A DNA stretch of 64,000 nucleotides from contig NZ_FOMD01000002.1 of NCBI RefSeq assembly GCF_900112525.1, forward strand, positions 558,001 to 622,000, written 5' to 3'. The notes under the pieces were generated by a model that did not search any database, was not told the DNA's origin, and worked only from the letters and a program-made list of their open reading frames with translations. Below are positions 1 through 64,000 of the stretch, piece after piece. The position numbers and the translations under genes were made by a program. This DNA comes from Klenkia taihuensis. Its GTDB lineage: Bacteria > Actinomycetota > Actinomycetes > Mycobacteriales > Geodermatophilaceae. Position 1 is the first letter of the stretch. Each line of letters begins with the position of its first letter.

Positions 1-614
1 TCGGGGAACGGGCCGTTGCGGCGGATGGTCTCGGCCTCCTCGGCGGCCCGGCGCCTGCGGCGGACCAGCGCGTACCCGCCACCGCCGACCGCGCCGGCGG
101 CGACCACCCCGCCGGCGACCCACCAGCCGGTGCGGTCCGGGCGCAGCTCGTCGGTCAGCGCCTGCACGCCGCCGACCCAGTCCTGCTCGCGGATGCGGTC
201 CTCGACGGCAGCGGAGAGGTCGGCGAACTGCGCGTCGTCGACCAGCTCGTAGGACGCCGACACCGAGTAGGAGCGGTCCTGGACGGCGACGGCCAGCAGC
301 ACGTCGTCGTCCCCGAGGTCCGACAGCCGCGCGGTCTCCTCGGTCCAGTCCTCCGAGGGGGTGCCGTCGAAGGAGTCGACGAAGGCCACGAAGACCTGGA
401 CGCCCTGGTCGTCGCGCAGCCCGTCGATGGCCTGCTGGACGGCCGACCGGTCGGCGTCCGAGAGGACCCCGGCGTCGTCGGTCACCTCGGTGGCCAGCCG
501 CGACGGGGCCTGCGCCGCGGCCGGCCCGGCCAGCAGCACCGGCCCCACCACGAGCCCGAGGGCGACCACCAGGCGGGTCAGCAGGACCGGTAGCACGGCG
601 CGGCGTCGTGGCAT
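1..614 (-). CDS. TPM-domain membrane protein (3' part cut by window edge)
   Basis: Exported TPM (YgcG/Psb32-like) protein of the cell envelope. The start ATG is at 614 and the frame stays open to base 1, so about 204 residues are visible. Residues 1-35 form a signal peptide ending in an Ala-Gln-Ala type site. The TPM domain follows, with the usual DDAGVLSD opening and a middle stretch VQVFVAFVDSF. A single membrane helix near residues 165-185 (GWWVAGGVVAAGAVGGGGYA) is followed by an Arg-rich cytosolic stretch. TPM domains are linked to membrane-protein maintenance or weak phosphatase activity, but the role here is unknown. The C-terminus, usually a long Gly-rich or coiled tail, lies outside the window. 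Confidence 0.85.
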   Translation of the reverse strand, partial: MPRRRAVLPVLLTRLVVALGLVVGPVLLAGPAAAQAPSRLATEVTDDAGVLSDADRSAVQQAIDGLRDDQGVQVFVAFVDSFDGTPSEDWTEETARLSDLGDDDVLLAVAVQDRSYSVSASYELVDDAQFADLSAAVEDRIREQDWVGGVQALTDELRPDRTGWWVAGGVVAAGAVGGGGYALVRRRRRAAEEAETIRRNGPFP

Positions 615-640
615 GGCCGCCATCCTGTCGCAGCCGGGGG

Positions 641-1405
641 TCAGGCCGCCTCGCCGGAGGTCTGCATCAGCGAGAAGGCCGCGCCCTGCGGGTCGGCGAC
701 CACGGCGTACCGGCCGTACGGGGAGTCCTGCGCCGCCAGCAGCACCGAACCGCCGCGCTCGGTCACCGCGGCGACGGTGGCGTCGGTGTCGGTGACCGCG
801 AAGCAGACACCCCAGCCGGGCACCGGGGAGTCGTCGGCCCCGCCCAGGCCGCCCAGCCAGCGGTCGCCGAGCCGGAAGGTCTGGTAGGTGCCCATGCCCT
901 CGACCGGGTCCCAGGACCAGCCGAACAGCGCCGTGTAGAACGTGCGGGCGGCGGCCGGGTCGGACACCGCCGCCTCGTTCCAGACCAGCGACCCGTGCTC
1001 GTTGTACCGCTCCACACCGGGGTGCTGCCCGGCCTGCCAGAGCCCGAAGACCGCTCCGGTCGGGTCGGCCAGCACGGCGAGCGAGCCCAGCGGACCGACC
1101 TGGTCGGGGCCCGTGTGCACCGTTCCGCCGGCCTCGCGGGCCGCGGCCACCGACGCCTCGACGTCGTCGGTCGCGAAGTAGCTCATCCAGGCCGAGGGCT
1201 GGCCCTCGCGCATCGTCGGGCCCACCCCGGCGACCCGGGAGCCGCCGACCTCGGCGCTGGCGTAGCCGCCGGCCGCCTCGGCGCCCTCGGGCAGGTGCCA
1301 GCCGAACACCTCGGCGTAGAAGGTGCGCGCGGCCGGCAGGTCGGTGCTGGCCAGGTCGATCCAGCACGGGGTGCCGGCGGGCCAGGGCGTGGTCCGGGTG
1401 GGCAT
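641..1405 (-). CDS. two-domain VOC (glyoxalase/bleomycin-resistance fold) protein
   Basis: Soluble 254-residue protein made of two tandem VOC modules (about 1-120 and 130-254). Each opens with a typical beta strand (PCWIDLASTDLPAARTFYAE in the first, VWNEAAVSDPAAARTFYTAL in the second) and closes with a D-P-x-G-A strand (ADPTGAVFGLWQ, ADPQGAAFSLMQ). Proteins of this layout are common in Actinobacteria and are usually annotated only as VOC family or hydroxylase-like; the substrate cannot be read from sequence. The ATG at 1405 is chosen because GAGGAGG sits a few bases upstream and longer versions would run through non-VOC sequence. It ends 26 nt before the TPM gene on the same strand, so the two may be co-transcribed. 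Confidence 0.88.
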   Translation of the reverse strand: MPTRTTPWPAGTPCWIDLASTDLPAARTFYAEVFGWHLPEGAEAAGGYASAEVGGSRVAGVGPTMREGQPSAWMSYFATDDVEASVAAAREAGGTVHTGPDQVGPLGSLAVLADPTGAVFGLWQAGQHPGVERYNEHGSLVWNEAAVSDPAAARTFYTALFGWSWDPVEGMGTYQTFRLGDRWLGGLGGADDSPVPGWGVCFAVTDTDATVAAVTERGGSVLLAAQDSPYGRYAVVADPQGAAFSLMQTSGEAA

Positions 1406-1500
1406 CGGTCCTCCTCGCGGTCGGTGGTGCGGGCACCCTCCCACCGGGGTCCGACAGGAATCCGGGGGACAGCCACCGCCGTCCCCCGCACGCTGGTGCC

Positions 1501-1905
1501 GTGCACCCCGCCCTCGCCCGCGCGCTCGAGCCCGTCCTCCGCGACCTGCGCACCAGCGGCGGCCCGCTGCCCCGGGTGGTCGACCAGGACTGGACCGGCG
1601 ACCCCGGTTCGCCCTCGCTCTACCTCTGGGACGACGCCGTCGGCACCGGGCTCGGCGGCGGCACCGGCGTGCGGATCGACCTGCACGACGACGCGGACGA
1701 GCAGGCCCTGGACCTCGCCGGTCAGGTGCAGGAATGGGCGTGGGAGGCGCTGGCCGGCACCCACCGGTCGAACTGGCCGGTCTGCCCGGCCCACCCCACG
1801 ACCCACCCGATGGACCTCGCCGTCCGCGACGGGCAGGCCGGGTGGGCCTGCCCCCGGGGCGGACCCGTGCGGGCCCGCCTCGGCGAGCTCGTCGCGGAGT
1901 CCTAG
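1501..1905 (+). CDS. hypothetical protein, 134 aa
   Basis: I do not recognise the family. The GTG start gives MHPALARALEPVLRDLR; the middle is acidic (residues about 40-75) and the C-terminal third has WPVCPAHPTTHPM followed by GWACPRGG. Two Cys and several His in that part hint at a small metal-binding or zinc-ribbon-like element, but this is inference. Codon use is normal for the window (strong G/C at third positions), which supports a real gene. It is divergent from the VOC gene and its end overlaps the Doc toxin gene by 4 nt in convergent orientation. Confidence 0.7.
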   Translation: MHPALARALEPVLRDLRTSGGPLPRVVDQDWTGDPGSPSLYLWDDAVGTGLGGGTGVRIDLHDDADEQALDLAGQVQEWAWEALAGTHRSNWPVCPAHPTTHPMDLAVRDGQAGWACPRGGPVRARLGELVAES

Positions 1906-2288
1906 CGGAGCCCGTCCGCGACGACCGCCGCGACCTCGGCGACGTCCACCTCACCCGCGGCGACCGCGACGACGAGCCGCTCGGCCCTGTCGACGTCGAG
2001 CACCAGGTCGAGCCCGTTGAGCAGGCAGAGCACCCGGCCTGCGGCCCAGGCCAGCCTCTTGTTGCCGTCGACGAGCGGGTGGTTGCGCGCCAGCGAGTGC
2101 ATCAGCGCCGCCACCTTCTCGGGGGAGGTCGGGTAGGCGTCGGCACCGAACACGGTCGTCCGTGGCCGGGCGGCCGCCGACGCCAGCATGCCCAGGTCGC
2201 GGACCTGGACCCCGTCGACGACCCCGGCCGCGACCTCGAGCAGGTCCTCCACGGAGAGGTGGTCGACGACCTCCCCTCCCCGGCTCAC
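1902..2288 (-). CDS. Doc-type Fic-fold toxin of a type II toxin-antitoxin pair
   Basis: Death-on-curing (Doc) family protein of 128 residues. The Fic/Doc signature HPLVDGNKRLAW at about residues 69-80 supplies the catalytic His, the acidic residue and the Asn-Lys-Arg nucleotide loop. Known Doc proteins phosphorylate EF-Tu using this degenerate Fic motif. Length is right for Doc and shorter than AMPylating Fic proteins. The GTG start at 2288 overlaps the antitoxin stop codon (GTGA), so the pair is translationally coupled with the antitoxin first. Chromosomal Doc modules in Actinobacteria are often mobile, but no mobile element is visible here. Confidence 0.88.
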   Translation of the reverse strand: MSRGGEVVDHLSVEDLLEVAAGVVDGVQVRDLGMLASAAARPRTTVFGADAYPTSPEKVAALMHSLARNHPLVDGNKRLAWAAGRVLCLLNGLDLVLDVDRAERLVVAVAAGEVDVAEVAAVVADGLR

Positions 2289-2476
2289 TGCGCCAGGCGG
2301 CGGAGCAGTTCGGCGTCCTCGTCCCGCACCCGGCTGATGGCAGTGCGCAGCCGCGCCGGCCGGTCGCTGACGTACTCCCGGATGGCGGCGCGGGCGACGT
2401 CCTGCATGGATGTGCCGTCGCGCTCGGCCCGGGCCCGTAGGGCCTCGGCCTCGTCGTCGGTCAACCGGAGGTTCAT
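2285..2476 (-). CDS. ribbon-helix-helix (CopG-like) antitoxin
   Basis: Small antitoxin of 63 residues paired with the Doc toxin. The N-terminus MNLRLTDDEAEALRARAERD forms the RHH beta strand and first helix; the second helix is about TSMQDVARAAIREYVSD, typical of CopG/Arc DNA-binding antitoxins. The C-terminal 25 residues are charged and probably bind the toxin. ATG 2476 is preferred over the upstream GTG at 2509, because the longer form would start inside a perfect palindrome at 2491-2507 that looks like the operator. RHH antitoxins normally repress their own promoter. Confidence 0.85.
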   Translation of the reverse strand: MNLRLTDDEAEALRARAERDGTSMQDVARAAIREYVSDRPARLRTAISRVRDEDAELLRRLAQ

Positions 2477-2490
2477 CGCCACCCGGTCAC

Positions 2491-2507
2491 GGTACCGCCG
2501 CGGTACC
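2491..2507. promoter_or_regulatory. palindromic operator candidate for the RHH/Doc toxin-antitoxin pair
   Basis: Perfect inverted repeat GGTACCG-CCG-CGGTACC, lying 15-31 nt upstream of the antitoxin ATG. Its position over the promoter/RBS region and its two-fold symmetry fit autorepression by an RHH antitoxin, alone or with Doc. Function is inferred from position only. Confidence 0.55.
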
Positions 2508-2522
2508 ACACTGTCAGCCGGA

Positions 2523-4205
2523 TCAGCGCAGGGCGGCCCACCGGGCCCGGCGCTGGGCCTGCTCCGCCGGGTCGGGCACCGGCAGGGACGCCAGCAGCCG
2601 CTGGGTGTAGGGGTCCTGCGGGGCGCCGAGCACCCGCTCGCCGGTGCCCTCCTCGACCAGCCGGCCGTGGTGCAGCACCGCGATCCGGTCGGCGAGCAGG
2701 TCGACCACGGCCAGGTCGTGGCTGATGAACAGCGCGGCGAACCCGAACTCCCGCTGCAGCTCGTCGAACAGCTCCAGCACCCGGGCCTGCACCGACACGT
2801 CCAGCGCCGAGGTCGGCTCGTCGGCGATGAGCAGCTCGGGCTGCAGGGCCAGCGCCCGGGCCAGCGACGCCCGCTGCCGCTGCCCGCCGGACAGCTCGTG
2901 CGGGAAGCGGTCGCCGAACGCCTTCGGCAGCTGCACGGCCTCGAGCAGCTCGTCCACCCGGCCGCGGGCGCCGTCGGTGTCCCCTGCCTGCCCGTGCACG
3001 ACCAGCGGCTCGGCCACCGCGTCGGCGATGGTCAGCAGCGGGTTGAAGCTGGTGGCCGGGTCCTGGAAGACGAACCCGATCCGCCGGCGCACCGGGCGGA
3101 ACGCCTTCTCCTTGATCCCGGCCACCTCGGTGCCCAGCACCGTCAGCGACCCGCCCGACACCGGCGTCAGGCCGGCGATGGCCCGCCCGATCGTGGACTT
3201 GCCGCTGCCGGACTCCCCCACCAGGCCGAGCACCTCGCCCGGGGCGATCGTGAAGTCCACGCCGTCCACGGCGGTGAAGTCGGGCTTGCGGAACCGGCCC
3301 GGGTAGACGATCCGCAGGTCGCGGGCGGTGACCACGGCCGGCTGCTCGGCCCAGCCCTCGGGACGGCGGGCGGCGCGGTCGCGGGCACGCGCAGCACCCT
3401 GGCCGAGCTTGGGCACGGAGCCCAGCAGCGTCCTGGTGTACTCCTGCTGCGGGTCGGCGAACAGCGTCGCGACGTCGGCGGTCTCCACCAGCTCGCCCTG
3501 GTACATGACGGCGACCCGGTCGGCGAGGTCGGCGACGACGCCCATGTTGTGCGTGATCAGCACGATCGACGCGCCGAACTCGTCGCGGCAGCGGCGCAGC
3601 AGGTCCAGGATCTCGGCCTGCACGGTGACGTCGAGGGCGGTGGTCGGCTCGTCGGCGATGATCACGCCGGCGTTGAGCGCGAGCGCCTGGGCGATGACGA
3701 TGCGCTGCTTCTGCCCGCCGGAGAACTGGTGCGGGTAGTGGTCGACCCGCTCCTCGGGGTCGGGGATGCCGACCCGGCGCAGCACGTCGACGGCGACCTC
3801 GCGGGCCTCCTTCTTGGAGACGTCGCCGTGGGCGCGCAGGCCCTCGGCGATCTGCCAGCCGACCGGGTAGACCGGGTTGAGCACGCTGCCCGGCTCCTGG
3901 AAGACCATGGCGGCGTCCCGGCCGCGCACCGACCGCAGGTCACCGCCGCGCAGGGTGACCACGTCGGAGGTCGTGCCGCCGTCCTTGCTGCGCAGCACGA
4001 CGGCGCCGCGGGTCAGCGCGGTCTCCGGGAGCAGGCCGAGCACGGTGCGGGCGGTGACGGTCTTGCCGCTGCCGGACTCCCCGACGATGGCCAGCACCTC
4101 GCCGGGCTGCAGCTGCAGCGAGACGCCCTTGACGGCGGCGACGTCCCCGCCGTCGGTGGCGAAGGTGACCCGCAGGTCCTTGATGTCGACGACGGGTCCG
4201 GTCAC
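2523..4205 (-). CDS. fused oligopeptide/dipeptide ABC transporter ATPases (DppD-DppF fusion)
   Basis: Cytoplasmic ATPase that powers the importer encoded upstream. One 560-residue chain carries two complete nucleotide-binding domains. Half 1 (about 5-255) has Walker A GESGSGKT, signature FSGGQKQR and Walker B VIIADEP. Half 2 (about 290-555) has GESGSGKST, LSGGQRQR and LLIADEP. These halves match DppD and DppF, normally separate proteins of roughly 330 aa each; here the OppD/F C-terminal extensions are short. The GTG start overlaps the dppC stop (GTGA). The gene ends 13 nt upstream of the toxin-antitoxin palindrome. The transported solute (peptide, nickel or other) cannot be fixed from the ATPase. 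Confidence 0.93.
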   Translation of the reverse strand: MTGPVVDIKDLRVTFATDGGDVAAVKGVSLQLQPGEVLAIVGESGSGKTVTARTVLGLLPETALTRGAVVLRSKDGGTTSDVVTLRGGDLRSVRGRDAAMVFQEPGSVLNPVYPVGWQIAEGLRAHGDVSKKEAREVAVDVLRRVGIPDPEERVDHYPHQFSGGQKQRIVIAQALALNAGVIIADEPTTALDVTVQAEILDLLRRCRDEFGASIVLITHNMGVVADLADRVAVMYQGELVETADVATLFADPQQEYTRTLLGSVPKLGQGAARARDRAARRPEGWAEQPAVVTARDLRIVYPGRFRKPDFTAVDGVDFTIAPGEVLGLVGESGSGKSTIGRAIAGLTPVSGGSLTVLGTEVAGIKEKAFRPVRRRIGFVFQDPATSFNPLLTIADAVAEPLVVHGQAGDTDGARGRVDELLEAVQLPKAFGDRFPHELSGGQRQRASLARALALQPELLIADEPTSALDVSVQARVLELFDELQREFGFAALFISHDLAVVDLLADRIAVLHHGRLVEEGTGERVLGAPQDPYTQRLLASLPVPDPAEQAQRRARWAALR

Positions 4206-5212
4206 GGGGTCCCTCCCTCGGTGCCGGCGGCCAGCCCGCCGCCGGGGGTGACGGCGACGTCGGCCGGCGGCGGGACGTCGGCGGCCCGGCGGCGGCTGCG
4301 CAGCCGGGGGTCGGCCAGGTCGTTGAGGCTCTCGCCGACCAGGGTCAGCCCGAGCACGGTGAGCACGATCGCCGCGCCCGGGAAGATCGAGGTCCACCAG
4401 ATGCCGCTGGTGACGTCGGAGATCGACCGGTTGAGGTCGAAGCCCCACTCGGCCGCGGCGGTGGGCTGGATGCCGAAGCCCAGGAAGCCCAGCCCGGCGA
4501 GGGTCAGGATCGCCTCGGAGGCGTTGAGCGTGACGATCAGCGGCAGCGAGCGGGTGGCGTTGCGCAGCACGTGCCGGGTCATGATCCGCCAGGTCCCGGT
4601 GCCCACGACCCGTGCGGACTCCACGAACGCCTCGCTCTTGATCCGCACCGTCTCCGCGCGCACCACCCGGAAGTACTGCGGGATGAACACCACGGTGATC
4701 GAGATGGCCGCGGCGAGCACACCGCCGACCAGGCTGGACTGCCCACCGCTGATCACGATGGCCGCGACGATGGCCAGCAGCAGCGACGGGAAGGCGTAGA
4801 CGGCGTCGGCGATGACCACCAGCACGCGGTCCAGCCAGCCACCGAGGTAGCCCGAGACCAGGCCGAGCAGGACGCCGGCCACGATCGACAGCACGATCGC
4901 CACGACGATGACGAACACCGCCGTCCGGGAGCCGTAGATGACCCGGGACAGCACGTCGTAGCCGCCGACCGTCGTCCCGAGCAGGTGGTCGCCCGAGGGC
5001 GGCTGCTGGGCACCGAACGCGCCGTCGGCGTCGCGCAGCTGGCCGTAGCCGTAGGGCGCCAGCAGCGGGGCGAACACCGCGGCGAGCACGAGGACGCCGG
5101 TGAGCACGAGGCCGGTGACGAGCATGCCGCGCTGCAGGCCGACGCTCTGCCGCAGCTGGTGGACGACCGGGAGGGACCGCCAGGTTCGCCGAGATGTCCG
5201 CCGGCGGCTCAC
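4202..5212 (-). CDS. dppC: ABC transporter permease, DppC type
   Basis: Inner-membrane permease of 336 residues, partner of the upstream DppB. The N-terminal helix (about 28-50, MLVTGLVLTGVLVLAAVFAP) is followed by a periplasmic segment with HLLGTTVGGYDVLSR, matching the DppC HxxGTDxxGRDxxSR signature. Five further helices follow, and the cytoplasmic EAA loop reads EAFVESARVVGTGTWRIMTR. The GTG start at 5212 overlaps the dppB stop. The C-terminus is extended by a Pro/Gly/Ala-rich tail. It works with DppB, the fused ATPase and the lipoprotein at 6413-8044. Confidence 0.93.
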   Translation of the reverse strand: MSRRRTSRRTWRSLPVVHQLRQSVGLQRGMLVTGLVLTGVLVLAAVFAPLLAPYGYGQLRDADGAFGAQQPPSGDHLLGTTVGGYDVLSRVIYGSRTAVFVIVVAIVLSIVAGVLLGLVSGYLGGWLDRVLVVIADAVYAFPSLLLAIVAAIVISGGQSSLVGGVLAAAISITVVFIPQYFRVVRAETVRIKSEAFVESARVVGTGTWRIMTRHVLRNATRSLPLIVTLNASEAILTLAGLGFLGFGIQPTAAAEWGFDLNRSISDVTSGIWWTSIFPGAAIVLTVLGLTLVGESLNDLADPRLRSRRRAADVPPPADVAVTPGGGLAAGTEGGTP

Positions 5213-6303
5213 GAGTACCTCACCCGGGGGTCGATGAGCGCGGCGACGACGTCGACCACGAAGTTGGTGAGCGCGACGATGACCGCCAGCAGCGCCACGA
5301 TGCCCTGCACGGCCACGAAGTCGCGGGCCTGCAGGTACTGGGAGAGCTGGAAGCCCAGCCCGCGCCACTCGAAGGTGGTCTCGGTGAGCACCGCGCCCGA
5401 GAGCACCAGCGCGACCTGCAGGCCGATGACGGTGATGATCGGGACCAGCGCCGGGCGGTAGGCGTGCTTGCGCACCAGCCGGGACTCGCTGACCCCGCGG
5501 GAGCGCGCGGCCTCGACGTAGCCCGAGCCGAGCGTGCCGATCATGTTGGTCCGGACCAGCCGCAGGAAGACCCCGGCGGTGAGCAGGCCCAGGGCCAGCG
5601 AGGGCAGGACGGCGTAGCGCAGCACCTCGACCACCAGGTCGCCGTTGCCGGAGCTGATCGCGTCGATCAGGTAGATCCCGGTGCCCGAGCCGCTGCGGTT
5701 GAGCTGGATCTGCCCGCGGGTGGAGATGCGCCCGGCGACCGGCAGCCAGCCCAGCCACACGGAGAAGACCAGCTTGAGCAGCAGCCCCGCGAAGAAGACC
5801 GGGGTGGCGTAGCAGAAGATCGCGAAGAAGCGCAGGACGGCGTCGGGGTACCGGTCGCGCAGCCGCGCGGCCACCATGCCCAGCGGGATGCCGACGACGA
5901 GCGCCACGGCCAGGGCGTAGACGGCCAGCTCCAGCGTCGCCGCGCCGTAGGTGGTCAGCACCTCGGTGACCGGGCGGCGGTCGCTCAGCGTCGTCCCGAA
6001 GTCGCCGCGCAGCAGGCCGCCGAGGTAGTCGAGGTACTGGACCAGCAGCGGTCGGTCGTAGCCGGCCTCCCGCACCCGCTCGGCCAGCTGGTCGGCCGGC
6101 AGCCGCCCGCCCAGCGCCGCGGTGATCGGGTCACCGGTGGTGCGCATCAGGAAGAACACCGTGGTCACCAGGATGAACACGGTCGGGATGATCAGCAGGG
6201 CGCGGACCAGCAGGTAGCTGCCCAGCCCGCTGCTGCGACGTCGGCGTCCGGCGGGTGCGTCCGCGGGCGCCGGCGGGGCCGGGTCCTGGGTCGCGGTGGT
6301 CAT
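5209..6303 (-). CDS. dppB: ABC transporter permease, DppB type
   Basis: Permease of 364 residues. A Pro/Ala/Arg-rich cytosolic N-terminus (about 30 residues) precedes the first helix LLVRALLIIPTVFILVTTVF and the family segment RTTGDPITAALGG. The EAA loop reads YVEAARSRGVSESRLVRKHA. An internal segment of about 35 residues (AGRISTRGQIQLNRSGSGTG) matches the periplasmic insert seen in many DppB proteins. ATG 6303 is preferred because GAGGAC lies 6 nt upstream; a further in-frame ATG upstream lacks support. The gene lies 109 nt downstream of the binding-protein gene, separated by a strong hairpin. Confidence 0.92.
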   Translation of the reverse strand: MTTATQDPAPPAPADAPAGRRRRSSGLGSYLLVRALLIIPTVFILVTTVFFLMRTTGDPITAALGGRLPADQLAERVREAGYDRPLLVQYLDYLGGLLRGDFGTTLSDRRPVTEVLTTYGAATLELAVYALAVALVVGIPLGMVAARLRDRYPDAVLRFFAIFCYATPVFFAGLLLKLVFSVWLGWLPVAGRISTRGQIQLNRSGSGTGIYLIDAISSGNGDLVVEVLRYAVLPSLALGLLTAGVFLRLVRTNMIGTLGSGYVEAARSRGVSESRLVRKHAYRPALVPIITVIGLQVALVLSGAVLTETTFEWRGLGFQLSQYLQARDFVAVQGIVALLAVIVALTNFVVDVVAALIDPRVRYS

Positions 6304-6358
6304 CGGGTCCTCACGGGGTGCTCGCTCCATCGGGGGTGTGCGGCGGGGTGACGCACGT

Positions 6359-6398
6359 CCGGCCCCGGGCCGCCCTGGAAGGGGCGACCCGGGGCCGG
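6359..6398 (-). terminator. strong hairpin between binding-protein and permease genes
   Basis: An 11-bp perfect stem (6359-6369 with 6388-6398) holds an inner CGCCC/GGGCG stem. It lies just after the binding-protein stop codon on the minus strand. There is no U tract. Such hairpins commonly stabilise or partly terminate solute-binding-protein mRNA, so that the binding protein is made in excess over the permeases. Confidence 0.6.
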
Positions 6399-6412
6399 GT
6401 GTGCTGGGTGGG

Positions 6413-8044
6413 TCAGCCGACGGACAGCGCGCCGTACCGGAACTTGAAGGAGGCGTCCAGGGTGTCCGACGCACCCTCGACACCGGACCGGACGACGGCC
6501 ACCTGGGCACCCTGCAGGTAGGGCACCGTGGACAGGTCCTCGGCGACCAGCTGCTGGATCTGCTCGATCAGCGCCGTCCGCTCGTCGGCGTCCGGGGTGC
6601 TGGCCTGCTGCAGGATCAGGTCGTTGACCTGCTGGTCCTCGTAGTGGTTGCCGAGGAAGTTCTCGGTCAGGAAGAACGGCGTCAGGTAGTTGTCGGCGTC
6701 GGAGTAGTCCGGGAACCAGCCGAGCTGGTAGGCCGGGTAGACGTCGGCGGTGCGGTCCTCGGAGTACTGCGTCCACTCCGTGGTCTGCAGGTCGACCTGG
6801 AACAGGCCGGTGGCCTCCAGCTGGTCCTTGATCAGCGCGTACTCGTCACCCGAGCTGGGCCCGTAGTGGTCGTTGGAGTACTGCAGGGACAGCTGGACCG
6901 GGGTCTGCACGCCGGCGGCCTGGAGGGTCTGCGCGGCCTTGTCCGCGTCCGGGCCGCCCTCGCCGTCGCCGTACAGGCTCTCCAGCGGGGTGGCCGCACC
7001 GGTCAGGCCGTCGGGCACGTAGGAGTACAGCGGGGTGTAGGTACCGCGGTAGACCTGGTCGGCGATCTCCTCGCGGTCGATCAGGTCCGCGACGGCCTGC
7101 CGGACGGCGAGGGCCTTGGCCGGGTCGGCCTCGGACGTCGTCGCGCCGTAGGGCTGGGTGTCGAAGTTGAAGACGATGTAGCGGATCTCGCCGCCGGGGC
7201 CGTCCACGACCTCGACGTCGTCGTTGCCGCGCAGGTCGTCGATGTCGGTGGCCGACAGGCTGCGGAAGGCCACGTCGATGTTGCCCTGCTCGATGTCCAG
7301 CTTCAGGTTCGAGGCGTCGGCGTAGTAGGTGACGTCGACGTTCTCGGTCTTCGGCGCGCCGAGCAGACCCTGGTAGTCGGGGTTGGCCTGGTAGGAGACC
7401 AGGCTGTTGATCTCGTAGTCGGTGATGACGTAGGGGCCGGCGAAGGCGTTGCCGGACACGATCTCGTCGTCCGGGGTCAGCGAGTCGGCGGAGAAGACGT
7501 CCTCGTCCACGATCGGGCCGGCCGGGCTCGACAGGATCTGCGGGAAGATCTGGTCGTCGGCGGTCTTGAGGGTGAACACGACGGTGGTGTCGTCGGTGGC
7601 CTCGACCGAGTCGAGGTTGTAGAGCAGCGAGGCCGGCCCGTTGGGGTCGTTGATGGCCACCATGCGCTCGAAGGTGAAGACGACGTCGGAGCTGGTCAGC
7701 TCGTTGCCGTTGGCGAAGGTCAGGCCCGGCTTGAGGGTGACGGTGTACTCGGTCGGCGAGGTGAACTCCGCCGACTCGGCGATGTCGGGCTCGACGTCGG
7801 GGCTGCCCAGCGGGGTGTTCATCAGGAACGGGTAGACCTGGTTCATCACCGCGAACGAGCCGTTGTCGTACGAGCCGGCCGGGTCGATCGTGGTGATCTT
7901 GTCGCTGGTGCCGATGAGCAGCGAGTCGCCGTCGCCGCCGGAGCTGCCGCCCCCGCCGGAGTCACCGCCGCCGCAGGCGGCCACGGACAGGGCGGTGAGG
8001 GTGGCGGCGGAGGCCGCGAGCACCCGGGTGGTTCGGCGCTGCAT
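6413..8044 (-). CDS. ABC transporter substrate-binding lipoprotein, family 5
   Basis: Extracytoplasmic solute receptor of 543 residues. The signal peptide ends in a lipobox (LSVAAC, Cys at about residue 23) followed by a Gly/Ser/Asp linker, so it should be lipid-anchored. The SBP_bac_5 (peptide/nickel-binding) fold shows in ITTIDPAGSYDNGSFAVMNQ, in PDIAESAEFTSPTEYTVTLK, and in the FANGNELTSSDVVFTFERM block that marks this family. It is the first gene of a four-gene importer operon reading toward position 2523. The ligand is unknown; family members bind peptides, nickel chelates or glycans. The aldo/keto reductase gene diverges 185 nt upstream. Confidence 0.93.
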   Translation of the reverse strand: MQRRTTRVLAASAATLTALSVAACGGGDSGGGGSSGGDGDSLLIGTSDKITTIDPAGSYDNGSFAVMNQVYPFLMNTPLGSPDVEPDIAESAEFTSPTEYTVTLKPGLTFANGNELTSSDVVFTFERMVAINDPNGPASLLYNLDSVEATDDTTVVFTLKTADDQIFPQILSSPAGPIVDEDVFSADSLTPDDEIVSGNAFAGPYVITDYEINSLVSYQANPDYQGLLGAPKTENVDVTYYADASNLKLDIEQGNIDVAFRSLSATDIDDLRGNDDVEVVDGPGGEIRYIVFNFDTQPYGATTSEADPAKALAVRQAVADLIDREEIADQVYRGTYTPLYSYVPDGLTGAATPLESLYGDGEGGPDADKAAQTLQAAGVQTPVQLSLQYSNDHYGPSSGDEYALIKDQLEATGLFQVDLQTTEWTQYSEDRTADVYPAYQLGWFPDYSDADNYLTPFFLTENFLGNHYEDQQVNDLILQQASTPDADERTALIEQIQQLVAEDLSTVPYLQGAQVAVVRSGVEGASDTLDASFKFRYGALSVG

Positions 8045-8229
8045 GCTGGAGGACCTGCTTCCTCGGCTGGTTCGGGCCGGACGAGCTGTGTGCTGGGCGG
8101 GCCGTGGCGGGACGAACTCCCGGCGACGGCTGGCCGAACACTAGGTCGTTGCGGAGCGGGACCTGTGCGGCGGGGCGGCGATCGTCACCGGATCGAGACC
8201 TCGACGGCCACCGGGCAGGATGGGTCCCC

Positions 8230-9138
8230 GTGAGCGCTGACCTGGGACTCGGCCTGGCCGCCGTCGGCCGCCCGGCCTACATCACCCTCGGCCGCGACGC
8301 CGACCTGCCCGGCGACCGCTCCCCCGCCGCGCTGCAGGCACGGGCGCACGAGCTGCTGGACACCGCGGTCGACCTCGGCATCGGCTGGTTCGACGCCGCC
8401 CGCTCCTACGGCCGCGCCGAGCAGTTCCTCTCGACCTGGTCCGGGCCGGGCACGGTCTCGAGCAAGTGGGGCTACACCTACACCGCCGAGGACCCCACGG
8501 TGGACGCCGACGAGGTCAAGACGCACGACCTGGCCACCTTCGACCGGCAGTGGGCGGAGACCCGGGCGCTGCTCGGGGACCGGGTGGCGCTGTACGCGGT
8601 GCACTCGCTGACCGTCGAGAGCCCGCTGTGGGAGGACGACGCGCTGCTGCACCGGCTCGGCGAGGTCCGCGACGCCGGCACCCCGCTGGGCTTCTCGACG
8701 TCGGGGCCGCGGCAGGCCGACGCCGTCCGCCGGGGTCTGGAGCTGCAGGTCGACGGCCGGCCGCTGTTCTCCGCCGTGCAGAGCACCTGGAACCTGCTGG
8801 AGCCCTCGGTCGGCCCGGCGCTGGCCGAGGCCGCCGCGGCGGGGTGGCGGGTGCTGGTGAAGGAGGGCGTGGCCAACGGACGGCTGACCGACCGCGGCCT
8901 GCCGGCCGGCTCCCCGGTGCGCGCGGCCGCCGAGGCCGCCGGGGTGGGCCCGGACGCCGTCGCGCTGGCCGCCGCACTGGCCCAGCCGTGGGCCTCGGTG
9001 GTGCTGTCGGGCGCGGTGACGCCCGACCAGCTGCGCGCCAACGCCGCCGCCCGCGACGTCGTCCTGCCCGATCTCCCCGACCTGGCCGAGGAGCCCGGGG
9101 CGTACTGGGCGACCCGCGCAGCCCTGCCCTGGGCCTAG
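8230..9138 (+). CDS. aldo/keto reductase family protein
   Basis: Cytosolic NAD(P)H-dependent oxidoreductase fold (TIM barrel), 302 residues from GTG 8230. Family hallmarks are the Asp-Ala-Ala...Tyr region [16 protein letters not shown] (about 55-70, catalytic Asp and Tyr), the Lys of SSKWGYTY, and the His of [10 protein letters not shown]. The C-terminal NADPH-binding region is poorly conserved, and a later [11 protein letters not shown] matches AKR segments seen in YdjG-like proteins. The substrate cannot be predicted. Its last four bases overlap the convergent recR gene. Confidence 0.88.
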
Positions 9139-9728
9139 ATCCGGCGGCGGCCCTCGAACGCGCGGCCGAGGGTGACCTCGTCGGCGTACTCCAGGTCACC
9201 GCCCACGGGCAGCCCGCTGGCCAGCCGGGACACCGCCAGCCCCATCGGGGAGACCAGCCGCGCCAGGTAGGCCGCGGTGGCCTCGCCCTCGAGGTTGGGG
9301 TCGGTGGCGATGATCAGCTCGGTGACCGAGCCGTCCATCAGCCGGCTCATCAGCTCCTTGACCTTGAGGTCGTCGGGGCCGATGCCCTCGATCGGGCTGA
9401 TCGCGCCGCCCAGCACGTGGTAGCGGCCCCTGAACTCCCGGGTGCGCTCGATGGCCACGACGTCCTTGGGTTCCTCGACGACGCAGATGGTGTCGAGCGA
9501 GCGGCGGGGGTCGCGGCAGATGCGGCACTGGTCGGCCTCGGCGACGTTGAAGCAGATGCTGCAGAAGCGGACCTCGGCCTGCACCCGCTGCAGCGAGGCC
9601 ACCAGCCGGCCGACGTCGGCGGCGTCGGCGGCCAGCAGGTGGAAGGCGATGCGCTGCGCGCTCTTGGGACCGACGCCGGGCAGCCGGCCGAGCTCGTCGA
9701 TCAGGTCCTGGACGGCACCCTCGTACAT
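9135..9728 (-). CDS. recR: recombination mediator RecR
   Basis: RecR acts with RecO and RecF in loading RecA at ssDNA gaps. The 197-residue length is standard. It contains the N-terminal helix-hairpin-helix ([20 protein letters not shown]), the C4 zinc finger ([16 protein letters not shown], about 56-71), a Toprim domain starting at [10 protein letters not shown] and including the [20 protein letters not shown] block, and the C-terminal Walker-B-like region. The start overlaps the ybaB stop by 1 nt, so the pair is coupled. The recR-ybaB pair beside an Ami1-type amidase is the same order as Mycobacterium tuberculosis Rv3715c-Rv3716c-Rv3717. Confidence 0.97.
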
Positions 9729-10060
9729 CAGAAGCCGGGCAGGCCCAACCCGCCCGCGGCACCGGCCAGCGGGCCCATCGTCTGCTGGGTCAGCTCACCG
9801 GCGGCGCGGTTGGCGTCGCGGACGGCGGCGACCACGAGGTCCTGCAGGGTCTCCACGTCGTCGGGGTCGACGGCCTGGGGCGAGATCTCGATGGCGGTGA
9901 GCTCGCCGCTGCCGGTCATCGTGGCGGTGACCATGCCGCCGCCGGCCGTGCCGGTGACCTCGGCTGCGGCCAGCTGCTCCTGGGCCGCGGCCAGCTGCTG
10001 CTGCATCTTCTGCGCCTGCTTCATCAGCTGGGCCATGTCGGGCTGTCCACCGGGTCGCAT
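9728..10060 (-). CDS. YbaB/EbfC nucleoid-associated protein
   Basis: Small DNA-binding protein of 110 residues (102 if translation starts at the second Met, position 10036, [14 protein letters not shown]). The long amphipathic N-terminal helix (Gln/Ala-rich coiled coil), then [20 protein letters not shown] and the C-terminal [14 protein letters not shown] helix are the YbaB fold. It is presumed to bind DNA as a dimer. It sits directly upstream of recR with a 1-nt overlap, its usual bacterial context. Confidence 0.94.
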
Positions 10061-10110
10061 GCGGTCGAGGGTATGCCGTGGGTCCGACAGCCCGTGGCAC
10101 GCTGCGGGGC

Positions 10111-10941
10111 GTGCGGGCAGCGGCGGTCCTCTGCGCGGCGGCGCTGGTGCTCGCCGGGTGCGGCGCCGGCCCCGCCCCGCAGGCCGCGCCGACGAGCGCC
10201 CCGGCGGCCACCACCGCCGACCGGACGACGCCCGCGCCGACCACCCCGACGGCGACCAGCGCGCCGCCCACGACGACCCCGGCCCCCACCACCCCGGCGC
10301 CGGTCGTCGTGCTGGACCCGGGCCACAACGGCGGCAACGCGGCCGACCCCGGGGCGATCGGCACCCCGGTGCCCGACGGCACGGGTGGCACCAAGCCCTG
10401 CAACACCACCGGCACCGCCACCGACGCCGGGTACCCGGAGCACGCCTTCACCTGGGACACCGCGCTGCGGGTGCGGGACCTGCTGACGGCGGCCGGCGTC
10501 CAGGTGGTGCTGACCCGGCAGGACGACACCGGTGTCGGGCCGTGCGTCGACGTCCGCGGGCAGCTGGGCGCGCAGGTCGGGGCGGCGGCATTCGTCGGCA
10601 TCCACGGCGACGGCGCGGCGGCCGGGTCCCGCGGGTTCCACGTCATCACGTCCTCGCTGGACCCCGGCGGGCCACAGGTCGCGGCCGGCACGGCGGCGCT
10701 GGCCACCGACCTGCGGGACGCGCTCACCGCGGTGGAGCCGGTCAGCGACTACCTGGGCACCGACGGGCTGGACAGCCGCGGCGACCTGGCCGGGCTGAAC
10801 CTCAACACCGTCCCCGCGGTGTACGTGGAGTGCGGCAACATGCGCAACGCCGCCGACGCCGCGCTGATGAGCTCGGAACCCGGCCGGCAGGCGCTGGCCG
10901 CCCAACTGGCCGCGGGGGTCCTCGCCTTCCTCGCCCGCTGA
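10111..10941 (+). CDS. N-acetylmuramoyl-L-alanine amidase (Ami1/Rv3717-like), lipoprotein
   Basis: Zinc peptidoglycan amidase (Amidase_3 fold) of 276 residues that would cleave stem peptides from MurNAc in the cell wall. GTG 10111 gives a short signal peptide with lipobox LVLAGC. A Thr/Pro/Ala-rich spacer (about 25-65) leads to the catalytic domain. Predicted zinc and catalytic residues are His in DPGHNGGN, Glu in YPEHAFTWD, His in FVGIHGDG, and Glu in YVECGNMRN. Cys in the inserted [10 protein letters not shown] and in GVGPCVDVR may form a disulfide, as in the mycobacterial enzyme. Divergent from ybaB-recR in the conserved arrangement. Unlike Rv3717 it appears lipid-anchored. Confidence 0.92.
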
Positions 10942-10977
10942 CTGCCGGGACCAGGCGTCGACCAGGGACGTTGATCG

Positions 10978-11001
10978 AGGTCCGTCCCCCTCGCCGGACC
11001 T
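10978..11001. terminator. weak bidirectional hairpin between amidase and TetR genes
   Basis: Inverted repeat AGGTCCG / CGGACCT with a 10-nt loop, between two convergent genes. The stem is short and lacks a T run, so terminator function is tentative. Confidence 0.35.
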
Positions 11002-11039
11002 GGTGCAGGAGGACGGACTCCCGCGCAGGGGGACGGCGG

Positions 11040-11711
11040 TCAGCGCGGGCGGCGCACCGGCTCGACGACGCAGGCCAGGTCGTCCTCGCCGACCGCGACC
11101 TGCGGCAGCGGGGTCGGGGCGTCCCGGCGCAGGCACAGCCCGTCGAGCACCAGCGTCACGTACCGCTCCCGCAGCCGGGCGCGGTCGGGGCCACCGACCC
11201 GCCCGACCATCGCCACCGCGATGCCGATGTCCAGCCCGCTGACGTCCGGGCGCAGCACGCCGGCCCGCTGGGCGTGCCGGACCAGCGCGTCGACGGCCGG
11301 GGCCAGCCGGTCCCGTCCGCTGGCCACCCGCTCGTGCCCCCGACCGGCGGCGGCGAGCACCTGGGCGAGCCCGCGGTCGGCCGCCTGGGCCTCCGCGCCC
11401 CAGTGCAGGAACCCCACCAACCCACGCCACGGGTCGGGGTCGGCGGCTGCCTCCTCGGCCCGGGCGACGACGGCGTCGACCTCCTCCTGGAACAGCGCCT
11501 CCACCAGGTCCCGGCGCTCGGGGAAGCGCCGGTAGACCGTGCCCACCCCGACGCCGGCCACCCGGGCGACCTCGTCGAACCCCGCGTCGAGGCCCTGCGC
11601 GGCGAACACCTCGCGCGCCGCCGCCAGGATCCGCGCCCGGTTGCGCTCGGCGTCCTTGCGCAGCGGCCGGGCGGCCGGGTCGCCGTCGGCGGCCGGCGTG
11701 ACGGAGGACAT
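11040..11711 (-). CDS. TetR-family transcriptional regulator
   Basis: DNA-binding repressor of 223 residues. The N-terminal TetR HTH (about 18-65) reads from RNRARILAAAREVFAAQG through FDEVARVAGVGVGTVYRRFP, followed by an alpha-helical ligand domain of about 150 residues. It is divergent from a DHA2 efflux gene (11808). The intergenic region carries three copies of GAAACGGA, two as a perfect inverted repeat, the expected layout for a TetR repressor controlling itself and the pump. The inducer is unknown. Confidence 0.93.
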   Translation of the reverse strand: MSSVTPAADGDPAARPLRKDAERNRARILAAAREVFAAQGLDAGFDEVARVAGVGVGTVYRRFPERRDLVEALFQEEVDAVVARAEEAAADPDPWRGLVGFLHWGAEAQAADRGLAQVLAAAGRGHERVASGRDRLAPAVDALVRHAQRAGVLRPDVSGLDIGIAVAMVGRVGGPDRARLRERYVTLVLDGLCLRRDAPTPLPQVAVGEDDLACVVEPVRRPR

Positions 11712-11727
11712 GCACCCGATGTTAACC

Positions 11728-11777
11728 GAAACGGAACCCGCTCTCCGTTTCCACTGCTAGCGTCGGGTGGAAACGGA
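11728..11777. promoter_or_regulatory. operator region for the TetR/MFS pair (three GAAACGGA half-sites)
   Basis: GAAACGGA at 11728-11735 and its complement TCCGTTTC at 11744-11751 form a perfect inverted repeat with an 8-nt spacer. A third copy at 11770-11777 pairs with the middle one as the 10-bp arms TCCGTTTCCA/TGGAAACGGA (11744-11753 and 11768-11777, 14-nt spacer). Both arrangements lie between the divergent regulator and pump genes. Binding by the TetR protein is inferred. Confidence 0.75.
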
Positions 11778-11807
11778 AGACCTGCTCCACTTAGCTCGGA
11801 GGACCGC

Positions 11808-13307
11808 ATGACCAGCACCACCCACGCCGACCGGGACGCCCGCACGGGCGCCTCCCCCGGAGCCGGGCGGCGACGCTGGCTCGTGCTGGCCGTGGTCGCC
11901 CTCGCCCAGCTGATGGTCGTGCTCGACGCCACCATCGTGAACATCGCCCTGCCCACCGCCCAGGCCGACCTCGGCTTCGGCAACGACAGCCGGCAGTGGA
12001 TCGTCACCGCCTACGCCCTCGCCTTCGGCTCGCTGCTGCTGGTCGGTGGCCGGCTCGCCGACCTCCTCGGCCGCAAGCCGGTCTTCCTGGTCGGCCTGGT
12101 CGGGTTCGCCGTGGCGTCGGCGGTCGGCGGCGCGGCCAACGGCTTCGGCGTGCTGGTCGCGGCGCGCGGCGCGCAGGGCGTGTTCGGCGCCCTGCTGGCC
12201 CCCGCCGCGCTGTCGCTGCTGACCGTCACCTTCGCCGAGGGCAAGGAGCGCGGCCGGGCCTTCGCGGTGTTCGGCGCGCTGTCGGGCGCCGGCGGCGCCA
12301 TCGGCCTGATCCTCGGCGGGGCCCTCACCGAGTACCTGTCGTGGCGCTGGTGCCTGTACGTCAACGTGCCCATCGCGGTGCTCGCCGTCGTCGGCGCCCT
12401 GGTCTTCCTGCCCCGGCGGAGCACGCGTGCGCCCGGCGCCCCGGGCCTGGACCTGCCCGGTGCCGCGCTGAGCGTGGCCGGGCTGGTGTCGCTCGTGTAC
12501 GGCCTGGCCTGCGCCGAGACCGACGGCTGGTCGGCCGGGTCGACCCTGGGCTTCATCGCCGCGGGGATCGTGCTGCTCGCGGCCTTCGTGCTGGTGGAGA
12601 CCCGCGTCGCGCACCCGCTGCTGCCGATGCGGGTGCTCACCGACCGGGCCCGGGGCGGCGCCTACGTGGCGGTCGGTCTCGTGGGGGCCGGCATGTTCGG
12701 CGTCTTCCTGTTCCTCACCTACTTCCTCACCCAGGTGCTCGGGTACCAGCCGCTGCCCACCGGGGTGGCCTTCCTGCCGATGATCGTGGCGCTGACCCTC
12801 ACCGCGCAGACGTCACCGGCGATCGTCAACCGGGTCGGGGTCAAGGTGCCGGTGACCGCGGGCTTCGTGGTCGGCGCCCTGGGGATGCTGCTGCTGACCC
12901 TGCTCGACGTCGACAGCGACTACCTGACCGGCGTCCTGCCCGGCCTCGTCGTGGTCGGGCTGGGCATCGGGTTGGTCATCGCCCCCGCCTTCGCCGCCTC
13001 CACGCTCGGGGTGCAGCGGGAGGACGCCGGGGTGGCCTCCGCCGCGGTGAACACCTTCCAGCAGATCGGCGGCTCGATCGCCACCGCGGTGCTGTCCGCC
13101 CTGGCCGCGGCAGCGGCGACCGACGCGCTGGTCGGGGTGGACCCGGGTGACCCCGCCGCATTGCTGCAGGCCTCGGTGTCCAGCTACACGACGGTCTTCG
13201 CCTGGTCGGCCGGCATCTTCGCCGCCGGCGCGGTGGTCTGCGGCCTGCTGCTCCCGCACGGCGCGGTCGCCTCGGACCCCGACGCCGCCCCGGTCGTCGG
13301 CCACTGA
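11808..13307 (+). CDS. MFS multidrug efflux transporter, DHA2 (EmrB/QacA) type
   Basis: Drug/proton antiporter of 499 residues with about 14 membrane helices. The DHA2 opening motif LDATIVNIALPTAQADL (helix 1), the antiporter motif A GGRLADLLGRKPVF between helices 2 and 3, and motif C-like GALSGAGGAIGLILGG in helix 5 are visible. ATG 11808 is chosen because GGAGGACC precedes it by a few bases and the next residues (TSTTHADRDA) form a normal polar N-terminus. It is under probable control of the divergent TetR. Substrates are unknown; typical ones are cationic drugs, antibiotics or a secreted metabolite. Confidence 0.93.
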   Translation: MTSTTHADRDARTGASPGAGRRRWLVLAVVALAQLMVVLDATIVNIALPTAQADLGFGNDSRQWIVTAYALAFGSLLLVGGRLADLLGRKPVFLVGLVGFAVASAVGGAANGFGVLVAARGAQGVFGALLAPAALSLLTVTFAEGKERGRAFAVFGALSGAGGAIGLILGGALTEYLSWRWCLYVNVPIAVLAVVGALVFLPRRSTRAPGAPGLDLPGAALSVAGLVSLVYGLACAETDGWSAGSTLGFIAAGIVLLAAFVLVETRVAHPLLPMRVLTDRARGGAYVAVGLVGAGMFGVFLFLTYFLTQVLGYQPLPTGVAFLPMIVALTLTAQTSPAIVNRVGVKVPVTAGFVVGALGMLLLTLLDVDSDYLTGVLPGLVVVGLGIGLVIAPAFAASTLGVQREDAGVASAAVNTFQQIGGSIATAVLSALAAAAATDALVGVDPGDPAALLQASVSSYTTVFAWSAGIFAAGAVVCGLLLPHGAVASDPDAAPVVGH

Positions 13308-13325
13308 CCCCGGGCGCGCGCCCCG

Positions 13326-15818
13326 TCAGCTGTCGATGGGGTGCGCGCCGAGCTGGGTGCGCAGCAGCTGCAGGGCGGCCTGCTCGGGGTCGACCGGCGG
13401 CGGGGCGTCGCGGCCGTCGGCCGGGTCGGCGGACCGCTCGGCCATCAGCTCGTCGGCCTCGGCGCTCTGCGCGGCGTGCTGGGCCTGCTGCGTCTCCTGG
13501 GGGGACGGCGGCGGCCCGCTGCGCCCGGCCGGGCCGGACGGCGCCGCGGGCCCGCCGTCGACGACGGTGGCCACCCGCCAGCGCACGCCGAGCAGCTCGT
13601 TGAGCGCCTCGCGGATGACGTCCTTGTTCAGGTCGTCGCCCAGCCGGCGGGACAGCGCCGGCGACGTGGTGGACAGCGTGAGCACGCCACCGCTGAGGTC
13701 GTGGACCTGGGCGTTCTTCAGCAGCGCCTCGGTGGTGCGCTTGTGCCGCTTCACCACGCCCATCAGCTCGGGCCAGATCCGCCGGACGTCGGTGGTGGTC
13801 AGCTCGCCGTCGCCGGACTGCTGGTCGGGCGGGTTGGCCGACACCAGCGGCATCGGCTCCCCGCCGCGGGGTGCCGGGTCGGACTCGGCCGCGGCCCGGG
13901 GCTCCGCAGCCGGCCGGGACGACTGCTCCGCCGGACGGGGCTGCTCGGCTGGACGGGGCTGCTCGGCTGGACGGGGCTGCTCGGCCGGGCGCGACTGCGC
14001 CGCAGGACGCGCGTGGTCGACCGGGGCCGGGCGGGCCGCGGGCCGGGCGGGCTCGGGCCAGTCCTCGTCGTCGGTGGGCTCCGGCGGCAGCGGGATGTCC
14101 GGCTCGCCGGTGGCCACCCTGGGGCCGGACGGGGCCGCCGGCCGCTGCTCCGAAGGCGCGCTGGCGGGCGCCTCGGTGGCGGCCGCCCGGCTCGCGGGTG
14201 CGGGTGACGCCGGCCGGGCGGACCCGGGTGCGGCGATCTCCGGCCAGCCGTCGACCTCGGGAGCCGGGGCGGGCGCGGACGCCGGCGCCGCCGACCCGGG
14301 TGCGGTGATCTCGGGCCAGTCGTCGTCCGCCGCGGCGTCGGCGGCCGCCGGGGCGGTGGACGCGGGAGCCGTCCGGGCGGTCGCCGCCGGGGCCGACGCG
14401 GGAGGAGCCGGGCTCGCCGGCGCCGAGGGCGGGCCGGCAGGGGCAGACGCCGCGGGCTCGGCCGCCGGCGGGCGCGGGGCGGGCTCGGCCGCGGGGCGGG
14501 GCGGGGCGGACTCCGCCCGGGCCTGCGACGGCCGCACGTACTCCCGGCGCGCACCCTGGTCGCGCGGGGCCGGAGCGACCGCAGCCGCGGGCGCCTCGGC
14601 ACGCGGCGGGGCAGCAGCCGGCGCGGGCTCGGCCGACCCGCCGGTGTGCTCGCCGGCGATGGACAGCCGCCGCTCCAGCCGCTCGAGGCGCTGCAGGGTG
14701 GCCGCGGCCGACCCGTCGACGCCGGGCAGCAGCATCCGCGCGCAGACCAGCTCCAGCAGCAGCCGGGGCGCGGTGGTGCCGCGCATCTCGGTCAGGCCCT
14801 CGTGCACGGTGTCGGCCAGCCGGGACAGCGTCGCCGCGCCCATCGCCTGCGCCTGCCGGCTCATCAGGTCCAGCCGGTCGGGCGGGCAGTCGAGCAGGCC
14901 GTTGCCGCCGGCCTCGGGCACGGCGTCCAGCACGATGAGGTCGCGCAGCCGGTCGAGCAGGTCGGTCGCGAACCGCCGCGGGTCGTGCCCGGCCTCCACC
15001 ACCCGGTCGACGGCCTGGAACACCCCGGGCGCGTCGTGCGCGGCCAGGGCGTCGACGGTCTCGTCGAGCAGCGCGTCGTCGGTGACGCCGAGCAGGCCGA
15101 CCGCGGTGCGGTAGGTGACGCCCTCGGGCCCGGCGCCGGCCAGCAGCTGGTCGAGGATGGACAGCGAGTCGCGCACCGACCCGCCGCCGGCCCGGACCAC
15201 CAGCGGGAACACCGTCTGCTCGACGACGACGCCCTCGCGCTCGCAGGTGCTCTCCAGCAGCTGGCGCAGCGTCGCGGGCGGGACCAGCCGGAACGGGTAG
15301 TGGTGGGTGCGCGACCGGATGGTCGGCAGCACCTTCTCCGGCTCCGTGGTGGCGAAGACGAAGACCAGGAACTCCGGCGGCTCCTCGACCACCTTGAGCA
15401 GGGCGTTGAAGCCCTGCGTGGTGACCATGTGGGCCTCGTCGACGATGTAGACCTTGTAGCGGCTGTGCACCGGGGCGAAGAAGGCCCGTTCACGCAGGTC
15501 GCGGGCGTCGTCGACGCCGCCGTGGCTGGCCGCGTCGATCTCGATGACGTCGATCGAGCCCGGGCCGTCGGGGGCCAGCGCCACGCACGAGGTGCACACC
15601 CCGCACGGGGTGGAGGTCGGCCCCTGCTCGCAGTTCAGCGAGCGGGCCAGGATCCGCGCCGACGACGTCTTGCCGCAGCCGCGAGGGCCGCTGAACAGGT
15701 AGGCGTGGTTGATCCGGCCGGCGTCGACCGCGTTGACCAGCGGGGCGGTGACGTGCTCCTGCCCGACCACCTCGGCGAAGGTCGCCGGGCGGTACTTGCG
15801 GTAGAGCGCCAATGCCAC
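13326..15818 (-). CDS. dnaX: DNA polymerase III subunit gamma/tau
   Basis: Clamp-loader ATPase of 830 residues. The AAA+ domain (about 1-220) has MALALYRKYRPATFAEVVGQ, Walker A GPRGCGKTS, a four-Cys zinc module (first Cys in LNCEQGP, then CGVCTSCV), Walker B VYIVDEAH and the SRC-like arginine region. Domains II and III run to about residue 370. A very long Ala/Pro-rich linker (about 395-660) follows, with four tandem RPAEQ units, then a conserved tau-like C-terminal domain with IWPELMGVVKRHKRTTEALL and LGVRWRVATVV. The gene is longer than many homologues because of the linker. No A-rich slippery site for gamma production is visible. It ends 19 nt from the convergent MFS gene. Confidence 0.97.
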   Translation of the reverse strand: MALALYRKYRPATFAEVVGQEHVTAPLVNAVDAGRINHAYLFSGPRGCGKTSSARILARSLNCEQGPTSTPCGVCTSCVALAPDGPGSIDVIEIDAASHGGVDDARDLRERAFFAPVHSRYKVYIVDEAHMVTTQGFNALLKVVEEPPEFLVFVFATTEPEKVLPTIRSRTHHYPFRLVPPATLRQLLESTCEREGVVVEQTVFPLVVRAGGGSVRDSLSILDQLLAGAGPEGVTYRTAVGLLGVTDDALLDETVDALAAHDAPGVFQAVDRVVEAGHDPRRFATDLLDRLRDLIVLDAVPEAGGNGLLDCPPDRLDLMSRQAQAMGAATLSRLADTVHEGLTEMRGTTAPRLLLELVCARMLLPGVDGSAAATLQRLERLERRLSIAGEHTGGSAEPAPAAAPPRAEAPAAAVAPAPRDQGARREYVRPSQARAESAPPRPAAEPAPRPPAAEPAASAPAGPPSAPASPAPPASAPAATARTAPASTAPAAADAAADDDWPEITAPGSAAPASAPAPAPEVDGWPEIAAPGSARPASPAPASRAAATEAPASAPSEQRPAAPSGPRVATGEPDIPLPPEPTDDEDWPEPARPAARPAPVDHARPAAQSRPAEQPRPAEQPRPAEQPRPAEQSSRPAAEPRAAAESDPAPRGGEPMPLVSANPPDQQSGDGELTTTDVRRIWPELMGVVKRHKRTTEALLKNAQVHDLSGGVLTLSTTSPALSRRLGDDLNKDVIREALNELLGVRWRVATVVDGGPAAPSGPAGRSGPPPSPQETQQAQHAAQSAEADELMAERSADPADGRDAPPPVDPEQAALQLLRTQLGAHPIDS
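13923..13992. repeat. 15-bp tandem repeat inside dnaX (RPAEQ units)
   Basis: Four or more copies of a 15-bp unit coding for Arg-Pro-Ala-Glu-Gln in the DnaX linker, on the minus strand. The central copies are almost identical in DNA sequence (gctcggctggacggg on the plus strand), which implies recent slippage expansion within the linker. Confidence 0.85.
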
Positions 15819-15856
15819 GGGCCGAGGCTACTGGCCACCACCGACATCCCCGGGCG

Positions 15857-16525
15857 TCACCGGGTGAGCGAGAGGAAGAACTCCACCGACCCGCTGTCCT
15901 CGACCGAGACGAAGCCGAGGTCGGGCGGCGTGACGTCGTAGTCGGCGAAGGTGACGGGGACCGACCCGGAGGCCTGCACGCCGTCGGCGGTGCGCACGAC
16001 CGACAGGTCGACGGTCACCTGCCGGGTCACCCCGTGCACGGTGAGCGACCCGGCCACCGGCACCGTCACCGGCGTCCCGGTCAGCTCGGGCAGGTCGACG
16101 GCCTGGTCGACGGCGAAGGTGGCGGTCGGGAACTGCCCGACCTCCACCACGTCCTCCCGGAAGTAGGCGTCGCGGCGGTCGCTGTCGGTGGCCACCGAGG
16201 CCATGTCGACGTCCACCTGCGCCGACTGCAGGTCGCCGCCGGACACCACGACCGAGCCGCTGACCTGGTCGGTCGTGCCGGCGACGGTGACGTCGGCGCC
16301 GTTGAGCACCTCGTCGACCCGGTACCCGGCCGAGGAGCCGGCCCCGACGGTCCAGGTGCCGTCGGTGACCTCGGTGAGCGGGGCGTCGGACTCCTGCACC
16401 TGGACGGTCTGCGCCGGCGCGGCGTCCTCCTGGAGGGCGGCGTAGACCAGCGGCCCGGCGACGGCGCCCACCACGACGACCCCGGCGACGCTCCCGGCGA
16501 CGACCCACGTACGGCGACTCGGCAT
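15857..16525 (-). CDS. YceI-family lipocalin-like protein, membrane anchored
   Basis: Protein of 222 residues with a single N-terminal membrane helix (about 8-30, VVAGSVAGVVVVGAVAGPLV) acting as signal anchor, then a YceI beta-barrel. The YceI pattern shows in LTEVTDGTWTVGAGSSAGYRV, in the RRDAYFREDVVEVGQFPTAT block and in GSLTVHGVTRQVTVDLSVV. YceI proteins bind isoprenoid-like lipids; a role in envelope lipid or quinone handling is possible. ATG 16525 is chosen for the GAGGAG ribosome site about 10 nt upstream; an ATG/GTG further out would read through that site. Confidence 0.92.
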   Translation of the reverse strand: MPSRRTWVVAGSVAGVVVVGAVAGPLVYAALQEDAAPAQTVQVQESDAPLTEVTDGTWTVGAGSSAGYRVDEVLNGADVTVAGTTDQVSGSVVVSGGDLQSAQVDVDMASVATDSDRRDAYFREDVVEVGQFPTATFAVDQAVDLPELTGTPVTVPVAGSLTVHGVTRQVTVDLSVVRTADGVQASGSVPVTFADYDVTPPDLGFVSVEDSGSVEFFLSLTR

Positions 16526-16627
16526 GGGGAAGTGCTCCTCTGCTTGAAGGTTCACGCAGGAAAGCAGCCGAACCCGTGAGCGAGCTGTGAAACGGAGGCC
16601 GGCGCGCCAGGGTTCCCGGGAATGCGA

Positions 16628-16718
16628 GGGACCCCCCGCACACCCGCCAGAGCCCGCTTATCCTTGCTGCCTTCCGGCCCTGGGGAGGTTCACAGGATGA
16701 CGCCGCACGAGGGGTCTG
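16628..16718 (-). ncRNA. ffs: signal recognition particle RNA (small bacterial SRP, 4.5S)
   Basis: On the minus strand the core reads CAGGGCCGGAAGGCAGCAAGG, containing the GGAA tetraloop and the asymmetric-loop bases of SRP domain IV that bind Ffh. The two ends pair (GACCCC with GGGGTC) to form the long hairpin, giving about 90 nt. Exact ends are estimated from the pairing. It lies between YceI and tRNA-Ser on the same strand, a common actinobacterial position near dnaX and serine tRNAs. Confidence 0.92.
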
Positions 16719-16769
16719 CCGCAGAGTCTAGAGGACGCCCGCGGGGCGGCGGACCCGGGGACGAAGGGG

Positions 16770-16854
16770 CGGAGGATGGGAGATTCGAACTCCCGAGGGC
16801 TTGCACCCAACCCGCTTTCCAAGCGAGCGCCATAGGCCACTAGGCGAATCCTCC
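16770..16854 (-). tRNA. tRNA-Ser (anticodon GGA)
   Basis: Class II tRNA of 85 nt without encoded CCA. Acceptor GGAGGAT/ATCCTCC, D stem CGCC/GGCG, anticodon loop TTGGAAA (GGA), a long variable arm, and T arm GGGAG-TTCGAAT-CTCCC all pair. Confidence 0.96.
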
Positions 16855-16957
16855 AACGTGCGCGGGTCAGACTACCGGGCCCGGTCCGGCCGTGTGGTCG
16901 CCACCCCGTGCAGGCGGCACGATCGGCCCGACGTCCACCTGCCGCCGGGAGCCCGCC

Positions 16958-17359
16958 ATGACCGAGACCGACCGCGTCCGCCCCGAGGTGGTCGACGCCA
17001 TCGTGGCCGCGCTGACCGCGACCGACCCCGCCGGGCTGCCCGAGGACGCCACCCGGGCCGAGAAGGACGCCGCCCGCGACCTGTTCCTCACCCGGACGGC
17101 GGCCGAGCGGGCGCAGCGGGACCGGCAGTCGCGGGCCTGGGAACTGCTGCTCACCCGCAGCTACGCCGACCCGCCCACCTGGGCGCAGCTGTTCGACGAC
17201 CTGCCCCCGGGCAGCGCCACCGAGCTGGGCGAGCTGCACGACGCGCTGCCGGCCGGCGCGCAGGCCGAGTACGACCGCCGCTTCGGGGCGCCGGACCAGG
17301 CGTCAGGGGGCGGGCTACCGGGTCGCGCACGACGGGCCGACCTGCACGGACGCCGGTAG
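16958..17359 (+). CDS. hypothetical protein, 133 aa
   Basis: Soluble, helical protein that I do not recognise. ATG 16958 begins MTETDRVRPEVVDAIVAAL; an RBS-like GGGAG precedes it. The body is rich in Ala, Asp and Arg with several amphipathic stretches (AEKDAARDLFLTRTAAERAQ). The last 25 residues are Gly/Arg-rich and less protein-like. It ends 10 nt before the Ser/Thr kinase start, so co-transcription with the kinase is likely and it could be a partner or substrate, but nothing in the sequence proves this. Confidence 0.65.
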   Translation: MTETDRVRPEVVDAIVAALTATDPAGLPEDATRAEKDAARDLFLTRTAAERAQRDRQSRAWELLLTRSYADPPTWAQLFDDLPPGSATELGELHDALPAGAQAEYDRRFGAPDQASGGGLPGRARRADLHGRR

Positions 17360-17369
17360 CGTCGACGGG

Positions 17370-18935
17370 ATGACGACCCCTGCCCAGGTCGGCCCCGGTT
17401 ACCGGGTCGCCGGCCGCTACCTGCTCGCCGAGCGCATCGGGGGCGGCGGGATGGGCGCGGTGTGGGTGGGCACCGACGAGCGGCTGGGCCGCCGCGTCGC
17501 GGTCAAGCAGCTGGTCCTGCCGGTCGGCATCACCGACGAGTCCGCCCGCGAGCAGCGCGAGCGCATGATGCGGGAGGGCCGCATCGCCGCCCGGATCAGC
17601 CACCCGCACGCCATCGCCGTCTACGACGTCGCCGAGGACGCCGGCGCGCCCTGGCTGGTCATGGAGCACCTGCCCTCGCGCAGCCTGGCCGCGGTGCTCT
17701 CCGACGACGGCGTGCTGCCGGTGCAGCAGGTCGCCCAGATCGGCGCCCAGCTCGCCGACGCGCTCGTCGCCGTCCACGCGGCGGGCATCGTGCACCGCGA
17801 CGTGAAGCCGGGCAACGTGCTGGTCGGCGCCGGCGTGGAGCTCGAGGGCCTGGTGAAGATCACCGACTTCGGGATCTCGCACGCCCAGGGCGACGTCAAG
17901 CTCACCCAGACCGGCATGGTCACCGGCACCCCGGCCTTCCTCTCCCCCGAGGTCGCCCGCGGCGAGACCGCCGGCCCGGCCGGCGACGTCTGGTCCCTCG
18001 GCGCCACGCTCTTCACCGCCCTGGAGGGCCAGCCGCCCTTCGGCAGCAGCGGCAACTCGCTCGAGCTGCTGTACCGCGTCGCCGGCACCCAGCCGCAGCG
18101 CCCGGTGCGCTCGGGCGCGCTCACCCCGGTGCTGGAGCGGATGCTCACCACCGACCCGGCCGGGCGGCCGAGCATGGCCGAGGTCCGGGACGCCCTCGCC
18201 CGGGTGGCCGCGGGGGACGACGGCGACGTCACCGCCGTCCTGGGCGCGCGCACCCCGCTGCGGGTGGTCCCGCCCCCGCCGGTCGACCCCACCCGCACCG
18301 AGCTGCCCGCCCAGCAGGCCGCCGCCCCGCCGCGCACCTCGGTGACGCCGCGCGCCGCGGCGAAGAAGTCGTGGCTGCCGGCCGGTGCGGTCGGCGGGGT
18401 GGTCGTCGCCGCCCTGGCGGCCGGCGCGCTGTGGCTGAACCTGCGCGACGACTCCAGCAGCAGCGCCGCCGACCCCACCAGCACCGCCGCCGCGACCACC
18501 ACGCAGGCCGCCCCGCCCCCGACGTCCGCCGCGGCCCCGCCGACGACGGAGGAGCAGACCACGACGGCGGAGACCACCACCGCGGAGACGACGTCGGAGG
18601 CGGCCCCGACCACCGAGGGCGACACCGTCACCGCCGCCGACGTCGAGCAGGCGGTCACCGACTACTACGCCCTCCTGCCCGGCAAGCCGCAGCAGGCCTG
18701 GCGGTCGACCGGACCGACCCTGCAGGGCGTGATCAGCCGCCAGGACTACGTCGCGTTCTGGGACCGGTTCTCCGAGGTCCGCCTCGGGGCGGTCACCGCC
18801 GAGGAGGGCTCGCTCACGGCCACCGCCCAGGTCACGTTCGTGGAGGACGGGCAGGAGCTGGTCGAGCAGCACCGGTTCACGCTGGTCGCGGGCCCGCGCG
18901 GCGAGCTGCTGATGGACAGCGACGTCGCGGTCTAG
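17370..18935 (+). CDS. membrane Ser/Thr protein kinase (PknB-like Hanks type)
   Basis: Sensor kinase of 521 residues. The N-terminal kinase domain (about 16-275) has the Gly loop IGGGGMGAVW, Lys in RRVAVKQL, catalytic HRDVKPGN, DFG in KITDFGIS, activation-loop Thr residues around KLTQTGMVTGTPAFLSPE, and APE-like SPE. A Pro/Thr linker leads to a single membrane helix (about 336-357, AGAVGGVVVAALAAGALWL). Outside is a Thr/Ala-rich stalk and a C-terminal domain of about 100 residues (DVEQAVTDYYALLPGKPQQA...) that resembles an NTF2-like fold. There are no PASTA repeats. A strong terminator follows. Activity should be autophosphorylation plus unknown cytosolic targets. Confidence 0.94.
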   Translation: MTTPAQVGPGYRVAGRYLLAERIGGGGMGAVWVGTDERLGRRVAVKQLVLPVGITDESAREQRERMMREGRIAARISHPHAIAVYDVAEDAGAPWLVMEHLPSRSLAAVLSDDGVLPVQQVAQIGAQLADALVAVHAAGIVHRDVKPGNVLVGAGVELEGLVKITDFGISHAQGDVKLTQTGMVTGTPAFLSPEVARGETAGPAGDVWSLGATLFTALEGQPPFGSSGNSLELLYRVAGTQPQRPVRSGALTPVLERMLTTDPAGRPSMAEVRDALARVAAGDDGDVTAVLGARTPLRVVPPPPVDPTRTELPAQQAAAPPRTSVTPRAAAKKSWLPAGAVGGVVVAALAAGALWLNLRDDSSSSAADPTSTAAATTTQAAPPPTSAAAPPTTEEQTTTAETTTAETTSEAAPTTEGDTVTAADVEQAVTDYYALLPGKPQQAWRSTGPTLQGVISRQDYVAFWDRFSEVRLGAVTAEEGSLTATAQVTFVEDGQELVEQHRFTLVAGPRGELLMDSDVAV

Positions 18936-18946
18936 GGACGCAGCCA

Positions 18947-18973
18947 GGGCGGCACCCGCATCGGGTGCCGCCC
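18947..18973 (+). terminator. intrinsic terminator after the kinase gene
   Basis: Perfect 12-bp stem GGGCGGCACCCG / CGGGTGCCGCCC with a 3-nt loop, 11 nt after the kinase stop codon. There is no strong T run, as is usual for high-GC actinobacterial terminators. It also lies just 3' of the minus-strand tRNA-Ser, so it may work both ways. Confidence 0.78.
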
Positions 18974-18983
18974 TCGGTCGCAC

Positions 18984-19073
18984 TGGCGGTGGCGGTGGGA
19001 TTTGAACCCACGGAGGCTTTTACACCTCACCCGCTTTCGAGGCGGGACCCTTCGGCCGCTCGGACACGCCACC
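18984..19073 (-). tRNA. tRNA-Ser (anticodon CGA), CCA end encoded
   Basis: Class II tRNA. Acceptor GGTGGCG/CGCCACC, anticodon stem CCCGC/GCGGG around loop CTCGAAA (CGA), a long variable arm, and T arm GTGGG-TTCAAAT-CCCAC all pair. The genomic sequence continues G-CCA at the 3' end, so CCA is encoded, unlike the other three tRNAs in the window. Confidence 0.96.
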
Positions 19074-19083
19074 GTCGAGCAGA

Positions 19084-19542
19084 CTACAGGCCGCGCCTGG
19101 CGCGGAAGAAGGCACGTAGCAGCGTGGCGCACTCCTCCTCGCGGACGCCGGCCTGCACCTGCGGCCGGTGGTTGAGCCGGCGGTCGCGGACGACGTCCCA
19201 CAGCGACCCGGCCGCCCCCGCCTTGGGGTCGGCGGCGCCGTAGACCACCCGGCCCACCCGGGACAGGACGGCGGCCCCCGCGCACATCGTGCAGGGCTCC
19301 AGCGTCACCACCAGGGTGCAGCCGGTCAGCCGCCACCCGTCGCCGTGCACCCGGGCGGCCGCGCGCAGCGCCAGCACCTCGGCGTGCGCGGTGGGGTCGC
19401 CGTCCCTCTCGCGCTCGTTGGCCGCCTCGGCCAGCACCGCGCCGTCGGGCCCGAGGACGACGGCGCCGATCGGGGTGTCGCCCCAGCCGGCGGCGTCGGC
19501 GGCCAGCTCCAGGGCCCGCCCCATGGCCTCGTCGGGGGTCAT
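19084..19542 (-). CDS. tadA: tRNA adenosine(34) deaminase TadA
   Basis: Converts A34 to inosine in tRNA-Arg(ACG), letting it read CGU, CGC and CGA. The 152-residue length is standard. Zinc/catalytic residues are His and Glu in PTAHAEVLAL and the two Cys in LEPCTMCAGA; the tRNA-contact segment GAADPKAGAAGSLWDV follows. The start overlaps the upstream HAD gene (ATGA-type junction). Its substrate tRNA-Arg(ACG) is encoded at 34821-34893 in this window. It is the last gene of a minus-strand operon with HAD, the TadA-associated protein and a methyltransferase. Confidence 0.96.
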   Translation of the reverse strand: MTPDEAMGRALELAADAAGWGDTPIGAVVLGPDGAVLAEAANERERDGDPTAHAEVLALRAAARVHGDGWRLTGCTLVVTLEPCTMCAGAAVLSRVGRVVYGAADPKAGAAGSLWDVVRDRRLNHRPQVQAGVREEECATLLRAFFRARRGL

Positions 19543-20174
19543 GTCGACAGGTCGACACCGGTGGCGCGGGCCAGCTCGGCGAGCGCGTCGGCCGGGTCGA
19601 CCACCTTGATGGTGTGCCAGCCCAGGTCGCGGGCGGGCTTGAGGTTGGGGCCGAGGTCGTCCAGGTAGACCACCTCGTCGTCGGCCACGCGGCGCCCGAC
19701 GGCGGCGGACAGCCGCTGCAGGGTGAGCGGGTAGATGGCCGGCTCGGGCTTGCGGATGCCCTCGACCGAGCTCTCCACCACGACGTCGAAGAGCTCCATG
19801 AGGGCGCCGTGCTCGCTGGCCGGGTCCATCGGCGCGGCGTTGTTGCTCAGCAGCGCCCGCGGCACCCCGGCGTCCCGCAGGGCGCGGACCGCCGCCACCA
19901 TCGCCGGGCGCACCGAGCCGTGCAGCGCGTCGAGCACCTTGGTCGCGTCGACCTCGTGGCCGGCGGCGCGGGCCTCGGCCTCGAACACCTCGACGAACCC
20001 GTCGCGGTCGAGCTCGCTGCGCTCGAACCGGGCCCAGGCGTTGGTGTGCGGGTTGGTGGTGTTCAGCCGCGCCACCAGGCCCTCGGGCAGCCCGGCGGAC
20101 CGCTCGTAGTCGATGAACGCGGCCAGCGGGCTGGTGGTGAGCACGCCGCCGAGGTCGAGGACCACCGCGGTCAC
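19539..20174 (-). CDS. HAD-superfamily hydrolase (IA-like)
   Basis: Phosphatase-like protein of 211 residues. HAD motif I is VLDLGGVLT, lacking the second Asp of the usual DxD; motif II is ALLSNNAAP; the motif III Lys is in IRKPEPAIY; motif IV is VYLDDLGPNLKPA. This pattern (DxGGVL) matches the YihX/epoxide-hydrolase-like HAD subgroup rather than classical phosphoglycolate phosphatases. The GTG start at 20174 overlaps the stop of the upstream gene (GTGA), and its own stop overlaps tadA. The substrate is unknown. Confidence 0.9.
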   Translation of the reverse strand: MTAVVLDLGGVLTTSPLAAFIDYERSAGLPEGLVARLNTTNPHTNAWARFERSELDRDGFVEVFEAEARAAGHEVDATKVLDALHGSVRPAMVAAVRALRDAGVPRALLSNNAAPMDPASEHGALMELFDVVVESSVEGIRKPEPAIYPLTLQRLSAAVGRRVADDEVVYLDDLGPNLKPARDLGWHTIKVVDPADALAELARATGVDLST

Positions 20175-20632
20175 GCGGACACCGCCGCGGCCAGCTCGTC
20201 GGCGAAGCCCAGCCGGCCGGCGATCTCGGCGACCATCTCGTCGGCCCACAGGTCGGCGAGCAGGATCTGCTCGAGGTCGGCGCGCGGCAGGCCGGCGTCG
20301 GCGAACAGGTCCAGGTCGCCGGCCGGGTGCTCGGACTCGTCGTCGGCGTCGACCTCGGTCCCCTCGATGCCGTAGCGCTCCATCACCTCCGCGGCCAGCA
20401 GGAACTCCGGGAGCGCGCCGTCGCTGATCATGGCGCGGACCATGCCACCGGGGCCGTGCGTCAGCGCGACGAAGTACAGCCGGCTGTCCACCACGAAGAC
20501 GAAGGGCCCGGGCCACTCCCCGGTCAGCTCGGCCTCGAGGGCAGGCAGCTCGGTGGCGGCGTCGTCGGCCAGCAGCCGCGCCTGCCAGCCGGTGCCCGAC
20601 CGGGCGACGTGGACGGCGAAGGAGCTCAGCAT
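20171..20632 (-). CDS. tRNA adenosine deaminase-associated protein
   Basis: Protein of 153 residues matching the actinobacterial family found next to tadA (for example Rv3753c in M. tuberculosis). Visible marks are an N-terminal SFAVHVARSGTGWQARLL, the central FVFVVDSRLYFVALTHGPGG, the acidic middle EVDADDESEHPAGDLDLF, and the helical C-terminus ending GFADELAAAVSA. The biochemical role is not established; the tight coupling (overlapping genes) suggests function in the same pathway as TadA. Here a HAD gene is inserted between it and tadA. Confidence 0.88.
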   Translation of the reverse strand: MLSSFAVHVARSGTGWQARLLADDAATELPALEAELTGEWPGPFVFVVDSRLYFVALTHGPGGMVRAMISDGALPEFLLAAEVMERYGIEGTEVDADDESEHPAGDLDLFADAGLPRADLEQILLADLWADEMVAEIAGRLGFADELAAAVSA

Positions 20633-21294
20633 CAGCGCACCCGCAGCAGGGTCAGCCCGTCGGCCACCGGCAGCAGCACGGTGTCGAAGCGGGGGTCGGT
20701 GGCCAGCGCCGCGTTGAGCTCGGCGATCGCCCGGTCGTCGGCGTCGGCGGGGTCGAGCACCCGCCCGGCGCGCAGGGTGTTGTCCAGCACCAGCAGCCCG
20801 CCGGGGTGCATGCGCGGGTGCAGCGCGTCGACGTAGCCGGCGTACCCGGTCTTGTCCGCGTCGACGAAGGCCAGGTCGAAGGTGGGCCGCAGCGGGAGCG
20901 CGGCGACCAGGTCGGCGGCCTCGCCGATCCGCAGCTCGATGCGCTCGGCCACCCCGGCGCGGGCCCAGTACCGGCGGGCGACGTCGGTCCAGTGCGCGTC
21001 GCGGTCCAGGCACAGCAGGCCGCCGTCCTCGGGCAGGCCGCGGGCGACGGCCAGCGCGGACAGGCCGGTGAACGTGCCCACCTCGACCGCCCAGCGGGCG
21101 CCGGAGATGCGGGTCAGCAGCGTCAGGAACGCCGCCTGCTCGGGCGCGACCTGGTAGGTGGGGCGGCCGTCGCCCGCCGCGGTCATCGCCGCGGTCTCGG
21201 CGACCAGGTCGGTGACGACGTCGTCCGGCGGGTCGGCGCAGCCGCGGACGTAGTCCGCCAGCTGGGCGCTCAGGAGGAACGACTGGGGCGTCAT
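20632..21294 (-). CDS. class I SAM-dependent O-methyltransferase
   Basis: Cytosolic methyltransferase of 220 residues (Methyltransf_3, catechol/caffeoyl-CoA O-methyltransferase-like). SAM motif I is WAVEVGTFTGLSALAVA, motif II region LLCLDRDAHWTDVARRYW, the metal Asp motif FDLAFVDADKTGY, and LLVLDNTLRAGRV near residue 175. The divalent-metal ligands Asp-Asp-Asn of this family are present. ATG 21294 overlaps head to head with the divergent thioesterase start region. First gene of the tadA operon. The substrate cannot be deduced. Confidence 0.92.
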   Translation of the reverse strand: MTPQSFLLSAQLADYVRGCADPPDDVVTDLVAETAAMTAAGDGRPTYQVAPEQAAFLTLLTRISGARWAVEVGTFTGLSALAVARGLPEDGGLLCLDRDAHWTDVARRYWARAGVAERIELRIGEAADLVAALPLRPTFDLAFVDADKTGYAGYVDALHPRMHPGGLLVLDNTLRAGRVLDPADADDRAIAELNAALATDPRFDTVLLPVADGLTLLRVR

Positions 21295-21304
21295 GGGTGC
21301 GATC

Positions 21305-21877
21305 ATGGCCGACGTGCCCGAGCCCGACATCTCCCCGGAGCTGTTCGCCGCGCTCGCCGCGGACCCGCTCGCCGCCCAGCTGGGCATCGTGCTGGAGCAG
21401 GTCTCCCCCGGCTACGCCCGCGCCACGATGACCGTCGGCCCGGCCCACCTGAACGCCGCGGGCACCGCGCACGGCGGGGCGACGATGGCGCTGCTGGACG
21501 TGGTGCACGCCGCGGTGAGCAACAGCCACGGCACGCTGGCGGTCGCCCAGGACGTGCACACCGAGTTCCTCTCCCCCGGCCGGCCCGGCGACGTGCTGGT
21601 CGCCGAGGGCACCGAGCTGCACCGCAGCGCCCGGACGGCGGTCTACCGGATCGAGGCCCGCGCGTCGGACCACCGGCTGGTGGCCACCGCGCTGGCCCGG
21701 GTGTTCCGGCTGGGCACGCCGTGGGAGCTGCCCGGGGACGACGAGGTCGTGGCGATGACCGCTCCGCCGCCGGTCCCGCCGACGATGCAGCTCTCGCAGG
21801 TGGAGCAGCCGCTGCCCACGCCCGGTGAGGGCACCAACCCCTCGGGCGCGGTCCCGCCACCGGACGAGCTGCGGTGA
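21305..21877 (+). CDS. PaaI-type hotdog-fold thioesterase
   Basis: Acyl-CoA thioesterase-like protein of 190 residues (194 if the ATG at 21293 is used). The hotdog core has LGIVLEQVSPGYARATMTV, the substrate-loop motif NAAGTAHGGATMALLD with Asn and the helix Gly-Gly, and TEFLSPGRPGDVLVAEG. A Pro-rich tail of about 40 residues is not part of the fold. The 21293 start would overlap the divergent methyltransferase ATG; 21305 has GGGTG upstream. The stop overlaps the tyrA GTG by 4 nt, so both are coupled, although thioesterase and prephenate dehydrogenase have no known joint role. Confidence 0.88.
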   Translation: MADVPEPDISPELFAALAADPLAAQLGIVLEQVSPGYARATMTVGPAHLNAAGTAHGGATMALLDVVHAAVSNSHGTLAVAQDVHTEFLSPGRPGDVLVAEGTELHRSARTAVYRIEARASDHRLVATALARVFRLGTPWELPGDDEVVAMTAPPPVPPTMQLSQVEQPLPTPGEGTNPSGAVPPPDELR

Positions 21878-22782
21878 GCCTCCCGGTCCCCACGATGGAG
21901 GCGCCGCCGGTCGGGGTGGTCGGGCTGGGCCAGCTGGGCGGGTCGCTGGCCGCCGCGCTGGTCGCCGCCGGGCGGACCGTCACCGGCTGGGACACCGACC
22001 CCGCCGCGCGCGAGGCCGCCGCGGCCCGCGGGGTGCGGGTCGGCCGCGAGCTGTCCGGGGTGGTCGTGCTGGCCACCCCGATCCCGGCGCTGGCCACCGC
22101 GCTGGACGACCTGGACGTCGACCCCGCCGCCACCGTCACCGACCTCGGCTCGGTCAAGGTGCCGGTGCTGGCGGCGCTGGGCGAGCGGTTCGGCGGCCGC
22201 TTCGTGGGCGGGCACCCGATGTGCGGCACCGAGCGCAGCGGGCACGCCGCCACCGACCCGCAGCTGTTCCGGGGCGCCCGGTGGGCGGTCTGCCTGGAGC
22301 CGGGCACCGAGCTGCCGCGCTGGCTGCGGGTGGCCGAGGTGGCCCTGGCCGCCGGCGCCTCGGTGGTGCCGGTGACCGCCGGCGAGCACGACGCCGCGGT
22401 GGCCGCGATCAGCCACGTGCCGCACCTGCTGGCCGCGGCGCTGGCCGCCGCGGCCGCCGACGCCGGGCCGCTGGCGCTCGCGCTGGCCGCGGGCAGCTTC
22501 GGCAGCGGCACCCGGGTGGTGGGCAGCGACCCGGCGTTCGTCACCGCGATGGTCGAGGGCAACGCCGGCCCGACCGCGGCCGCGCTGGCCGGCGTCCGGG
22601 CGCAGCTGGACCGGCCCTGGCCCGAGCTGGTCGCCGCCGGCCACGCGGTGGTCACCCGCCCGCAGGACCGCCGCACCGTCCGCGTGCCGCTGGACCGGAC
22701 GGCGCTGCTCGCCCTCGGCCGCGCCGGCGGCGCGGTGGAGCGTCGCCTCGCCGCCTTCGTGGAGGGCTGGGTCCCCGCGTAG
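21874..22782 (+). CDS. tyrA: prephenate dehydrogenase (TyrA)
   Basis: Tyrosine biosynthesis: NAD(P)-dependent oxidative decarboxylation of prephenate (or arogenate). The 302-residue chain has the Rossmann loop VGLGQLGGSLAAALVAAGR, the VLATPIPAL strand, TDLGSVKVPVL, and the conserved FVGGHPMCGTERSGHAA with catalytic His. The C-terminal helical dimer domain includes VTAGEHDAAVAAISHVPHLL. There is no ACT domain, so it lacks that type of tyrosine feedback. GTG start, coupled to the thioesterase. The tyrA/TadA-partner/tadA neighbourhood matches Mycobacterium Rv3754-Rv3753c-Rv3752c. Confidence 0.95.
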   Translation: MSLPVPTMEAPPVGVVGLGQLGGSLAAALVAAGRTVTGWDTDPAAREAAAARGVRVGRELSGVVVLATPIPALATALDDLDVDPAATVTDLGSVKVPVLAALGERFGGRFVGGHPMCGTERSGHAATDPQLFRGARWAVCLEPGTELPRWLRVAEVALAAGASVVPVTAGEHDAAVAAISHVPHLLAAALAAAAADAGPLALALAAGSFGSGTRVVGSDPAFVTAMVEGNAGPTAAALAGVRAQLDRPWPELVAAGHAVVTRPQDRRTVRVPLDRTALLALGRAGGAVERRLAAFVEGWVPA

Positions 22783-22901
22783 CCGCCCGCCCGCCCGGCG
22801 TCAGGTGACGGCAGGGACCCGGAACGGACGGATTCCGGCTCCGAGGCGTCAGAAGACGGCGAGCGGGGGACGGTGGGGGGACGACGACGACGAAGGAGGC
22901 A

Positions 22902-23141
22902 GTGGTGGACGAGAAGGACATCCTGGGCCGGATCCACGAGCTGGTGGAGGAGGAGCACCGGCTGCGCGACAGCGCCGCCGAGCACGGGGACGCCGAGCGC
23001 GCCCGGGTGGCCGAGCTGGAGCGGCACCTGGACCAGGCGTGGGACCTGCTCCGCCAGCGGCGGGCCAAGCGGCAGTACGGCGAGGACCCGGGCGAGGCCG
23101 GGGAGCGGCCCGAGTCGCAGGTGGAGGGGTACCTGCAGTAG
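22902..23141 (+). CDS. DUF2630 family protein, 79 aa
   Basis: Small, charged, alpha-helical protein. MVDEKDILGRIHELVEEEHR begins a helical hairpin, and the conserved block LERHLDQAWDLLRQRRAKRQ is followed by an acidic tail ending VEGYLQ. This matches the actinobacterial DUF2630 family, of unknown function. The start GTG has GGAGG a few bases upstream. It stands alone, convergent with the MarR gene 2 nt away. Confidence 0.88.
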   Translation: MVDEKDILGRIHELVEEEHRLRDSAAEHGDAERARVAELERHLDQAWDLLRQRRAKRQYGEDPGEAGERPESQVEGYLQ

Positions 23142-23142
23142 G

Positions 23143-23691
23143 TCAGCGGGGCGGGCGGGCCGCCGCGCCCAGCCGGGTCAGCGCATCGGTGACCGGGCCG
23201 GCCGCGGCGCCCAGCGCGCCCAGCAGGTGGTCCAGGAGCCGGTCGTGGGTCTCGCCGGCCTGCGCCATCCGCTCGCGGCCGCGCTCGGTGAGCCGGGCGC
23301 AGGTGGTGCGCCGGTCGGTCGCGCCGCGCTCGCGGGTGACCCAGCCGTCGTCGGCGAGGCGGGCCAGCGCCTGGCCGACGCCGGCGGGCGAGGACCCGAC
23401 CTCGTCGGCCAGCCGGCCCACCGACATCCGCTCGCCGTGCACCGCGTCGACCAGCCGCAGCAGCCGCAGGTCGGCCAGGGAGAGCCCGTGCTGGGCGCGC
23501 AGCGCGCCGTCCAGCCGGCGGGACACCCGCTCGTGCGCCTGCCCGATCCGCAGCCACGTCTCGGCCGCGCCGGGCGCGGCGCCGGCCATGCCGCGCAGGT
23601 CCCGCGGGGGGACGGCGGCGGTGCGGGCGCGCCCGGCGTGCGAGGGGCGGGGCCGGCCGTACCGGCCGTGGGGTCCCTGGTCGGCGGCCAC
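23143..23691 (-). CDS. MarR-family transcriptional regulator
   Basis: Winged-helix regulator of 182 residues. The N-terminal 40 residues are basic and disordered; the MarR domain runs about 45-175 with LSLADLRLLRLVDAVHGERM, recognition region VGRLADEVGSSPAGVGQALARL, and the wing DDGWVTRERGATDRRTTCAR (the D-x-R-D/R motif DRR). GTG 23691 is used because it starts 3 nt after the stop of the upstream surface-protein gene with GAGGG in place; a Met at 23589 is an alternative. A MarR gene as second gene of a surface-protein operon is uncommon. Confidence 0.9.
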   Translation of the reverse strand: MAADQGPHGRYGRPRPSHAGRARTAAVPPRDLRGMAGAAPGAAETWLRIGQAHERVSRRLDGALRAQHGLSLADLRLLRLVDAVHGERMSVGRLADEVGSSPAGVGQALARLADDGWVTRERGATDRRTTCARLTERGRERMAQAGETHDRLLDHLLGALGAAAGPVTDALTRLGAAARPPR

Positions 23692-23694
23692 GGC

Positions 23695-24819
23695 TCAGCC
23701 CTCGGCGCCGGCGGGCGGCTGCCAGTCGTCGCGCCGGGGACGCCGGGCAGCGATGGTCGCCAGGGTGGTCGCGAGGGCGAGCAGCAGCAGACCCGCGGCC
23801 ATCAGCGGCCACGGGGTGCGCCCGGTGGCCCCGGGGGTGTCGCGGGCGGCGACCTCGAGGGCCACCTCGGTGGCCGAGGACGAGTCCACCCCGACCAGCC
23901 GGACGACGGCCGGCCCGAGGACGACGTCCTGCGGGATCTGCACCACGGCCTCCACCCGGCCCTGGTCGTCGGCGGTGACCGTGGCCAGCGGGGCGGTGCT
24001 CCCGGCCAGCGTGACGGTGACCGCCTCGCCGGGGGCGAACCCGGTGCCGCGGATGGTCAGCACGCTGCCCGGGGACACCTGGCCGGTGGAGGAGGAGCCG
24101 CCGACCGTGGGGGCGGCACCCGCCCCGGACGGGGAGGTCGAGCCGCCGGAGGAGGTCGGCGTGGCCGGGACCTCGCTCGTCGGCCGGGGCGAGGTGGACG
24201 GGGTGCCGGTCGGGGGGCGCGGGGTCGCGGTGGTCGTCGGGGTGGGGCGCGTGGTCGGGGCACCGGACGGGCCGGACGACGTCGTCGGCCCAGCGGTGGA
24301 CGGCGGCGCGGTGGAGGTCGGTGCGGTGGTGGGCGACGTGGTCCCGGTCGGCCCGGCGACGGCGTCGCAGTCCTCCTCGGTCGGACGGGTCCAGTCACCC
24401 AGGTCCAGGGGCTCCTCGGGCCCGTCGACCCCGGTGACGGCGACGCCGACCTCGGCGCGGGTGCCCCAGTCCAGCTCGGCGCCCTCGAGGACGGTCCGCT
24501 CCCCGACGGCCAGGGTCGCCGGGGTGCCGGTGTCGACGCCGTCGTAGGTGAGCGCGACCGTGTGCTCGGCGGACCCGTTGGTGACCTCGACGCGCACGAA
24601 CCCGTCGGAGCAGTTGGGCCCGTGCAGCAGCCGGGCGGTGGGCCGGGCCGGGTCCACGACCGCCGACGCCGTCGTGCTGGGCGTCGGGGTCCCCGTCGGC
24701 TCGGCCAGCGCCGGTGCGGCCAGCAGCACACCGGCCAGCGTCATCGCCAGGGCCAGCACCCCGCTCTGCAGCAGGGTCGGCAGGCGCACGGGCACCGGTC
24801 CCGTCGTCGCGCTGCGCAC
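23695..24819 (-). CDS. secreted, C-terminally membrane-anchored protein with Thr/Pro stalk
   Basis: Cell-surface protein of 374 residues. Signal peptide about 1-38 (LLQSGVLALAMTLAGVLLAA, then ALA). Domain 1 (about 45-145) is a beta-rich module with TARLLHGPNCSDGFVRVEVT and a likely disulfide to EEDCDAVAG. A Thr/Pro/Ser stalk (about 148-240) is probably glycosylated. Domain 2 (about 245-330) looks IPT/TIG-like: SPGSVLTIRGTGFAPGEAVT. A single helix near the end (LMAAGLLLLALATTLATIAA) with a basic tail anchors it; no LPxTG motif is present. The GTG start has GGAGGTG upstream. It is coupled to the MarR gene. Function is unknown, possibly adhesion or envelope structure. Confidence 0.85.
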   Translation of the reverse strand: MRSATTGPVPVRLPTLLQSGVLALAMTLAGVLLAAPALAEPTGTPTPSTTASAVVDPARPTARLLHGPNCSDGFVRVEVTNGSAEHTVALTYDGVDTGTPATLAVGERTVLEGAELDWGTRAEVGVAVTGVDGPEEPLDLGDWTRPTEEDCDAVAGPTGTTSPTTAPTSTAPPSTAGPTTSSGPSGAPTTRPTPTTTATPRPPTGTPSTSPRPTSEVPATPTSSGGSTSPSGAGAAPTVGGSSSTGQVSPGSVLTIRGTGFAPGEAVTVTLAGSTAPLATVTADDQGRVEAVVQIPQDVVLGPAVVRLVGVDSSSATEVALEVAARDTPGATGRTPWPLMAAGLLLLALATTLATIAARRPRRDDWQPPAGAEG

Positions 24820-24986
24820 CCCGCACCTCCCCGTGGCTGGTCGTCCGGGGGCGCGGCCGCGGGCCCCGGGCACCCCATGATGACCCGGGCCCTCCCCCCG
24901 CCGTCCAGGGGTACCTGCAGGTCCCGGGCGTGTCACCGGCGTGTCGGGGCGGGTGGGGCCGGTGGGGCGCGACGGCTCCACCGGGG

Positions 24987-25310
24987 TCAGCCGACGGGGG
25001 TGACGTCCACGGCGGACTGCTCAGCCCGGCGCCGACCGGCGACCCGCTGACCGGCCACCAGCAGCCCCAGGCCCACCGCGTACACCACCAGGTTGACCGC
25101 GCCGTAGGCCCACACCTCACCCATGTCGGCGGCCGGGAACGCGCCGAATGCGCTCCGCCCGACCCCGCCGGCCCACCCCACCACGAGGACGAGCGACTGG
25201 AAGGTGAACACGAAGGCGTGCACGGCGGTGTACGCGACGAAGCCGGCGGTGCGGTGGCGCACCAGCAGACCGAGGGGCAGGGGCACGAGCAGCAGCACGA
25301 TGATCTCCAT
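24987..25310 (-). CDS. small integral membrane protein, unknown function
   Basis: Protein of 107 residues with about three to four membrane helices (MEIIVLLLVPLPLGLLV; GFVAYTAVHAFVFTFQSLVL; YGAVNLVVYAVGLGLLVAG). ATG 25310 is preferred because GGAGG lies 8 nt upstream. The family is not recognised. It is divergent from the histidine-kinase gene. Confidence 0.75.
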   Translation of the reverse strand: MEIIVLLLVPLPLGLLVRHRTAGFVAYTAVHAFVFTFQSLVLVVGWAGGVGRSAFGAFPAADMGEVWAYGAVNLVVYAVGLGLLVAGQRVAGRRRAEQSAVDVTPVG

Positions 25311-25420
25311 GCCGGGAGCCTCCGGCGTCCCGCCGCCCCGGCGCATCGTGGCGCCCACCGGGGAACAGCTGCGTGCTGGCACGGGTACCGCGGGGCCCGC
25401 AGGTGGGCCAGCATGGCCGG

Positions 25421-27370
25421 GTGGCGCTGCCCCGCACCCGCGCGCTGACCGTCCTGCTGGTGGTCGGCTGGCTCGGGTGCGCCGGCGTGCAGCTGGCCCT
25501 GCGGGCCCTCGCCCCGGACCGGGTGGACGGCGTCGATGCGCTGCTGACGCTGGTCGCGCTCGCGCCGACCGTCCTGCTGGGCGCCCTGCTCGCCGTCCGC
25601 CGACCGGACAGCCCGGTGGGGCCCGCCCTGACCGCGCTGGCCGCGCTGCCGGCCCTGGCCTTCACCCTGCAGGCCGCCGGCGCGGTCGTCGGCGGCGACC
25701 TGGGTGCCGCGCTGTCCTCCGGTGGGTGGGTGCACCTCGTCACCGGGTTCGGCCTGCTGTGCCAGGTCTTCCCGGACGGGGTGCTGCCCGGGGCCCGGTG
25801 GCGCCTGCTGCCTGCGGCCTTCCTCGCCGTCGCCGTCTCCCTCCAGGTCGTGCTGGGGCTGGTCGGCGCCGGTGTCCTCCGGGTGCCCCCGGCGGTCCTG
25901 CTCCCCGGGTACCTCGCCCTGCTCCTCGCCCTGGCGGCCTCGGTCGCGCCGCTGGTGGTGCGCCACCGGCGGGGCCCGCCACGGGTGCGGCGGCAGGTGG
26001 GGTGGCTGGCGCTCGGGGCGAGCTCGGTGCCGGTGCTGCTGGCCGCCGGCTGGGGGGCGCAGCTGGCCGGGGTCCCGGCCGGGCCCGCCTACCTGCCGGT
26101 CCTGGCCGCGCTGCTGCTGGCGGTGCCCGCATCGGTGGCCGTGGCCGTGCTGCGCCACGACGTGCTCGACGTCGACCGGCTGCTCGGCCAGACGGCCGCG
26201 TGGCTGGCCACGGCCGTGACCGCGGCCGCGGTGTTCGCGGTCGGCGTGTGGGCCACCGTCCGGCTGGTCCCCGGCCAGGACACCGCGGCCGGCGCGGCCG
26301 CCGGTGCGTTCCTGGCCGCCGTCGGTCTGCTGCCGCTGCACCGCCGGGCGCTGGCCGTGGCCGGACGGGTGCTGGACCGGGAGCGGACGGTGCTGCACGC
26401 CCGGCTGCGGTCCTGGGTGCACGACGTGCGCGACGGCCGGGCGGACCCGGCCGGGGTCACCGCGGTGCTGCGCGCAGTGCTCGACGACCCGGACCTCGAC
26501 CTGCTGCTGCGGCTGCCCGGCGGGGACGGGTTGGTGACCCCCGGCGGCGCCTCGGCCGGGGAGCCGCCGGGCGGCGACCCGGGTCTGGTCCCGTTGCGCT
26601 CCCACGGGGTCGACGTCGGCGTGCTGCGCCTGGGCAGGGTGGGGACCCGGCGGCTGCGGGTGGCCCGGGAGGCGGTCCTCGAACTGGGCCTGCCGATCGA
26701 GCTGGCGCGCCTGCAGGTGGGTCTGCGGGCCGCGCTGACCGCGGTGCGGGACAGCCGCGCCCGGCTGGTCGGGGCGGCCGCGGCCGAGCGGGTCCGGCTG
26801 GAGCGCGACCTGCACGACGGGGCGCAGACGGACCTGCTGGCCATCGGGATGGCGCTGCGCCGGCTCGCCCGGACCGGTGACCTGCCAGCGGACGAGTCGG
26901 TGGAGCTGGACGCCGCGGTGCACGGCATCGAGCAGGTGGTCGCCGAGCTGCGGCGGCTGGCGCACGGCGTCCGGCCCGCCCGGCTCGACGACGGGTTGGT
27001 GGCCGCCGTCCGCGAGCTGGCCGCCGCCGGCCCCCTGCCGGTGGAGGTGGTCGCGGCGGGCCTGGACGGGGCCGGCCCGGCCGGCGCCGTCGACGAGGTC
27101 CGGACCACCACGGCCTACTTCGTCGTGGCCGAGGCCCTCGCGAACACCTACAAGCACGCGCGGGCCGACCGGGCGGCGGTGTGCATCGAGCACGTCGGCG
27201 GCCGGCTGCGCGTGCAGGTGCACGACGACGGCGTCGGCGGCGCCGGGGACGGCGGGACGGGAGGCGGGGCCGTGCTGCGGACCGTCCGCGACCGGGTGCT
27301 CGCGGTCGGCGGACGGCTCGCGGTGGACAGCCCCGCCGGTGCGGGCACGACCGTGACCGCGGAGCTGTGA
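25421..27370 (+). CDS. membrane sensor histidine kinase (NarL/HisKA_3 class)
   Basis: Two-component sensor of 649 residues. The N-terminal half (about 1-340) has some eight to nine membrane helices, starting ALTVLLVVGWLGCAG and ending near TAVTAAAVFAVGVW. A cytosolic GAF-like linker follows. The HisKA_3 phospho-acceptor region is ERVRLERDLHDGAQTDLLAI (His in RDLHDGAQ). The HATPase has N box AEALANTYKHARADRA, G1 box VQVHDDGVGG and a final GAGTTVTAEL. GTG 25421 is chosen as the first start leading straight into the first helix. The response regulator begins 3 nt after its stop. The signal is unknown; the multi-helix sensor suggests a membrane or lipophilic cue. Confidence 0.93.
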   Translation: MALPRTRALTVLLVVGWLGCAGVQLALRALAPDRVDGVDALLTLVALAPTVLLGALLAVRRPDSPVGPALTALAALPALAFTLQAAGAVVGGDLGAALSSGGWVHLVTGFGLLCQVFPDGVLPGARWRLLPAAFLAVAVSLQVVLGLVGAGVLRVPPAVLLPGYLALLLALAASVAPLVVRHRRGPPRVRRQVGWLALGASSVPVLLAAGWGAQLAGVPAGPAYLPVLAALLLAVPASVAVAVLRHDVLDVDRLLGQTAAWLATAVTAAAVFAVGVWATVRLVPGQDTAAGAAAGAFLAAVGLLPLHRRALAVAGRVLDRERTVLHARLRSWVHDVRDGRADPAGVTAVLRAVLDDPDLDLLLRLPGGDGLVTPGGASAGEPPGGDPGLVPLRSHGVDVGVLRLGRVGTRRLRVAREAVLELGLPIELARLQVGLRAALTAVRDSRARLVGAAAAERVRLERDLHDGAQTDLLAIGMALRRLARTGDLPADESVELDAAVHGIEQVVAELRRLAHGVRPARLDDGLVAAVRELAAAGPLPVEVVAAGLDGAGPAGAVDEVRTTTAYFVVAEALANTYKHARADRAAVCIEHVGGRLRVQVHDDGVGGAGDGGTGGGAVLRTVRDRVLAVGGRLAVDSPAGAGTTVTAEL

Positions 27371-27373
27371 ACC

Positions 27374-28030
27374 GTGCGCGTCCTCGTCGCCGAGGACTCC
27401 GCCCTGTTCCGGGCGGGGTTGGTCCGGCTGCTCGCCGACGCCGGCCACGAGGTCACCGCCGTCCCCGACGCCGATCGCCTGCGGGCCGCGCTGCCGCCCG
27501 GGCCGCGGCCGGTGGACCTGGTGGTGGCCGATGTCCGGATGCCTCCGTCGATGACCGACGACGGGATGCAGGCCGCCCGGGAGCTGCGCGCGCGGCACCC
27601 CGGGCTGCCGGTCCTGCTGCTGTCCCAGCACGTGGAGACCGGCCACGTCGCCGACCTCGTCGGTGAACCCGGGTTCGGCTACCTGCTCAAGGACCGGGTG
27701 CTGCACGAGGACGACTTCCTCGACGCGGTCGGCCGGGTGGCCCGGGGCGGGTCCGCCCTCGACCCGCTCGTCGTCGCCGCCCTGGTCCGGCCGCGCCGGG
27801 ACGACGACCCGCTGCACCGGCTCAGCCCGCGGGAGCGGGACGTGCTGGAGCTGGTGGCCCAGGGCCGGTCGAACGCAGCGGTGGCCTCGGCGCTGGTCCT
27901 CGCCGAGCGGACCGTGGAGACCCACATGCGGTCGATCTTCGACAAGCTGGGCCTGGTGGAGTCCCCCGGATCGCACCGGCGGGTGCTCGCGGTCCTGGCC
28001 CACCTGACGCGGACCGGCGGCGGTGGTTAG
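27374..28030 (+). CDS. LuxR/NarL-family response regulator
   Basis: DNA-binding response regulator of 218 residues paired with the upstream kinase. The receiver domain (1-125) has acidic pair VAEDSALFR, phospho-Asp in VVADVRMPP and Lys in YLLKDRV. The C-terminal LuxR HTH (about 150-210) has LSPRERDVLELVAQGRSNAA and ERTVETHMRSIFDKLGL. GTG start 3 nt after the kinase stop. Likely targets include the adjacent genes from 28040, but no shared operator was identified. Confidence 0.95.
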   Translation: MRVLVAEDSALFRAGLVRLLADAGHEVTAVPDADRLRAALPPGPRPVDLVVADVRMPPSMTDDGMQAARELRARHPGLPVLLLSQHVETGHVADLVGEPGFGYLLKDRVLHEDDFLDAVGRVARGGSALDPLVVAALVRPRRDDDPLHRLSPRERDVLELVAQGRSNAAVASALVLAERTVETHMRSIFDKLGLVESPGSHRRVLAVLAHLTRTGGGG

Positions 28031-28039
28031 CGTCGCGGG

Positions 28040-29320
28040 ATGGACGCAGGGGCGGGTACCGGTCGGCGGCGGCAGGACGAGGTCTACCGGGCCGGCGTGT
28101 ACGGCCGCCGTCCGCGGGTGCCCACGGTGCACACCGCGCTGGCCGAGGCGGCCCGGCGGAGGCTGACCGAGCGGGCGCTGGGCTACGTCGCCGGCGGCGC
28201 CGGCGGGGAGGCCACGGTGCGGGCCGACCGGGCCGCGTTCGACCGCTGGCAGGTGGTGCCGCGGGTGCTGCGCGACGTCAGCGCGCGGGACACCTCGGTC
28301 GAGCTGTTCGGCCGGCGGCTGCCCGCCCCGCTGCTGCTGGGCCCGGTGGGCGCGCTGGAGCTGGTGCACCGCGAGGCCGACCTGGCCGTCGCCCGGGCCG
28401 CGGCGGCCACCGGGATCCCGATGGTCTTCTCCAACCAGGCGTCGGTGCCGATGGAGACCACCGCCGCGGCGATGGGCGACTCCCCCCGGTGGGTGCAGCT
28501 GTACTGGTCGACCTCCGACGAGCTGGTCGAGAGCCTGCTGCACCGCGCCGAGGCCAGCGGCTGCGAGGCCGTCGTGGTCACCCTGGACACCACGATGCTG
28601 GGCTGGCGGCCCCGCGACCTGGACCTCGGCCACCTGCCCTTCGCCCTGGGCAAGGGCATCGCGCAGTACACCTCCGACCCGGTCTTCCGCCGGCTGGTCA
28701 CCGAGCGCGCCGCGGCGGCCGGGCCGCGTCCGCCGCAGCCCCGGCCGACCCTGGCCGCCGTCCGGGCGCTGGTCGGCATGGCGAAGGCCTGGCCCGGGTC
28801 GCTGGCCGACAACCTGCGCTCCCCGCTCCCCCGCGCCGCCGTCGAGACGTTCCTGGCCATCTACTCCCGGCCCTCGATCACCTGGGCCGACCTGGCCTGG
28901 CTGCGCTCCCGGACGTCGCTGCCGCTGGTGCTCAAGGGCGTGCTGCACCCCGACGACGCCCGCCAGGCCCTGGACGCCGGCGTGGACGGGCTGGTGGTCA
29001 GCACGCACGGCGGCCGCCAGGTGGACCGCTCGGTCGGCGCCCTGGACGCGCTGCCCGACGTGGTCGAGGCGGTCGGCGACCGGGTGCCGGTGCTGCTGGA
29101 CTCCGGCGTCCGCAGCGGCGCCGACGTGCTCGTGGCCACCGCGCTGGGCGCGCGGGCCTGCCTGCTGGGCCGCTCCTACGTCTACGGGCTGGGCCTGGCC
29201 GGGGAGGCCGGCGTCCGCCAGGTGGTCGAGGACGTCGTCGGCGAGTTCGACCTGACCCTCGGGCTGACCGGGCACACCGCGGTGGACCAGCTCTCCCCGG
29301 GCGTGCTGCGCCGGGCCTGA
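28040..29320 (+). CDS. FMN-dependent alpha-hydroxy-acid oxidase (lactate 2-monooxygenase-like)
   Basis: FMN TIM-barrel enzyme of 426 residues oxidising an L-2-hydroxy acid. Family landmarks are [20 protein letters not shown], the FMN region [56 protein letters not shown], and the catalytic His-Arg block STHGGRQVD where the usual Asn before His is Thr. The insertion around 205-265 and the overall length match lactate 2-monooxygenase better than lactate oxidase. Next genes are an amino-acid permease and an aldehyde dehydrogenase, so a small organic- or amino-acid catabolic group is plausible. Confidence 0.92.
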
Positions 29321-29334
29321 CCTACCGTGCGACG

Positions 29335-30726
29335 GTGACGTCCCAGCTGCTCCGCCGCAAACCGGTCTCGGCCGAGCCCGAGTCGGGCCTGGCCCGCAGC
29401 ATCGGCACCTTCGGCCTGATGGCGCTGGGCATCGGCGCCACCATCGGCACCGGCATCTTCTTCGTGCTCAGCACCGCGGTGCCCGAGGCGGGGCCCGCGG
29501 TCACGGTCGGGTTCGTGCTCGCCGCGGTCACCGCCGGGTTCACCGCGCTCTGCTACGCCGAGCTGGCCTCGGCGATCCCGGCGTCGGGCTCGTCGTACTC
29601 CTACGCCTACGCGACCCTGGGCGAGCTGGTCGCCTACGTCGTCGGCTGGTGCCTGGTGCTGGAGTACGCGGTCAGCTCGGCGGCGGTGAGCGTGGGCTGG
29701 TCGGAGTACCTGGACCAGCTGCTGCGCGACACCCTCGGCGTCACGATCCCCGACGCGCTGGCCGCCGCCCCCGGCGCCGGCGGCGTGGTCAACCTGCCCG
29801 CGCTGGTGCTGGTGGCGCTGTGCGCGCTGCTGCTGGTCCGGGGCGCCAGCGAGTCCACGACCGTGAACGCGGTGATGGTCGTGGTCAAGGTCGGCGTGCT
29901 GCTGCTGTTCGTCGTCCTCGCCCTGACCGGCTTCGACAGCGGCAACCTGACGCCGTTCGCCCCGCTGGGCGTGGCCGGGATCAGCGCTGCGGCGTCGTCG
30001 ATCTTCTTCTCCTTCATCGGCCTGGACGCCGTGTCCACCGCCGGGGAGGAGGTCCGCGATCCGCGGCGCACGCTGCCCCGGGCGGTGCTGGGCGCCCTGG
30101 CCGTGGTCACCGTGGTCTACCTGCTGGTCGCCTTCGCGGCGGTCGGCGCGCAGCCGGCCGGTGACTTCGAGGGCCAGACGGCGGGCCTGGCGGTCATCCT
30201 CGAGCGGGTCACCGGCGCGACCTGGCCGGCCGTGGTGCTGGCCGCCGGCGCCGTCGTCTCCATCTTCTCGGTGACGCTGGTGACGATGTACGGCCAGACC
30301 CGGATCCTCTACGCGATGAGCCGCGACGGCATGGTGCCGCGGGTGTTCTCCCGGCTGCACCCGCGCACCCGGGTGCCGGTGCGCGGCACGCTGCTGGTGG
30401 CGCTGTTCGTGGGCGCGCTGGCCGGGTTCCTGCCGCTGGACTTCCTGGTCGACCTGACCTCGATGGGCACCCTCGTCGCCTTCGCCGTCGTGTCGGTCGG
30501 CGTGCTCGTGCTGCGCCGCACCGACCCCGACCTGCCGCGGGGGTTCCGGGTGCCGGGCTACCCGGTGGTTCCGGTGCTGTCGGTGCTGTTCTGCCTCTAC
30601 CTGGTCGCCGGGCTGTCGGCCACGACCTTCCTGCTCTTCGCCGGCTGGCTCGCGCTGGCCGGGCTGGTCTACGTCGGCTACGCCCGCCGGCACTCGACCC
30701 TCCGGGACACGCCGAGCGGGGGTTGA
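29335..30726 (+). CDS. APC-superfamily amino acid permease
   Basis: Twelve-helix cationic/neutral amino-acid transporter of 463 residues (CAT/YfnA-like). The N-terminal helix-1 motif ALGIGATIGTGIFFVLSTAV, helix 2 CYAELASAIPASGSSYSYAY, helix 6 region FFSFIGLDAVSTAGEEVRDP, and the loop YAMSRDGMVPRVFSRLHPRT are all typical. GTG 29335 lies 14 nt after the upstream stop. The substrate cannot be set from sequence. Confidence 0.94.
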   Translation: MTSQLLRRKPVSAEPESGLARSIGTFGLMALGIGATIGTGIFFVLSTAVPEAGPAVTVGFVLAAVTAGFTALCYAELASAIPASGSSYSYAYATLGELVAYVVGWCLVLEYAVSSAAVSVGWSEYLDQLLRDTLGVTIPDALAAAPGAGGVVNLPALVLVALCALLLVRGASESTTVNAVMVVVKVGVLLLFVVLALTGFDSGNLTPFAPLGVAGISAAASSIFFSFIGLDAVSTAGEEVRDPRRTLPRAVLGALAVVTVVYLLVAFAAVGAQPAGDFEGQTAGLAVILERVTGATWPAVVLAAGAVVSIFSVTLVTMYGQTRILYAMSRDGMVPRVFSRLHPRTRVPVRGTLLVALFVGALAGFLPLDFLVDLTSMGTLVAFAVVSVGVLVLRRTDPDLPRGFRVPGYPVVPVLSVLFCLYLVAGLSATTFLLFAGWLALAGLVYVGYARRHSTLRDTPSGG

Positions 30727-30891
30727 CGCCCGCGAGTGGCCTGGGTCACAGTGGTCGTGGGCGGGGCAGCCGGCGAAGAGATGGCTCCTCAGCACCACCG
30801 ACGGAGACCGACCAACGCGGCCAGACCGCCAGGACCGGCGCCCCGCCCCACAGCCCACCACCCGGCCGCAGCCCGGCCTAGGGTGGCCCGC

Positions 30892-32358
30892 GTGACCTCC
30901 AGCGTGCGCCTGACCGGCATCGAGTCCCCCGTCCCCACCGGCCTGTTCATCGGTGGGCAGTGGCGGGCGGCGTCCTCGGGGGCGACCTTCGACGTGCTGG
31001 ACCCGGCCGACGGCTCGCTGCTCGCCCAGGTCGCCGACGGCACGACCGACGACGTCACCGCCGCCGTGGACGCCGCCTCGGCCGCGCTGCCCGGGTTCGC
31101 CGCCACCCCGCCCCGGCAGCGCTCGGAGATGCTGCGCCGGGCGTTCCAGATCCTCACCGACCGGGCCGAGGAGTTCGCCCGGCTGATGAGCCTGGAGAAC
31201 GGCAAGGCACTGCCCGACGCCAAGGCCGAGCTGACCTACGCCGCGGAGTTCTTCCGCTGGTTCGCCGAGGAGGCCGTGCGCATCGACGGCGACTACCGGG
31301 TCGCCCCGGCCGGCGGCACCCGCACCGTGGTCACCCACCAGCCGGTCGGGGTCTGCCTGCTGGTGACCCCGTGGAACTTCCCCGCCGCGATGCTCACCCG
31401 CAAGCTCGGCCCGGCCATCGCCGCCGGCTGCACCAGCGTGGTCAAGCCCGCCGAGGACACCCCGCTCACCGCCCTGCTGCTCGCCCAGGTCCTCGCCGAG
31501 GCCGGGGTGCCCGACGGCGTGGTCAACGTCGTCCCCACGATGGACGCCGAGGAGGTCGTGGCCACCGCGATGGCCGACCCGCGGCTGCGCAAGATCAGCT
31601 TCACCGGGTCCACCGAGGTCGGGAAGATCCTGCTCAAGCAGGCCGCCGACCAGGTGCTGGTCTCCTCGATGGAGCTCGGCGGCAACGCCCCGTTCGTGGT
31701 GTGCGACGACGCCGACCTCGACGCCGCGGTCGACGGCGCGATGCTGGCCAAGATGCGCAACGGCGGCGAGGCGTGCACCGCGGCCAACCGGTTCTACGTG
31801 CAGGCCCCGGTCGCCGAGGCCTTCGCCGGCAAGCTGGCGGAGCGGATGGCGGCGATGACCAGCGGCCGCGGCACCGACGAGGGCGTCACCCTCGGCCCGC
31901 TGGTCAACGAGGAGACCGTCGCCAAGGTCGACCGCATCGTCACCGGCACCGTCGACGCGGGCGCGCGCGTGCTCACCGGCGGCACCCGGCCGCAGGGCCC
32001 GGGCTTCTTCTACCCGCCCACCGTCCTCGTCGACGTCCCCGAGGGCGCCCCGGCGCTGACCGAGGAGACCTTCGGCCCGGTCGCCCCCATCACCACCTTC
32101 GACACCGACGAGCAGGCCCTCGCACTGGCCAACGCCACCCCGTTCGGCCTGGTCGCCTACGTCTACACCGGCGACCTGGCCCGCGGCCTGCGCCTGGCCG
32201 AGGCCCTGGAGTCGGGCATGGTCGGCCTCAACCGCGGCGTGGTCTCCGACCCGGCGGCCCCCTTCGGCGGGGTCAAGCAGTCGGGGCTGGGCCGCGAGGG
32301 CGGGCACGAGGGCATCGGGGAGTACCTGACGACGAAGTACGTCAGCTTCCCGCTGTGA
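30892..32358 (+). CDS. NAD(P)-dependent aldehyde dehydrogenase, succinate-semialdehyde dehydrogenase type
   Basis: Cytosolic ALDH of 488 residues. Landmarks are the cofactor motif VTPWNFPAAMLTRKLGPAIA, ISFTGSTEVGK, the catalytic Glu in SSMELGGNAPFVV, the catalytic Cys in NGGEACTAANRFYV, and EETFGPVAPITTF. The closest family by length and motifs is GabD-like succinate-semialdehyde dehydrogenase, which would fit GABA use with the upstream permease. The GTG at 30892 follows GGGTGG and leads directly into the ALDH N-terminus. No GABA transaminase gene lies nearby, so the link is not certain. Confidence 0.92.
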   Translation: MTSSVRLTGIESPVPTGLFIGGQWRAASSGATFDVLDPADGSLLAQVADGTTDDVTAAVDAASAALPGFAATPPRQRSEMLRRAFQILTDRAEEFARLMSLENGKALPDAKAELTYAAEFFRWFAEEAVRIDGDYRVAPAGGTRTVVTHQPVGVCLLVTPWNFPAAMLTRKLGPAIAAGCTSVVKPAEDTPLTALLLAQVLAEAGVPDGVVNVVPTMDAEEVVATAMADPRLRKISFTGSTEVGKILLKQAADQVLVSSMELGGNAPFVVCDDADLDAAVDGAMLAKMRNGGEACTAANRFYVQAPVAEAFAGKLAERMAAMTSGRGTDEGVTLGPLVNEETVAKVDRIVTGTVDAGARVLTGGTRPQGPGFFYPPTVLVDVPEGAPALTEETFGPVAPITTFDTDEQALALANATPFGLVAYVYTGDLARGLRLAEALESGMVGLNRGVVSDPAAPFGGVKQSGLGREGGHEGIGEYLTTKYVSFPL

Positions 32359-32378
32359 TTCCACGGCGGAAGGCCCAC

Positions 32379-32396
32379 GTGTGACCGGGATCACAC
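32379..32396. promoter_or_regulatory. CRP/GlxR-like palindrome at the ROK gene start
   Basis: GTGTGA-N6-TCACAC, a perfect 18-bp palindrome containing the exact CRP-family core TGTGA-N6-TCACA (32380-32395). It begins 21 nt after the aldehyde-dehydrogenase stop and covers the assumed ROK start codon. Actinobacterial CRP/GlxR proteins use this core. Role inferred. Confidence 0.6.
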
Positions 32397-33524
32397 AACT
32401 GGCCGAGGCGGACAGCGCCGGCCAGGTGGCCCGGCACGTGCTGCGCTTCGGCCCGGTGCCGCGCGGCGCCGTCGCCCGCGCGCTGGGCCTGTCCGCCGGC
32501 AGCCTCACCCGGCTGGGCTCGGCGCTGCTGGACGCCGGGGTGCTGGTGGAGACCGACCCGGTCACCGACCCGGTCACCCGCCGTCCCACCCGGCCGCTGG
32601 ACGTCGCCCTGGACGCGCACCGCGTCCTGGGCGTTGCACTGGCCGCCGGGTCGGCGTGGGGCGTGGTCACCGACCTGCGGGCCGGGGTGCGGGGCCGGGC
32701 CTGCGTGTCGCTGACCGGGGCGACGCCGGAGGCGGTGCTGGACGCCGTCGCCGCGCTGGCCGGCGAGCTGGGTGTGCCGCGGCCGGACGCGGTGGGCCTG
32801 GCGGTCGACGGCCAGGTGGACGCCGCGGGCCGGGTGCAGGCCGACGTGCTGGGCCGCCGTCCGCCGGTGGACCTGGCCGGGCCGCTGCGGGAGGCGACCG
32901 GGGCGGAGGTCGTCGTCCGGGACGAGCTGACCTGCGCCACCCGCACCGAGCACTGGACGGGCCTGGGCCGCGAATACACCGGCTTCGCGGTGCTGGCGCT
33001 GGGCGCCGGCGTCGGGCACGGCCTGGTGGTGGCCGACCGGGTGGTCGACAGCCCCGACGCCGGGCTGCAGCCGCTGGGTCACCTGCCGCTGGAGGCGACC
33101 GGCCCGCGGTGCCCGCGCGGGCACCGCGGCTGCGTCACCGCCCTGCTGGGCACCCCGGCGCTGCTGGCCGCCGCACAGGTGGCCACCGGGCTGCCCACCA
33201 CCTGGTCCGAGCTGCTCGCCGACGCCGTGGACGGCGACCGGCGGGCGCGGCAGGTGCTCGACGACGCCGCCGCCCACCTGGGCCGGCTGGTCGCGCTGGT
33301 CGCCGGGGTGACCGGGGTGGACCAGGTGCTGCTGGTCGGCGAGGGCGCCGACCTCGCCGTGGTGGGCCACGACGCGCTGCGCGCGGCGCTGGACGACCAC
33401 CGGGACCCGCGGGCGCGCCCGGTCGAGCTGACGGTGCGCGACCACGACCCGCACGACTGGGCGCGCGGGGCCGCGGGGGCGGCGGCGCAGGCGTTCGCCA
33501 CCGGCCCCCGCTGGCTGGCGGGGG

Positions 33525-33535
<11 letters not shown>
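32381..33535 (+). CDS. ROK-family protein (NagC/Mlc-like regulator or kinase)
   Basis: ROK protein of 384 residues. The N-terminal 70 residues are a winged HTH (VARHVLRFGPVPRGAVARAL, LSAGSLTRLGSALLDAGVL), so it is a regulator rather than a bare sugar kinase. The ROK fold follows, with a catalytic-region VVVRDELTCATRTEHW and the ROK zinc cluster near CPRGHRGC (Cys-His-Cys; the usual CxCG spacing is altered). GTG 32381 lies inside a CRP-like palindrome; GTGs at 32426 and 32438 are alternatives, but they would cut into the HTH. It is convergent with, and overlaps by 11 nt, an MsiK-like sugar ATPase, consistent with sugar-related control. Confidence 0.88.
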
Positions 33536-34616
<1,081 letters not shown>

Positions 34617-34767
34617 CGTCGGCGGTCCTTCCTCGCAGCTCGGCGTGACCGTGGCGCCGGTCACGCCGAGCAAGGTAGCCGGGGTCCGGGGCCCCCGCCG
34701 GGGCCTGCCGATGGCCGCCTGGCCGCGGAGCTTCCGCCGCGGAAGTCCCACCGTGCCGGGGAAAGAC

Positions 34768-34802
34768 ACCGGCCCCGCACTCGCGAGGAGTGCGGGGCCG
34801 GT
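34768..34802 (-). terminator. strong intrinsic terminator after the tRNA-Arg/tRNA-Ser unit
   Basis: Perfect 15-bp stem (34768-34782 with 34788-34802) and 5-nt loop. On the minus strand it is followed by TGTCTTT, a U-rich tail, and it lies 18 nt past the 3' end of tRNA-Arg. Confidence 0.88.
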
Positions 34803-34820
34803 GGCTGTCTCAACCTGACG

Positions 34821-34893
34821 TGCACCCGAAGGGATTCGAACCCCTAACCTTCTGATCCGTAGTCAGATGCTCTATCCGTTGAGCTACGGGTGC
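34821..34893 (-). tRNA. tRNA-Arg (anticodon ACG)
   Basis: 73-nt tRNA without encoded CCA. Acceptor GCACCCG/CGGGTGC, anticodon stem TCTGA/TCAGA around loop CTACGGA (ACG), T arm AGGGG-TTCGAAT-CCCTT with a minor wobble. It is the TadA substrate. Confidence 0.96.
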
Positions 34894-34914
34894 GTGCTGT
34901 GTGCAGTTGTTGCG

Positions 34915-35004
34915 CGGAGGCTCCGGGATTTGAACCCGGGATGGGGGATTACCCCAAACCGCATTAGCAGTGCGGCGCCATAGACCGGACTAGGCGAAGC
35001 CTCC
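34915..35004 (-). tRNA. tRNA-Ser (anticodon GCT)
   Basis: 90-nt class II tRNA. Acceptor GGAGGCT/AGCCTCC, anticodon stem CCGCA/TGCGG around loop CTGCTAA (GCT), long variable arm, T arm CCGGG-TTCAAAT-CCCGG. It reads AGC/AGU and lies 21 nt upstream of tRNA-Arg on the same strand, so they are probably co-transcribed. Confidence 0.96.
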
Positions 35005-35078
35005 CGGGATCCGAGTTCCCCCGGAACCACCGAGGAGGAAGGCTACCAGCGCTCCTCCCCGGTGGCGCCAGGGGGGTC

Positions 35079-36272
35079 TCAGGCCGCGGCCGGGACCGCG
35101 GCGGGCACCCGCCGTCCGGGCACGAGCGTGACGACGACCGCCAGCGCGGTCATGCCCGCGGCCAGCAGCAGGGCGCCGTCCACGCCGTAGCCGGTCTCCA
35201 CCACCGCGCCGCCGATGGCCGCACCGATGGCCGAGGCGCCGAAGGCGACGGTGGACAGCCAGGTGAAGGCCTCGGTGGTGGCGTCGGCCGGGGCGATGGA
35301 GCCCACCAGCGAGCTCTGCACGGTCAGCGTCGGGGCGATCGCGGTGCCGCCCAGGAACAGCAGCGCACCCAGCAGCAGCGGCGAGGAGACGGCGGCCAGC
35401 GGGAGCATGCCGATCGTCGTCCCCAGCAGACCCCAGCGGTAGAGCCGCGGCAGCGACGCCGAGACGACCCGCGCGCCGAACCACAGCCCCCCGGCGACCG
35501 AGCCCAGCGACCACACGGCCAGCAGGACGCCGGACAGGCCGGGCGAGCCGGCGGCGTCGGCGAACGCCGGGACGGCGACCTCGACGGCCCCGAAGCCGAG
35601 CATCAGCGCGGTGCCCGAGACCAGCACCCGGGGCATGCCGGGGACGGTGACGGTGGCGAACAGGCTCCTGTGCACCTGGGGTGCCGGCCGCCAGGCGCGC
35701 ATGGCGCCGGAGAAGGACAGGCCCAGGGTGCCGACGACGGTGAGCACCCCGGCCAGCGCGATCGCCGCCACGGGGCTGGCCAGCAGGGTCACCGCGGCGA
35801 CCGTGGTGGGGCCGGCGACGAAGACCAGCTCGGTGGTGGTGGCGTCGAGGGCGAAGGCGGTCGGGCGCACCCGCGGGTCGACCCGCGACCACAGCGCCCG
35901 GACCGTGCCGCTGACCAGCGGGGTCGACAGGCCGGCCGCGGCCGAGGCGGCGATGATCGCCGGCGCCCAGGAGGTGGAGAGCACGACGCCGGCCAGCAGC
36001 ACCAGCAGCAGCGGGTAGCTGATCGCCTGGGTGAGCAGCACCAGCCGGGGCCCGCGGCGGTCGGCCACCCGGCCCAGCACCGGGGCCATCACGGCCATCG
36101 CGATGCCGTAGGTGGCCGACGCCAGGCCGGCGACGGCGTAGGACCCGGTCTGCTGCTGCACCAGGAGCAGCAGCGCCAGGGGGACCATGGCGGACGGCAA
36201 CCGGCCGGCGAAGCCGGCGACGAGCAGCACCGGCGCGGAGGGCAGCCGCCACACGGTGAGGTAGGAACGCAC
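35079..36272 (-). CDS. MFS transporter, 12 helices
   Basis: Major-facilitator protein of about 397 residues. The conserved loop motif between helices 2 and 3 reads LGRVADRRGPRLVLL; helices are evident throughout, e.g. VAGFAGRLPSAMVPLALLLL and GVLLAVWSLGSVAGGLWFG. The closest type is the YcaD/BsrA-like exporter group, but substrate cannot be assigned. GTG 36272 (start VRSYLTVWRL) is preferred; an in-frame GTG at 36335 would add 21 residues without MFS character. It is divergent from the CGNR gene. Confidence 0.88.
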   Translation of the reverse strand: MRSYLTVWRLPSAPVLLVAGFAGRLPSAMVPLALLLLVQQQTGSYAVAGLASATYGIAMAVMAPVLGRVADRRGPRLVLLTQAISYPLLLVLLAGVVLSTSWAPAIIAASAAAGLSTPLVSGTVRALWSRVDPRVRPTAFALDATTTELVFVAGPTTVAAVTLLASPVAAIALAGVLTVVGTLGLSFSGAMRAWRPAPQVHRSLFATVTVPGMPRVLVSGTALMLGFGAVEVAVPAFADAAGSPGLSGVLLAVWSLGSVAGGLWFGARVVSASLPRLYRWGLLGTTIGMLPLAAVSSPLLLGALLFLGGTAIAPTLTVQSSLVGSIAPADATTEAFTWLSTVAFGASAIGAAIGGAVVETGYGVDGALLLAAGMTALAVVVTLVPGRRVPAAVPAAA

Positions 36273-36393
36273 GGGAGAGCTCGATTCAGGACGTACGAGG
36301 AGGGAATCGTAGGGACCGAACACCCGTTGGGTCACTACGTGTTCCCGACGCTACGAGACGCCGCGTAGGGAGTCAAAGCCATATGACCTCCTA

Positions 36394-36411
36394 CACACCG
36401 ACAGGGGTGTG
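36394..36411. promoter_or_regulatory. inverted repeat over the CGNR gene ribosome site
   Basis: CACACC-N6-GGTGTG, ending 2 nt before the CGNR start codon and covering its ribosome-binding site. The position would suit autorepression by a DNA-binding protein or a translational hairpin. The sequence alone cannot distinguish these. Confidence 0.45.
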
Positions 36412-36413
36412 AG

Positions 36414-36944
36414 ATGGACTACGACGACTACGGGTCCGACGCCGTGGAGCTCGCGGTGGACCTGGCCAACGCCGACCGCGCCGACGACGGCTGGGCGTCG
36501 GCCTTCTGCGCCGCGCACCACGAGTGGTTCACCGAGGGCACCGGGCTGGAGCTGTCCCGCAAGCACGCGAAGGCGGCCGGCACCACCGCCGACCTGGTCC
36601 GCGAGGTGGCCCTGGCGTCGTCCCGGGTCGAGGTCGTCGAGCGGCTGAACGCGCTGCTGGCGCTGGCCAGCCCCCGGCCCTACGCCACCGACCACGACGG
36701 CACCCTGCACCTGCACTACGCCGCCCCCGAGGCCGGCGCGCTGGAGCAGCTGACCACCACGGTGGCCATGGGGCTCTCGCAGGTCGTCGTGCAGCACGGC
36801 TGGGAACGGCTGGGCGTGTGCGCCGCGGAGGGCTGCGGCAACGTCTACCTGGACACCTCGCGCAACGCCAGCCGCCGCTACTGCTCGAGCACCTGCTCCT
36901 CCCGCTCGACCGTCGCGGCCTACCGGGCCCGCAAGAAGAGCTAG
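36414..36944 (+). CDS. CGNR zinc-finger transcriptional regulator
   Basis: Stress-response regulator of 176 residues in the ABATE/CGNR family. The N-terminal ligand/ABATE domain (about 1-125) precedes a C-terminal CGNR zinc finger: CAAEGCGNVYLDTSRNASRR, then YCSSTCSSRSTVAAYRARK, with four Cys and a basic DNA-binding helix. ATG 36414 has GGGGTG upstream, within an inverted repeat. Its end overlaps the convergent Ala/Pro-rich gene by 4 nt. Targets are unknown; the divergent MFS gene is a candidate. Confidence 0.92.
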   Translation: MDYDDYGSDAVELAVDLANADRADDGWASAFCAAHHEWFTEGTGLELSRKHAKAAGTTADLVREVALASSRVEVVERLNALLALASPRPYATDHDGTLHLHYAAPEAGALEQLTTTVAMGLSQVVVQHGWERLGVCAAEGCGNVYLDTSRNASRRYCSSTCSSRSTVAAYRARKKS

Positions 36945-37996
36945 ACCAGGCCGGCGCGGACGGCGGCGACCCGGCGGCGGACGGTGGTGCGGCGGCGGCT
37001 GACCGCGGTCGAGCCGGCCACCCCGAACCCGAGGACGACGACCCCGCCCAGCGCGTAGGCAGCGGCGGCGTCGGGCAGCGCGGTGGCCGAGGACGCCGGG
37101 TCCAGCCGGTCCACCCGGCGGACGAGGGTCCCGACGGCGTCGTCGACCGGCGCGACGGCCTGCTCGACGACGGCGAGGGCGTCGGCGGCCCGGTCCACGG
37201 AGATGGCGGCCGCGGCGACGACCTGGGCGGCGTAGTCGGCCTGCGCGGCGACGCCGGCGGCGGTCTGCGGCAGCGCGAGCACCTGGGCGTGGGCGTTCTC
37301 GGCGGCGGCGCGGGCCTCCTGCGCGGCGGTCAGCGAGGCCTCGACGGCGGCGACCTGGTCGGCGACCAGCTGCTGCACGGTGCGGGCCTCGGCGAGCGCG
37401 GCGGCGACGTCGGCGGCGGGGGCGCCGAGCTCGATGGCGGCGGCCCGGTTGGCGCGGGCGGCGTACCCGGTGACCAGCAGCTCGCCGGCCTCGGCCTCGG
37501 CGGCCGACTGCGCACCCGCGCGGGCGGCGGTGGCGGCGCCGGCGGCGAGCGCGGTGGCGGTGCCGGCCTCCGCCGAGCCACCGGTGGTGGGCTGCTCGGG
37601 CAGGTCGGCGGCGGCGACCCGCGGACGGGTCGGAGCCGCGACCGGGGTGCGGGGGGCGCGGGTCGAGGGGGCGGCCGCGGTCGGCTGCGCGACGACCGGG
37701 CCCTGGGTCGGCTCGGCGACGACCGGCGGGGCCTCCACGGTGGTGGGGGCCGCGGTCGAGGGGGGCGCCGCGGTGACCGGCGGGGCCGGGTCGGAGGTGG
37801 GGGCGGCCGTCGTCGGGTCCGGGACAGAGGTGGGGTCCGCCGGGGTCGGGGTGGGGTCCGCGGTGACGGGGGCCGCGGTGACGGGGGCCGTGGTGGTCGA
37901 GGCGGGGTCCGGGGCGGCCGCGGCCGGGCCGGCGGTGACGACGGCGCCCACGGCGACGGCGGCGAGCAGGGGCAGCAGGCGGAGGCGGGTGCGCAC
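36941..37996 (-). CDS. exported Ala/Pro-rich coiled protein with C-terminal anchor
   Basis: Secreted protein of 351 residues. Signal peptide about 1-28 (RLLPLLAAVAVGAVVTAG...AAA). A Thr/Pro/Val stalk (about 30-130) is followed by a long Ala-rich helical section (about 145-290) such as AAAIELGAPAADVAAALAEA and AAVEASLTAAQEARAAAENA that probably forms a coiled coil, then a membrane helix (ALGGVVVLGFGVAGSTAV) and an Arg-rich tail. GTG 37996 has GAGGGAAA upstream. I do not recognise the family; a cell-envelope spacer or filament-like role is possible. Confidence 0.8.
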   Translation of the reverse strand: MRTRLRLLPLLAAVAVGAVVTAGPAAAAPDPASTTTAPVTAAPVTADPTPTPADPTSVPDPTTAAPTSDPAPPVTAAPPSTAAPTTVEAPPVVAEPTQGPVVAQPTAAAPSTRAPRTPVAAPTRPRVAAADLPEQPTTGGSAEAGTATALAAGAATAARAGAQSAAEAEAGELLVTGYAARANRAAAIELGAPAADVAAALAEARTVQQLVADQVAAVEASLTAAQEARAAAENAHAQVLALPQTAAGVAAQADYAAQVVAAAAISVDRAADALAVVEQAVAPVDDAVGTLVRRVDRLDPASSATALPDAAAAYALGGVVVLGFGVAGSTAVSRRRTTVRRRVAAVRAGLV

Positions 37997-38125
37997 GGGG
38001 TTTCCCTCGATCAGGTGGCGGTTCGGCTCCCCCTGCATCGACGCCGTCCGGCCCCCGGCCCACCCCCTCGGGGTGCGATCTCACCCCGAGGGGTGGGGTG
38101 CAGGTCCCGCGGCTAGCGTGCGCGG

Positions 38126-39571
38126 GTGCCCCGGTTCCCCCGCCTGTCCGCCCGCCGTCTGGACGCCCGCCTGCACGCGAGGGTGGGCCGGCTGCCCGCG
38201 ACCCGGGCCGACGGCGCGCTGCGCCGCCTGTCCGAGGCCGCCGACCACGGCAAGCTCTGGCTGGGGGTGGGCCTGGCGCTCGGCGCGAAGAAGGGCGCCC
38301 CGCGGCGGGCGGCGGTGCGCGGCGTCGGGTCGCTGCTGGTGTCCAGCGCGCTGGTCAACGTCGTCCTCAAGCCGGTGTTCGGCCGGGTGCGTCCCGACCC
38401 CGGCGGGCTGACCCCCGGCCGGGGCCTGGACCGGTCGCTGGACACGCTGTCCTTCCCCAGCGGGCACTCGGCGTCGGCGGCGGCGTTCGCCACCGGGGTG
38501 GCGCTGGAGAGCCCGTGGGCCGGTGCGCTGGTCGCCCCGGTCGCGCTGGGCGTGGGCTACTCGCGGGTGCACGTGGGTGTGCACTACCCCGGTGACGTGC
38601 TGGCCGGCATGGCGGTGGGCGGTGCGGTCGCGGTGGCCAGCCGGCACTGGTGGCCGGTGCGGCCGAGCACCCCGGCGCAGGTGCGCGACACCGAGCGGGC
38701 GCCCGCGCTGCCCCGTGGCGAGGGCCTGGTGGTGGCGGTCAACCCGCGGTCGGGCCGGGCCGACTACGACCCCTCGGCCGACATCGCCGACCTGCTGCCC
38801 GGCGCGCAGGTGCTGGAGGTCGACGAGGGGCACTCCGTGACCGACCTGCTCACCGAGGCCGTGCGGGGCGGCGCGAAGGCGCTCGGCGTGGCCGGGGGCG
38901 ACGGGTCGGTGGCCGCCGCCGCGGCGGTGGCGCTGGAGCACGGGCTGCCGCTGGCGGTGCTGCCGGCCGGCACGCTGAACCACTTCGCCCGCGACGTCGG
39001 CGTGGCCACCCCCGGCGAGGCGGCCGCGGCGGTGGAGGCCGGCGACGGCGTGCTGGTCGACGTCGCCGCGGTCAACGGCACGCCGTTCCTGAACACCGCG
39101 AGCATCGGCAGCTACCCGGAGATGGTGCGCCGGCGGGACCGTCTGTCGGGCCGGCTGGGCAAGTGGCTGGCGCTGGCGGTGGCCACCGGGCAGGTGCTGC
39201 GGGACGGCCGGCCGGTGGATCTGGACCTGGACGGCCGGCGGGTGAGCGCCTGGATCCTGTTCGTCGGCAACGGCGTCTACACCCCGCGCGGGCTGTCCCC
39301 GGCCTGGCGGCCCTCGCTGGAGGACGGCCTGCTCGACGTGCAGTACCTGCGCGCCGACCTGCGGTTCGGCCGCACCCGGGCGGTGCTGGCCACCCTGCTG
39401 GGCGCCAGCGAGCACTCCCGCTCCTACGCGCAGTTCCAGGTGCGGCGGCTGCGCGTGGTGTCGCGGTCCGGGCCGCAGCCGGTGGCCTACGACGGCGAGA
39501 CCGGCGAGGCGGCGACGGAGTTCGTGTTCACCAAGCGGCAGCGGCTGGTGGTCTACCGCTCGGCGGGGTGA
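38126..39571 (+). CDS. PAP2 phosphatase - diacylglycerol/sphingolipid kinase fusion
   Basis: Bifunctional membrane-lipid enzyme of 481 residues. The N-terminal PAP2 domain (about 40-185) carries the three signature blocks: KPVFGRVRP (KxxxxxxRP), the PSGHS of LDTLSFPSGHSASAAAFA, and SRVHVGVHYPGD (SRxxxxxHxxxD). The C-terminal lipid-kinase domain (about 195-481) has VAVNPRSGR, the nucleotide loop VAGGDGSVAAAA, and PAGTLNHFARDVG. Together it could dephosphorylate one lipid (or undecaprenyl-PP) and phosphorylate another. GTG start. Its 3' end overlaps the convergent membrane-protein gene by 19 nt. Similar fusions are known in Actinobacteria; substrates are unproven. Confidence 0.93.
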   Translation: MPRFPRLSARRLDARLHARVGRLPATRADGALRRLSEAADHGKLWLGVGLALGAKKGAPRRAAVRGVGSLLVSSALVNVVLKPVFGRVRPDPGGLTPGRGLDRSLDTLSFPSGHSASAAAFATGVALESPWAGALVAPVALGVGYSRVHVGVHYPGDVLAGMAVGGAVAVASRHWWPVRPSTPAQVRDTERAPALPRGEGLVVAVNPRSGRADYDPSADIADLLPGAQVLEVDEGHSVTDLLTEAVRGGAKALGVAGGDGSVAAAAAVALEHGLPLAVLPAGTLNHFARDVGVATPGEAAAAVEAGDGVLVDVAAVNGTPFLNTASIGSYPEMVRRRDRLSGRLGKWLALAVATGQVLRDGRPVDLDLDGRRVSAWILFVGNGVYTPRGLSPAWRPSLEDGLLDVQYLRADLRFGRTRAVLATLLGASEHSRSYAQFQVRRLRVVSRSGPQPVAYDGETGEAATEFVFTKRQRLVVYRSAG

Positions 39572-40182
39572 GGCAGCCGCCGGACGACGACGGCGAGCAC
39601 GCCGAGGGCGGCCAGCGCCTCCCCCAGCTCCTCGACGAAGGTGGCGGCGGCGTCCGGCAGCGGTGAGGGGTCCAGCCCCGCCGCGAGGCCGGTGACCTGG
39701 TCCAGCCCGAGGGCGGCCACGGCGTAGACGGCCAGCGACAGCACCACGGCCCGGGCGCCCGGCACACCCCACGCGCGGCCCAGGCGTGCCAGGACCGGCA
39801 GCCCGACGACGGTGGCCACGGTGCCGACCAGCAGGGTCAGGCCCCGGCCGTCCAGGCCCTCCACGACCGAGTGCGCGCTGACCAGCTTGGCGAACACCAG
39901 GCCGACCCCGACCACCGCGATCGCCGCCCACCACAGCCGGCGCCGTCCGGCCGACCGCGCGGCCACCCGCACGGCGACCACGGTCGCGGCGAGGAACAGC
40001 GACGTGGTGAACAGCCGCGGCAGGCTGCCGACCGCGTCCAGGTCGAACAGCCACTCGTGCCGCCCGAGCGCGCAGGCACCGCGGGTGCACTGCCAGCGGA
40101 CCACGAAACCCAGGCCGAAGAGGCCCAGCGCCAGGCCGGCGAGCGCCCACACCCAGGTGTCGTCGCGCACCCGGGTCGTCAC
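39553..40182 (-). CDS. six-helix membrane protein, paralogue 1 of 3 (unknown family)
   Basis: Integral membrane protein of 209 residues with about six helices (e.g. WVWALAGLALGLFGLGFVV, LFTTSLFLAATVVAVRVAA, LWWAAIAVVGVGLVFAKLV). It shares three blocks with the proteins at 41943 and 44057: FDLDAVGSLPRL after helix 1, AKLVSAHSVVE at the end of helix 3, and FVEELGEALAALGVL before the last helix. A Cys pair (CTRGAC) follows helix 1. No known family was recognised. Conserved Lys/His/Glu and Glu-Glu residues at helix ends look functional. It overlaps the PAP2-kinase gene by 19 nt. Confidence 0.82.
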   Translation of the reverse strand: MTTRVRDDTWVWALAGLALGLFGLGFVVRWQCTRGACALGRHEWLFDLDAVGSLPRLFTTSLFLAATVVAVRVAARSAGRRRLWWAAIAVVGVGLVFAKLVSAHSVVEGLDGRGLTLLVGTVATVVGLPVLARLGRAWGVPGARAVVLSLAVYAVAALGLDQVTGLAAGLDPSPLPDAAATFVEELGEALAALGVLAVVVRRLPHPAER

Positions 40183-40330
40183 CGGCCCCAGTGTGGTCGC
40201 CGGATGTTGCGATCAGCTGTCGGTTCTCCGGAGGCGGGCCGGGACGGTCGTCACTACGGTCCCGGGGAGGGTTGCCGACCGGTCGGACCGGGCAGGCACC
40301 GCACCGACGCCGTCGAAGGAAGAGGTCCCC

Positions 40331-40921
40331 ATGCTGGTCCGCCGGATCGCCCGCCCGTTGCTCGCCTCCTCGTTCGTGTACGGAGGCATCGACACCCTGC
40401 GCAACCCCCAGACCAGGGTGCCGGGAGCCAAGCCGATCGTGGAGCAGATCGCCAAGACCGCCGACGAGCAGCTGCCCGTCGAGGTGCCCCGCGACGTCGA
40501 GCAGTGGGTGAAGATCGACGCCGGGGTCAAGGTCGGCGCCGGCATCCTGTTCGCGCTCGGCAAGTTCCCCCGCCTGTCCGCGCTGGCGCTGGCCGGCTCG
40601 ATCGTGCCGACGACGCTGGCCGGTCACCGGTTCTGGGAGGACAGCGACGACGAGAAGAAGTTCAGCAACCAGGCGCACTTCCTGAAGAACGCCGGTCTGC
40701 TGGGTGGGCTGCTCATCGCCGCCGTGGACACCGAGGGCAAGCCGTCGGCCGGGTGGCGGGTGCGCCGCGCGTCGGACACCGCGATCGCCAAGGCCGAGGC
40801 CAAGTTCGAGAAGGCCCAGAAGAAGGCCGAGAAGGCGCAGAAGAAGGCCAGCCGGGGCCGCACCCAGCGCAAGCTCAAGAAGCAGGCCAAGAAGGTCGGC
40901 AAGGAGATCGGGCTCTCGTGA
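40331..40921 (+). CDS. DoxX-like membrane protein with Lys/Ala-rich basic tail
   Basis: Protein of 196 residues. The DoxX domain (about 1-135) begins RRIARPLLASSFVYGGIDTL, with helices such as VGAGILFALGKFPRLSALAL and AHFLKNAGLLGGLLIAAVDT. The last 45 residues are a strongly basic repeated tail (KAEAKFEKAQKKAEKAQKKA, then RGRTQRKLKKQAKK), uncommon for DoxX and unusual in composition for this genome. ATG 40331 has AGAGG upstream. Its stop overlaps the PHP gene start (GTGA), so they are coupled. The tail could bind nucleic acid or acidic lipids; that is inference. Confidence 0.87.
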   Translation: MLVRRIARPLLASSFVYGGIDTLRNPQTRVPGAKPIVEQIAKTADEQLPVEVPRDVEQWVKIDAGVKVGAGILFALGKFPRLSALALAGSIVPTTLAGHRFWEDSDDEKKFSNQAHFLKNAGLLGGLLIAAVDTEGKPSAGWRVRRASDTAIAKAEAKFEKAQKKAEKAQKKASRGRTQRKLKKQAKKVGKEIGLS

Positions 40922-41946
40922 CGCCGGCGGACGCGCTCCGGAGGATCGCCTTCCTCCTGGAGCGCGCCCGCGAGCCCACGTACCGGGTGTCGGCCTTCCG
41001 CACCGCGGCCGGCGTGGTCGACGGCCTGTCCGACGCCGAGCTGGACCGGCGGATCCGGACCCGGACGCTGACCGACCTCAAGGGGATCGGGACCAAGACC
41101 GCGGCGGTGGTGCTGCAGGCCCACGCCGGCGAGGAGCCCGAGTACCTGGCCGACCTCAAGGCGCAGCACCCGCCGGTGGAGCTGGAGGGCGCGGCCGGGG
41201 AGCTGCGCCGGGCGCTGCGCGGTGACCTGCACACGCACTCGGAGTGGTCCGACGGCGGCAGCCCGATCCGGGAGATGGCGCTGGCCGCGATGGGCATCGG
41301 GCACGAGTACCTGGCGCTGACCGACCACTCCCCCCGCCTGACGGTGGCCAACGGCCTGTCCGCGGAGCGGCTGGAGCGGCAGCTGGACGTCGTGGCGCAG
41401 CTGAACGAGGAGCTGGCCCCGTTCCGGATCCTCACCGGCATCGAGTGCGACATCAACGCCGACGGGTCGCTGGACCAGACCGACGAGCTGCTGGCCCGGG
41501 TCGACGTCGTGGTGGCCAGCGTGCACTCCGACCTGCGCGCCCCGGCGTCCCAGATGACGCCGCGGATGCTCGAGGCGGTGGCCAACCCGCACACCGACGT
41601 CCTCGGGCACTGCACCGGCCGGCTGCTGGTCGAGCGGACGCAGCGCGGCGGCAAGCAGCAGAAGCCACGGCCGGAGAGCACCTTCGACGCCGAGGCGGTG
41701 TTCGCCGCCTGCGTCGAGCACGGCACCGCGGTGGAGATCAACTCCCGGCCCGAGCGGCTGGACCCGCCGTCCCGGCTGTTGGCGCTGGCCGCGGAGCTGG
41801 GCTGCGAGTTCTCCATCGACACCGACGCGCATGCACCGGGTCAGCTGGACTGGCAGGGCGCCGGCTGCGAGCGGGCCGCCGCGGCCGGCATCACCGCCGA
41901 CCGGGTCGTCAACACCCGCACGGCCGAGGAGCTGCTGGCGCGCTAG
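40918..41946 (+). CDS. HhH-PHP domain phosphoesterase (PolX C-terminal-like, no polymerase domain)
   Basis: Soluble metalloprotein of 342 residues. The N-terminal part (about 1-90) has helix-hairpin-helix type DNA-binding sequence LTDLKGIGTKTAAVVLQAHA. The PHP domain (about 100-335) carries metal ligands in GDLHTHSEWSDG, YLALTDHSP, GIECDIN, VVASVHSDL, GHCTGRL, and DTDAHAPGQ. This equals the C-terminal half of bacterial family X DNA polymerase, but the polymerase residues are absent, so a phosphodiesterase/nuclease or 3'-phosphatase role is likely. Translationally coupled to DoxX. The end overlaps the convergent paralogue 2 gene by 4 nt. Confidence 0.9.
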   Translation: MTPADALRRIAFLLERAREPTYRVSAFRTAAGVVDGLSDAELDRRIRTRTLTDLKGIGTKTAAVVLQAHAGEEPEYLADLKAQHPPVELEGAAGELRRALRGDLHTHSEWSDGGSPIREMALAAMGIGHEYLALTDHSPRLTVANGLSAERLERQLDVVAQLNEELAPFRILTGIECDINADGSLDQTDELLARVDVVVASVHSDLRAPASQMTPRMLEAVANPHTDVLGHCTGRLLVERTQRGGKQQKPRPESTFDAEAVFAACVEHGTAVEINSRPERLDPPSRLLALAAELGCEFSIDTDAHAPGQLDWQGAGCERAAAAGITADRVVNTRTAEELLAR

Positions 41947-42638
41947 GTGCGGCGGGAGACCTCGCGGGCCTGCGCGGCGACGGCGGCGAGCAGGCCGACG
42001 GCGGACAGGCCCTCGGCGGTCTCCTCGACGTAGCTGGCCAGGTCACCGGCCAGCGTGCCGGTGCCCGCGAGCACGACCGACACCGCGGCGAGGCCGACGG
42101 AGGCGAGCGCGTAGAGCGCCAGCCAGGTGACCACGGCGACCCGGGTGCCGCGGCGGACCCAGCGGCCGCTGACCACGGCCACGGTCAGCCCGAGCAGGCT
42201 GACGCCGAGGAAGAGCAGCTGCGCGTCGGGCAGCCGGGCCTCCAGCACCGAGTGCAGCGAGGTCGCCTTGGCCGCGGCCAGCACGGCGGCCCCCAGCGCG
42301 AGGGTGGCCCACCAGATGCCGGCGCCGTGCCGGCCGGCCCGCAGCACCGCCCACCAGCAGCAGACCGCGGCGACGGCGAGCACCGAGGTGACGAGCAGGC
42401 GGGGCACCGAGCCCAGGGCGTCGAGGTCGAACCGGGCGGTCCACGGTGCGCAGGCGGCGGCCCGGCAGGCGAGCCGGGTGGCCAGGCCGACGGTCTCGGC
42501 GAGCACGACCAGGGCGGCGAGCACCACCGTGGTGGCCGTCCCGCGGCGCAGCGGCAGCGCGAGGGCGGCGCGGACCAGGTCCGGCAGCGGTGCCTCGCGG
42601 CCGGTCAGCTGCGGGCGGACGTCCTCGGTGGTGGCCAC
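41943..42638 (-). CDS. six-helix membrane protein, paralogue 2 of 3
   Basis: Integral membrane protein of 231 residues. A soluble N-terminus (about 30 residues) leads to six helices. Shared blocks with paralogues 1 and 3 are FDLDALGSVPRLLVTSVL, AKATSLHSVLEARL and YVEETAEGLSAVGLL. Two Cys (CRAAAC) sit between helix 1 and the FDLDA block, as in paralogue 1. The family is unrecognised. It ends inside the PHP gene (4-nt convergent overlap) and lies upstream of ugd with separate orientation-consistent transcription (all minus strand). Confidence 0.82.
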   Translation of the reverse strand: MATTEDVRPQLTGREAPLPDLVRAALALPLRRGTATTVVLAALVVLAETVGLATRLACRAAACAPWTARFDLDALGSVPRLLVTSVLAVAAVCCWWAVLRAGRHGAGIWWATLALGAAVLAAAKATSLHSVLEARLPDAQLLFLGVSLLGLTVAVVSGRWVRRGTRVAVVTWLALYALASVGLAAVSVVLAGTGTLAGDLASYVEETAEGLSAVGLLAAVAAQAREVSRRT

Positions 42639-42722
42639 CTCCCGGTGGTCGGCACGCGGGCGACCCGGCGGGAGGGTCCGGGACGCCGGGTTGCCCCGGC
42701 CGGGTGAGCCGGGTGAGCCGGG

Positions 42723-44042
42723 TCAGCCGGCCCGGCGGCCCAGCGCGCGGTAGGACCAGCCGGCCGCCACCCAGGTGTCGCGGTCGAGTGCCTGCCGACC
42801 GTCGAGCACGGCCTTGCGGGCCACGACCTGCCCGAACGCGACCGGGTCGAGCTCGCGGAACTGCTTCCACTCGGTGAGCACCAGGACGGCGTCGGCGCGG
42901 GCGGCGGCCTCCTCGGCGGTGTCCACGACGTCCAGCTGCGGCCAGGACCGGCGGATGTTGTCGCCGGCCGCGGGGTCGGTGACCCGCACGGTGGCGCCCT
43001 GCAGCTGCAGCTGGGCGGCGACGTTGAGCGCCGGGGAGTCGCGGATGTCGTCGGAGTCGGGCTTGAACGCCGCCCCCAGCACCGCGATCCGCTTGCCCAG
43101 CAGCGACCCGTCGCAGACCTCGCGGGCCAGCTCCACCATCCGGATCCGGCGGCGCATGTTGATGTTGTCGACCTCGCGCAGGAACGTCAGCGCCTGGTCG
43201 GCGCCCAGCTCGCCGGCCCGGGCCATGAACGCGCGGATGTCCTTGGGCAGGCAGCCCCCGCCGAAGCCGAGGCCGGCGTTGAGGAACTTCCGGCCGATCC
43301 GGTCGTCGTAGCCGATCGCGTCGGCCAGCTGCTTGACGTCGGCGCCGGTGGCCTCGCACAGCTCGGCCATCGCGTTGATGAACGAGATCTTGGTGGCCAG
43401 GAACGAGTTCGCCGCGGTCTTCACCATCTCCGCGGTCGCGTAGTCGGTGACCACCTGCGGCGTGCCGTCGGCGACGATCGCGGCGTACACCTCGTCCAGC
43501 AGCGCCCGGGCGGTCTCGCCGTCGGCGCCCGCGGGCAGGCCGTAGACCAGCCGGTCCGGGTGCAGGGTGTCCTGCACGGCGAAGCCCTCGCGCAGGAACT
43601 CCGGGTTCCACGCCAGCAGCGCCCCGGGCACCTTGCCGGTCACCAGGTCGGCCAGCCGCGCCGCCGTCCCCACCGGGACGGTGGACTTGCCCACCACCAG
43701 CTCACCGGGGGCCAGCACCTCCAGCAGCGACTCGGTCGCGGACTCCACGTAGCGCAGGTCCGCGGCGTACTCCCCGCGCTTCTGCGGCGTCCCCACGCAG
43801 ACGAAGTGCACCTGCGACCCGGCCGCGTCGGCCATCGCCGAGGAGAACCGCAGCCGGCCCGAGGCCAGCGAGGAGCTCAGCAGCTCGTCGAACCCCGGCT
43901 CGTGGAACGGCGCCTTCCCCGAGGCCAGCAGCTCGGCCTTGGGGACGTCGACCTCGATCCCCACGACGTCGTGGCCCAGCTGCGCCATGGAGGCCGCGTG
44001 CACCGCGCCCAGGTAGCCGCAGCCGATCACCGAGATCCTCAT
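42723..44042 (-). CDS. UDP-glucose 6-dehydrogenase
   Basis: Makes UDP-glucuronate for exopolysaccharide or cell-wall glycans. The 439-residue protein has the Rossmann motif VIGCGYLGAVHAASMAQLGH, the Lys-rich centre NPEFLREGFAVQD, the catalytic Cys block GLGFGGGCLPKDIRAF, and the C-terminal VLGAAFKPDSDDIRDSP. Ugd/TuaD type; a GDP-mannose dehydrogenase is less likely given this pattern. It ends with a tandem 9-bp GAGCCGGGT-type repeat just past the stop (42701-42728). The membrane paralogue 3 gene is 14 nt upstream, so the two are probably co-transcribed. Confidence 0.93.
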   Translation of the reverse strand: MRISVIGCGYLGAVHAASMAQLGHDVVGIEVDVPKAELLASGKAPFHEPGFDELLSSSLASGRLRFSSAMADAAGSQVHFVCVGTPQKRGEYAADLRYVESATESLLEVLAPGELVVGKSTVPVGTAARLADLVTGKVPGALLAWNPEFLREGFAVQDTLHPDRLVYGLPAGADGETARALLDEVYAAIVADGTPQVVTDYATAEMVKTAANSFLATKISFINAMAELCEATGADVKQLADAIGYDDRIGRKFLNAGLGFGGGCLPKDIRAFMARAGELGADQALTFLREVDNINMRRRIRMVELAREVCDGSLLGKRIAVLGAAFKPDSDDIRDSPALNVAAQLQLQGATVRVTDPAAGDNIRRSWPQLDVVDTAEEAAARADAVLVLTEWKQFRELDPVAFGQVVARKAVLDGRQALDRDTWVAAGWSYRALGRRAG

Positions 44043-44056
44043 GGTGCTCGATCCTG

Positions 44057-44800
44057 TCAGGCCGCCGGGGGTCGTGGTGCAGGAGCGGGGCTCCCGACGT
44101 CGTCCGCGCGGCGCAGGTCACGCCCGGCCGGGAAGACCAGGCGCGGTGCGCAGCCGACCAGGACGGCGACCAGCACACCCAGCGCGGCGAGCGCCTCGGC
44201 GCTCTCCTCCACCAGGACGAAGGTGGCGGTCAGCGCGCTGCCGTGGCCCCAGACGGCCTCGGCCATCGCCGAGGGGATGGTCAGCCCGCCGGCGGCGAAC
44301 CCGTAGGCGGCCAGCCAGCGCAGCACCCGGCGCCGGTCGCGCCGCTCCTCCCGGCTCAGCCAGAACAGGCCGGCCAGCACGACGCCGCCCACCACCGCCG
44401 AGCCGACCAGCGTGCGGACCGGGTGGGCGTAGCCGTCGACGGCCTCGAGCACCGCCTTGTGCACCGTGCTCCCGGCCTTGACCAGCGCGGCGAGGGTGCA
44501 CAACAGCGCCACCGCGGTCCACCACGACCGGCGCCGGGGCAGCCGGACGGCGCCGGCGGCCGCGGCGACCGCGGCCAGCACGAACACCGCGGCGATGAGC
44601 AGCCGGGGCAGGGAGAAGGGCAGCTCCATCGACAGCGGGTGGCTGATGGTGCGCGGGGCGCCGAGCACGCGCAGCCCGTAGCCGAGCAGCTCGGCGCCGA
44701 CCAGCAGCACCGCCGCCACCCGGGCCCACGGGGGCACCGGCACCCGCCAGCGCCCCGGGGACGCCGGGGGCCGCGAGGTGTGCAGCAGGCTCCCGGTCAC
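44057..44800 (-). CDS. six-helix membrane protein, paralogue 3 of 3
   Basis: Integral membrane protein of 247 residues, the most divergent of the three. After a short soluble N-terminus (about 25 residues) come six helices. Blocks shared with paralogues 1 and 2 are PFSLPRLLIAAVFVLAA, VKAGSTVHKAVLEAV and LVEESAEALAALGVLVAVL; the Cys pair is missing and the first block is altered (ELPF for FDLDA). GTG start at 44800. The gene leads into ugd (14-nt gap). Function unknown; the location suggests polysaccharide or envelope lipid work. Confidence 0.8.
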   Translation of the reverse strand: MTGSLLHTSRPPASPGRWRVPVPPWARVAAVLLVGAELLGYGLRVLGAPRTISHPLSMELPFSLPRLLIAAVFVLAAVAAAAGAVRLPRRRSWWTAVALLCTLAALVKAGSTVHKAVLEAVDGYAHPVRTLVGSAVVGGVVLAGLFWLSREERRDRRRVLRWLAAYGFAAGGLTIPSAMAEAVWGHGSALTATFVLVEESAEALAALGVLVAVLVGCAPRLVFPAGRDLRRADDVGSPAPAPRPPAA

Positions 44801-44811
44801 CCGGTCTGCCT

Positions 44812-44873
44812 ACCGGTCAGGGACCCGCTGTGCACGCAGGCTCACCGTGCGTGCACCCGTGTGGGTGACCGGT
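44812..44873. repeat. nested inverted repeat between paralogue 3 and the cytidylyltransferase gene
   Basis: Inner arms GTGCACGCA (44830-44838) and TGCGTGCAC (44848-44856), outer arms ACCGGTCA (44812-44819) and TGACCGGT (44866-44873), all perfect. It lies just downstream of the cytidylyltransferase stop on the minus strand. It could fold as a two-tier hairpin (terminator or processing site) or serve as an operator for paralogue 3-ugd. Confidence 0.55.
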
Positions 44874-44887
44874 CCGTCCCACCCGCC

Positions 44888-45349
44888 TCAGGAGGTCAGC
44901 GCGCGGGCGACCCGGCCGATCGGCTCCGGGGCGTCGATGGCGTCCAGCGCCCGCCGCAGGATCGTGCTCGAGGTGTGCATCGTGTAGGGGAAGTAGTGCA
45001 CCCGGACGCCGACCGCGGCGAAGTCGGCCTCGAGCCGGTCGCCCTTCTCGGTGCCGCGCCAGTCGTCGCCCTTGAAGATGACGTCGAAGCCGCCGACCTG
45101 CCGCCAGGTCTCGACCTTGTCCGGGACGACCTCGGCGTGCACCTGGTCCACGAAGCGCAGGGCCCCGACGATCTCCATGCGCTCGGCGAGCGGGATCACC
45201 GGCAGCCGGCCCTTGGTCTGCTCCAGCACCTCGTCGGCGACGACCCCGGCGATGAGGTGGTCGCAGTGCTCGGCCGCGTGGCGCAGCACGTTGAGGTGGC
45301 CGATGTGGAACAGGTCGTAGGCGCCGGGCGCGTACCCGATGACGGGCAA
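44888..45349 (-). CDS. nucleotidyltransferase, glycerol-3-phosphate cytidylyltransferase-like
   Basis: Cytosolic cytidylyltransferase-type enzyme of 153 residues (TagD/GCT class) making a CDP- or ADP-alcohol from a phosphorylated polyol. The nucleotide-binding motif GAYDLFHIGHLNVLRHA (HxGH) is at residues 8-24, and the second family motif is TMHTSSTILRRAL in place of ISTTxIK. The likely start is the TTG at 45349: GGAGG lies 7 nt upstream and the next residues PVIGYAPGAYDLFH match the family N-terminus. The substrate is unproven. A CDP-alcohol phosphotransferase is encoded at 60874, in the same polysaccharide locus. Confidence 0.88.
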   Translation of the reverse strand: MPVIGYAPGAYDLFHIGHLNVLRHAAEHCDHLIAGVVADEVLEQTKGRLPVIPLAERMEIVGALRFVDQVHAEVVPDKVETWRQVGGFDVIFKGDDWRGTEKGDRLEADFAAVGVRVHYFPYTMHTSSTILRRALDAIDAPEPIGRVARALTS

Positions 45350-45399
45350 GGGATCCTCCAGGGCTTCAGGTGGAGCGTGGACAGCGTAGGCGACGACGA

Positions 45400-45412
45400 C
45401 CACTCTGCGTAG
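45400..45412 (-). promoter_or_regulatory. BldD-box-like motif upstream of the cytidylyltransferase
   Basis: Minus strand CTACGCAGAGTGG, 51 nt before the TTG start. The AC-nC-A-Gn-GT core matches the BldD consensus (tnACncWgnGTnA) at all core positions. Three more copies occur in the locus. Confidence 0.55.
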
Positions 45413-45485
45413 TGCTCGGCGGTGGCGCTCGAGAGGTCACCCGGAAGAGTTGCCTGCTCAGAAGACGGGCGCCGTCACGAGACGA

Positions 45486-45498
45486 CCACCGAGAGTGA
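45486..45498 (+). promoter_or_regulatory. BldD-box-like motif upstream of the Wzz-Wzy-GT operon
   Basis: Plus strand CCACCGAGAGTGA, 162 nt before the Wzz-like start. It keeps AC, AG, GT and the final A of the BldD consensus but has G where C is expected at the sixth position. Confidence 0.45.
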
Positions 45499-45659
45499 GC
45501 CGGAGTCTGGCACCATCGACGCGGGCGCGGGGAGTCCTCTCCCCCGAACGGGTGGCCGACTCCTGCTCCAGGGGGTCCACGGACGGCTTCCCGCCGTAGT
45601 TTCCAGAACCGGACGTGGCCGATGGGTCACGGGGAGTCGATCGTCACGGAGGACCGAGG

Positions 45660-47108
45660 GTGGAGCTGCGCGAGTACGCCGCGGTGGTGGGACGGCGCTG
45701 GCGCTGGTTGGCGGCGTGCCTGCTGGCCTGCCTGCTGGTCGCCCTGGCCGCTGCGTTGCTGACCCCGAGGACGTGGACGGCGCAGACGCAGGTCTTCGTC
45801 TCCAGCACCACCGAGAGCACCAGCCCCCAGTTCCTGCAGCAGCGGGTGAAGAGCTACCCCGACATCGCCAGCAGCGCCGAGGTGCTCGACCCGGTCCGCG
45901 ACACCCTGGGCCTGGACATGTCCCTGGCGCAGCTGCGCGCCGCCGTCGGCGCCGAGAACCCGGTCGACACCTCGCAGATCAACATCGCCGTCACCCTGCG
46001 GGACCCGCAGCAGGCCGCCGACGTCGCCGACGCCGTGGCCGAGGAGTTCAGCTCGGCCGTGGAGCGGCTGGAGACCACCGGCTCGGGCAGCAGCCCGGTC
46101 ACCCTCACCGTCACGAACCCGGCGACGGTGCCGTCCGCGCCGACCAGCCCGCAGATCCCCCTGCTGCTGGCCCTGGGCCTGGTGTGCGGGCTCGGTCTCG
46201 GCGTCGCCGCGGCCGTCGTCCGCGACCGCTGGGACACCCGGGTGTGGACGCCGGACGACGTCCGCGCCGCCTGGGGGGCCACCGTGCCGGACGTGCTGTC
46301 CACCCGCGGCCGGCGCGAGCCGACCGACCGCGCCGCCCAGGTGCTGGCCCGCCGCATCGAGCGCCGCGCGCAGGACGGCCCCGTCCGGGTCCTCATCGCC
46401 GCCCCCACCGACCGCGGTGCCGCGGCCGTGGCCGAGCTGACCACCGACCTGACCGACGTGCTGACCCGCCGGGGCCTGGCCGTCGAGGGCGCCGACAAGC
46501 CGGCGCCCTCGACCGAGCCCACCGCGACGGCGGAACCCGTCGGGAAGGACACCGAGGCGACGGCCGACCCCACCCCGGCGGCGCGGCGACCCGACGTCGT
46601 GTTCACCACCGTCCCCTCGGACGCGGCCCTGAGCACCTGGCGCGCCGAGGTCGCCGGCAGCGACGGCGTCGTCGTCGTGTGCCCTCCCGGCTCGGCGGAC
46701 CGGGTCGACGTGTTCGAGCTCGGCCAGTTGCTGGACGGCGTCGAGGCCGTCACCGTCGGCGTCGTCTTCGCCGCGCCGGCCCGCCGTGCCCGCCGCCGCG
46801 CCGTCGAGGCGCCCGCCGCCGCACCGGCCGCGACCCCGACGGCCCCGGCCCGGCCGGCGATCGCCCGGCGCCAGGGCACCGAGGGCGCGGGCTGGGCCCG
46901 GCTCACCTCACCCGCCCCGGCTCCCGCCGCCACGACCGGTGAGGACGAGCCGGTGGCCGAGGCCCGGCCTGCCCGTCCGTCGGGCCGGACCGAGCCCACG
47001 CCGATCCGCAGCAACCGGGTGGCCGGGTCCTCGCGCCGGGTGCCGGCGCTGTCGCGGAGGAGCAGCAACCGCGTCACCGTCCGCATCCCGCCCTCGCAGA
47101 ACTGGTGA
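45660..47108 (+). CDS. Wzz/GumC-type polysaccharide co-polymerase with degenerate BY-kinase-like domain
   Basis: Membrane protein of 482 residues controlling polymer chain length or export. The Wzz part (about 1-200) has LREYAAVVGRRWRWLAACLL leading into helix 1, the external domain with YPDIASSAEVLDPV, and helix 2 PLLLALGLVCGLGLGVAAAV. The cytosolic half (about 205-400) resembles a BY-kinase fold, RVLIAAPTDRGAAAVAELTT at the nucleotide-loop position and DVVFTTVPSD and GVVVVCPPGS later, but lacks the Gly-Lys-Thr/Ser of Walker A and a Tyr cluster. It ends in a basic Pro/Arg tail. GTG 45660 has GGAGGACC upstream. Wzy begins within its stop. Confidence 0.88.
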   Translation: MELREYAAVVGRRWRWLAACLLACLLVALAAALLTPRTWTAQTQVFVSSTTESTSPQFLQQRVKSYPDIASSAEVLDPVRDTLGLDMSLAQLRAAVGAENPVDTSQINIAVTLRDPQQAADVADAVAEEFSSAVERLETTGSGSSPVTLTVTNPATVPSAPTSPQIPLLLALGLVCGLGLGVAAAVVRDRWDTRVWTPDDVRAAWGATVPDVLSTRGRREPTDRAAQVLARRIERRAQDGPVRVLIAAPTDRGAAAVAELTTDLTDVLTRRGLAVEGADKPAPSTEPTATAEPVGKDTEATADPTPAARRPDVVFTTVPSDAALSTWRAEVAGSDGVVVVCPPGSADRVDVFELGQLLDGVEAVTVGVVFAAPARRARRRAVEAPAAAPAATPTAPARPAIARRQGTEGAGWARLTSPAPAPAATTGEDEPVAEARPARPSGRTEPTPIRSNRVAGSSRRVPALSRRSSNRVTVRIPPSQNW

Positions 47109-48349
47109 CCGCGACCCCCGCGCTGCTCGCCCGGCCCCGGGCGGCTGCGCTGCTGCCCGTCCTCCTCGTGGTGGTCGGCAGCGTGGCGTGGCGCCGCGGG
47201 GACGTGTTCTCCGGCGGCGTGGACCCGGTGGTGGCGGCCAAGGCGCTGGTCAGCCTGGTCGCGCTCGCGCTGGCCTTCCGGCTGGACCACCGCTCCACCG
47301 CCGGTCGCCGGGTCGGCACCGGCAGCATGTGGGTCCTCGCCGTCGTCCTGGTCGCCTCCGTGCTCGGCGCCCTCGGCCACGGCACGCTCGTGCCCTCGGC
47401 CGTGGTCGCGGTCCGGGTCGCGATCCTGGCGGTGACCGTGCGGCTGCTGGTCCGCGCCCTCGGGCCGGCCACGATGCTGTCGGCGGTCATCTGGGCCTGC
47501 GGCATCGTGGGCGGGGTCGCCGCGGTGAGCGGTGCCCCGTCCGTGCTGGCCGGGGGACGGCTCTTCGGCGGCGTCCCGCCGCTGAACCCGAACGAGATCG
47601 CGCTGCTCGCCGGCGTCGTCGTCCTCGGCGCGGCCTGGCCCACCATGCTCGGCCGCGGCACCCCCCGGCAGGCGGTCGTCGCGCTGGGCGCGCTGGCCGT
47701 GCTGTGGCTGACCGGCTCGCGCACCTCGCTCGCGGTGCTGCTGCTCGCCCTCGCCGTCGCCGCCGTCCGGCTGAGGCGGCCCCAGGTCGGCCTGGTCGTC
47801 GGGCTGGGCGTCGCGGTCACCCTGGGTGCCCTGGTCATCGCCTCCACGAGCGCGGTCAGCTCCTTCGCCGACCGCACCGACGCCTCGGGCAACAGCACCC
47901 TGGACTCCCGGTTCGTCGCCTGGGGCGCGGCCCTGGGCTTCGCGTCGTCGGCCTGGCAGTGGGCCTTCGGCGCCGGCCTCTCGGTGAAGCTCATCCCGGT
48001 CGCCGGCCAGTGGTGGAACGAGCAGCTGCTCGACAGCAGCTGGGTCTCGGTGTTCGTGCAGGCGGGCGTCGTCGGCGGCCTGGTCGCGCTGGGCTGGGTC
48101 GTCGGCGCGGCCCGCGGGCTGCGCCGGATCCCTGCCGCCCTGTGGCCGGTCGCCGCCGGGCTGCTGTTCTTCGTCGTGCTGCGCAGCGTGCTCGAGAGCG
48201 GGTTGTTCGACGCCACCCCGGCGCTGCTCGTGCTGCTGACCGTCTCCCTCGCCGGGGAGCGCGGCACCGCCGACTCCCCTCCCCCGCAGCTGGGCCGCAC
48301 CCTCGCGCCCGGCGCCCTCGACCGTGGACCGGTGCACCTCCGTGGCTGA
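47105..48349 (+). CDS. O-antigen ligase/Wzy-like polymerase
   Basis: Polytopic protein of 414 residues with about ten to twelve helices. The Wzy_C/O-antigen ligase region includes PPLNPNEIALLAGVVVLGAA, the motif LTGSRTSLAVLLLALAVAA, and the long periplasmic loop with DASGNSTLDSRFVAWGAALG and WWNEQLLDSSWVSVFVQAGV. Likely joins repeat units of the exopolysaccharide outside the membrane. GTG start overlaps the Wzz stop by 4 nt; the following glycosyltransferase starts before its end. Confidence 0.88.
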   Translation: MTATPALLARPRAAALLPVLLVVVGSVAWRRGDVFSGGVDPVVAAKALVSLVALALAFRLDHRSTAGRRVGTGSMWVLAVVLVASVLGALGHGTLVPSAVVAVRVAILAVTVRLLVRALGPATMLSAVIWACGIVGGVAAVSGAPSVLAGGRLFGGVPPLNPNEIALLAGVVVLGAAWPTMLGRGTPRQAVVALGALAVLWLTGSRTSLAVLLLALAVAAVRLRRPQVGLVVGLGVAVTLGALVIASTSAVSSFADRTDASGNSTLDSRFVAWGAALGFASSAWQWAFGAGLSVKLIPVAGQWWNEQLLDSSWVSVFVQAGVVGGLVALGWVVGAARGLRRIPAALWPVAAGLLFFVVLRSVLESGLFDATPALLVLLTVSLAGERGTADSPPPQLGRTLAPGALDRGPVHLRG

Positions 48350-49484
48350 TCGACCTCGCCGGGTGCTCGTCGCCCACCCCTCCTCCGACGTGTACGGCTC
48401 GGACCTCCAGCTCGTGGAGAGCATCCACGGCCTGGTCGCCGCGGGCTGGCAGGTCACCGTGACGCTGCCCGCCGACGGCCCGCTCACCGCGCCGCTGCGC
48501 GGGGCCGGGGCCGAGGTCGCCTGGCTGCCGGTCCCCGTGCTGCGCAAGTCGCTGCTGCGGCCCCGCGGCGCGCTGACCCTGGTGCGCGACACCGCGCGCT
48601 GGCTGGGCCCCGCGCGGCGGCTGCTGCGCACCGTGCGGCCGGACGTCGTCTACGTCAACACCGTGACGGTGCCCAGCTGGCTGGCCCTGGCCGCGGCGCT
48701 GCGGGTCCCCGCCCTGGTGCACGTGCACGAGGCGGAGTCCGACCTGCCCCGGTGGCAGCGCTTCGTGCTCAACGCCCCGCTGCTGCTCGCCCGGCGGGTG
48801 GTGGTCAACAGCAACGCGGCCCGGGACACCCTGCTGGACGCCGTCCGCGGCCTCACCGCGCGCACCCGCGTGGTGCACAACGGCATCGCCGGCCCGCCCA
48901 CCGACCCCGAGCCCGCCACCGGCTCCGACGGGCCCGCGACCCTGGTGCTGGTCGGCCGGCTGTCCCCGCGCAAGGGCAGCGACGTCGCCGTCGAGGCCGC
49001 CGCGCTCCTCCGGGAGCGCGGGGTGGACGTGCGGCTGGAGCTGCACGGCAGCGTGTTCCCCGGCTACGAGTGGTTCGAGGACGAGCTGCGCGAGCGGGCG
49101 TCCCGGCCCGACCTCGCCGGGCACGTGGAGCTGGCCGGCTACACGAACCCCACCTGGCCGGTGCTGGCCCGGGCCGACGTCGTGCTGGTGCCCTCGCGCG
49201 CCGAGCCGTTCGGCAACGTCGCGGTGGAGGGCCAGCTCGCCCAGCGCCCGGTCGTCGCCAGCGCCGTGCAGGGCCTGAAGGAGATCGTGCTGGACGGCGA
49301 GACCGGCCGGTCGGTGCCCCCCGGCGACCCGGTCGCCCTGGCCGACGCGGTGCAGCAGCTGCTCGACGACCGCACCGCCGCCGCGGCGCTGGCCGCGGCG
49401 GCCCGGGACCGGGCGGTGGAGCGCTTCGGCGTCGAGCGCTACCGGCGGGCCCTCGTCGAGCAGGTCGACGAGCTCGCCCGCTGA
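48342..49484 (+). CDS. GT4-family glycosyltransferase
   Basis: Cytosolic GT-B retaining glycosyltransferase of 380 residues. N-terminal Rossmann domain: RVLVAHPSSDVYGSDLQLVE. C-terminal domain: LVLVGRLSPRKGSDVAVEAA and the acid-E7-E signature EPFGNVAVE (about 297-305), typical of GT4. GTG 48342 overlaps the wzy stop by 8 nt; a GTG at 48324 would add six residues. Third gene of the Wzz-Wzy-GT unit. Donor and acceptor sugars unknown. Confidence 0.92.
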   Translation: MADRPRRVLVAHPSSDVYGSDLQLVESIHGLVAAGWQVTVTLPADGPLTAPLRGAGAEVAWLPVPVLRKSLLRPRGALTLVRDTARWLGPARRLLRTVRPDVVYVNTVTVPSWLALAAALRVPALVHVHEAESDLPRWQRFVLNAPLLLARRVVVNSNAARDTLLDAVRGLTARTRVVHNGIAGPPTDPEPATGSDGPATLVLVGRLSPRKGSDVAVEAAALLRERGVDVRLELHGSVFPGYEWFEDELRERASRPDLAGHVELAGYTNPTWPVLARADVVLVPSRAEPFGNVAVEGQLAQRPVVASAVQGLKEIVLDGETGRSVPPGDPVALADAVQQLLDDRTAAAALAAAARDRAVERFGVERYRRALVEQVDELAR

Positions 49485-49488
49485 GCCC

Positions 49489-50745
49489 TCAGGCCCGGCT
49501 GCGCGGCACCAGCACCAGCCACCGGACGGCGGCCGCCGCGGCCACCGGGCCGGCGGCCAGCACCGCGGGCGCCCAGTCGGCCGCCCCTGGGCGGAGCACG
49601 ACGAGCAGCAGGACGCCGACCAGCGCCGCCATCTCGACCGCCCGCCAGCCCAGCACCGCCCGCTGCGCACCGTGCACCGACGCCAGGCCGGCGTAGGGCA
49701 GCAGCAGTGCGCCGGTCACCGCGTAGGCGCCCCAGCCGGCGACCGCGGCGGCGGGCACGGCGTAGTCGCCGGCCGACAGCAGCGGGCCCAGCCACGGGAG
49801 CAGCGCGACGGTGGCCAGCACCACGACCGCGATGCCGGCCGCGGCGGCCAGTGCCGCCCGGTCGGCCCGGCGGAGCAGCTCGGCGGCCGGCCGGTGCCGG
49901 GCGCCGGCGAACCACGGCAGCAGGAACGAGCCCAGGCCGGCGACCAGCACCAGGGTGGGCGAGGTGAGCACCCGGGCGGCCTCGACCGGGCCGTAGGCGG
50001 CCGCGCCGGCGGCACCGATGACCACCAGGCGGAGCAGGGTCAGGGTGGCCGGGCGGACGGTCTGCCCGGCCGCGCGCCACGCCCCGAAGGACAGCACGGT
50101 GCCGACGGCGGCGCCGCGCCACGGGCCGGTGGGCCGCTCCCCGCGGGGCACCAGCACGAGGGCGACCGCGCAGGAGACGAGCTGGCCGACGGCGAGCGCG
50201 AGGAACAGGTCGGTGACCTCCAGCGGCCGGCCGGCCCGCAGCGCGACGAGCACCGCGAGCGCGGCCACCGCGCCGGACAGGTCGACGGCGGGCAGCCGCC
50301 AGTACCGGCCGGTGGCCTGCAGCAGCCGGCGCAGCAGGTCCTCCAGCACGAAGGACAGCGTCGCGACACCGACCCAGACGCCGTCCCACGCCGACCCCCA
50401 GCCGGTGAGGACGGCGAGCAGGCCGCCGGCCAGGGCGGTCCCGGCGGCGGTGCCGAGCGCCAGCCGGTGCAGTGCGGCCCGGACGCCGGGGTCGTGCCGG
50501 TCCAGCACGGTGAGCGAGTCGCCGACCAGGCCGCTGGTGACCGCGGTGGCCAGCACGATCGCCCCGTAGACGACGGAGAAGGCGGCCAGCCCCGCCGCGC
50601 CGAGCTCGCGCGCCGCGGCGACCTGGAGGACCAGCCCGGCCAGCGCCAGGGTGCCCTGGCCGACCAGCGCGCCGACCAGCCGGCCGCGCCCCCTGCGGGC
50701 CCGGGGCGCTGCGGTCGGGGGCGCGGACGTGCTCACGCCACCCAC
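49489..50745 (-). CDS. Wzx/MATE-like polysaccharide flippase (putative)
   Basis: Membrane protein of 418 residues with about twelve helices, convergent with the GT4 gene 4 nt away. Features of the MVF/polysaccharide-flippase group: LVGALVGQGTLALAGLVLQV then AARELGAAGLAAFSVVYGAI, Arg/Gly-rich cytoplasmic loops, and the pair VGTVLSFGAWRAAGQTVRPA and YGPVEAARVLTSPTLVLVAG. Its role would be moving lipid-linked repeat units to the outer leaflet for Wzy. Sequence is Ala/Leu-rich, so family choice rests on topology and context. Confidence 0.82.
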   Translation of the reverse strand: MGGVSTSAPPTAAPRARRGRGRLVGALVGQGTLALAGLVLQVAAARELGAAGLAAFSVVYGAIVLATAVTSGLVGDSLTVLDRHDPGVRAALHRLALGTAAGTALAGGLLAVLTGWGSAWDGVWVGVATLSFVLEDLLRRLLQATGRYWRLPAVDLSGAVAALAVLVALRAGRPLEVTDLFLALAVGQLVSCAVALVLVPRGERPTGPWRGAAVGTVLSFGAWRAAGQTVRPATLTLLRLVVIGAAGAAAYGPVEAARVLTSPTLVLVAGLGSFLLPWFAGARHRPAAELLRRADRAALAAAAGIAVVVLATVALLPWLGPLLSAGDYAVPAAAVAGWGAYAVTGALLLPYAGLASVHGAQRAVLGWRAVEMAALVGVLLLVVLRPGAADWAPAVLAAGPVAAAAAVRWLVLVPRSRA

Positions 50746-50752
50746 CCCAGCA

Positions 50753-50779
50753 CGCCGGTGCCCGCGGGGGGCACCGGCG
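50753..50779 (-). terminator. hairpin after the 1,089-aa surface protein gene
   Basis: Perfect 10-bp stem CGCCGGTGCC / GGCACCGGCG with a 7-nt loop, 19 nt past the minus-strand stop codon, between that gene and the flippase gene. Confidence 0.7.
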
Positions 50780-50797
50780 CGCCCGGGTGGTCGCAGG

Positions 50798-53700
50798 TCA
50801 CGCGCCGGCGGTGACCGTGAGCGGGCCGAACCGGACGACGGTCCCGGCGGTGGAGGACCCGGTCAGGTAGGCCGCGAGACCCACCCCGCCCGGGGCCTGC
50901 AGGGCCGCGGTGTCGTCGGTGCGGCTCAGCGACGGGACGTCGGGCCGGGTGGTCCCCGCCGCCCAGACCGTCCCGGTCACCGTGGTGGTGCCCGACCCGG
51001 CGGAGGAGACGTCCAGGGCGAGGGCCTGGCCGGGCACGTAGCCGGTCGCCACGACGACCTCGCTGCCCACGAGGGCCTCGCTGGCCGTCCCCGACAGACG
51101 GGTCACCGCGGCGCGCACGGTTCCGTCGGTGAGGAAACGCAGGCGCACCCGGTACTCCAGGTTCGCCCCCACCCGGCGCGGGGTGACGTACACCGAGGTG
51201 CCACCGCCGGTGGGCGCGGAGGTCAGCGTGACCGTGGTGGAGAGGTCGGCCGAGGGCGCCGAGACCTCACCCAGGTAGGCCGCGGTCAGGTTGCCCGGCG
51301 CGGTGAGGCCGAAGACCGCGGAGCCGCCGTCCACCGACAGCCGGGAGGTGCCGTTGGCCGCCGTCCAGGCGCCGCCGGTGTCCGCCGTCCCCAGGCCACC
51401 GGTGGTGGTGCGGGCGAAGGCGTCGGCGGCGAGGACCCACACCGCTGGCCGGGTGACCGTGACGTCCCGCGACGTGGTGCCGACGGCGCCCCGGTCGTCG
51501 GTGACGGTCAGCGCGACCCGGTAGGTGCCGGGGGCGGCGTAGGCGTGGCTGACCTGCGCGCCGGTGACGGTGCTGCCGTCGCCGAGGTCCCAGCTCCACG
51601 AGACGACCCGGCCGTCGGCGTCGGCGGAGGCACCGGCGTCGAGGGCGGCGGAGAGGTCCGTGGTGGTCGCGGTGAACGCGGCGGTGGGCGCCTGGTTGGG
51701 CAGCGCGGCGCGGCGGTGCGCGGCGACCTGGTCACCGGTCAGCGCGGTCGGGTAGACCGCGACGGCGTCCACGGAGCCGACCAGGTCGGTCCGGCCCGCG
51801 CCGGGCCAGAAGGTGAGCGGCCCGCCGCCGACCTGCCAGTACCCGTTGTAGCTGCCGGCCGTGGTGATCGCGGCGTTGGCCGCGACCTGGGTGCCGTCGA
51901 CCCACAGCACCATCCCGCCGGAGCCGAGGGTGGCCACCACGTGGTGCCAGGCGCCGTCGTTCAGGCCGGCCGCGCTGGACACGGTGCGGCGGGACCCCGA
52001 CGTCACGCCGAAGTACAGCCGGCCCGAGCCGTCGAGGTAGACCTGCCGGTCGTAGGTCAGGTTCGACCCGCTCGAGGAGTTGCCGAAGCCGGCCAGCCGG
52101 CCACCGGTGGTGGAGGTGGTGGAGAACCACAGCTCGAGGGAGAACGTCGAGGGCGCGGCCTTGGCGCCGGCGGAGGCCCCGGCGACCATCCGCGAGGACG
52201 AGGTGCCGTCCAGCCGGAAGGAGCCGCTGGCGTCGTCGGCGACGGCACCGGTGGTCTGCGACCGGACCGCCGAGGGCACGGTCAGCGGCGCGCGGCCGGT
52301 CGCGTCGGGGCTGGTGCCGCCGGTGACGGTGCCCAGCGGCCAGGCCGAGGTGGCGCCGTCGGCGACCACGCGCTCGGTGTAGGGCGAGGGCAGCGGCTCG
52401 GCGCTGACCGTCCCCGAGGTGGCGGGGCTGGTCACCGCGTTGCCGGTCGCGTCGACGGCGCGCACCACGTAGGAGTGGGTGGAGGACGGCGCCTGCCGGC
52501 GGTCGACCAGGGTGACCGTCTGCGGCTTGAAGAACAGCGAGTCCACCGACTGGCTGGCGACCGGGGTGGCGCCGCCGTCGCGGTAGAGCTCGTAGGTGAG
52601 GAACCGGTCGTCGCGGTCGGACGTGGTGGTCAGCGCGACCGACATCGTGCCGGCTCCCGTGGCGGTGACGGTGGGCGCGGCCAGGCTGTCGGCGGCCGGG
52701 CCGACCTTGTTCGGGGCCAGCGACCGGACGGCGAACCGGACCAGACCCTGCTGGCCGGTGCCGTTCACCCGCGGGAACTCACCGCCGTAGACGACGTACT
52801 GCGAGGTGCCGGTGACGCTCCAGCCGGCCTGGCCCTGGCCGGTGACCGTGCCGGGGGTCAGCTGCGGGTACCAGTCCATGACCGCGGGCGCCGGGGCGCC
52901 GCGGAAGTTGCTGTTCCCCCAGGTGCCGGTGCCGACGGTGCCCGCGACCGCCTGCGACAGGGCGGTGCCGAAGCGGCTGACCCGCGGGGTGACCTCGGGG
53001 AAGCCACCGATGTTGCTGCACACGTGGGCGTGGCTGGCCAGGTAGACCGCGCCGCCCATCGGGAAGGTGGAGTACGTGTCGCCCCGGCAGTCGGCGTCCC
53101 AGACCAGCGCGCCGCCGTTGGCCTGCACGGCGATGACGCCCTCGGCGTTGCCGGGACCGGAGAAGTCGTAGGCCGAGAGCCACACGGTGGTGCCGTCGGT
53201 GGTCAGGCTGGTGACGCCGCTGTCGTCGCCCTGGTTGGTGATGCGCTGCCCGATCGCGAAGGGCCGGACGGCGCCGGTGGCGGCGTCGACCGCGCCCACG
53301 CCGCTGGTGGCGGTGCCGTTGATCGAGCCGAACCGGCCGCCGACCACGACCTGGCCGGCGGTCAGCGCCAGCGAGCTGACGGCGGCGCTGGCGGCGGTGC
53401 TGCCGTCGCGGTTGCGGCCCACGCCGGTCGACGGCGCCCAGGGCAGCAGCTGGCCGGCGGTGGAGAACGCGGCCAGCCGCAGGCGCTCGGCGCTGCCGAC
53501 GGCGTTGAAGTCGCCGCCGACGTAGACGGTGTCCGCGGAGACCGCGATGGCCCGCACCGAGGCGGTCACGGCCGGGGCGAACCCGGGGACCAGCGCGCCG
53601 GTGGCCGGGTCGAGCGCGGCGATGCGGCGGCGGGTCTCGCCGTTGACGGAGGTGAAGTCGCCGCCGACGTAGATGCGGGAACCGTCGGGCGAGGCGGTGA

Positions 53701-54067
53701 TGGTCAGCGCCTGGGCGTTGAGGGTCGGCGCCCAGCCGGGCAGCAGCACGCCGGTGCGGATGTCGTAGGCGAGCAGGTTGCCCCGGGGCACGAGGGCGGT
53801 GCCCGCGGCCGCGCCCGCCGGACGTGCGTTGGCGAAGCGGCCGGCCACGTAGACGGTGTCCCCGACGACCACCTGCGACCACACGACGCCGTCCACCTGC
53901 ACGGTGGGCAGGGCGTCGGCGGAGACGGTGGTGGCCGGGGCGGTGGACCCGGTCGGGGTGGTGCCCTCGGCCTGCGCCGGGGTGCCGGCCACGGTGGCGG
54001 CGAGCAGGCCGGCCAGGGCGGCGACCAGGACCCGGGCCGTGCGGCCGGGGCGGGAGGCTGTGCGCAT
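50798..54067 (-). CDS. giant secreted beta-propeller/LamG/PKD protein, 1,089 aa
   Basis: Cell-surface or extracellular protein. Signal peptide about 1-34 (ending AQA). The N-terminal half (about 45-460) is a beta-propeller-like region with repeated units such as TVYVAGRFA, RIYVGGDFTSVNG and VYVGGDFNAVG and a paired-Cys motif (ADCRGDTY, then HAHVCSNIGG). A fibronectin-III-like module (about 465-560) is followed by one LamG/concanavalin-like domain (about 590-770, STFSLELWFSTTSTTGGR), one PKD domain (about 785-865, WSWDLGDGSTVTG), and a C-terminal domain (about 876-1089) shared with the 1,906-aa paralogue. No membrane anchor or LPxTG. ATG 54067 matches the signal-peptide start. It probably binds surface glycans or matrix. 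Confidence 0.9.
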   Translation of the reverse strand: MRTASRPGRTARVLVAALAGLLAATVAGTPAQAEGTTPTGSTAPATTVSADALPTVQVDGVVWSQVVVGDTVYVAGRFANARPAGAAAGTALVPRGNLLAYDIRTGVLLPGWAPTLNAQALTITASPDGSRIYVGGDFTSVNGETRRRIAALDPATGALVPGFAPAVTASVRAIAVSADTVYVGGDFNAVGSAERLRLAAFSTAGQLLPWAPSTGVGRNRDGSTAASAAVSSLALTAGQVVVGGRFGSINGTATSGVGAVDAATGAVRPFAIGQRITNQGDDSGVTSLTTDGTTVWLSAYDFSGPGNAEGVIAVQANGGALVWDADCRGDTYSTFPMGGAVYLASHAHVCSNIGGFPEVTPRVSRFGTALSQAVAGTVGTGTWGNSNFRGAPAPAVMDWYPQLTPGTVTGQGQAGWSVTGTSQYVVYGGEFPRVNGTGQQGLVRFAVRSLAPNKVGPAADSLAAPTVTATGAGTMSVALTTTSDRDDRFLTYELYRDGGATPVASQSVDSLFFKPQTVTLVDRRQAPSSTHSYVVRAVDATGNAVTSPATSGTVSAEPLPSPYTERVVADGATSAWPLGTVTGGTSPDATGRAPLTVPSAVRSQTTGAVADDASGSFRLDGTSSSRMVAGASAGAKAAPSTFSLELWFSTTSTTGGRLAGFGNSSSGSNLTYDRQVYLDGSGRLYFGVTSGSRRTVSSAAGLNDGAWHHVVATLGSGGMVLWVDGTQVAANAAITTAGSYNGYWQVGGGPLTFWPGAGRTDLVGSVDAVAVYPTALTGDQVAAHRRAALPNQAPTAAFTATTTDLSAALDAGASADADGRVVSWSWDLGDGSTVTGAQVSHAYAAPGTYRVALTVTDDRGAVGTTSRDVTVTRPAVWVLAADAFARTTTGGLGTADTGGAWTAANGTSRLSVDGGSAVFGLTAPGNLTAAYLGEVSAPSADLSTTVTLTSAPTGGGTSVYVTPRRVGANLEYRVRLRFLTDGTVRAAVTRLSGTASEALVGSEVVVATGYVPGQALALDVSSAGSGTTTVTGTVWAAGTTRPDVPSLSRTDDTAALQAPGGVGLAAYLTGSSTAGTVVRFGPLTVTAGA

Positions 54068-54134
54068 CGGGGTCCAACCGTTCACGAGGAGTGCCGGGCC
54101 GGGTGCGGCCCAGGACGAGCGTGCGCCGCGACGG

Positions 54135-54147
54135 TCACTCTCGGTAC
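54135..54147 (-). promoter_or_regulatory. BldD-box-like motif upstream of the 1,089-aa gene
   Basis: Minus strand GTACCGAGAGTGA, 68 nt before the ATG. Matches BldD consensus at AC, AG, GT and final A; sixth position is G rather than C. Confidence 0.45.
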
Positions 54148-54240
54148 TGCCCATCGGGGTGAAGGGTCCCGACCGGGTGACACCGTCGCGGGTGGATCCG
54201 CCGACCGGTCACCCGCCGTGACGGGGCCGGACGGCCGGAC

Positions 54241-54269
54241 GGGCCGCACCGCCGGTGGCGGTGCGGCCC
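54241..54269 (-). terminator. intrinsic terminator after the 1,906-aa surface protein gene
   Basis: Perfect 13-bp stem GGGCCGCACCGCC / GGCGGTGCGGCCC with 3-nt loop, 24 nt downstream of the minus-strand stop. Confidence 0.82.
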
Positions 54270-54293
54270 CTCCGTCCTGCTGTCGTGCTCAGG

Positions 54294-57200
54294 TCACGGC
54301 ACGTCGGTGACCGTCAGGGCACCGAAGCGGGCCACGGTGCCGCTGGTCGCCGACCCGGACAGGTAGGCCGTGAGGCCCACCGAGCCGGCCGCCTGCAGCG
54401 AGGCGGTGGTGTCGGTCCGGCTGATCATCGGGGAGGTCGGGGCGGCGTCGCCGTCGGCCCAGACCGAACCGCTGATCGTGGTCGTGCCCGTGCCGGTGAC
54501 CCGGAGGGACACCTGGAGGACCTGGCCGGCGGTGTAGCGGCCGGGCAGGGTGACCTCGCTGCCCAGCACGGTCTCCGTGGCCGAGCCCGCCAGGCGGGTG
54601 ACCGCCAGGCCGACGGCGCCGTTGGCCTGGTAGCGCAGCCGCAGGCGGTACTCCTGGTTCAGGCCCACCCGGCGGCCGGCGACGTAGACCGTCGTCCCGC
54701 CGCCGGTGACGGCGCCGGACAGGGAGACCGAGGTCCGCACGTCCACCGAGGTGGCCGAGACGCCCTGCAGGTAGGCACCGGTCTGGTTCGTCGGGCTGGT
54801 CATCGCCAGCTGCGCGGTGCCCGGCGTGACCGACAGGCGCGCAGCTCCGTAGGTGGCCACCCAGGTGCCGCCGAGGTCGGCGGTGCCCAGGCCCCCGTTG
54901 ACCGTCCGGCCGAAGGCGTCCGACGCCCGCACGGTCGGCGAGGCCGGGGCCACGGTGACCTCGCGGGTGGTGGAACCGGTGGCCCCGCGGTCGTCGGTCA
55001 CCGTCAGCGTCACGGTGTAGGTGCCCGGTGTCGCGTAGGTGTGCGACGCCTGGGCCCCGGTCGCCGTGCCGCCGTCGCCGAAGGTCCACGCCCAGGAGGC
55101 GACGGTGCCGTCGGGGTCGGAGGACGACCGGCCGTCGACGGCCACCGTCAGGGCGCTGCCCGAGACGGCGATGCCGGCCGACGGTGCCCGGTTCGGCGGG
55201 TCGGTGGCGACGACGTCGCGGGTGGCCGTCGCCGTCGCACCCTGGTCGTCGGTCACCGTCAGGGTCACCGTGTAGGTGCCCGCCGTGGCGTAGGCGTGCG
55301 TCGCCGTCGACCCGGTGGCGGTGGCCCCGTCGCCGAAGGCCCACGACCAGGTGACGACCCGGCCGTCGGGGTCGGTGGAGCTCGAGCCGTCCACGCTGAC
55401 CGTGCGGTCGCTCGTCGTGGCCGCGAGGCCCGCGGTGGGCGCGACGTTGGCCGGCGGGGCCGGTGCCACGACGACCTCGGTGGTCGTGGTGCCGGTCGCG
55501 CCGTCGTCGTCGGTGACGGTCAGCCGCACCGTGTAGGTGCCGCCGGCGGCGTAGGTGTGCTGCGTCTGCGCACCCGTGCCGGTGGAGCCGTCACCGAAGT
55601 CCCAGGCGTAGCCGGCGACGGTGCCGTCGGCGTCCGTCGAGCCCCGGCCGTCGAGGGTGACGACCAGGTCGGCCGTCGCCTTCGTGATCACCGCGGTGGG
55701 CGCCTGGTTCGGCGCCGCCACGACCACCGTCTGCGTCGACGACGCCGTGGCGCCGTCGTCGTCGGTCACCGTCAGCCGGACGGCGTAGCTGCCGTCGGAG
55801 GCGTAGGTGTGCGTGGCGGTCCTGCCCGACTGCTGCGTGCCGTCGCCGAACTCCCACGTCCAGGACGCGATGGTGCCGTCGCCGTCGGTGGAGCCGGAGG
55901 CGTCCACCGCCACCCCGAGCCCGTCCGTGGTCGCCGTGAAGGCGGCCGTGGGGGCGCGGTTCGGCGGCGGGGCCACCGTGGTGACGGTCTGGGTCGACGT
56001 CGAGGTCTGGCCCTTCGAGTCGGACACGGTCAGCGTGACCTCGTGGTCGCCGGCGGTCTCGTACCGGTGCGTGACCGGCGTGCCCGTCGAGCTGCTGCCG
56101 TCGCCGAAGTCCCACGTGTAGCTGGCGATCGGGCCCTCGACGTCGGAGGAGGTGGCGGCGTCGAAGGTGACGTCCATCCCGTCCACGGTCGCGGTGTACC
56201 GGGCCACCGGGGTGGCGTCGGGGCCGAGGCCGGAGGCGGAGAAGTGCGCAGCCACCTCGGTGGCCGGGAGGACCCGGTCGTAGACCGCGACCTCGTCGAT
56301 GGTCGCCTTGACGTAGGGGTCACCGGACCAGCTGTTGTCGCCACCCACCCGCCAGTAGCCGGCGTAGTCCTGCGCACCGGTGTTGGGGTTGGTGCCGACC
56401 AGGTTGCCGTCGACGTAGAGCTTCATGCCGTCGGCGCCCATGGTGGCGGTCACCTGGTGCCACTTGCCGTCGTTGTAGGCGGCGGGGCTGGTGACGGTGT
56501 TCGCCTGGCCGGTCCACGCGCCGAAGGTCAGCTGACCCGACGGCTCGAGGTAGACGTGGCGGTCGTAGCCGCCGCTGCCCCCGGACTGGTTGGTGCCGAA
56601 GCCGATGAGCTTCCCGCCCCGGGTCGTGGTCGTCTGGAACCACAGCTCGGTGGTGAAGGTGAGCGGGTTGTTCACCTGCGTGCGGGAGTACAGCCCGTCG
56701 TCCACGCCGTCGAAGGACACCGCGGTGTTGGCCGAGGTGCCGGTCAGCGGCGGGCCGGCGACCGCGAGGGTCTGGTTGCCGGTGTAGGTGCCCCGGCCCC
56801 CGGCCGGCGCACCGGCGGCGGCCGCGCTCGAGCCGGCGGCGTCGTCCATCCGCCAGAACAGCGTCGGGTTCGAGTCGAAGACGGCGGCGCCGTAGGCGTC
56901 GGCCGGCTTCGTCGGGATCGGCGAGGACTGGCCCGCGGCGGCCCAGTGGGCAGCGACCTGCTGCGGGGTCAGCACCTTGTCGAAGACGGAGAACTCGTCG
57001 ACGAGGCCGTCGAGGGACGCGGTCCCGGCGCCGCCCCAGATGTTGTCGGCACCCACGCGCCAGTAGCCGTCGTAGGCGTCGACGTTGCTGCCCGGGCCGG
57101 AGCCGACGAGCTGGCCGTCGACGTAGAGCGCCATGCCGCTCGCGCCGAATGTGGCCACGACCTGGTGCCAGTCGCCGTCGTTGTAGGCGCGCGGGGTGTC

Positions 57201-60014
57201 GATGACCTGCTCACCGGGGCCCCAGACGCCGAAGCGCAGGCGGCCGTCGCTGAACATGTAGACGAACCGGTCGTAGTTGTTGCTCCACTGGTCCTGGGTG
57301 CTGCCGAACCCGACGATCCGGCCGCCCTGGGTGGAGGTGGTGCTGAACCACGACTCGACCGAGAAGGTGGACGGGTTCTCCGACCTGTTGGCGGCCACGA
57401 CGTAGCCGAAGCGGTTGTCGAGGTCGGCGGCGGTGTTGCCGGTGACCCCGACCAGCGGGACGCCGGCCTGGCCGCGGACCACGTCGCCGCGGTAGGAGCC
57501 GTTGTTGCCGTTGCCGGAGAGGTCGGCGGCGCCGTCCTGCCCGCCGGACTCGCCGAGCCGCCAGAACAGGCTGGGCTCGTCGGCGACGACCGCCGCGCCG
57601 TAGGCGTCGGCCGGGGCCGGCGCCGTGGTCAGCGTGCGGCCGGTGGCCGTGTAGTGGTCACGCACCTGGGCGGTGGTCAGGGCCGTCGGGTAGACCGCTG
57701 CCTGCGCCAGCTGGCCCCGGTACTCCCAGACGTCGGCCCATCCACCGAGGTTGTTCCACCCCAGCTGCCACCAGCCCCGGTAGTCCTGACCGGTGGTCAC
57801 CCGCCGGTCGGTGCCCACCTTGACGCCGTCCACGTAGAGGGTCTGGCCCTCGGGGGACAGCTCGGCGACGACGTGGTGCCACTGGCCGTCGTTGACGGCC
57901 TGGTTGGTGCGCAGCGTCTCGACCCGGCCCGGGTAGACGCCGAACACCAGGCGACCGCTGCCGTCGAGGAAGAGCTGGCGGTCGTAGTTGCTGTTCTGGC
58001 CGGTCGCCGAGTCACCGAACCCGGCCAGCCGGCCGGTCGGCGAGGTGGTGCTGAACCACAGCTCGAGGCTGAAGGTGTTCGGCGCCTGCTGGGCCGCGCC
58101 GGACCCGCCCACGGTGCCGCGTGCACCGGAGGTGCCGTCCGCGGTCAGCGAGGTGGTGGCGGTCGGCGAGCCGTCGGACTGGGTGAGGCCACCGGCGGTG
58201 ACGACGTCGTTCAGGCCCACGTAGTCGTAGCTGGTGGTGCCGGTGACCGACTCCAGCGGCCAGTAGCCGGTGGCGCCGTCGGCGAGCACGCGCTGCGAGT
58301 AGGCCGGCAGGGTCGCCGACGAGGCCCGCACGGTGGCGCTGCCCCGGGTGACGCTGTTGCCGTCGGGGTCGACCACGGTGACGCGGTAGGTGTAGCTGGT
58401 GCCCGCGGTGACGTTGCGGTCGACGAAGCCCAGCGTGGGCCGGCTCCACCAGACCGAGGACGCCGTCGTCTCGAAGACGGGGGTGCTCGGCTTGTCCGAC
58501 CGGAAGACGCGGTAGGTCAGGTTGGCGTTGTCGTTGTCGTAGGCCGAGGTCCAGGTGACGCGGACCGAGCCCGCGGCGACCGAGAGGGCGGTCGGGGTGA
58601 TGCCGGCGTCGGAGACCGGGCCGACCTTCTTCGGGGCGACCGACGGCATGGCGTAGCGCACCAGGCCCTGCTGGCCGGTGCCGCTGGCCCGGGTGAACTC
58701 ACCGCCGTAGAGCAGGTAGTCGCCGGCCGCGGTGACGTCCCAGCCGGCCTGGTAGGCGCCGGTGATCGAGCCGACGTTCACGTCGGGGAACCAGTGCAGC
58801 TCCTGGGGGGCCGGGCGGCCGCCCCACGAGTTGTAGCGGTTGGTGCCCTGCGGGGTCAGGGAGACGGCGGTCGCGTACTTGCTGACCCGCGGGTCCTGCT
58901 CCGGGAAGCCGCCGATGAAGTCGCAGTTGTGCGGGTGGCCGGCCATGTACAGCGCGCCGTTGAACGGGACGCTGGCGTAGGTGTCGCCGAGGCAGCCGTT
59001 GATCCACTGCAGGGTGCCGCCGGCCGCGGTGGCCGCGAAGGAGCCCTCGAGGTTGCCGGGTCCGTAGTAGTCGTAGCCGGTGCCGTAGACGGTGGTGCCG
59101 TCGGTGGACAGGCTGTAGATCGCGGAGTTGATGCCCTGGTTGGTGATCAGGGTGCCCATCTCGAACGGGTTGGTCGCACCGGTGGCCGCGTCGAGGGCGC
59201 CGACGCCGGAGGCCGCCTGGCCGTTGAGCGTGTAGAAGTGGCCCGACACGACGACCTGGCTGCCGCCGTTGGTGATGACCAGCGACTTCACCTCGTTGGA
59301 GGTCTGCGCGTTGCGGGTCGGGTTGTCGGGCAGCCGGTTGCCGTTGGTCGGGCCGACGCCGGGCACCGGGGCCCAGGGCAGCAGCGCGCCGGCCGGGGTG
59401 ACCGCGGCCAGGCGGGAGCGGCTCACGCCGCCGACCGCGCTGACCGTGCCGCCGAAGTACACGGCCGAGCTGGTGGCACCGATGGCCTTCACGACGCCGG
59501 AGACGCTGGGCGCGAAGGAGGTCAGCGCACCGGTCGCGGTGTCGAAGGCCGCGATGCGGTTGCGGGTGGTCGAGCCGACGCGGGTGAACTCACCGCCGAC
59601 GTACAGGGTCCTGCCGTCGGGGCTGGCCGCCAGGCTGTAGGCCTGTGCGTTCAGGTTCGGGTTGAAGGACGGGACCAGGACGCCGGTCTGCAGGTTGTAG
59701 GCCAGCAGGTTGTTCCGCGACACCTCGTTGGTGCCGGCGGCCGCCCCGGCCGGGCGCGCGGTGCTGAACCGGCCGGCGACGTAGACGGTGTTGCCGACCA
59801 CCACCTGGTCCCACACGACACCGTTGACCTGGGTCGTGGGCAGGGCGTCGGCGGTGACGGTCTGCGGCGGGGTGTAGCCGGCGGCGTCGGCGACCGGTGC
59901 CGTGTCGGCGCGCGCCGGGGTCGGTGCCCCGGCCAGGACGCCGATCGACAGGGCCGCGGCCAGCAGGCCGGCAGCGGCGACGCGGAACGCGCCGGGGAGT
60001 GCAGTCGTGCGCAT
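54294..60014 (-). CDS. giant secreted beta-propeller/3xLamG/5xPKD protein, 1,906 aa
   Basis: Largest protein of the window and a paralogue of the 1,089-aa protein. Signal peptide about 1-36 (GVLAGAPTPARA). Beta-propeller-like region about 45-470 with TVYVAGRFS, TLYVGGEFT and the Cys motif HPHNCDFIGG. Fibronectin-III-like module about 480-580. Three LamG-type domains near residues 590-790, 820-1030 and 1060-1260 (each with a TF-x-E-x-WF strand and a DYxG/DAYDGYW-RVG end). Five PKD domains near 1270-1350, 1355-1435, 1440-1520, 1525-1610 and 1612-1690 (cores such as YTWDFGDGSS, WTWEFGDGT, YAWDFGDGS). Shared C-terminal domain about 1695-1906. No anchor seen. Multi-domain adhesin or matrix protein is the best guess. 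ATG 60014 starts the signal peptide. Confidence 0.9.
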   Translation of the reverse strand: MRTTALPGAFRVAAAGLLAAALSIGVLAGAPTPARADTAPVADAAGYTPPQTVTADALPTTQVNGVVWDQVVVGNTVYVAGRFSTARPAGAAAGTNEVSRNNLLAYNLQTGVLVPSFNPNLNAQAYSLAASPDGRTLYVGGEFTRVGSTTRNRIAAFDTATGALTSFAPSVSGVVKAIGATSSAVYFGGTVSAVGGVSRSRLAAVTPAGALLPWAPVPGVGPTNGNRLPDNPTRNAQTSNEVKSLVITNGGSQVVVSGHFYTLNGQAASGVGALDAATGATNPFEMGTLITNQGINSAIYSLSTDGTTVYGTGYDYYGPGNLEGSFAATAAGGTLQWINGCLGDTYASVPFNGALYMAGHPHNCDFIGGFPEQDPRVSKYATAVSLTPQGTNRYNSWGGRPAPQELHWFPDVNVGSITGAYQAGWDVTAAGDYLLYGGEFTRASGTGQQGLVRYAMPSVAPKKVGPVSDAGITPTALSVAAGSVRVTWTSAYDNDNANLTYRVFRSDKPSTPVFETTASSVWWSRPTLGFVDRNVTAGTSYTYRVTVVDPDGNSVTRGSATVRASSATLPAYSQRVLADGATGYWPLESVTGTTSYDYVGLNDVVTAGGLTQSDGSPTATTSLTADGTSGARGTVGGSGAAQQAPNTFSLELWFSTTSPTGRLAGFGDSATGQNSNYDRQLFLDGSGRLVFGVYPGRVETLRTNQAVNDGQWHHVVAELSPEGQTLYVDGVKVGTDRRVTTGQDYRGWWQLGWNNLGGWADVWEYRGQLAQAAVYPTALTTAQVRDHYTATGRTLTTAPAPADAYGAAVVADEPSLFWRLGESGGQDGAADLSGNGNNGSYRGDVVRGQAGVPLVGVTGNTAADLDNRFGYVVAANRSENPSTFSVESWFSTTSTQGGRIVGFGSTQDQWSNNYDRFVYMFSDGRLRFGVWGPGEQVIDTPRAYNDGDWHQVVATFGASGMALYVDGQLVGSGPGSNVDAYDGYWRVGADNIWGGAGTASLDGLVDEFSVFDKVLTPQQVAAHWAAAGQSSPIPTKPADAYGAAVFDSNPTLFWRMDDAAGSSAAAAGAPAGGRGTYTGNQTLAVAGPPLTGTSANTAVSFDGVDDGLYSRTQVNNPLTFTTELWFQTTTTRGGKLIGFGTNQSGGSGGYDRHVYLEPSGQLTFGAWTGQANTVTSPAAYNDGKWHQVTATMGADGMKLYVDGNLVGTNPNTGAQDYAGYWRVGGDNSWSGDPYVKATIDEVAVYDRVLPATEVAAHFSASGLGPDATPVARYTATVDGMDVTFDAATSSDVEGPIASYTWDFGDGSSSTGTPVTHRYETAGDHEVTLTVSDSKGQTSTSTQTVTTVAPPPNRAPTAAFTATTDGLGVAVDASGSTDGDGTIASWTWEFGDGTQQSGRTATHTYASDGSYAVRLTVTDDDGATASSTQTVVVAAPNQAPTAVITKATADLVVTLDGRGSTDADGTVAGYAWDFGDGSTGTGAQTQHTYAAGGTYTVRLTVTDDDGATGTTTTEVVVAPAPPANVAPTAGLAATTSDRTVSVDGSSSTDPDGRVVTWSWAFGDGATATGSTATHAYATAGTYTVTLTVTDDQGATATATRDVVATDPPNRAPSAGIAVSGSALTVAVDGRSSSDPDGTVASWAWTFGDGGTATGAQASHTYATPGTYTVTLTVTDDRGATGSTTREVTVAPASPTVRASDAFGRTVNGGLGTADLGGTWVATYGAARLSVTPGTAQLAMTSPTNQTGAYLQGVSATSVDVRTSVSLSGAVTGGGTTVYVAGRRVGLNQEYRLRLRYQANGAVGLAVTRLAGSATETVLGSEVTLPGRYTAGQVLQVSLRVTGTGTTTISGSVWADGDAAPTSPMISRTDTTASLQAAGSVGLTAYLSGSATSGTVARFGALTVTDVP

Positions 60015-60067
60015 GGGTCTCTCGATCTCGCTGGCCGGCATGCCCCCAGGCGCCCGGCATCGGTTGT

Positions 60068-60080
60068 TCACTCTGCGTGG
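60068..60080 (-). promoter_or_regulatory. BldD-box-like motif upstream of the 1,906-aa gene
   Basis: Minus strand CCACGCAGAGTGA, 54 nt before the ATG. It matches the BldD consensus at all core positions including the final A and is the best of the four copies. Confidence 0.55.
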
Positions 60081-60235
60081 TGTTTGAATCCGGCACCAGA
60101 GGGAATCCGCGCCCGTTCGGGTGAATTCGCTCGTGTCGGAGCGGTTGCGCGCCCGCCCGGTCGCGCTGCGTGACCCCGGGTACCGGTGGTACCGGGTTCG
60201 TGCAGGTCGACCAGGCGTGTCTCAGACCCGGCGGG

Positions 60236-60877
60236 TCACGACACCGCGCCCCTCCACACGAGGTACGGCGCACCGGCCTGGTAGCCGACCTGGATCGTCA
60301 CGTCGCCGCGGTCGGACTCGGGGACGTAGAAGACGTAACTCCCCGTGACCGAGTCACCCGGGTCGACGGTCCCGCGCAGCGGGTTGGCCTGCGGGTCGTC
60401 GAGCAGCGTCGCCGGCGTCAGGTCCGCGCCGGTGTAGGCCTCGGCCGCGACCGCGTCGAAGGAGACCGGTGCGTCGGTGCCGTTGGTCAGCTCGACGGTC
60501 ACCAGCAGGGACGGGCCGTCGATGTTGCCGATGCCCTCCCCGCTGCCCTGCACGGCCTCGATCGAGACCAGCCGGCCGGTGACGCCGTCGCCGACGGCAG
60601 CCGGGTCGGTGAGGCCGACCGCGGAGAGGGTCGGCGGCAGGTCGGTCGCGTCGGCGGTGGGGCCGGAGGGTTCCGGGGTGGGCGGGTTGGTCGGCGCCGG
60701 CTCGGAGCTCACGGGGTCACCGGGGACGGTGGCCGTCGAGGTCGCGGCGGCGTCGTCCCGTCCGCCGTCCCGGGTGGTGAGGAACAGGGCCACGGCCGCC
60801 AGGACGACGACCACCCCCGCCCCGACCAGGGCCAGCAGCCGGCGGGAGGGCCGCCGGGAGGTGGTGGGCGAGCTCAT
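60236..60877 (-). CDS. membrane-anchored exported protein (DUF4352-like), 213 aa
   Basis: Exported protein with an N-terminal membrane helix (about 13-36, LLALVGAGVVVVLAAVALFL) and no lipobox. A Thr/Pro/Ser linker leads to a beta-sandwich of about 120 residues with VTGRLVSIEAVQGSG, SLLVTVELTNGTDAPVSFDA and VDPGDSVTGSYVFYVPESDR, a pattern like DUF4352/telomere-fold extracellular domains. The ATG overlaps the stop of the upstream phosphotransferase (ATGA), so it is the last gene of the GT-phosphotransferase unit. Role unknown. Confidence 0.85.
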   Translation of the reverse strand: MSSPTTSRRPSRRLLALVGAGVVVVLAAVALFLTTRDGGRDDAAATSTATVPGDPVSSEPAPTNPPTPEPSGPTADATDLPPTLSAVGLTDPAAVGDGVTGRLVSIEAVQGSGEGIGNIDGPSLLVTVELTNGTDAPVSFDAVAAEAYTGADLTPATLLDDPQANPLRGTVDPGDSVTGSYVFYVPESDRGDVTIQVGYQAGAPYLVWRGAVS

Positions 60878-61659
60878 GACGTCGTCCCGTCCTGGCGACC
60901 CAGGGCCGCCATCTCGTTCCGCCAGCGCGGGAGCGCGAGCAGGAGGTAACCGGTGGTGCCGACGGCGAGGAGGCCGTAGGCGGCGAGGAACACGGGCGTC
61001 GCGCCGAGCAGCACGAACACCAGGCACAGCACGCCGTAGTCGGTCGGCGCGACGAGCAGGGAGCGCAGCACGCTGGGCCGCTCCCCGGGGACGGCGCGGG
61101 CCGCCCGGGTGCGGGCGCCGTGCTGGGCGCGGAGGGCCTCGTTGAGCAGGGTCAGCGAGAAGTGGGTGACCGCGACGACGGCGAAGCCGAGCGGGACCAG
61201 CAGCCAGCCGGGCGCAAGCTCACCGGTGCGGTAGAGGCCGACCAGCACGCACAGGTGGACGGCCACGACCTTCGCGGAGTCGACGGCGTGGTCCAGCCAC
61301 TCCCCCGCCGGCGACCCGCCGCCGCGCAGCCGGGCCAGCTGGCCGTCGGCGGAGTCGAGCGCGTACCCGAGCACCAGCAGCGCGGTGACCAGCACGCCGG
61401 TCAGCCAGGTGTGCGGGGCGAGGGCGACGACGCCCAGGCCGGTGAACGTGCACACCGCGCTGAGCCCGGTGACCGCGTCCGGGGTCAGCCCGCGGTGGAA
61501 GGCCAGCGCGGCCAGCACCCGGCCGATGGGCCGGTTGACGAAGCGCGAGTAGGCGGGGGCGCCCTTCGCGCCCTTCTGCGCACCGGCCAGCCGGCGCACG
61601 GTGGCGCCGACGGTCTCCCCGGGTTCGGGGCGGCGGGCAGGGGTCAGCACGGCGGTCAC
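60874..61659 (-). CDS. CDP-alcohol phosphatidyltransferase family protein
   Basis: Integral membrane phosphotransferase of 261 residues with six or so helices. The active-site motif D-G-x2-A-R-x8-G-x3-D-x3-D is complete: DSADGQLARLRGGGSPAGEW, then LDHAVD. An N-terminal extension (about 1-60) precedes helix 1. It would transfer a phospho-alcohol from a CDP carrier, or make a CDP-lipid-derived phospholipid. GTG start overlaps the glycosyltransferase stop. In this locus the alcohol may come from the cytidylyltransferase at 44888. Confidence 0.93.
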   Translation of the reverse strand: MTAVLTPARRPEPGETVGATVRRLAGAQKGAKGAPAYSRFVNRPIGRVLAALAFHRGLTPDAVTGLSAVCTFTGLGVVALAPHTWLTGVLVTALLVLGYALDSADGQLARLRGGGSPAGEWLDHAVDSAKVVAVHLCVLVGLYRTGELAPGWLLVPLGFAVVAVTHFSLTLLNEALRAQHGARTRAARAVPGERPSVLRSLLVAPTDYGVLCLVFVLLGATPVFLAAYGLLAVGTTGYLLLALPRWRNEMAALGRQDGTTS

Positions 61660-62870
61660 GCGACCGGCCGCAGACGCGTGCCGCTGCCGCCGCGGGCCGG
61701 CTCGGGGACCGGCGCGGTGGTCTCCGGGCGGGTGGCCCGGCGGCCGGCGGGACGGCGGCGCGGGAACTCCCGGGCGGCGAGCCGGCGGGCGAGGTCGGCG
61801 TAGCGGGCGGCGACGTCGTCCCAGTCGTACGCGGCGGCGCGCTCGCGGGCCTGCGCACCGCGCTTGCGGGCGTTCGCCGGGTCGTCCTCGGCGCGGGCCA
61901 GCAGCGCCGGGATGTCACCTGCGGTCGCGAAGAACCGTCCGGCGACGCCCAGCACCTCGCGGTTGAAGGACACGTCGAAGGCCAGCACGGTCGCGCCGGC
62001 GCCCAGCGCGCGCAGCAGCGAGGGGTTGGTGCCACCGACGGAGTGCCCGTGCAGGTAGGTGGTGGCGTGGGCGTAGAGGACGTCGAGCAGCTCCTGGTCC
62101 CAGACGCCGCCGAGGAAGCGGACGCGGCCGTCGGCCAGGCCGTGCACCCGGGCGGTGTACTCGTCGGAGTAGGGGGCCGAGCCGACGACGACGAGCGGCT
62201 GGGTGGCGCCGCTGGCGGTGTAGCCCTCGACGATCTCGGCGACGTGGTTCTCGGGCTCGAAGCGGGCGACGACCAGGTGGTAGCCGCGGGCGGTCAGGCC
62301 GACCTCGGCGAGGCGGTCGGCGGGCGGGTCGATGACCGGCGCGCCGTAGGTGATGAGGTCGGTCGGGGCGCCGAACTCCTCCGTGTAGTAGTCGGCGATG
62401 CCCTGGGCGTCGGCGATGAGGGCGTCGGACCAGCGGACGGCGAGGGACTCGGCCATCCGGTAGTACTTCTGGCCGGTGCCGCTCCACTTGGTGCGCTTCC
62501 ACTCCAGGCCGTCGACGTGCGTGGCGACGGGGATGCGTGCGGCGCGGATGACCGGCAGCAGCGGGGCGTTGGCGGCGTTGAAGACGAACGCGGCGTCGGT
62601 GCGGTGGGTGACCAGGTGCCCGACGGACAGCGCGGTGTGCGACAGGGTCTCCAGCGCCCGCTTGCGGGCGGCGGGCAGGTGCACCAGGCGCATGCCGAGG
62701 TGCGTGGCCGGCTGCTCGGTGGCGCCGGGGGTGGTGCGGCAGTACACGACGACGTCGTGGCCGGAGTCGGCGAGCCGGCGGCCCACCTCCTCGACGGCCG
62801 TCTCGAATCCGCCGTACGCGGCCGGGACACCTCGGGTGCCCACCAGTGCGATGCGCACGGGCGCCTCCAT
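61656..62870 (-). CDS. GT4-like glycosyltransferase with DUF1972 N-terminal domain
   Basis: Glycosyltransferase of 404 residues, rhamnosyltransferase-like. N-terminal motif GTRGVPAAYGGFETAVEEVG marks the DUF1972 group; VDGLEWKRTKWSGTGQKYYR and the C-terminal ARFEPENHVAEIVEGY and LHGHSVGGTNPSLLRALGAG complete the pattern. An Arg/Pro-rich tail (about 365-404) is disordered. ATG start at 62870. First gene of a three-gene overlapping unit with the phosphotransferase and the exported protein. Probably adds a sugar to the lipid-linked repeat unit. Confidence 0.92.
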   Translation of the reverse strand: MEAPVRIALVGTRGVPAAYGGFETAVEEVGRRLADSGHDVVVYCRTTPGATEQPATHLGMRLVHLPAARKRALETLSHTALSVGHLVTHRTDAAFVFNAANAPLLPVIRAARIPVATHVDGLEWKRTKWSGTGQKYYRMAESLAVRWSDALIADAQGIADYYTEEFGAPTDLITYGAPVIDPPADRLAEVGLTARGYHLVVARFEPENHVAEIVEGYTASGATQPLVVVGSAPYSDEYTARVHGLADGRVRFLGGVWDQELLDVLYAHATTYLHGHSVGGTNPSLLRALGAGATVLAFDVSFNREVLGVAGRFFATAGDIPALLARAEDDPANARKRGAQARERAAAYDWDDVAARYADLARRLAAREFPRRRPAGRRATRPETTAPVPEPARGGSGTRLRPVA

Positions 62871-63013
62871 CCGTTCTCGTTGCGGGAGTGCTGAGTCTCG
62901 GACCCATCGGCCCAGGTGCAGCCGGTCTGGAGGCGACCGTCACCCGCCCGGGTGGGTCCAGGAGCCGTCCGCGGGCGGCAGGTGACCCGGATCCGGCCCG
63001 GCGGTGTCACCCG

Positions 63014-63031
63014 CGCGGGGGGCGCCCCGCG
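63014..63031 (-). terminator. GC-rich hairpin after the sugar-phosphate transferase gene
   Basis: CGCGGGG / CCCCGCG with a 4-nt loop, 12 nt past the stop on the minus strand. No T tract. Plausible terminator for the gene at 63044. Confidence 0.5.
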
Positions 63032-63043
63032 TCGCCGAACCGG

Positions 63044-64000
63044 TCAGTAGGCGCCCGAGGAGGACAGCACGGCCCGCCCGGTGCGCCACAGGATGGAGGC
63101 GTCCATCGCCAGCGACCAGTTCTCCACGTAGCGCAGGTCCAGCCGGACCGACTCCTCCCACGACAGGTCGCTGCGCCCGGAGATCTGCCACAGCCCGGTG
63201 AGGCCGGGCTTGACCAGCAGCCGCCGGGTGGTCGAGCCGTCGTAGCGGGCCACCTCGACGGGCAGCGGTGGCCGGGGCCCGACCAGCGACATCGACCCAC
63301 CGAGGACGTTGAACAGCTGGGGCAGCTCGTCCAGGGAGAGCCTGCGCAGCCAGCGCCCGACCCGGGTGATCCGCGGGTCGCGCCGCATCTTGAACAGCAG
63401 CCCGTCGGACTCGTTGACCGCCTGCAGCCGCGCCAGCTGGACCTCGGCGTCCACGACCATGCTGCGGAACTTGATCATCGAGAAGGTGCGGCCGTCCTTG
63501 CCGACCCGCTCCTGGCGGAAGAGCACCGGCCCCGGGCTGTCCAGCCGGACGGCGACGGCGAGGGCGAGGAGCAGCGGCGCGAGCAGCACGACCGCACCCA
63601 GCGCGAGACCGCGGTCGACCGAGGTCTTCACCACCCGGCGCCACCCCTCGAAGCGCGGCTGCTCGACGGCCAGCAGGGGCAGGCCGTCGTAGGGGCGGAT
63701 GTGCAGTCGCGGGCCGGCGACCTCGATCAGCCCGGGGGCCACCAGCAGCTCCAACCCGGTGCCCTCGAGGCCCCACGACAGCCGGCGCAGGTACTGGGCC
63801 GCGGTCTCGCTGGCACTGGTGACCGCGACGGTGTCCGCGCCGACCTGCAGCGCGAGGTCCCGGACGTCCTCCAGGCCCGCCACCGGCAAGCCGGTGACAC
63901 CCGCGACGTGCCGCCGGTCGGCCTCGGTGACGCACGCGCCGACCACGTCGAGCCCGGACGACGGGTCGGCGGCCAGCCGCTCGGCGAGCCCGAGCACCGC
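63044..64000 (-). CDS. polyprenyl glycosylphosphotransferase (initiating sugar transferase), 5' part outside window
   Basis: Membrane enzyme that starts repeat-unit synthesis by moving a sugar-1-phosphate onto undecaprenyl phosphate. At least 318 residues are visible; the true start is beyond 64000. An N-terminal Rossmann-like CoA-binding part is followed by helix LALGAVVLLAPLLLALAVAV and the catalytic bacterial sugar transferase domain: LFRQERVGKDGRTFSMIKFR, LSLDELPQLFNVLGGSMSLV, GPRPPLP, VKPGLTGLWQISGRS. The architecture (CoA-binding fold plus transferase) is WbaP/ExoY-like. The first sugar cannot be read. Confidence 0.94.
   Translation of the reverse strand, partial: AVLGLAERLAADPSSGLDVVGACVTEADRRHVAGVTGLPVAGLEDVRDLALQVGADTVAVTSASETAAQYLRRLSWGLEGTGLELLVAPGLIEVAGPRLHIRPYDGLPLLAVEQPRFEGWRRVVKTSVDRGLALGAVVLLAPLLLALAVAVRLDSPGPVLFRQERVGKDGRTFSMIKFRSMVVDAEVQLARLQAVNESDGLLFKMRRDPRITRVGRWLRRLSLDELPQLFNVLGGSMSLVGPRPPLPVEVARYDGSTTRRLLVKPGLTGLWQISGRSDLSWEESVRLDLRYVENWSLAMDASILWRTGRAVLSSSGAY

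Follow-up and report, generated by a model that had tools for sequence, protein, structure and literature searches.

Conserved BldD-like boxes and nearby BldM-like sites in the promoters of a predicted polysaccharide and surface-protein cluster of Klenkia

Introduction

In filamentous actinomycetes BldD is a c-di-GMP brake on sporulation, and as a general rule high c-di-GMP switches matrix production on. According to the available portion of PMC4151990, which cites den Hengst 2010, the BldD box of Streptomyces is the pseudo-palindrome TNAC(N)5GTNA, and the targets of BldD-(c-di-GMP) are sporulation and developmental genes in filamentous bacteria. The locus described here resembles that regulon in having boxes close to the pseudo-palindrome, in a BldD with the RXD-X8-RXXD signature and in the many GGDEF proteins of its genome. 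It differs in its predicted targets, which in Klenkia are polysaccharide and giant surface-protein genes. Moreover, the orthologous cytidylyltransferase promoters of Streptomyces lack the box.

At BldM Group I promoters such as those of whiB and ssgR, BldM activates and BldD represses (PMC4125116, in excerpt). Our locus resembles them in its sites close to TCACcCgnncGgGTGA and in bringing together, at one set of genes, a predicted BldD repressor and a predicted BldM-type activator. The target genes differ, and neither the centre-to-centre spacing of ~30 or 42-43 bp seen in the family nor its BldD-BldM-BldD layout appears in that excerpt. RsiG has been reported in 16/16 Geodermatophilaceae, and RsiG-WhiG is likewise a c-di-GMP developmental switch that other actinobacteria have put to different uses; unlike the predicted BldD boxes it is an anti-sigma switch rather than a DNA site (PMC8325347, sections available). 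In the RcsB-RcsA system of the Escherichia coli capsule a LuxR-type response regulator also governs polysaccharide genes (PMC4125116, same excerpt). That system differs from our proposal in having no c-di-GMP repressor and in its DNA sites.

Klenkia is a soil actinobacterium of the Geodermatophilaceae, described as a family of motile rods in the available part of PMC5742155. A search of open-access papers turned up none that describes BldD acting on polysaccharide genes in Geodermatophilaceae.

Results

The window, a stretch of 64,000 nucleotides from Klenkia, contains the following genes of interest:

44888..45349, minus strand: cytidylyltransferase, 153 aa from TTG (PF01467)
45660..47108, plus strand: Wzz chain-length determinant (PF02706)
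47105..48349, plus strand: Wzy/O-antigen-ligase-like polymerase (PF04932, score under its cut-off)
48324..49484, plus strand: glycosyltransferase (GT) family 4 (domain scan)
50798..54067, minus strand: predicted secreted 1,089-aa protein with laminin-G and PKD domains (PF13385, PF18911)
54294..60014, minus strand: predicted secreted 1,906-aa protein; three stretches of laminin-G and five of PKD (PF18911, PF13385)

The downstream start codons were used for the cluster genes (45349, 45660, 54067 and 60014), and it is there that the signal-peptide-like sequence begins; the domain scans of the two large proteins were run from the longer starts 54154 (1,089 aa) and 60071 (1,906 aa). If the longest open frames are chosen instead, the boxes at 45400, 54135 and 60068 fall inside N-terminal extensions. 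An Rfam scan for an RNA element ahead of the 1,906-aa coding sequence gave no match anywhere in 41000-64000. The promoters of the cluster carry these elements, where mismatches of BldD boxes are counted against TNACNCWGNGTNA and those of BldM sites against TCACcCgnncGgGTGA:

45383..45388, minus strand: -10-like TACGCT, read from the sequence, 11 nt after box 45400
45400..45412, minus strand: predicted BldD-like box of the cytidylyltransferase promoter, CTACGCAGAGTGG, 2 mismatches; matrix 8.9, rank 11 in the window
45486..45498, plus strand: predicted BldD box of the Wzz-Wzy-GT promoter, CCACCGAGAGTGA, 2 mismatches; matrix 13.7, rank 2
45511..45516, plus strand: -10-like CACCAT, 12 nt after box 45486, invariant in 4 genomes
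45540..45555, plus strand: predicted BldM Group I-like site, TCCCCCGAACGGGTGG, 2 mismatches; BldM matrix rank 1 in the window
54135..54147, minus strand: predicted BldD-like box of the 1,089-aa promoter, weak, GTACCGAGAGTGA, 2 mismatches; matrix 7.4, rank 18
54165..54180, no strand assigned: predicted BldM-like site, GGTCCCGACCGGGTGA; BldM matrix 11.1
54209..54221, no strand assigned: predicted second BldD box of the 1,089-aa promoter, TCACCCGCCGTGA; matrix 12.6, rank 4
60068..60080, minus strand: predicted BldD box before the 1,906-aa gene, CCACGCAGAGTGA, 1 mismatch; matrix 15.8, rank 1
60109..60124, no strand assigned: predicted BldM Group I-like site, GCGCCCGTTCGGGTGA, 2 mismatches; BldM matrix rank 2
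60161..60173, no strand assigned: predicted second BldD box of the 1,906-aa promoter, TCGCGCTGCGTGA; matrix 13.4, rank 3

An initial annotation had reported four BldD-like sites, at 45400, 45486, 54135 and 60068, lying 51, 162, 68 and 54 nt from the downstream starts. Both the coordinates and the distances were confirmed in the sequence. The pattern YACSSAGAGTGR has only these four matches in the window, against a mean of 0.09 in dinucleotide shuffles. Since the pattern was fitted to the four sites themselves, the genome-wide count is the fairer test: five matches were found against seven for the reversed control pattern, so their number is not in excess. We therefore rejected the count as evidence and used position and conservation instead. 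Four of the five genomic matches lie within 14.7 kb in a single cluster, and the fifth is upstream of hemE (named from its translated sequence). Given the downstream start codons all five are intergenic; the fitted motif occurs upstream of genes and not within coding sequence.

The claimed resemblance to the BldD consensus was slightly overstated, as no site among the four agrees with TNACNCWGNGTNA throughout. All four miss its first T, box 45400 also its last A, and in 45486 and 54135 the second C is replaced by G. The short form TNAC(N)5GTNA has no perfect match in the window; 45486, 54135 and 60068 have one mismatch to it and 45400 has two. With no perfect match and four one-mismatch matches against 4.18 expected, the plain consensus alone fails to single out the window. 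The genome contains seven perfect boxes, none of them in the window.

With a matrix trained outside Klenkia, on the promoters used for the motif discovery described below, the four best positions in the window all lie inside this cluster. At 12.5 bits or more there are four positions in the cluster and two in 400 kb sampled from this genome, which makes the cluster unusual compared with real genomic DNA, although window shuffles at this threshold gave a mean of 2.85 and a maximum of 9, so that the four positions are not significant against shuffles. We therefore rely on the 400-kb comparison and on pairs of BldD and BldM sites. Four such pairs occur in the window, all in the cluster, compared with one in the 400-kb sample and 0.08 in shuffles. 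The boxes at 54209-54221 and 60161-60173, which were absent from the initial annotation, outscore the noted boxes 45400 and 54135.

The related species keep the motif in orthologous promoters, often as a perfect box. In the cytidylyltransferase promoters a perfect BldD box was found in 13/30 loci (13/28 promoters of other genera, measured against TNACNCWGNGTNA; 0.03 in shuffles) and a box with at most one mismatch in 25/30 (0.72 in shuffles); these loci and the matrix are of common ancestry, and hence do not represent 30 independent events. Three of the 30 loci (L065, L066, L082) come from metagenome bins that carry the labels Nocardioides, Streptosporangiaceae and Frankiales and were kept on sequence similarity. 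Among 50 outsider orthologues (Streptomyces, Cellulomonas, Actinotalea, Nakamurella and similar) there was no perfect box, and one had a box with one mismatch or better. Within the cluster, box 45400 is kept in K. brasiliensis and G002, box 54135 in G001, G004 and G005, and box 45486 is identical in all four aligned Klenkia genomes; in box 60161, TCAC...GCGA (minus strand) is conserved in four genomes.

Motif discovery on the 28 non-Klenkia promoters, begun from random stretches with no consensus supplied, returned the BldD box T[CG]AC[GT]C[AT]GnGT[CG]A as its top solutions and the BldM Group I site TCACCCG[AT][TA]CGGG as the fifth-best. In relatives 14/36 boxes are followed at 10-12 nt by a -10-like TAnnnT, with none at other offsets between 0 and 41 and none in the opposite direction; TACGCT keeps the same spacing to box 45400. 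In the 24/30 promoters with two boxes of at least 7 bits (the other six were left out), the boxes are 72-75 bp apart in 14 and 83-86 bp in five.

It is probable, judging from the sites, that BldD is joined by a second regulator, as a BldM Group I-like site stands at set distances from the boxes. TCACcCgnncGgGTGA occurs within three mismatches in 24/30 relatives versus 1.57 in shuffles, and in 6/50 outsiders versus 1.91. In the cluster, site 54165 lies 42.5 bp centre to centre from box 54209, and site 60109 stands between boxes 60068 and 60161, at 42.5 and 50.5 bp respectively; a strict 31-bp BldM-BldD pair was not found in this genome. The promoters of giant PKD proteins, which were outside the training set, carry a BldD box in 13/15 readable cases and none in the other two, and 9/15 have the BldD-BldM-BldD layout, across genera. 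This set is without L058, L072 and L079, where the promoter lies beyond the locus end, and L057, a repeat of L035. For 16 BldD-BldM pairs located outside the training promoters, the distances agree with a period of 10.5 bp (R 0.72, 5e-05 versus uniform). When each of the 11 distinct distances is counted once, R falls to 0.59 (p 0.017) and a period of 11.3 bp does slightly better; helical phasing is suggestive only.

The genome encodes a BldD orthologue. In its DNA-binding domain 58/72 residues are identical to Streptomyces BldD, including the unbroken stretch GRWKAVVVGSYERGDRAVTVQRL, its C-terminal domain is PF21179 (BldD-like), and its RHD-YNGKVLSI-RTED fits the RXD-X8-RXXD c-di-GMP signature. 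BldD is present in 35/36 Geodermatophilaceae genomes; G037, which gave no BldD match, has 10 perfect boxes versus one in the control. GGDEF matches over the cut-off, predicting c-di-GMP synthesis, number 36 in the genome. For BldM the query sequence is approximate. A 256-aa BldM-like protein has 67% identity over residues 127-202 of this query, 46/63 residues of its DNA-binding domain being identical; its receiver part matches the query poorly, and its receiver domain scores barely over the Pfam cut-off. The query has 31 matches in the genome, other proteins score better than this one over the full length, and the best full-length match is a different protein.

Discussion

The four sites are real, and their reading as BldD boxes before exopolysaccharide and surface genes is supported, the conditions set out to refute it having mostly turned out in its favour. 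Its best members differ somewhat from the four first listed: 45400 and 54135 are weak, and 54209 and 60161 are stronger. We favour, at a probability of roughly 77%, the view that they are predicted BldD boxes, usually part of a two-regulator promoter with a BldM-type protein, by which matrix and surface genes would be repressed and then activated. BldD dimerised by c-di-GMP would silence the cytidylyltransferase gene, the Wzz-Wzy-GT unit and the giant PKD/laminin-G genes by binding boxes that overlap their promoters or flank them. When c-di-GMP drops BldD would be released, and a BldM-type regulator at the nearby palindrome CCCGNNCGGG would activate them. At many PKD promoters the predicted BldM site lies between two BldD boxes, and the near-constant distances suggest that the two regulators probably meet on one DNA face, in competition or in cooperation. 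From the sites, their conserved positions and spacing and the encoded proteins we infer that the regulators bind, with what sign they act, which protein is the BldM-type one and how c-di-GMP takes part.

It is a real possibility, though at clearly less than even odds, that the protein on the palindrome is not a BldM homodimer but BldM paired with WhiI, or else another response regulator of the LuxR type. The CGGGTGA half is better kept than the other half in many copies, and the number of BldM matches in the genome would leave room for another protein. The trained BldM matrix is symmetrical by construction only, so its symmetry cannot decide the question; the close DNA-binding domain of the 256-aa protein argues for BldM itself.

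We consider it rather unlikely that BldD acts here as an activator, so that matrix genes would be switched on at high c-di-GMP, the situation of many Gram-negative bacteria. This would agree with the general rule for c-di-GMP and matrix, and some boxes do stand well upstream, near -150 relative to the start codon. However, the proximal box occupies the -35 place with the -10-like hexamer 10-12 nt downstream, a typical repressor position, and in the available text of PMC4151990 Streptomyces BldD represses its regulon. The earlier hint that c-di-GMP would switch the matrix on finds no support in the promoter geometry, which points to repression instead.

Another helix-turn-helix regulator sharing the half-site is improbable. 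The many perfect boxes of G037 would fit it, as would the Klenkia half-site AGAGTGA, which is nearly fixed while the other half is loose, a contrast affected by the scan itself requiring AGAGTG. The de novo motif, palindrome and spacing are nevertheless those of the published BldD box, and the only additional match to Streptomyces BldD in the genome is weak (5.5e-4, 32%). Chance matches from side-by-side reading of four promoters are highly improbable, for although YACSSAGAGTGR is not in excess and shuffles attain similar matrix counts, the sites are conserved at orthologous places in several genera, the motif was recovered de novo and boxes recur in PKD promoters outside the training set.

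The conserved sites in the cluster promoters of Klenkia and its relatives resemble those of two regulators of spore development in Streptomyces, and they suggest that one c-di-GMP-reading switch has come to serve the cell surface as well. For the family as a whole we propose tentatively, at a little under even odds, that the developmental BldD/BldM circuit of Streptomyces is connected to surface genes and that its c-di-GMP logic is inverted: high levels would keep the genes for exopolysaccharide and giant PKD/laminin-G surface proteins off through BldD, falling levels with a BldM-type activator would turn them on, and a helically phased BldD-BldM-BldD module would recur across genera. For BldD, which is conserved in relatives that grow as motile rods, this supplies specific predicted targets together with a promoter arrangement. 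If BldD represses here, high c-di-GMP would mean matrix off, the reverse of the common rule, and developmental and surface circuits would have common regulators inside one phylum.

As a minor observation, an MscL-like gene is preceded by one of the seven perfect boxes of the genome.

Comparison of promoters across genera

Comparative evidence was decisive for the identity of the predicted boxes as BldD boxes. We took 80 loci around the cytidylyltransferase gene (30 from Geodermatophilaceae or close bins, 50 from others) and searched 220 bp upstream. Among the 30, which are mutually related, a perfect TNACNCWGNGTNA was found upstream of the gene in 13 (shuffled sequence, 0.03), and a copy with at most one mismatch in 25 (0.72); the other 50 gave 0/50 and 1/50. 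Since both Klenkia loci lack the perfect box, the proportion outside the genus is 13/28. When motifs were sought from random starts in these 28 non-Klenkia promoters, the top four solutions were all the BldD box. A TAnnnT hexamer follows 14 of 36 boxes at 10-12 nt, with none at the other tested offsets.

The fifth-ranked motif, TCACCCG[AT][TA]CGGG, is by sequence prediction the BldM Group I site, given as TCACcCgnncGgGTGA in an excerpt of PMC4125116. With at most three mismatches, this site occurs in 24 of the 30 cytidylyltransferase promoters (shuffles, 1.57); the 50 outsider loci gave 6 (1.91), a small excess there also. In the cytidylyltransferase promoters, its most common start lies 31 bp before the BldD box. 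The pair at this spacing was counted 24 times in 41 family genomes (reversed control, 2) and 27 times in 28 genomes from elsewhere in the order (control, 9); a genome scan showed it to be absent from the window's genome.

Predicted sites in the window

Four BldD-like boxes had been proposed in the initial annotation, and a re-scan located them exactly. Two second boxes are added here.

45400-45412, minus strand: box before the cytidylyltransferase gene
45486-45498, plus strand: box before the Wzz-Wzy-glycosyltransferase genes
54135-54147, minus strand: box before the gene for the 1,089-aa protein
60068-60080, minus strand: box before the gene for the 1,906-aa protein
54209: second box before the 1,089-aa gene
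60161: second box before the 1,906-aa gene

The cluster holds genes for the cytidylyltransferase (99% identical to that of Klenkia brasiliensis, the nearest named genome, of the same genus), Wzz, a Wzy-like protein, glycosyltransferases and a UDP-sugar dehydrogenase, together with a CDP-alcohol phosphatidyltransferase, a sugar transferase and two giant secreted proteins bearing PKD and laminin-G domains (PKD proteins). Klenkia are described as motile rods in an excerpt of PMC5742155.

The claimed agreement of the four sites with the BldD consensus held only in part: none meets it in full, and 45400 and 54135 are weak on their own. The motif fitted to them has five matches in the 4.32-Mb genome, four inside the cluster, against seven for the reversed control; their clustering is thus unusual but their number is not. 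All seven perfect boxes of the genome fall outside the window.

When a BldD matrix was built from the 28 non-Klenkia cytidylyltransferase promoters alone, its highest-ranked positions in the window were 60068, 45486, 60161 and 54209. At 12.5 bits or more it found four places in the cluster versus two in 400 kb sampled from this genome; as shuffled window sequence reaches 2.85, it is against real genomic DNA that this count stands out. Across the 30 loci (548 kb), the matrix reached at least 14 bits at 33 places in training promoters and at nine elsewhere; six of these nine are intergenic, including four before PKD proteins and one before a sugar transferase. BldD-BldM pairs at most 130 bp apart occur four times in the window, all within the cluster, once in the 400-kb sample and 0.08 times in shuffles.

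A BldM-like palindrome, TCACCCGCCCGGGTGG, at 62940-62955 precedes the second glycosyltransferase gene. K. brasiliensis (locus L036) also has BldD boxes and BldM-like sites close to this gene, as well as close to the start of the sugar transferase gene; in our stretch that start is cut off by the window edge.

Promoters of the PKD proteins

All PKD-type gene starts readable in the collected loci gave 15 distinct promoters outside the window, eight from the genus and seven from beyond it. A BldD box of at least 10 bits is present in 13, and a BldM site flanked by two BldD boxes in nine (4/8 in the genus, 5/7 outside). Outside the genus, the distances resemble those measured before the 1,906-aa gene of the window.

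BldD-BldM distances in PKD promoters
Window, 1,906-aa gene: 50.5 and 42.5 bp
Geodermatophilus, L091: 51.5 and 42.5 bp
Modestobacter, L061: 53.5 and 42.5 bp
Modestobacter, L077: 52.5 and 42.5 bp
Blastococcus, L059: 62.5 and 43.5 bp

Among the 15, locus L037 and the second gene of L044 have no BldD box, L038 and one L039 gene have boxes and no BldM site, L035 has one of each, and L070 has the elements in a different order.

Conservation within the genus

Boxes before orthologous genes are retained in same-genus genomes. The Wzz box (45486) is identical, and a -10-like CACCAT 12 nt downstream of it invariant, in 4/4 aligned genomes. The box at 60068 keeps its core, with its end altered in 2/4, and that at 54135 is retained in 4/5 and altered in G002. 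In the 1,906-aa gene, the leader (60012-60062, minus strand) is nearly unchanged across four genus genomes, more so than the promoter; an Rfam search covering it gave no match.

The regulators

The genome encodes the anticipated BldD orthologue (67% identity; 58 of 72 DNA-binding-domain residues identical), which carries the c-di-GMP signature as given in an excerpt of PMC4151990. We also found 36 GGDEF domains. BldD was detected in 35 of 36 family genomes, the single miss being a 73% complete genome, and perfect boxes in 25 family genomes number 189 versus 32 in the control. G037, a genome of the same order, has no BldD match, yet ten perfect boxes (control, 1), which a different protein may recognise; two further genomes without BldD gave 14 versus 7 and 12 versus 6. 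BldD has reportedly been studied in Actinoplanes by Mouri in 2017. Among the open-access papers listed by our literature search, none was on BldD control of polysaccharide genes in Geodermatophilaceae.

The bldD promoter itself contains a one-mismatch BldD box and a BldM-like site (16.7 bits). For the 256-aa bldM-like gene, the matrices gave a BldM-like site of 15.0 bits, with a weak BldD-like box (10.9 bits) 45 bp beyond it. This arrangement resembles that of Streptomyces, where bldM is under BldD repression according to an excerpt of PMC4125116. Orthology to BldM is uncertain, since other proteins score higher when the full length is compared. What the analysis shows is the sites, their conservation and spacing, and the presence of BldD, a BldM-like DNA-binding domain and the GGDEF domains. 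For the promoters of the cluster, we suggest that c-di-GMP-bound BldD would occlude the promoter, and that a BldM-type protein may serve as activator. The 256-aa protein (L169, 970-1740) has a weak receiver domain, and a glycosyltransferase-like gene comes after it.

Elsewhere in the genome, the fifth match of the fitted motif (L001 1500-1512; G000:C5:254317-254328; matrix 12.0) lies upstream of a gene that we take, from its translated sequence, to be hemE. This box is also present in the same-genus genomes G003 and G006 (L046 10354; L047 9101). One perfect BldD box (L052 1501-1513; G000:C7:236994-237006) stands 25 nt before what is presumably, judged by eye, an MscL-like mechanosensitive channel gene.
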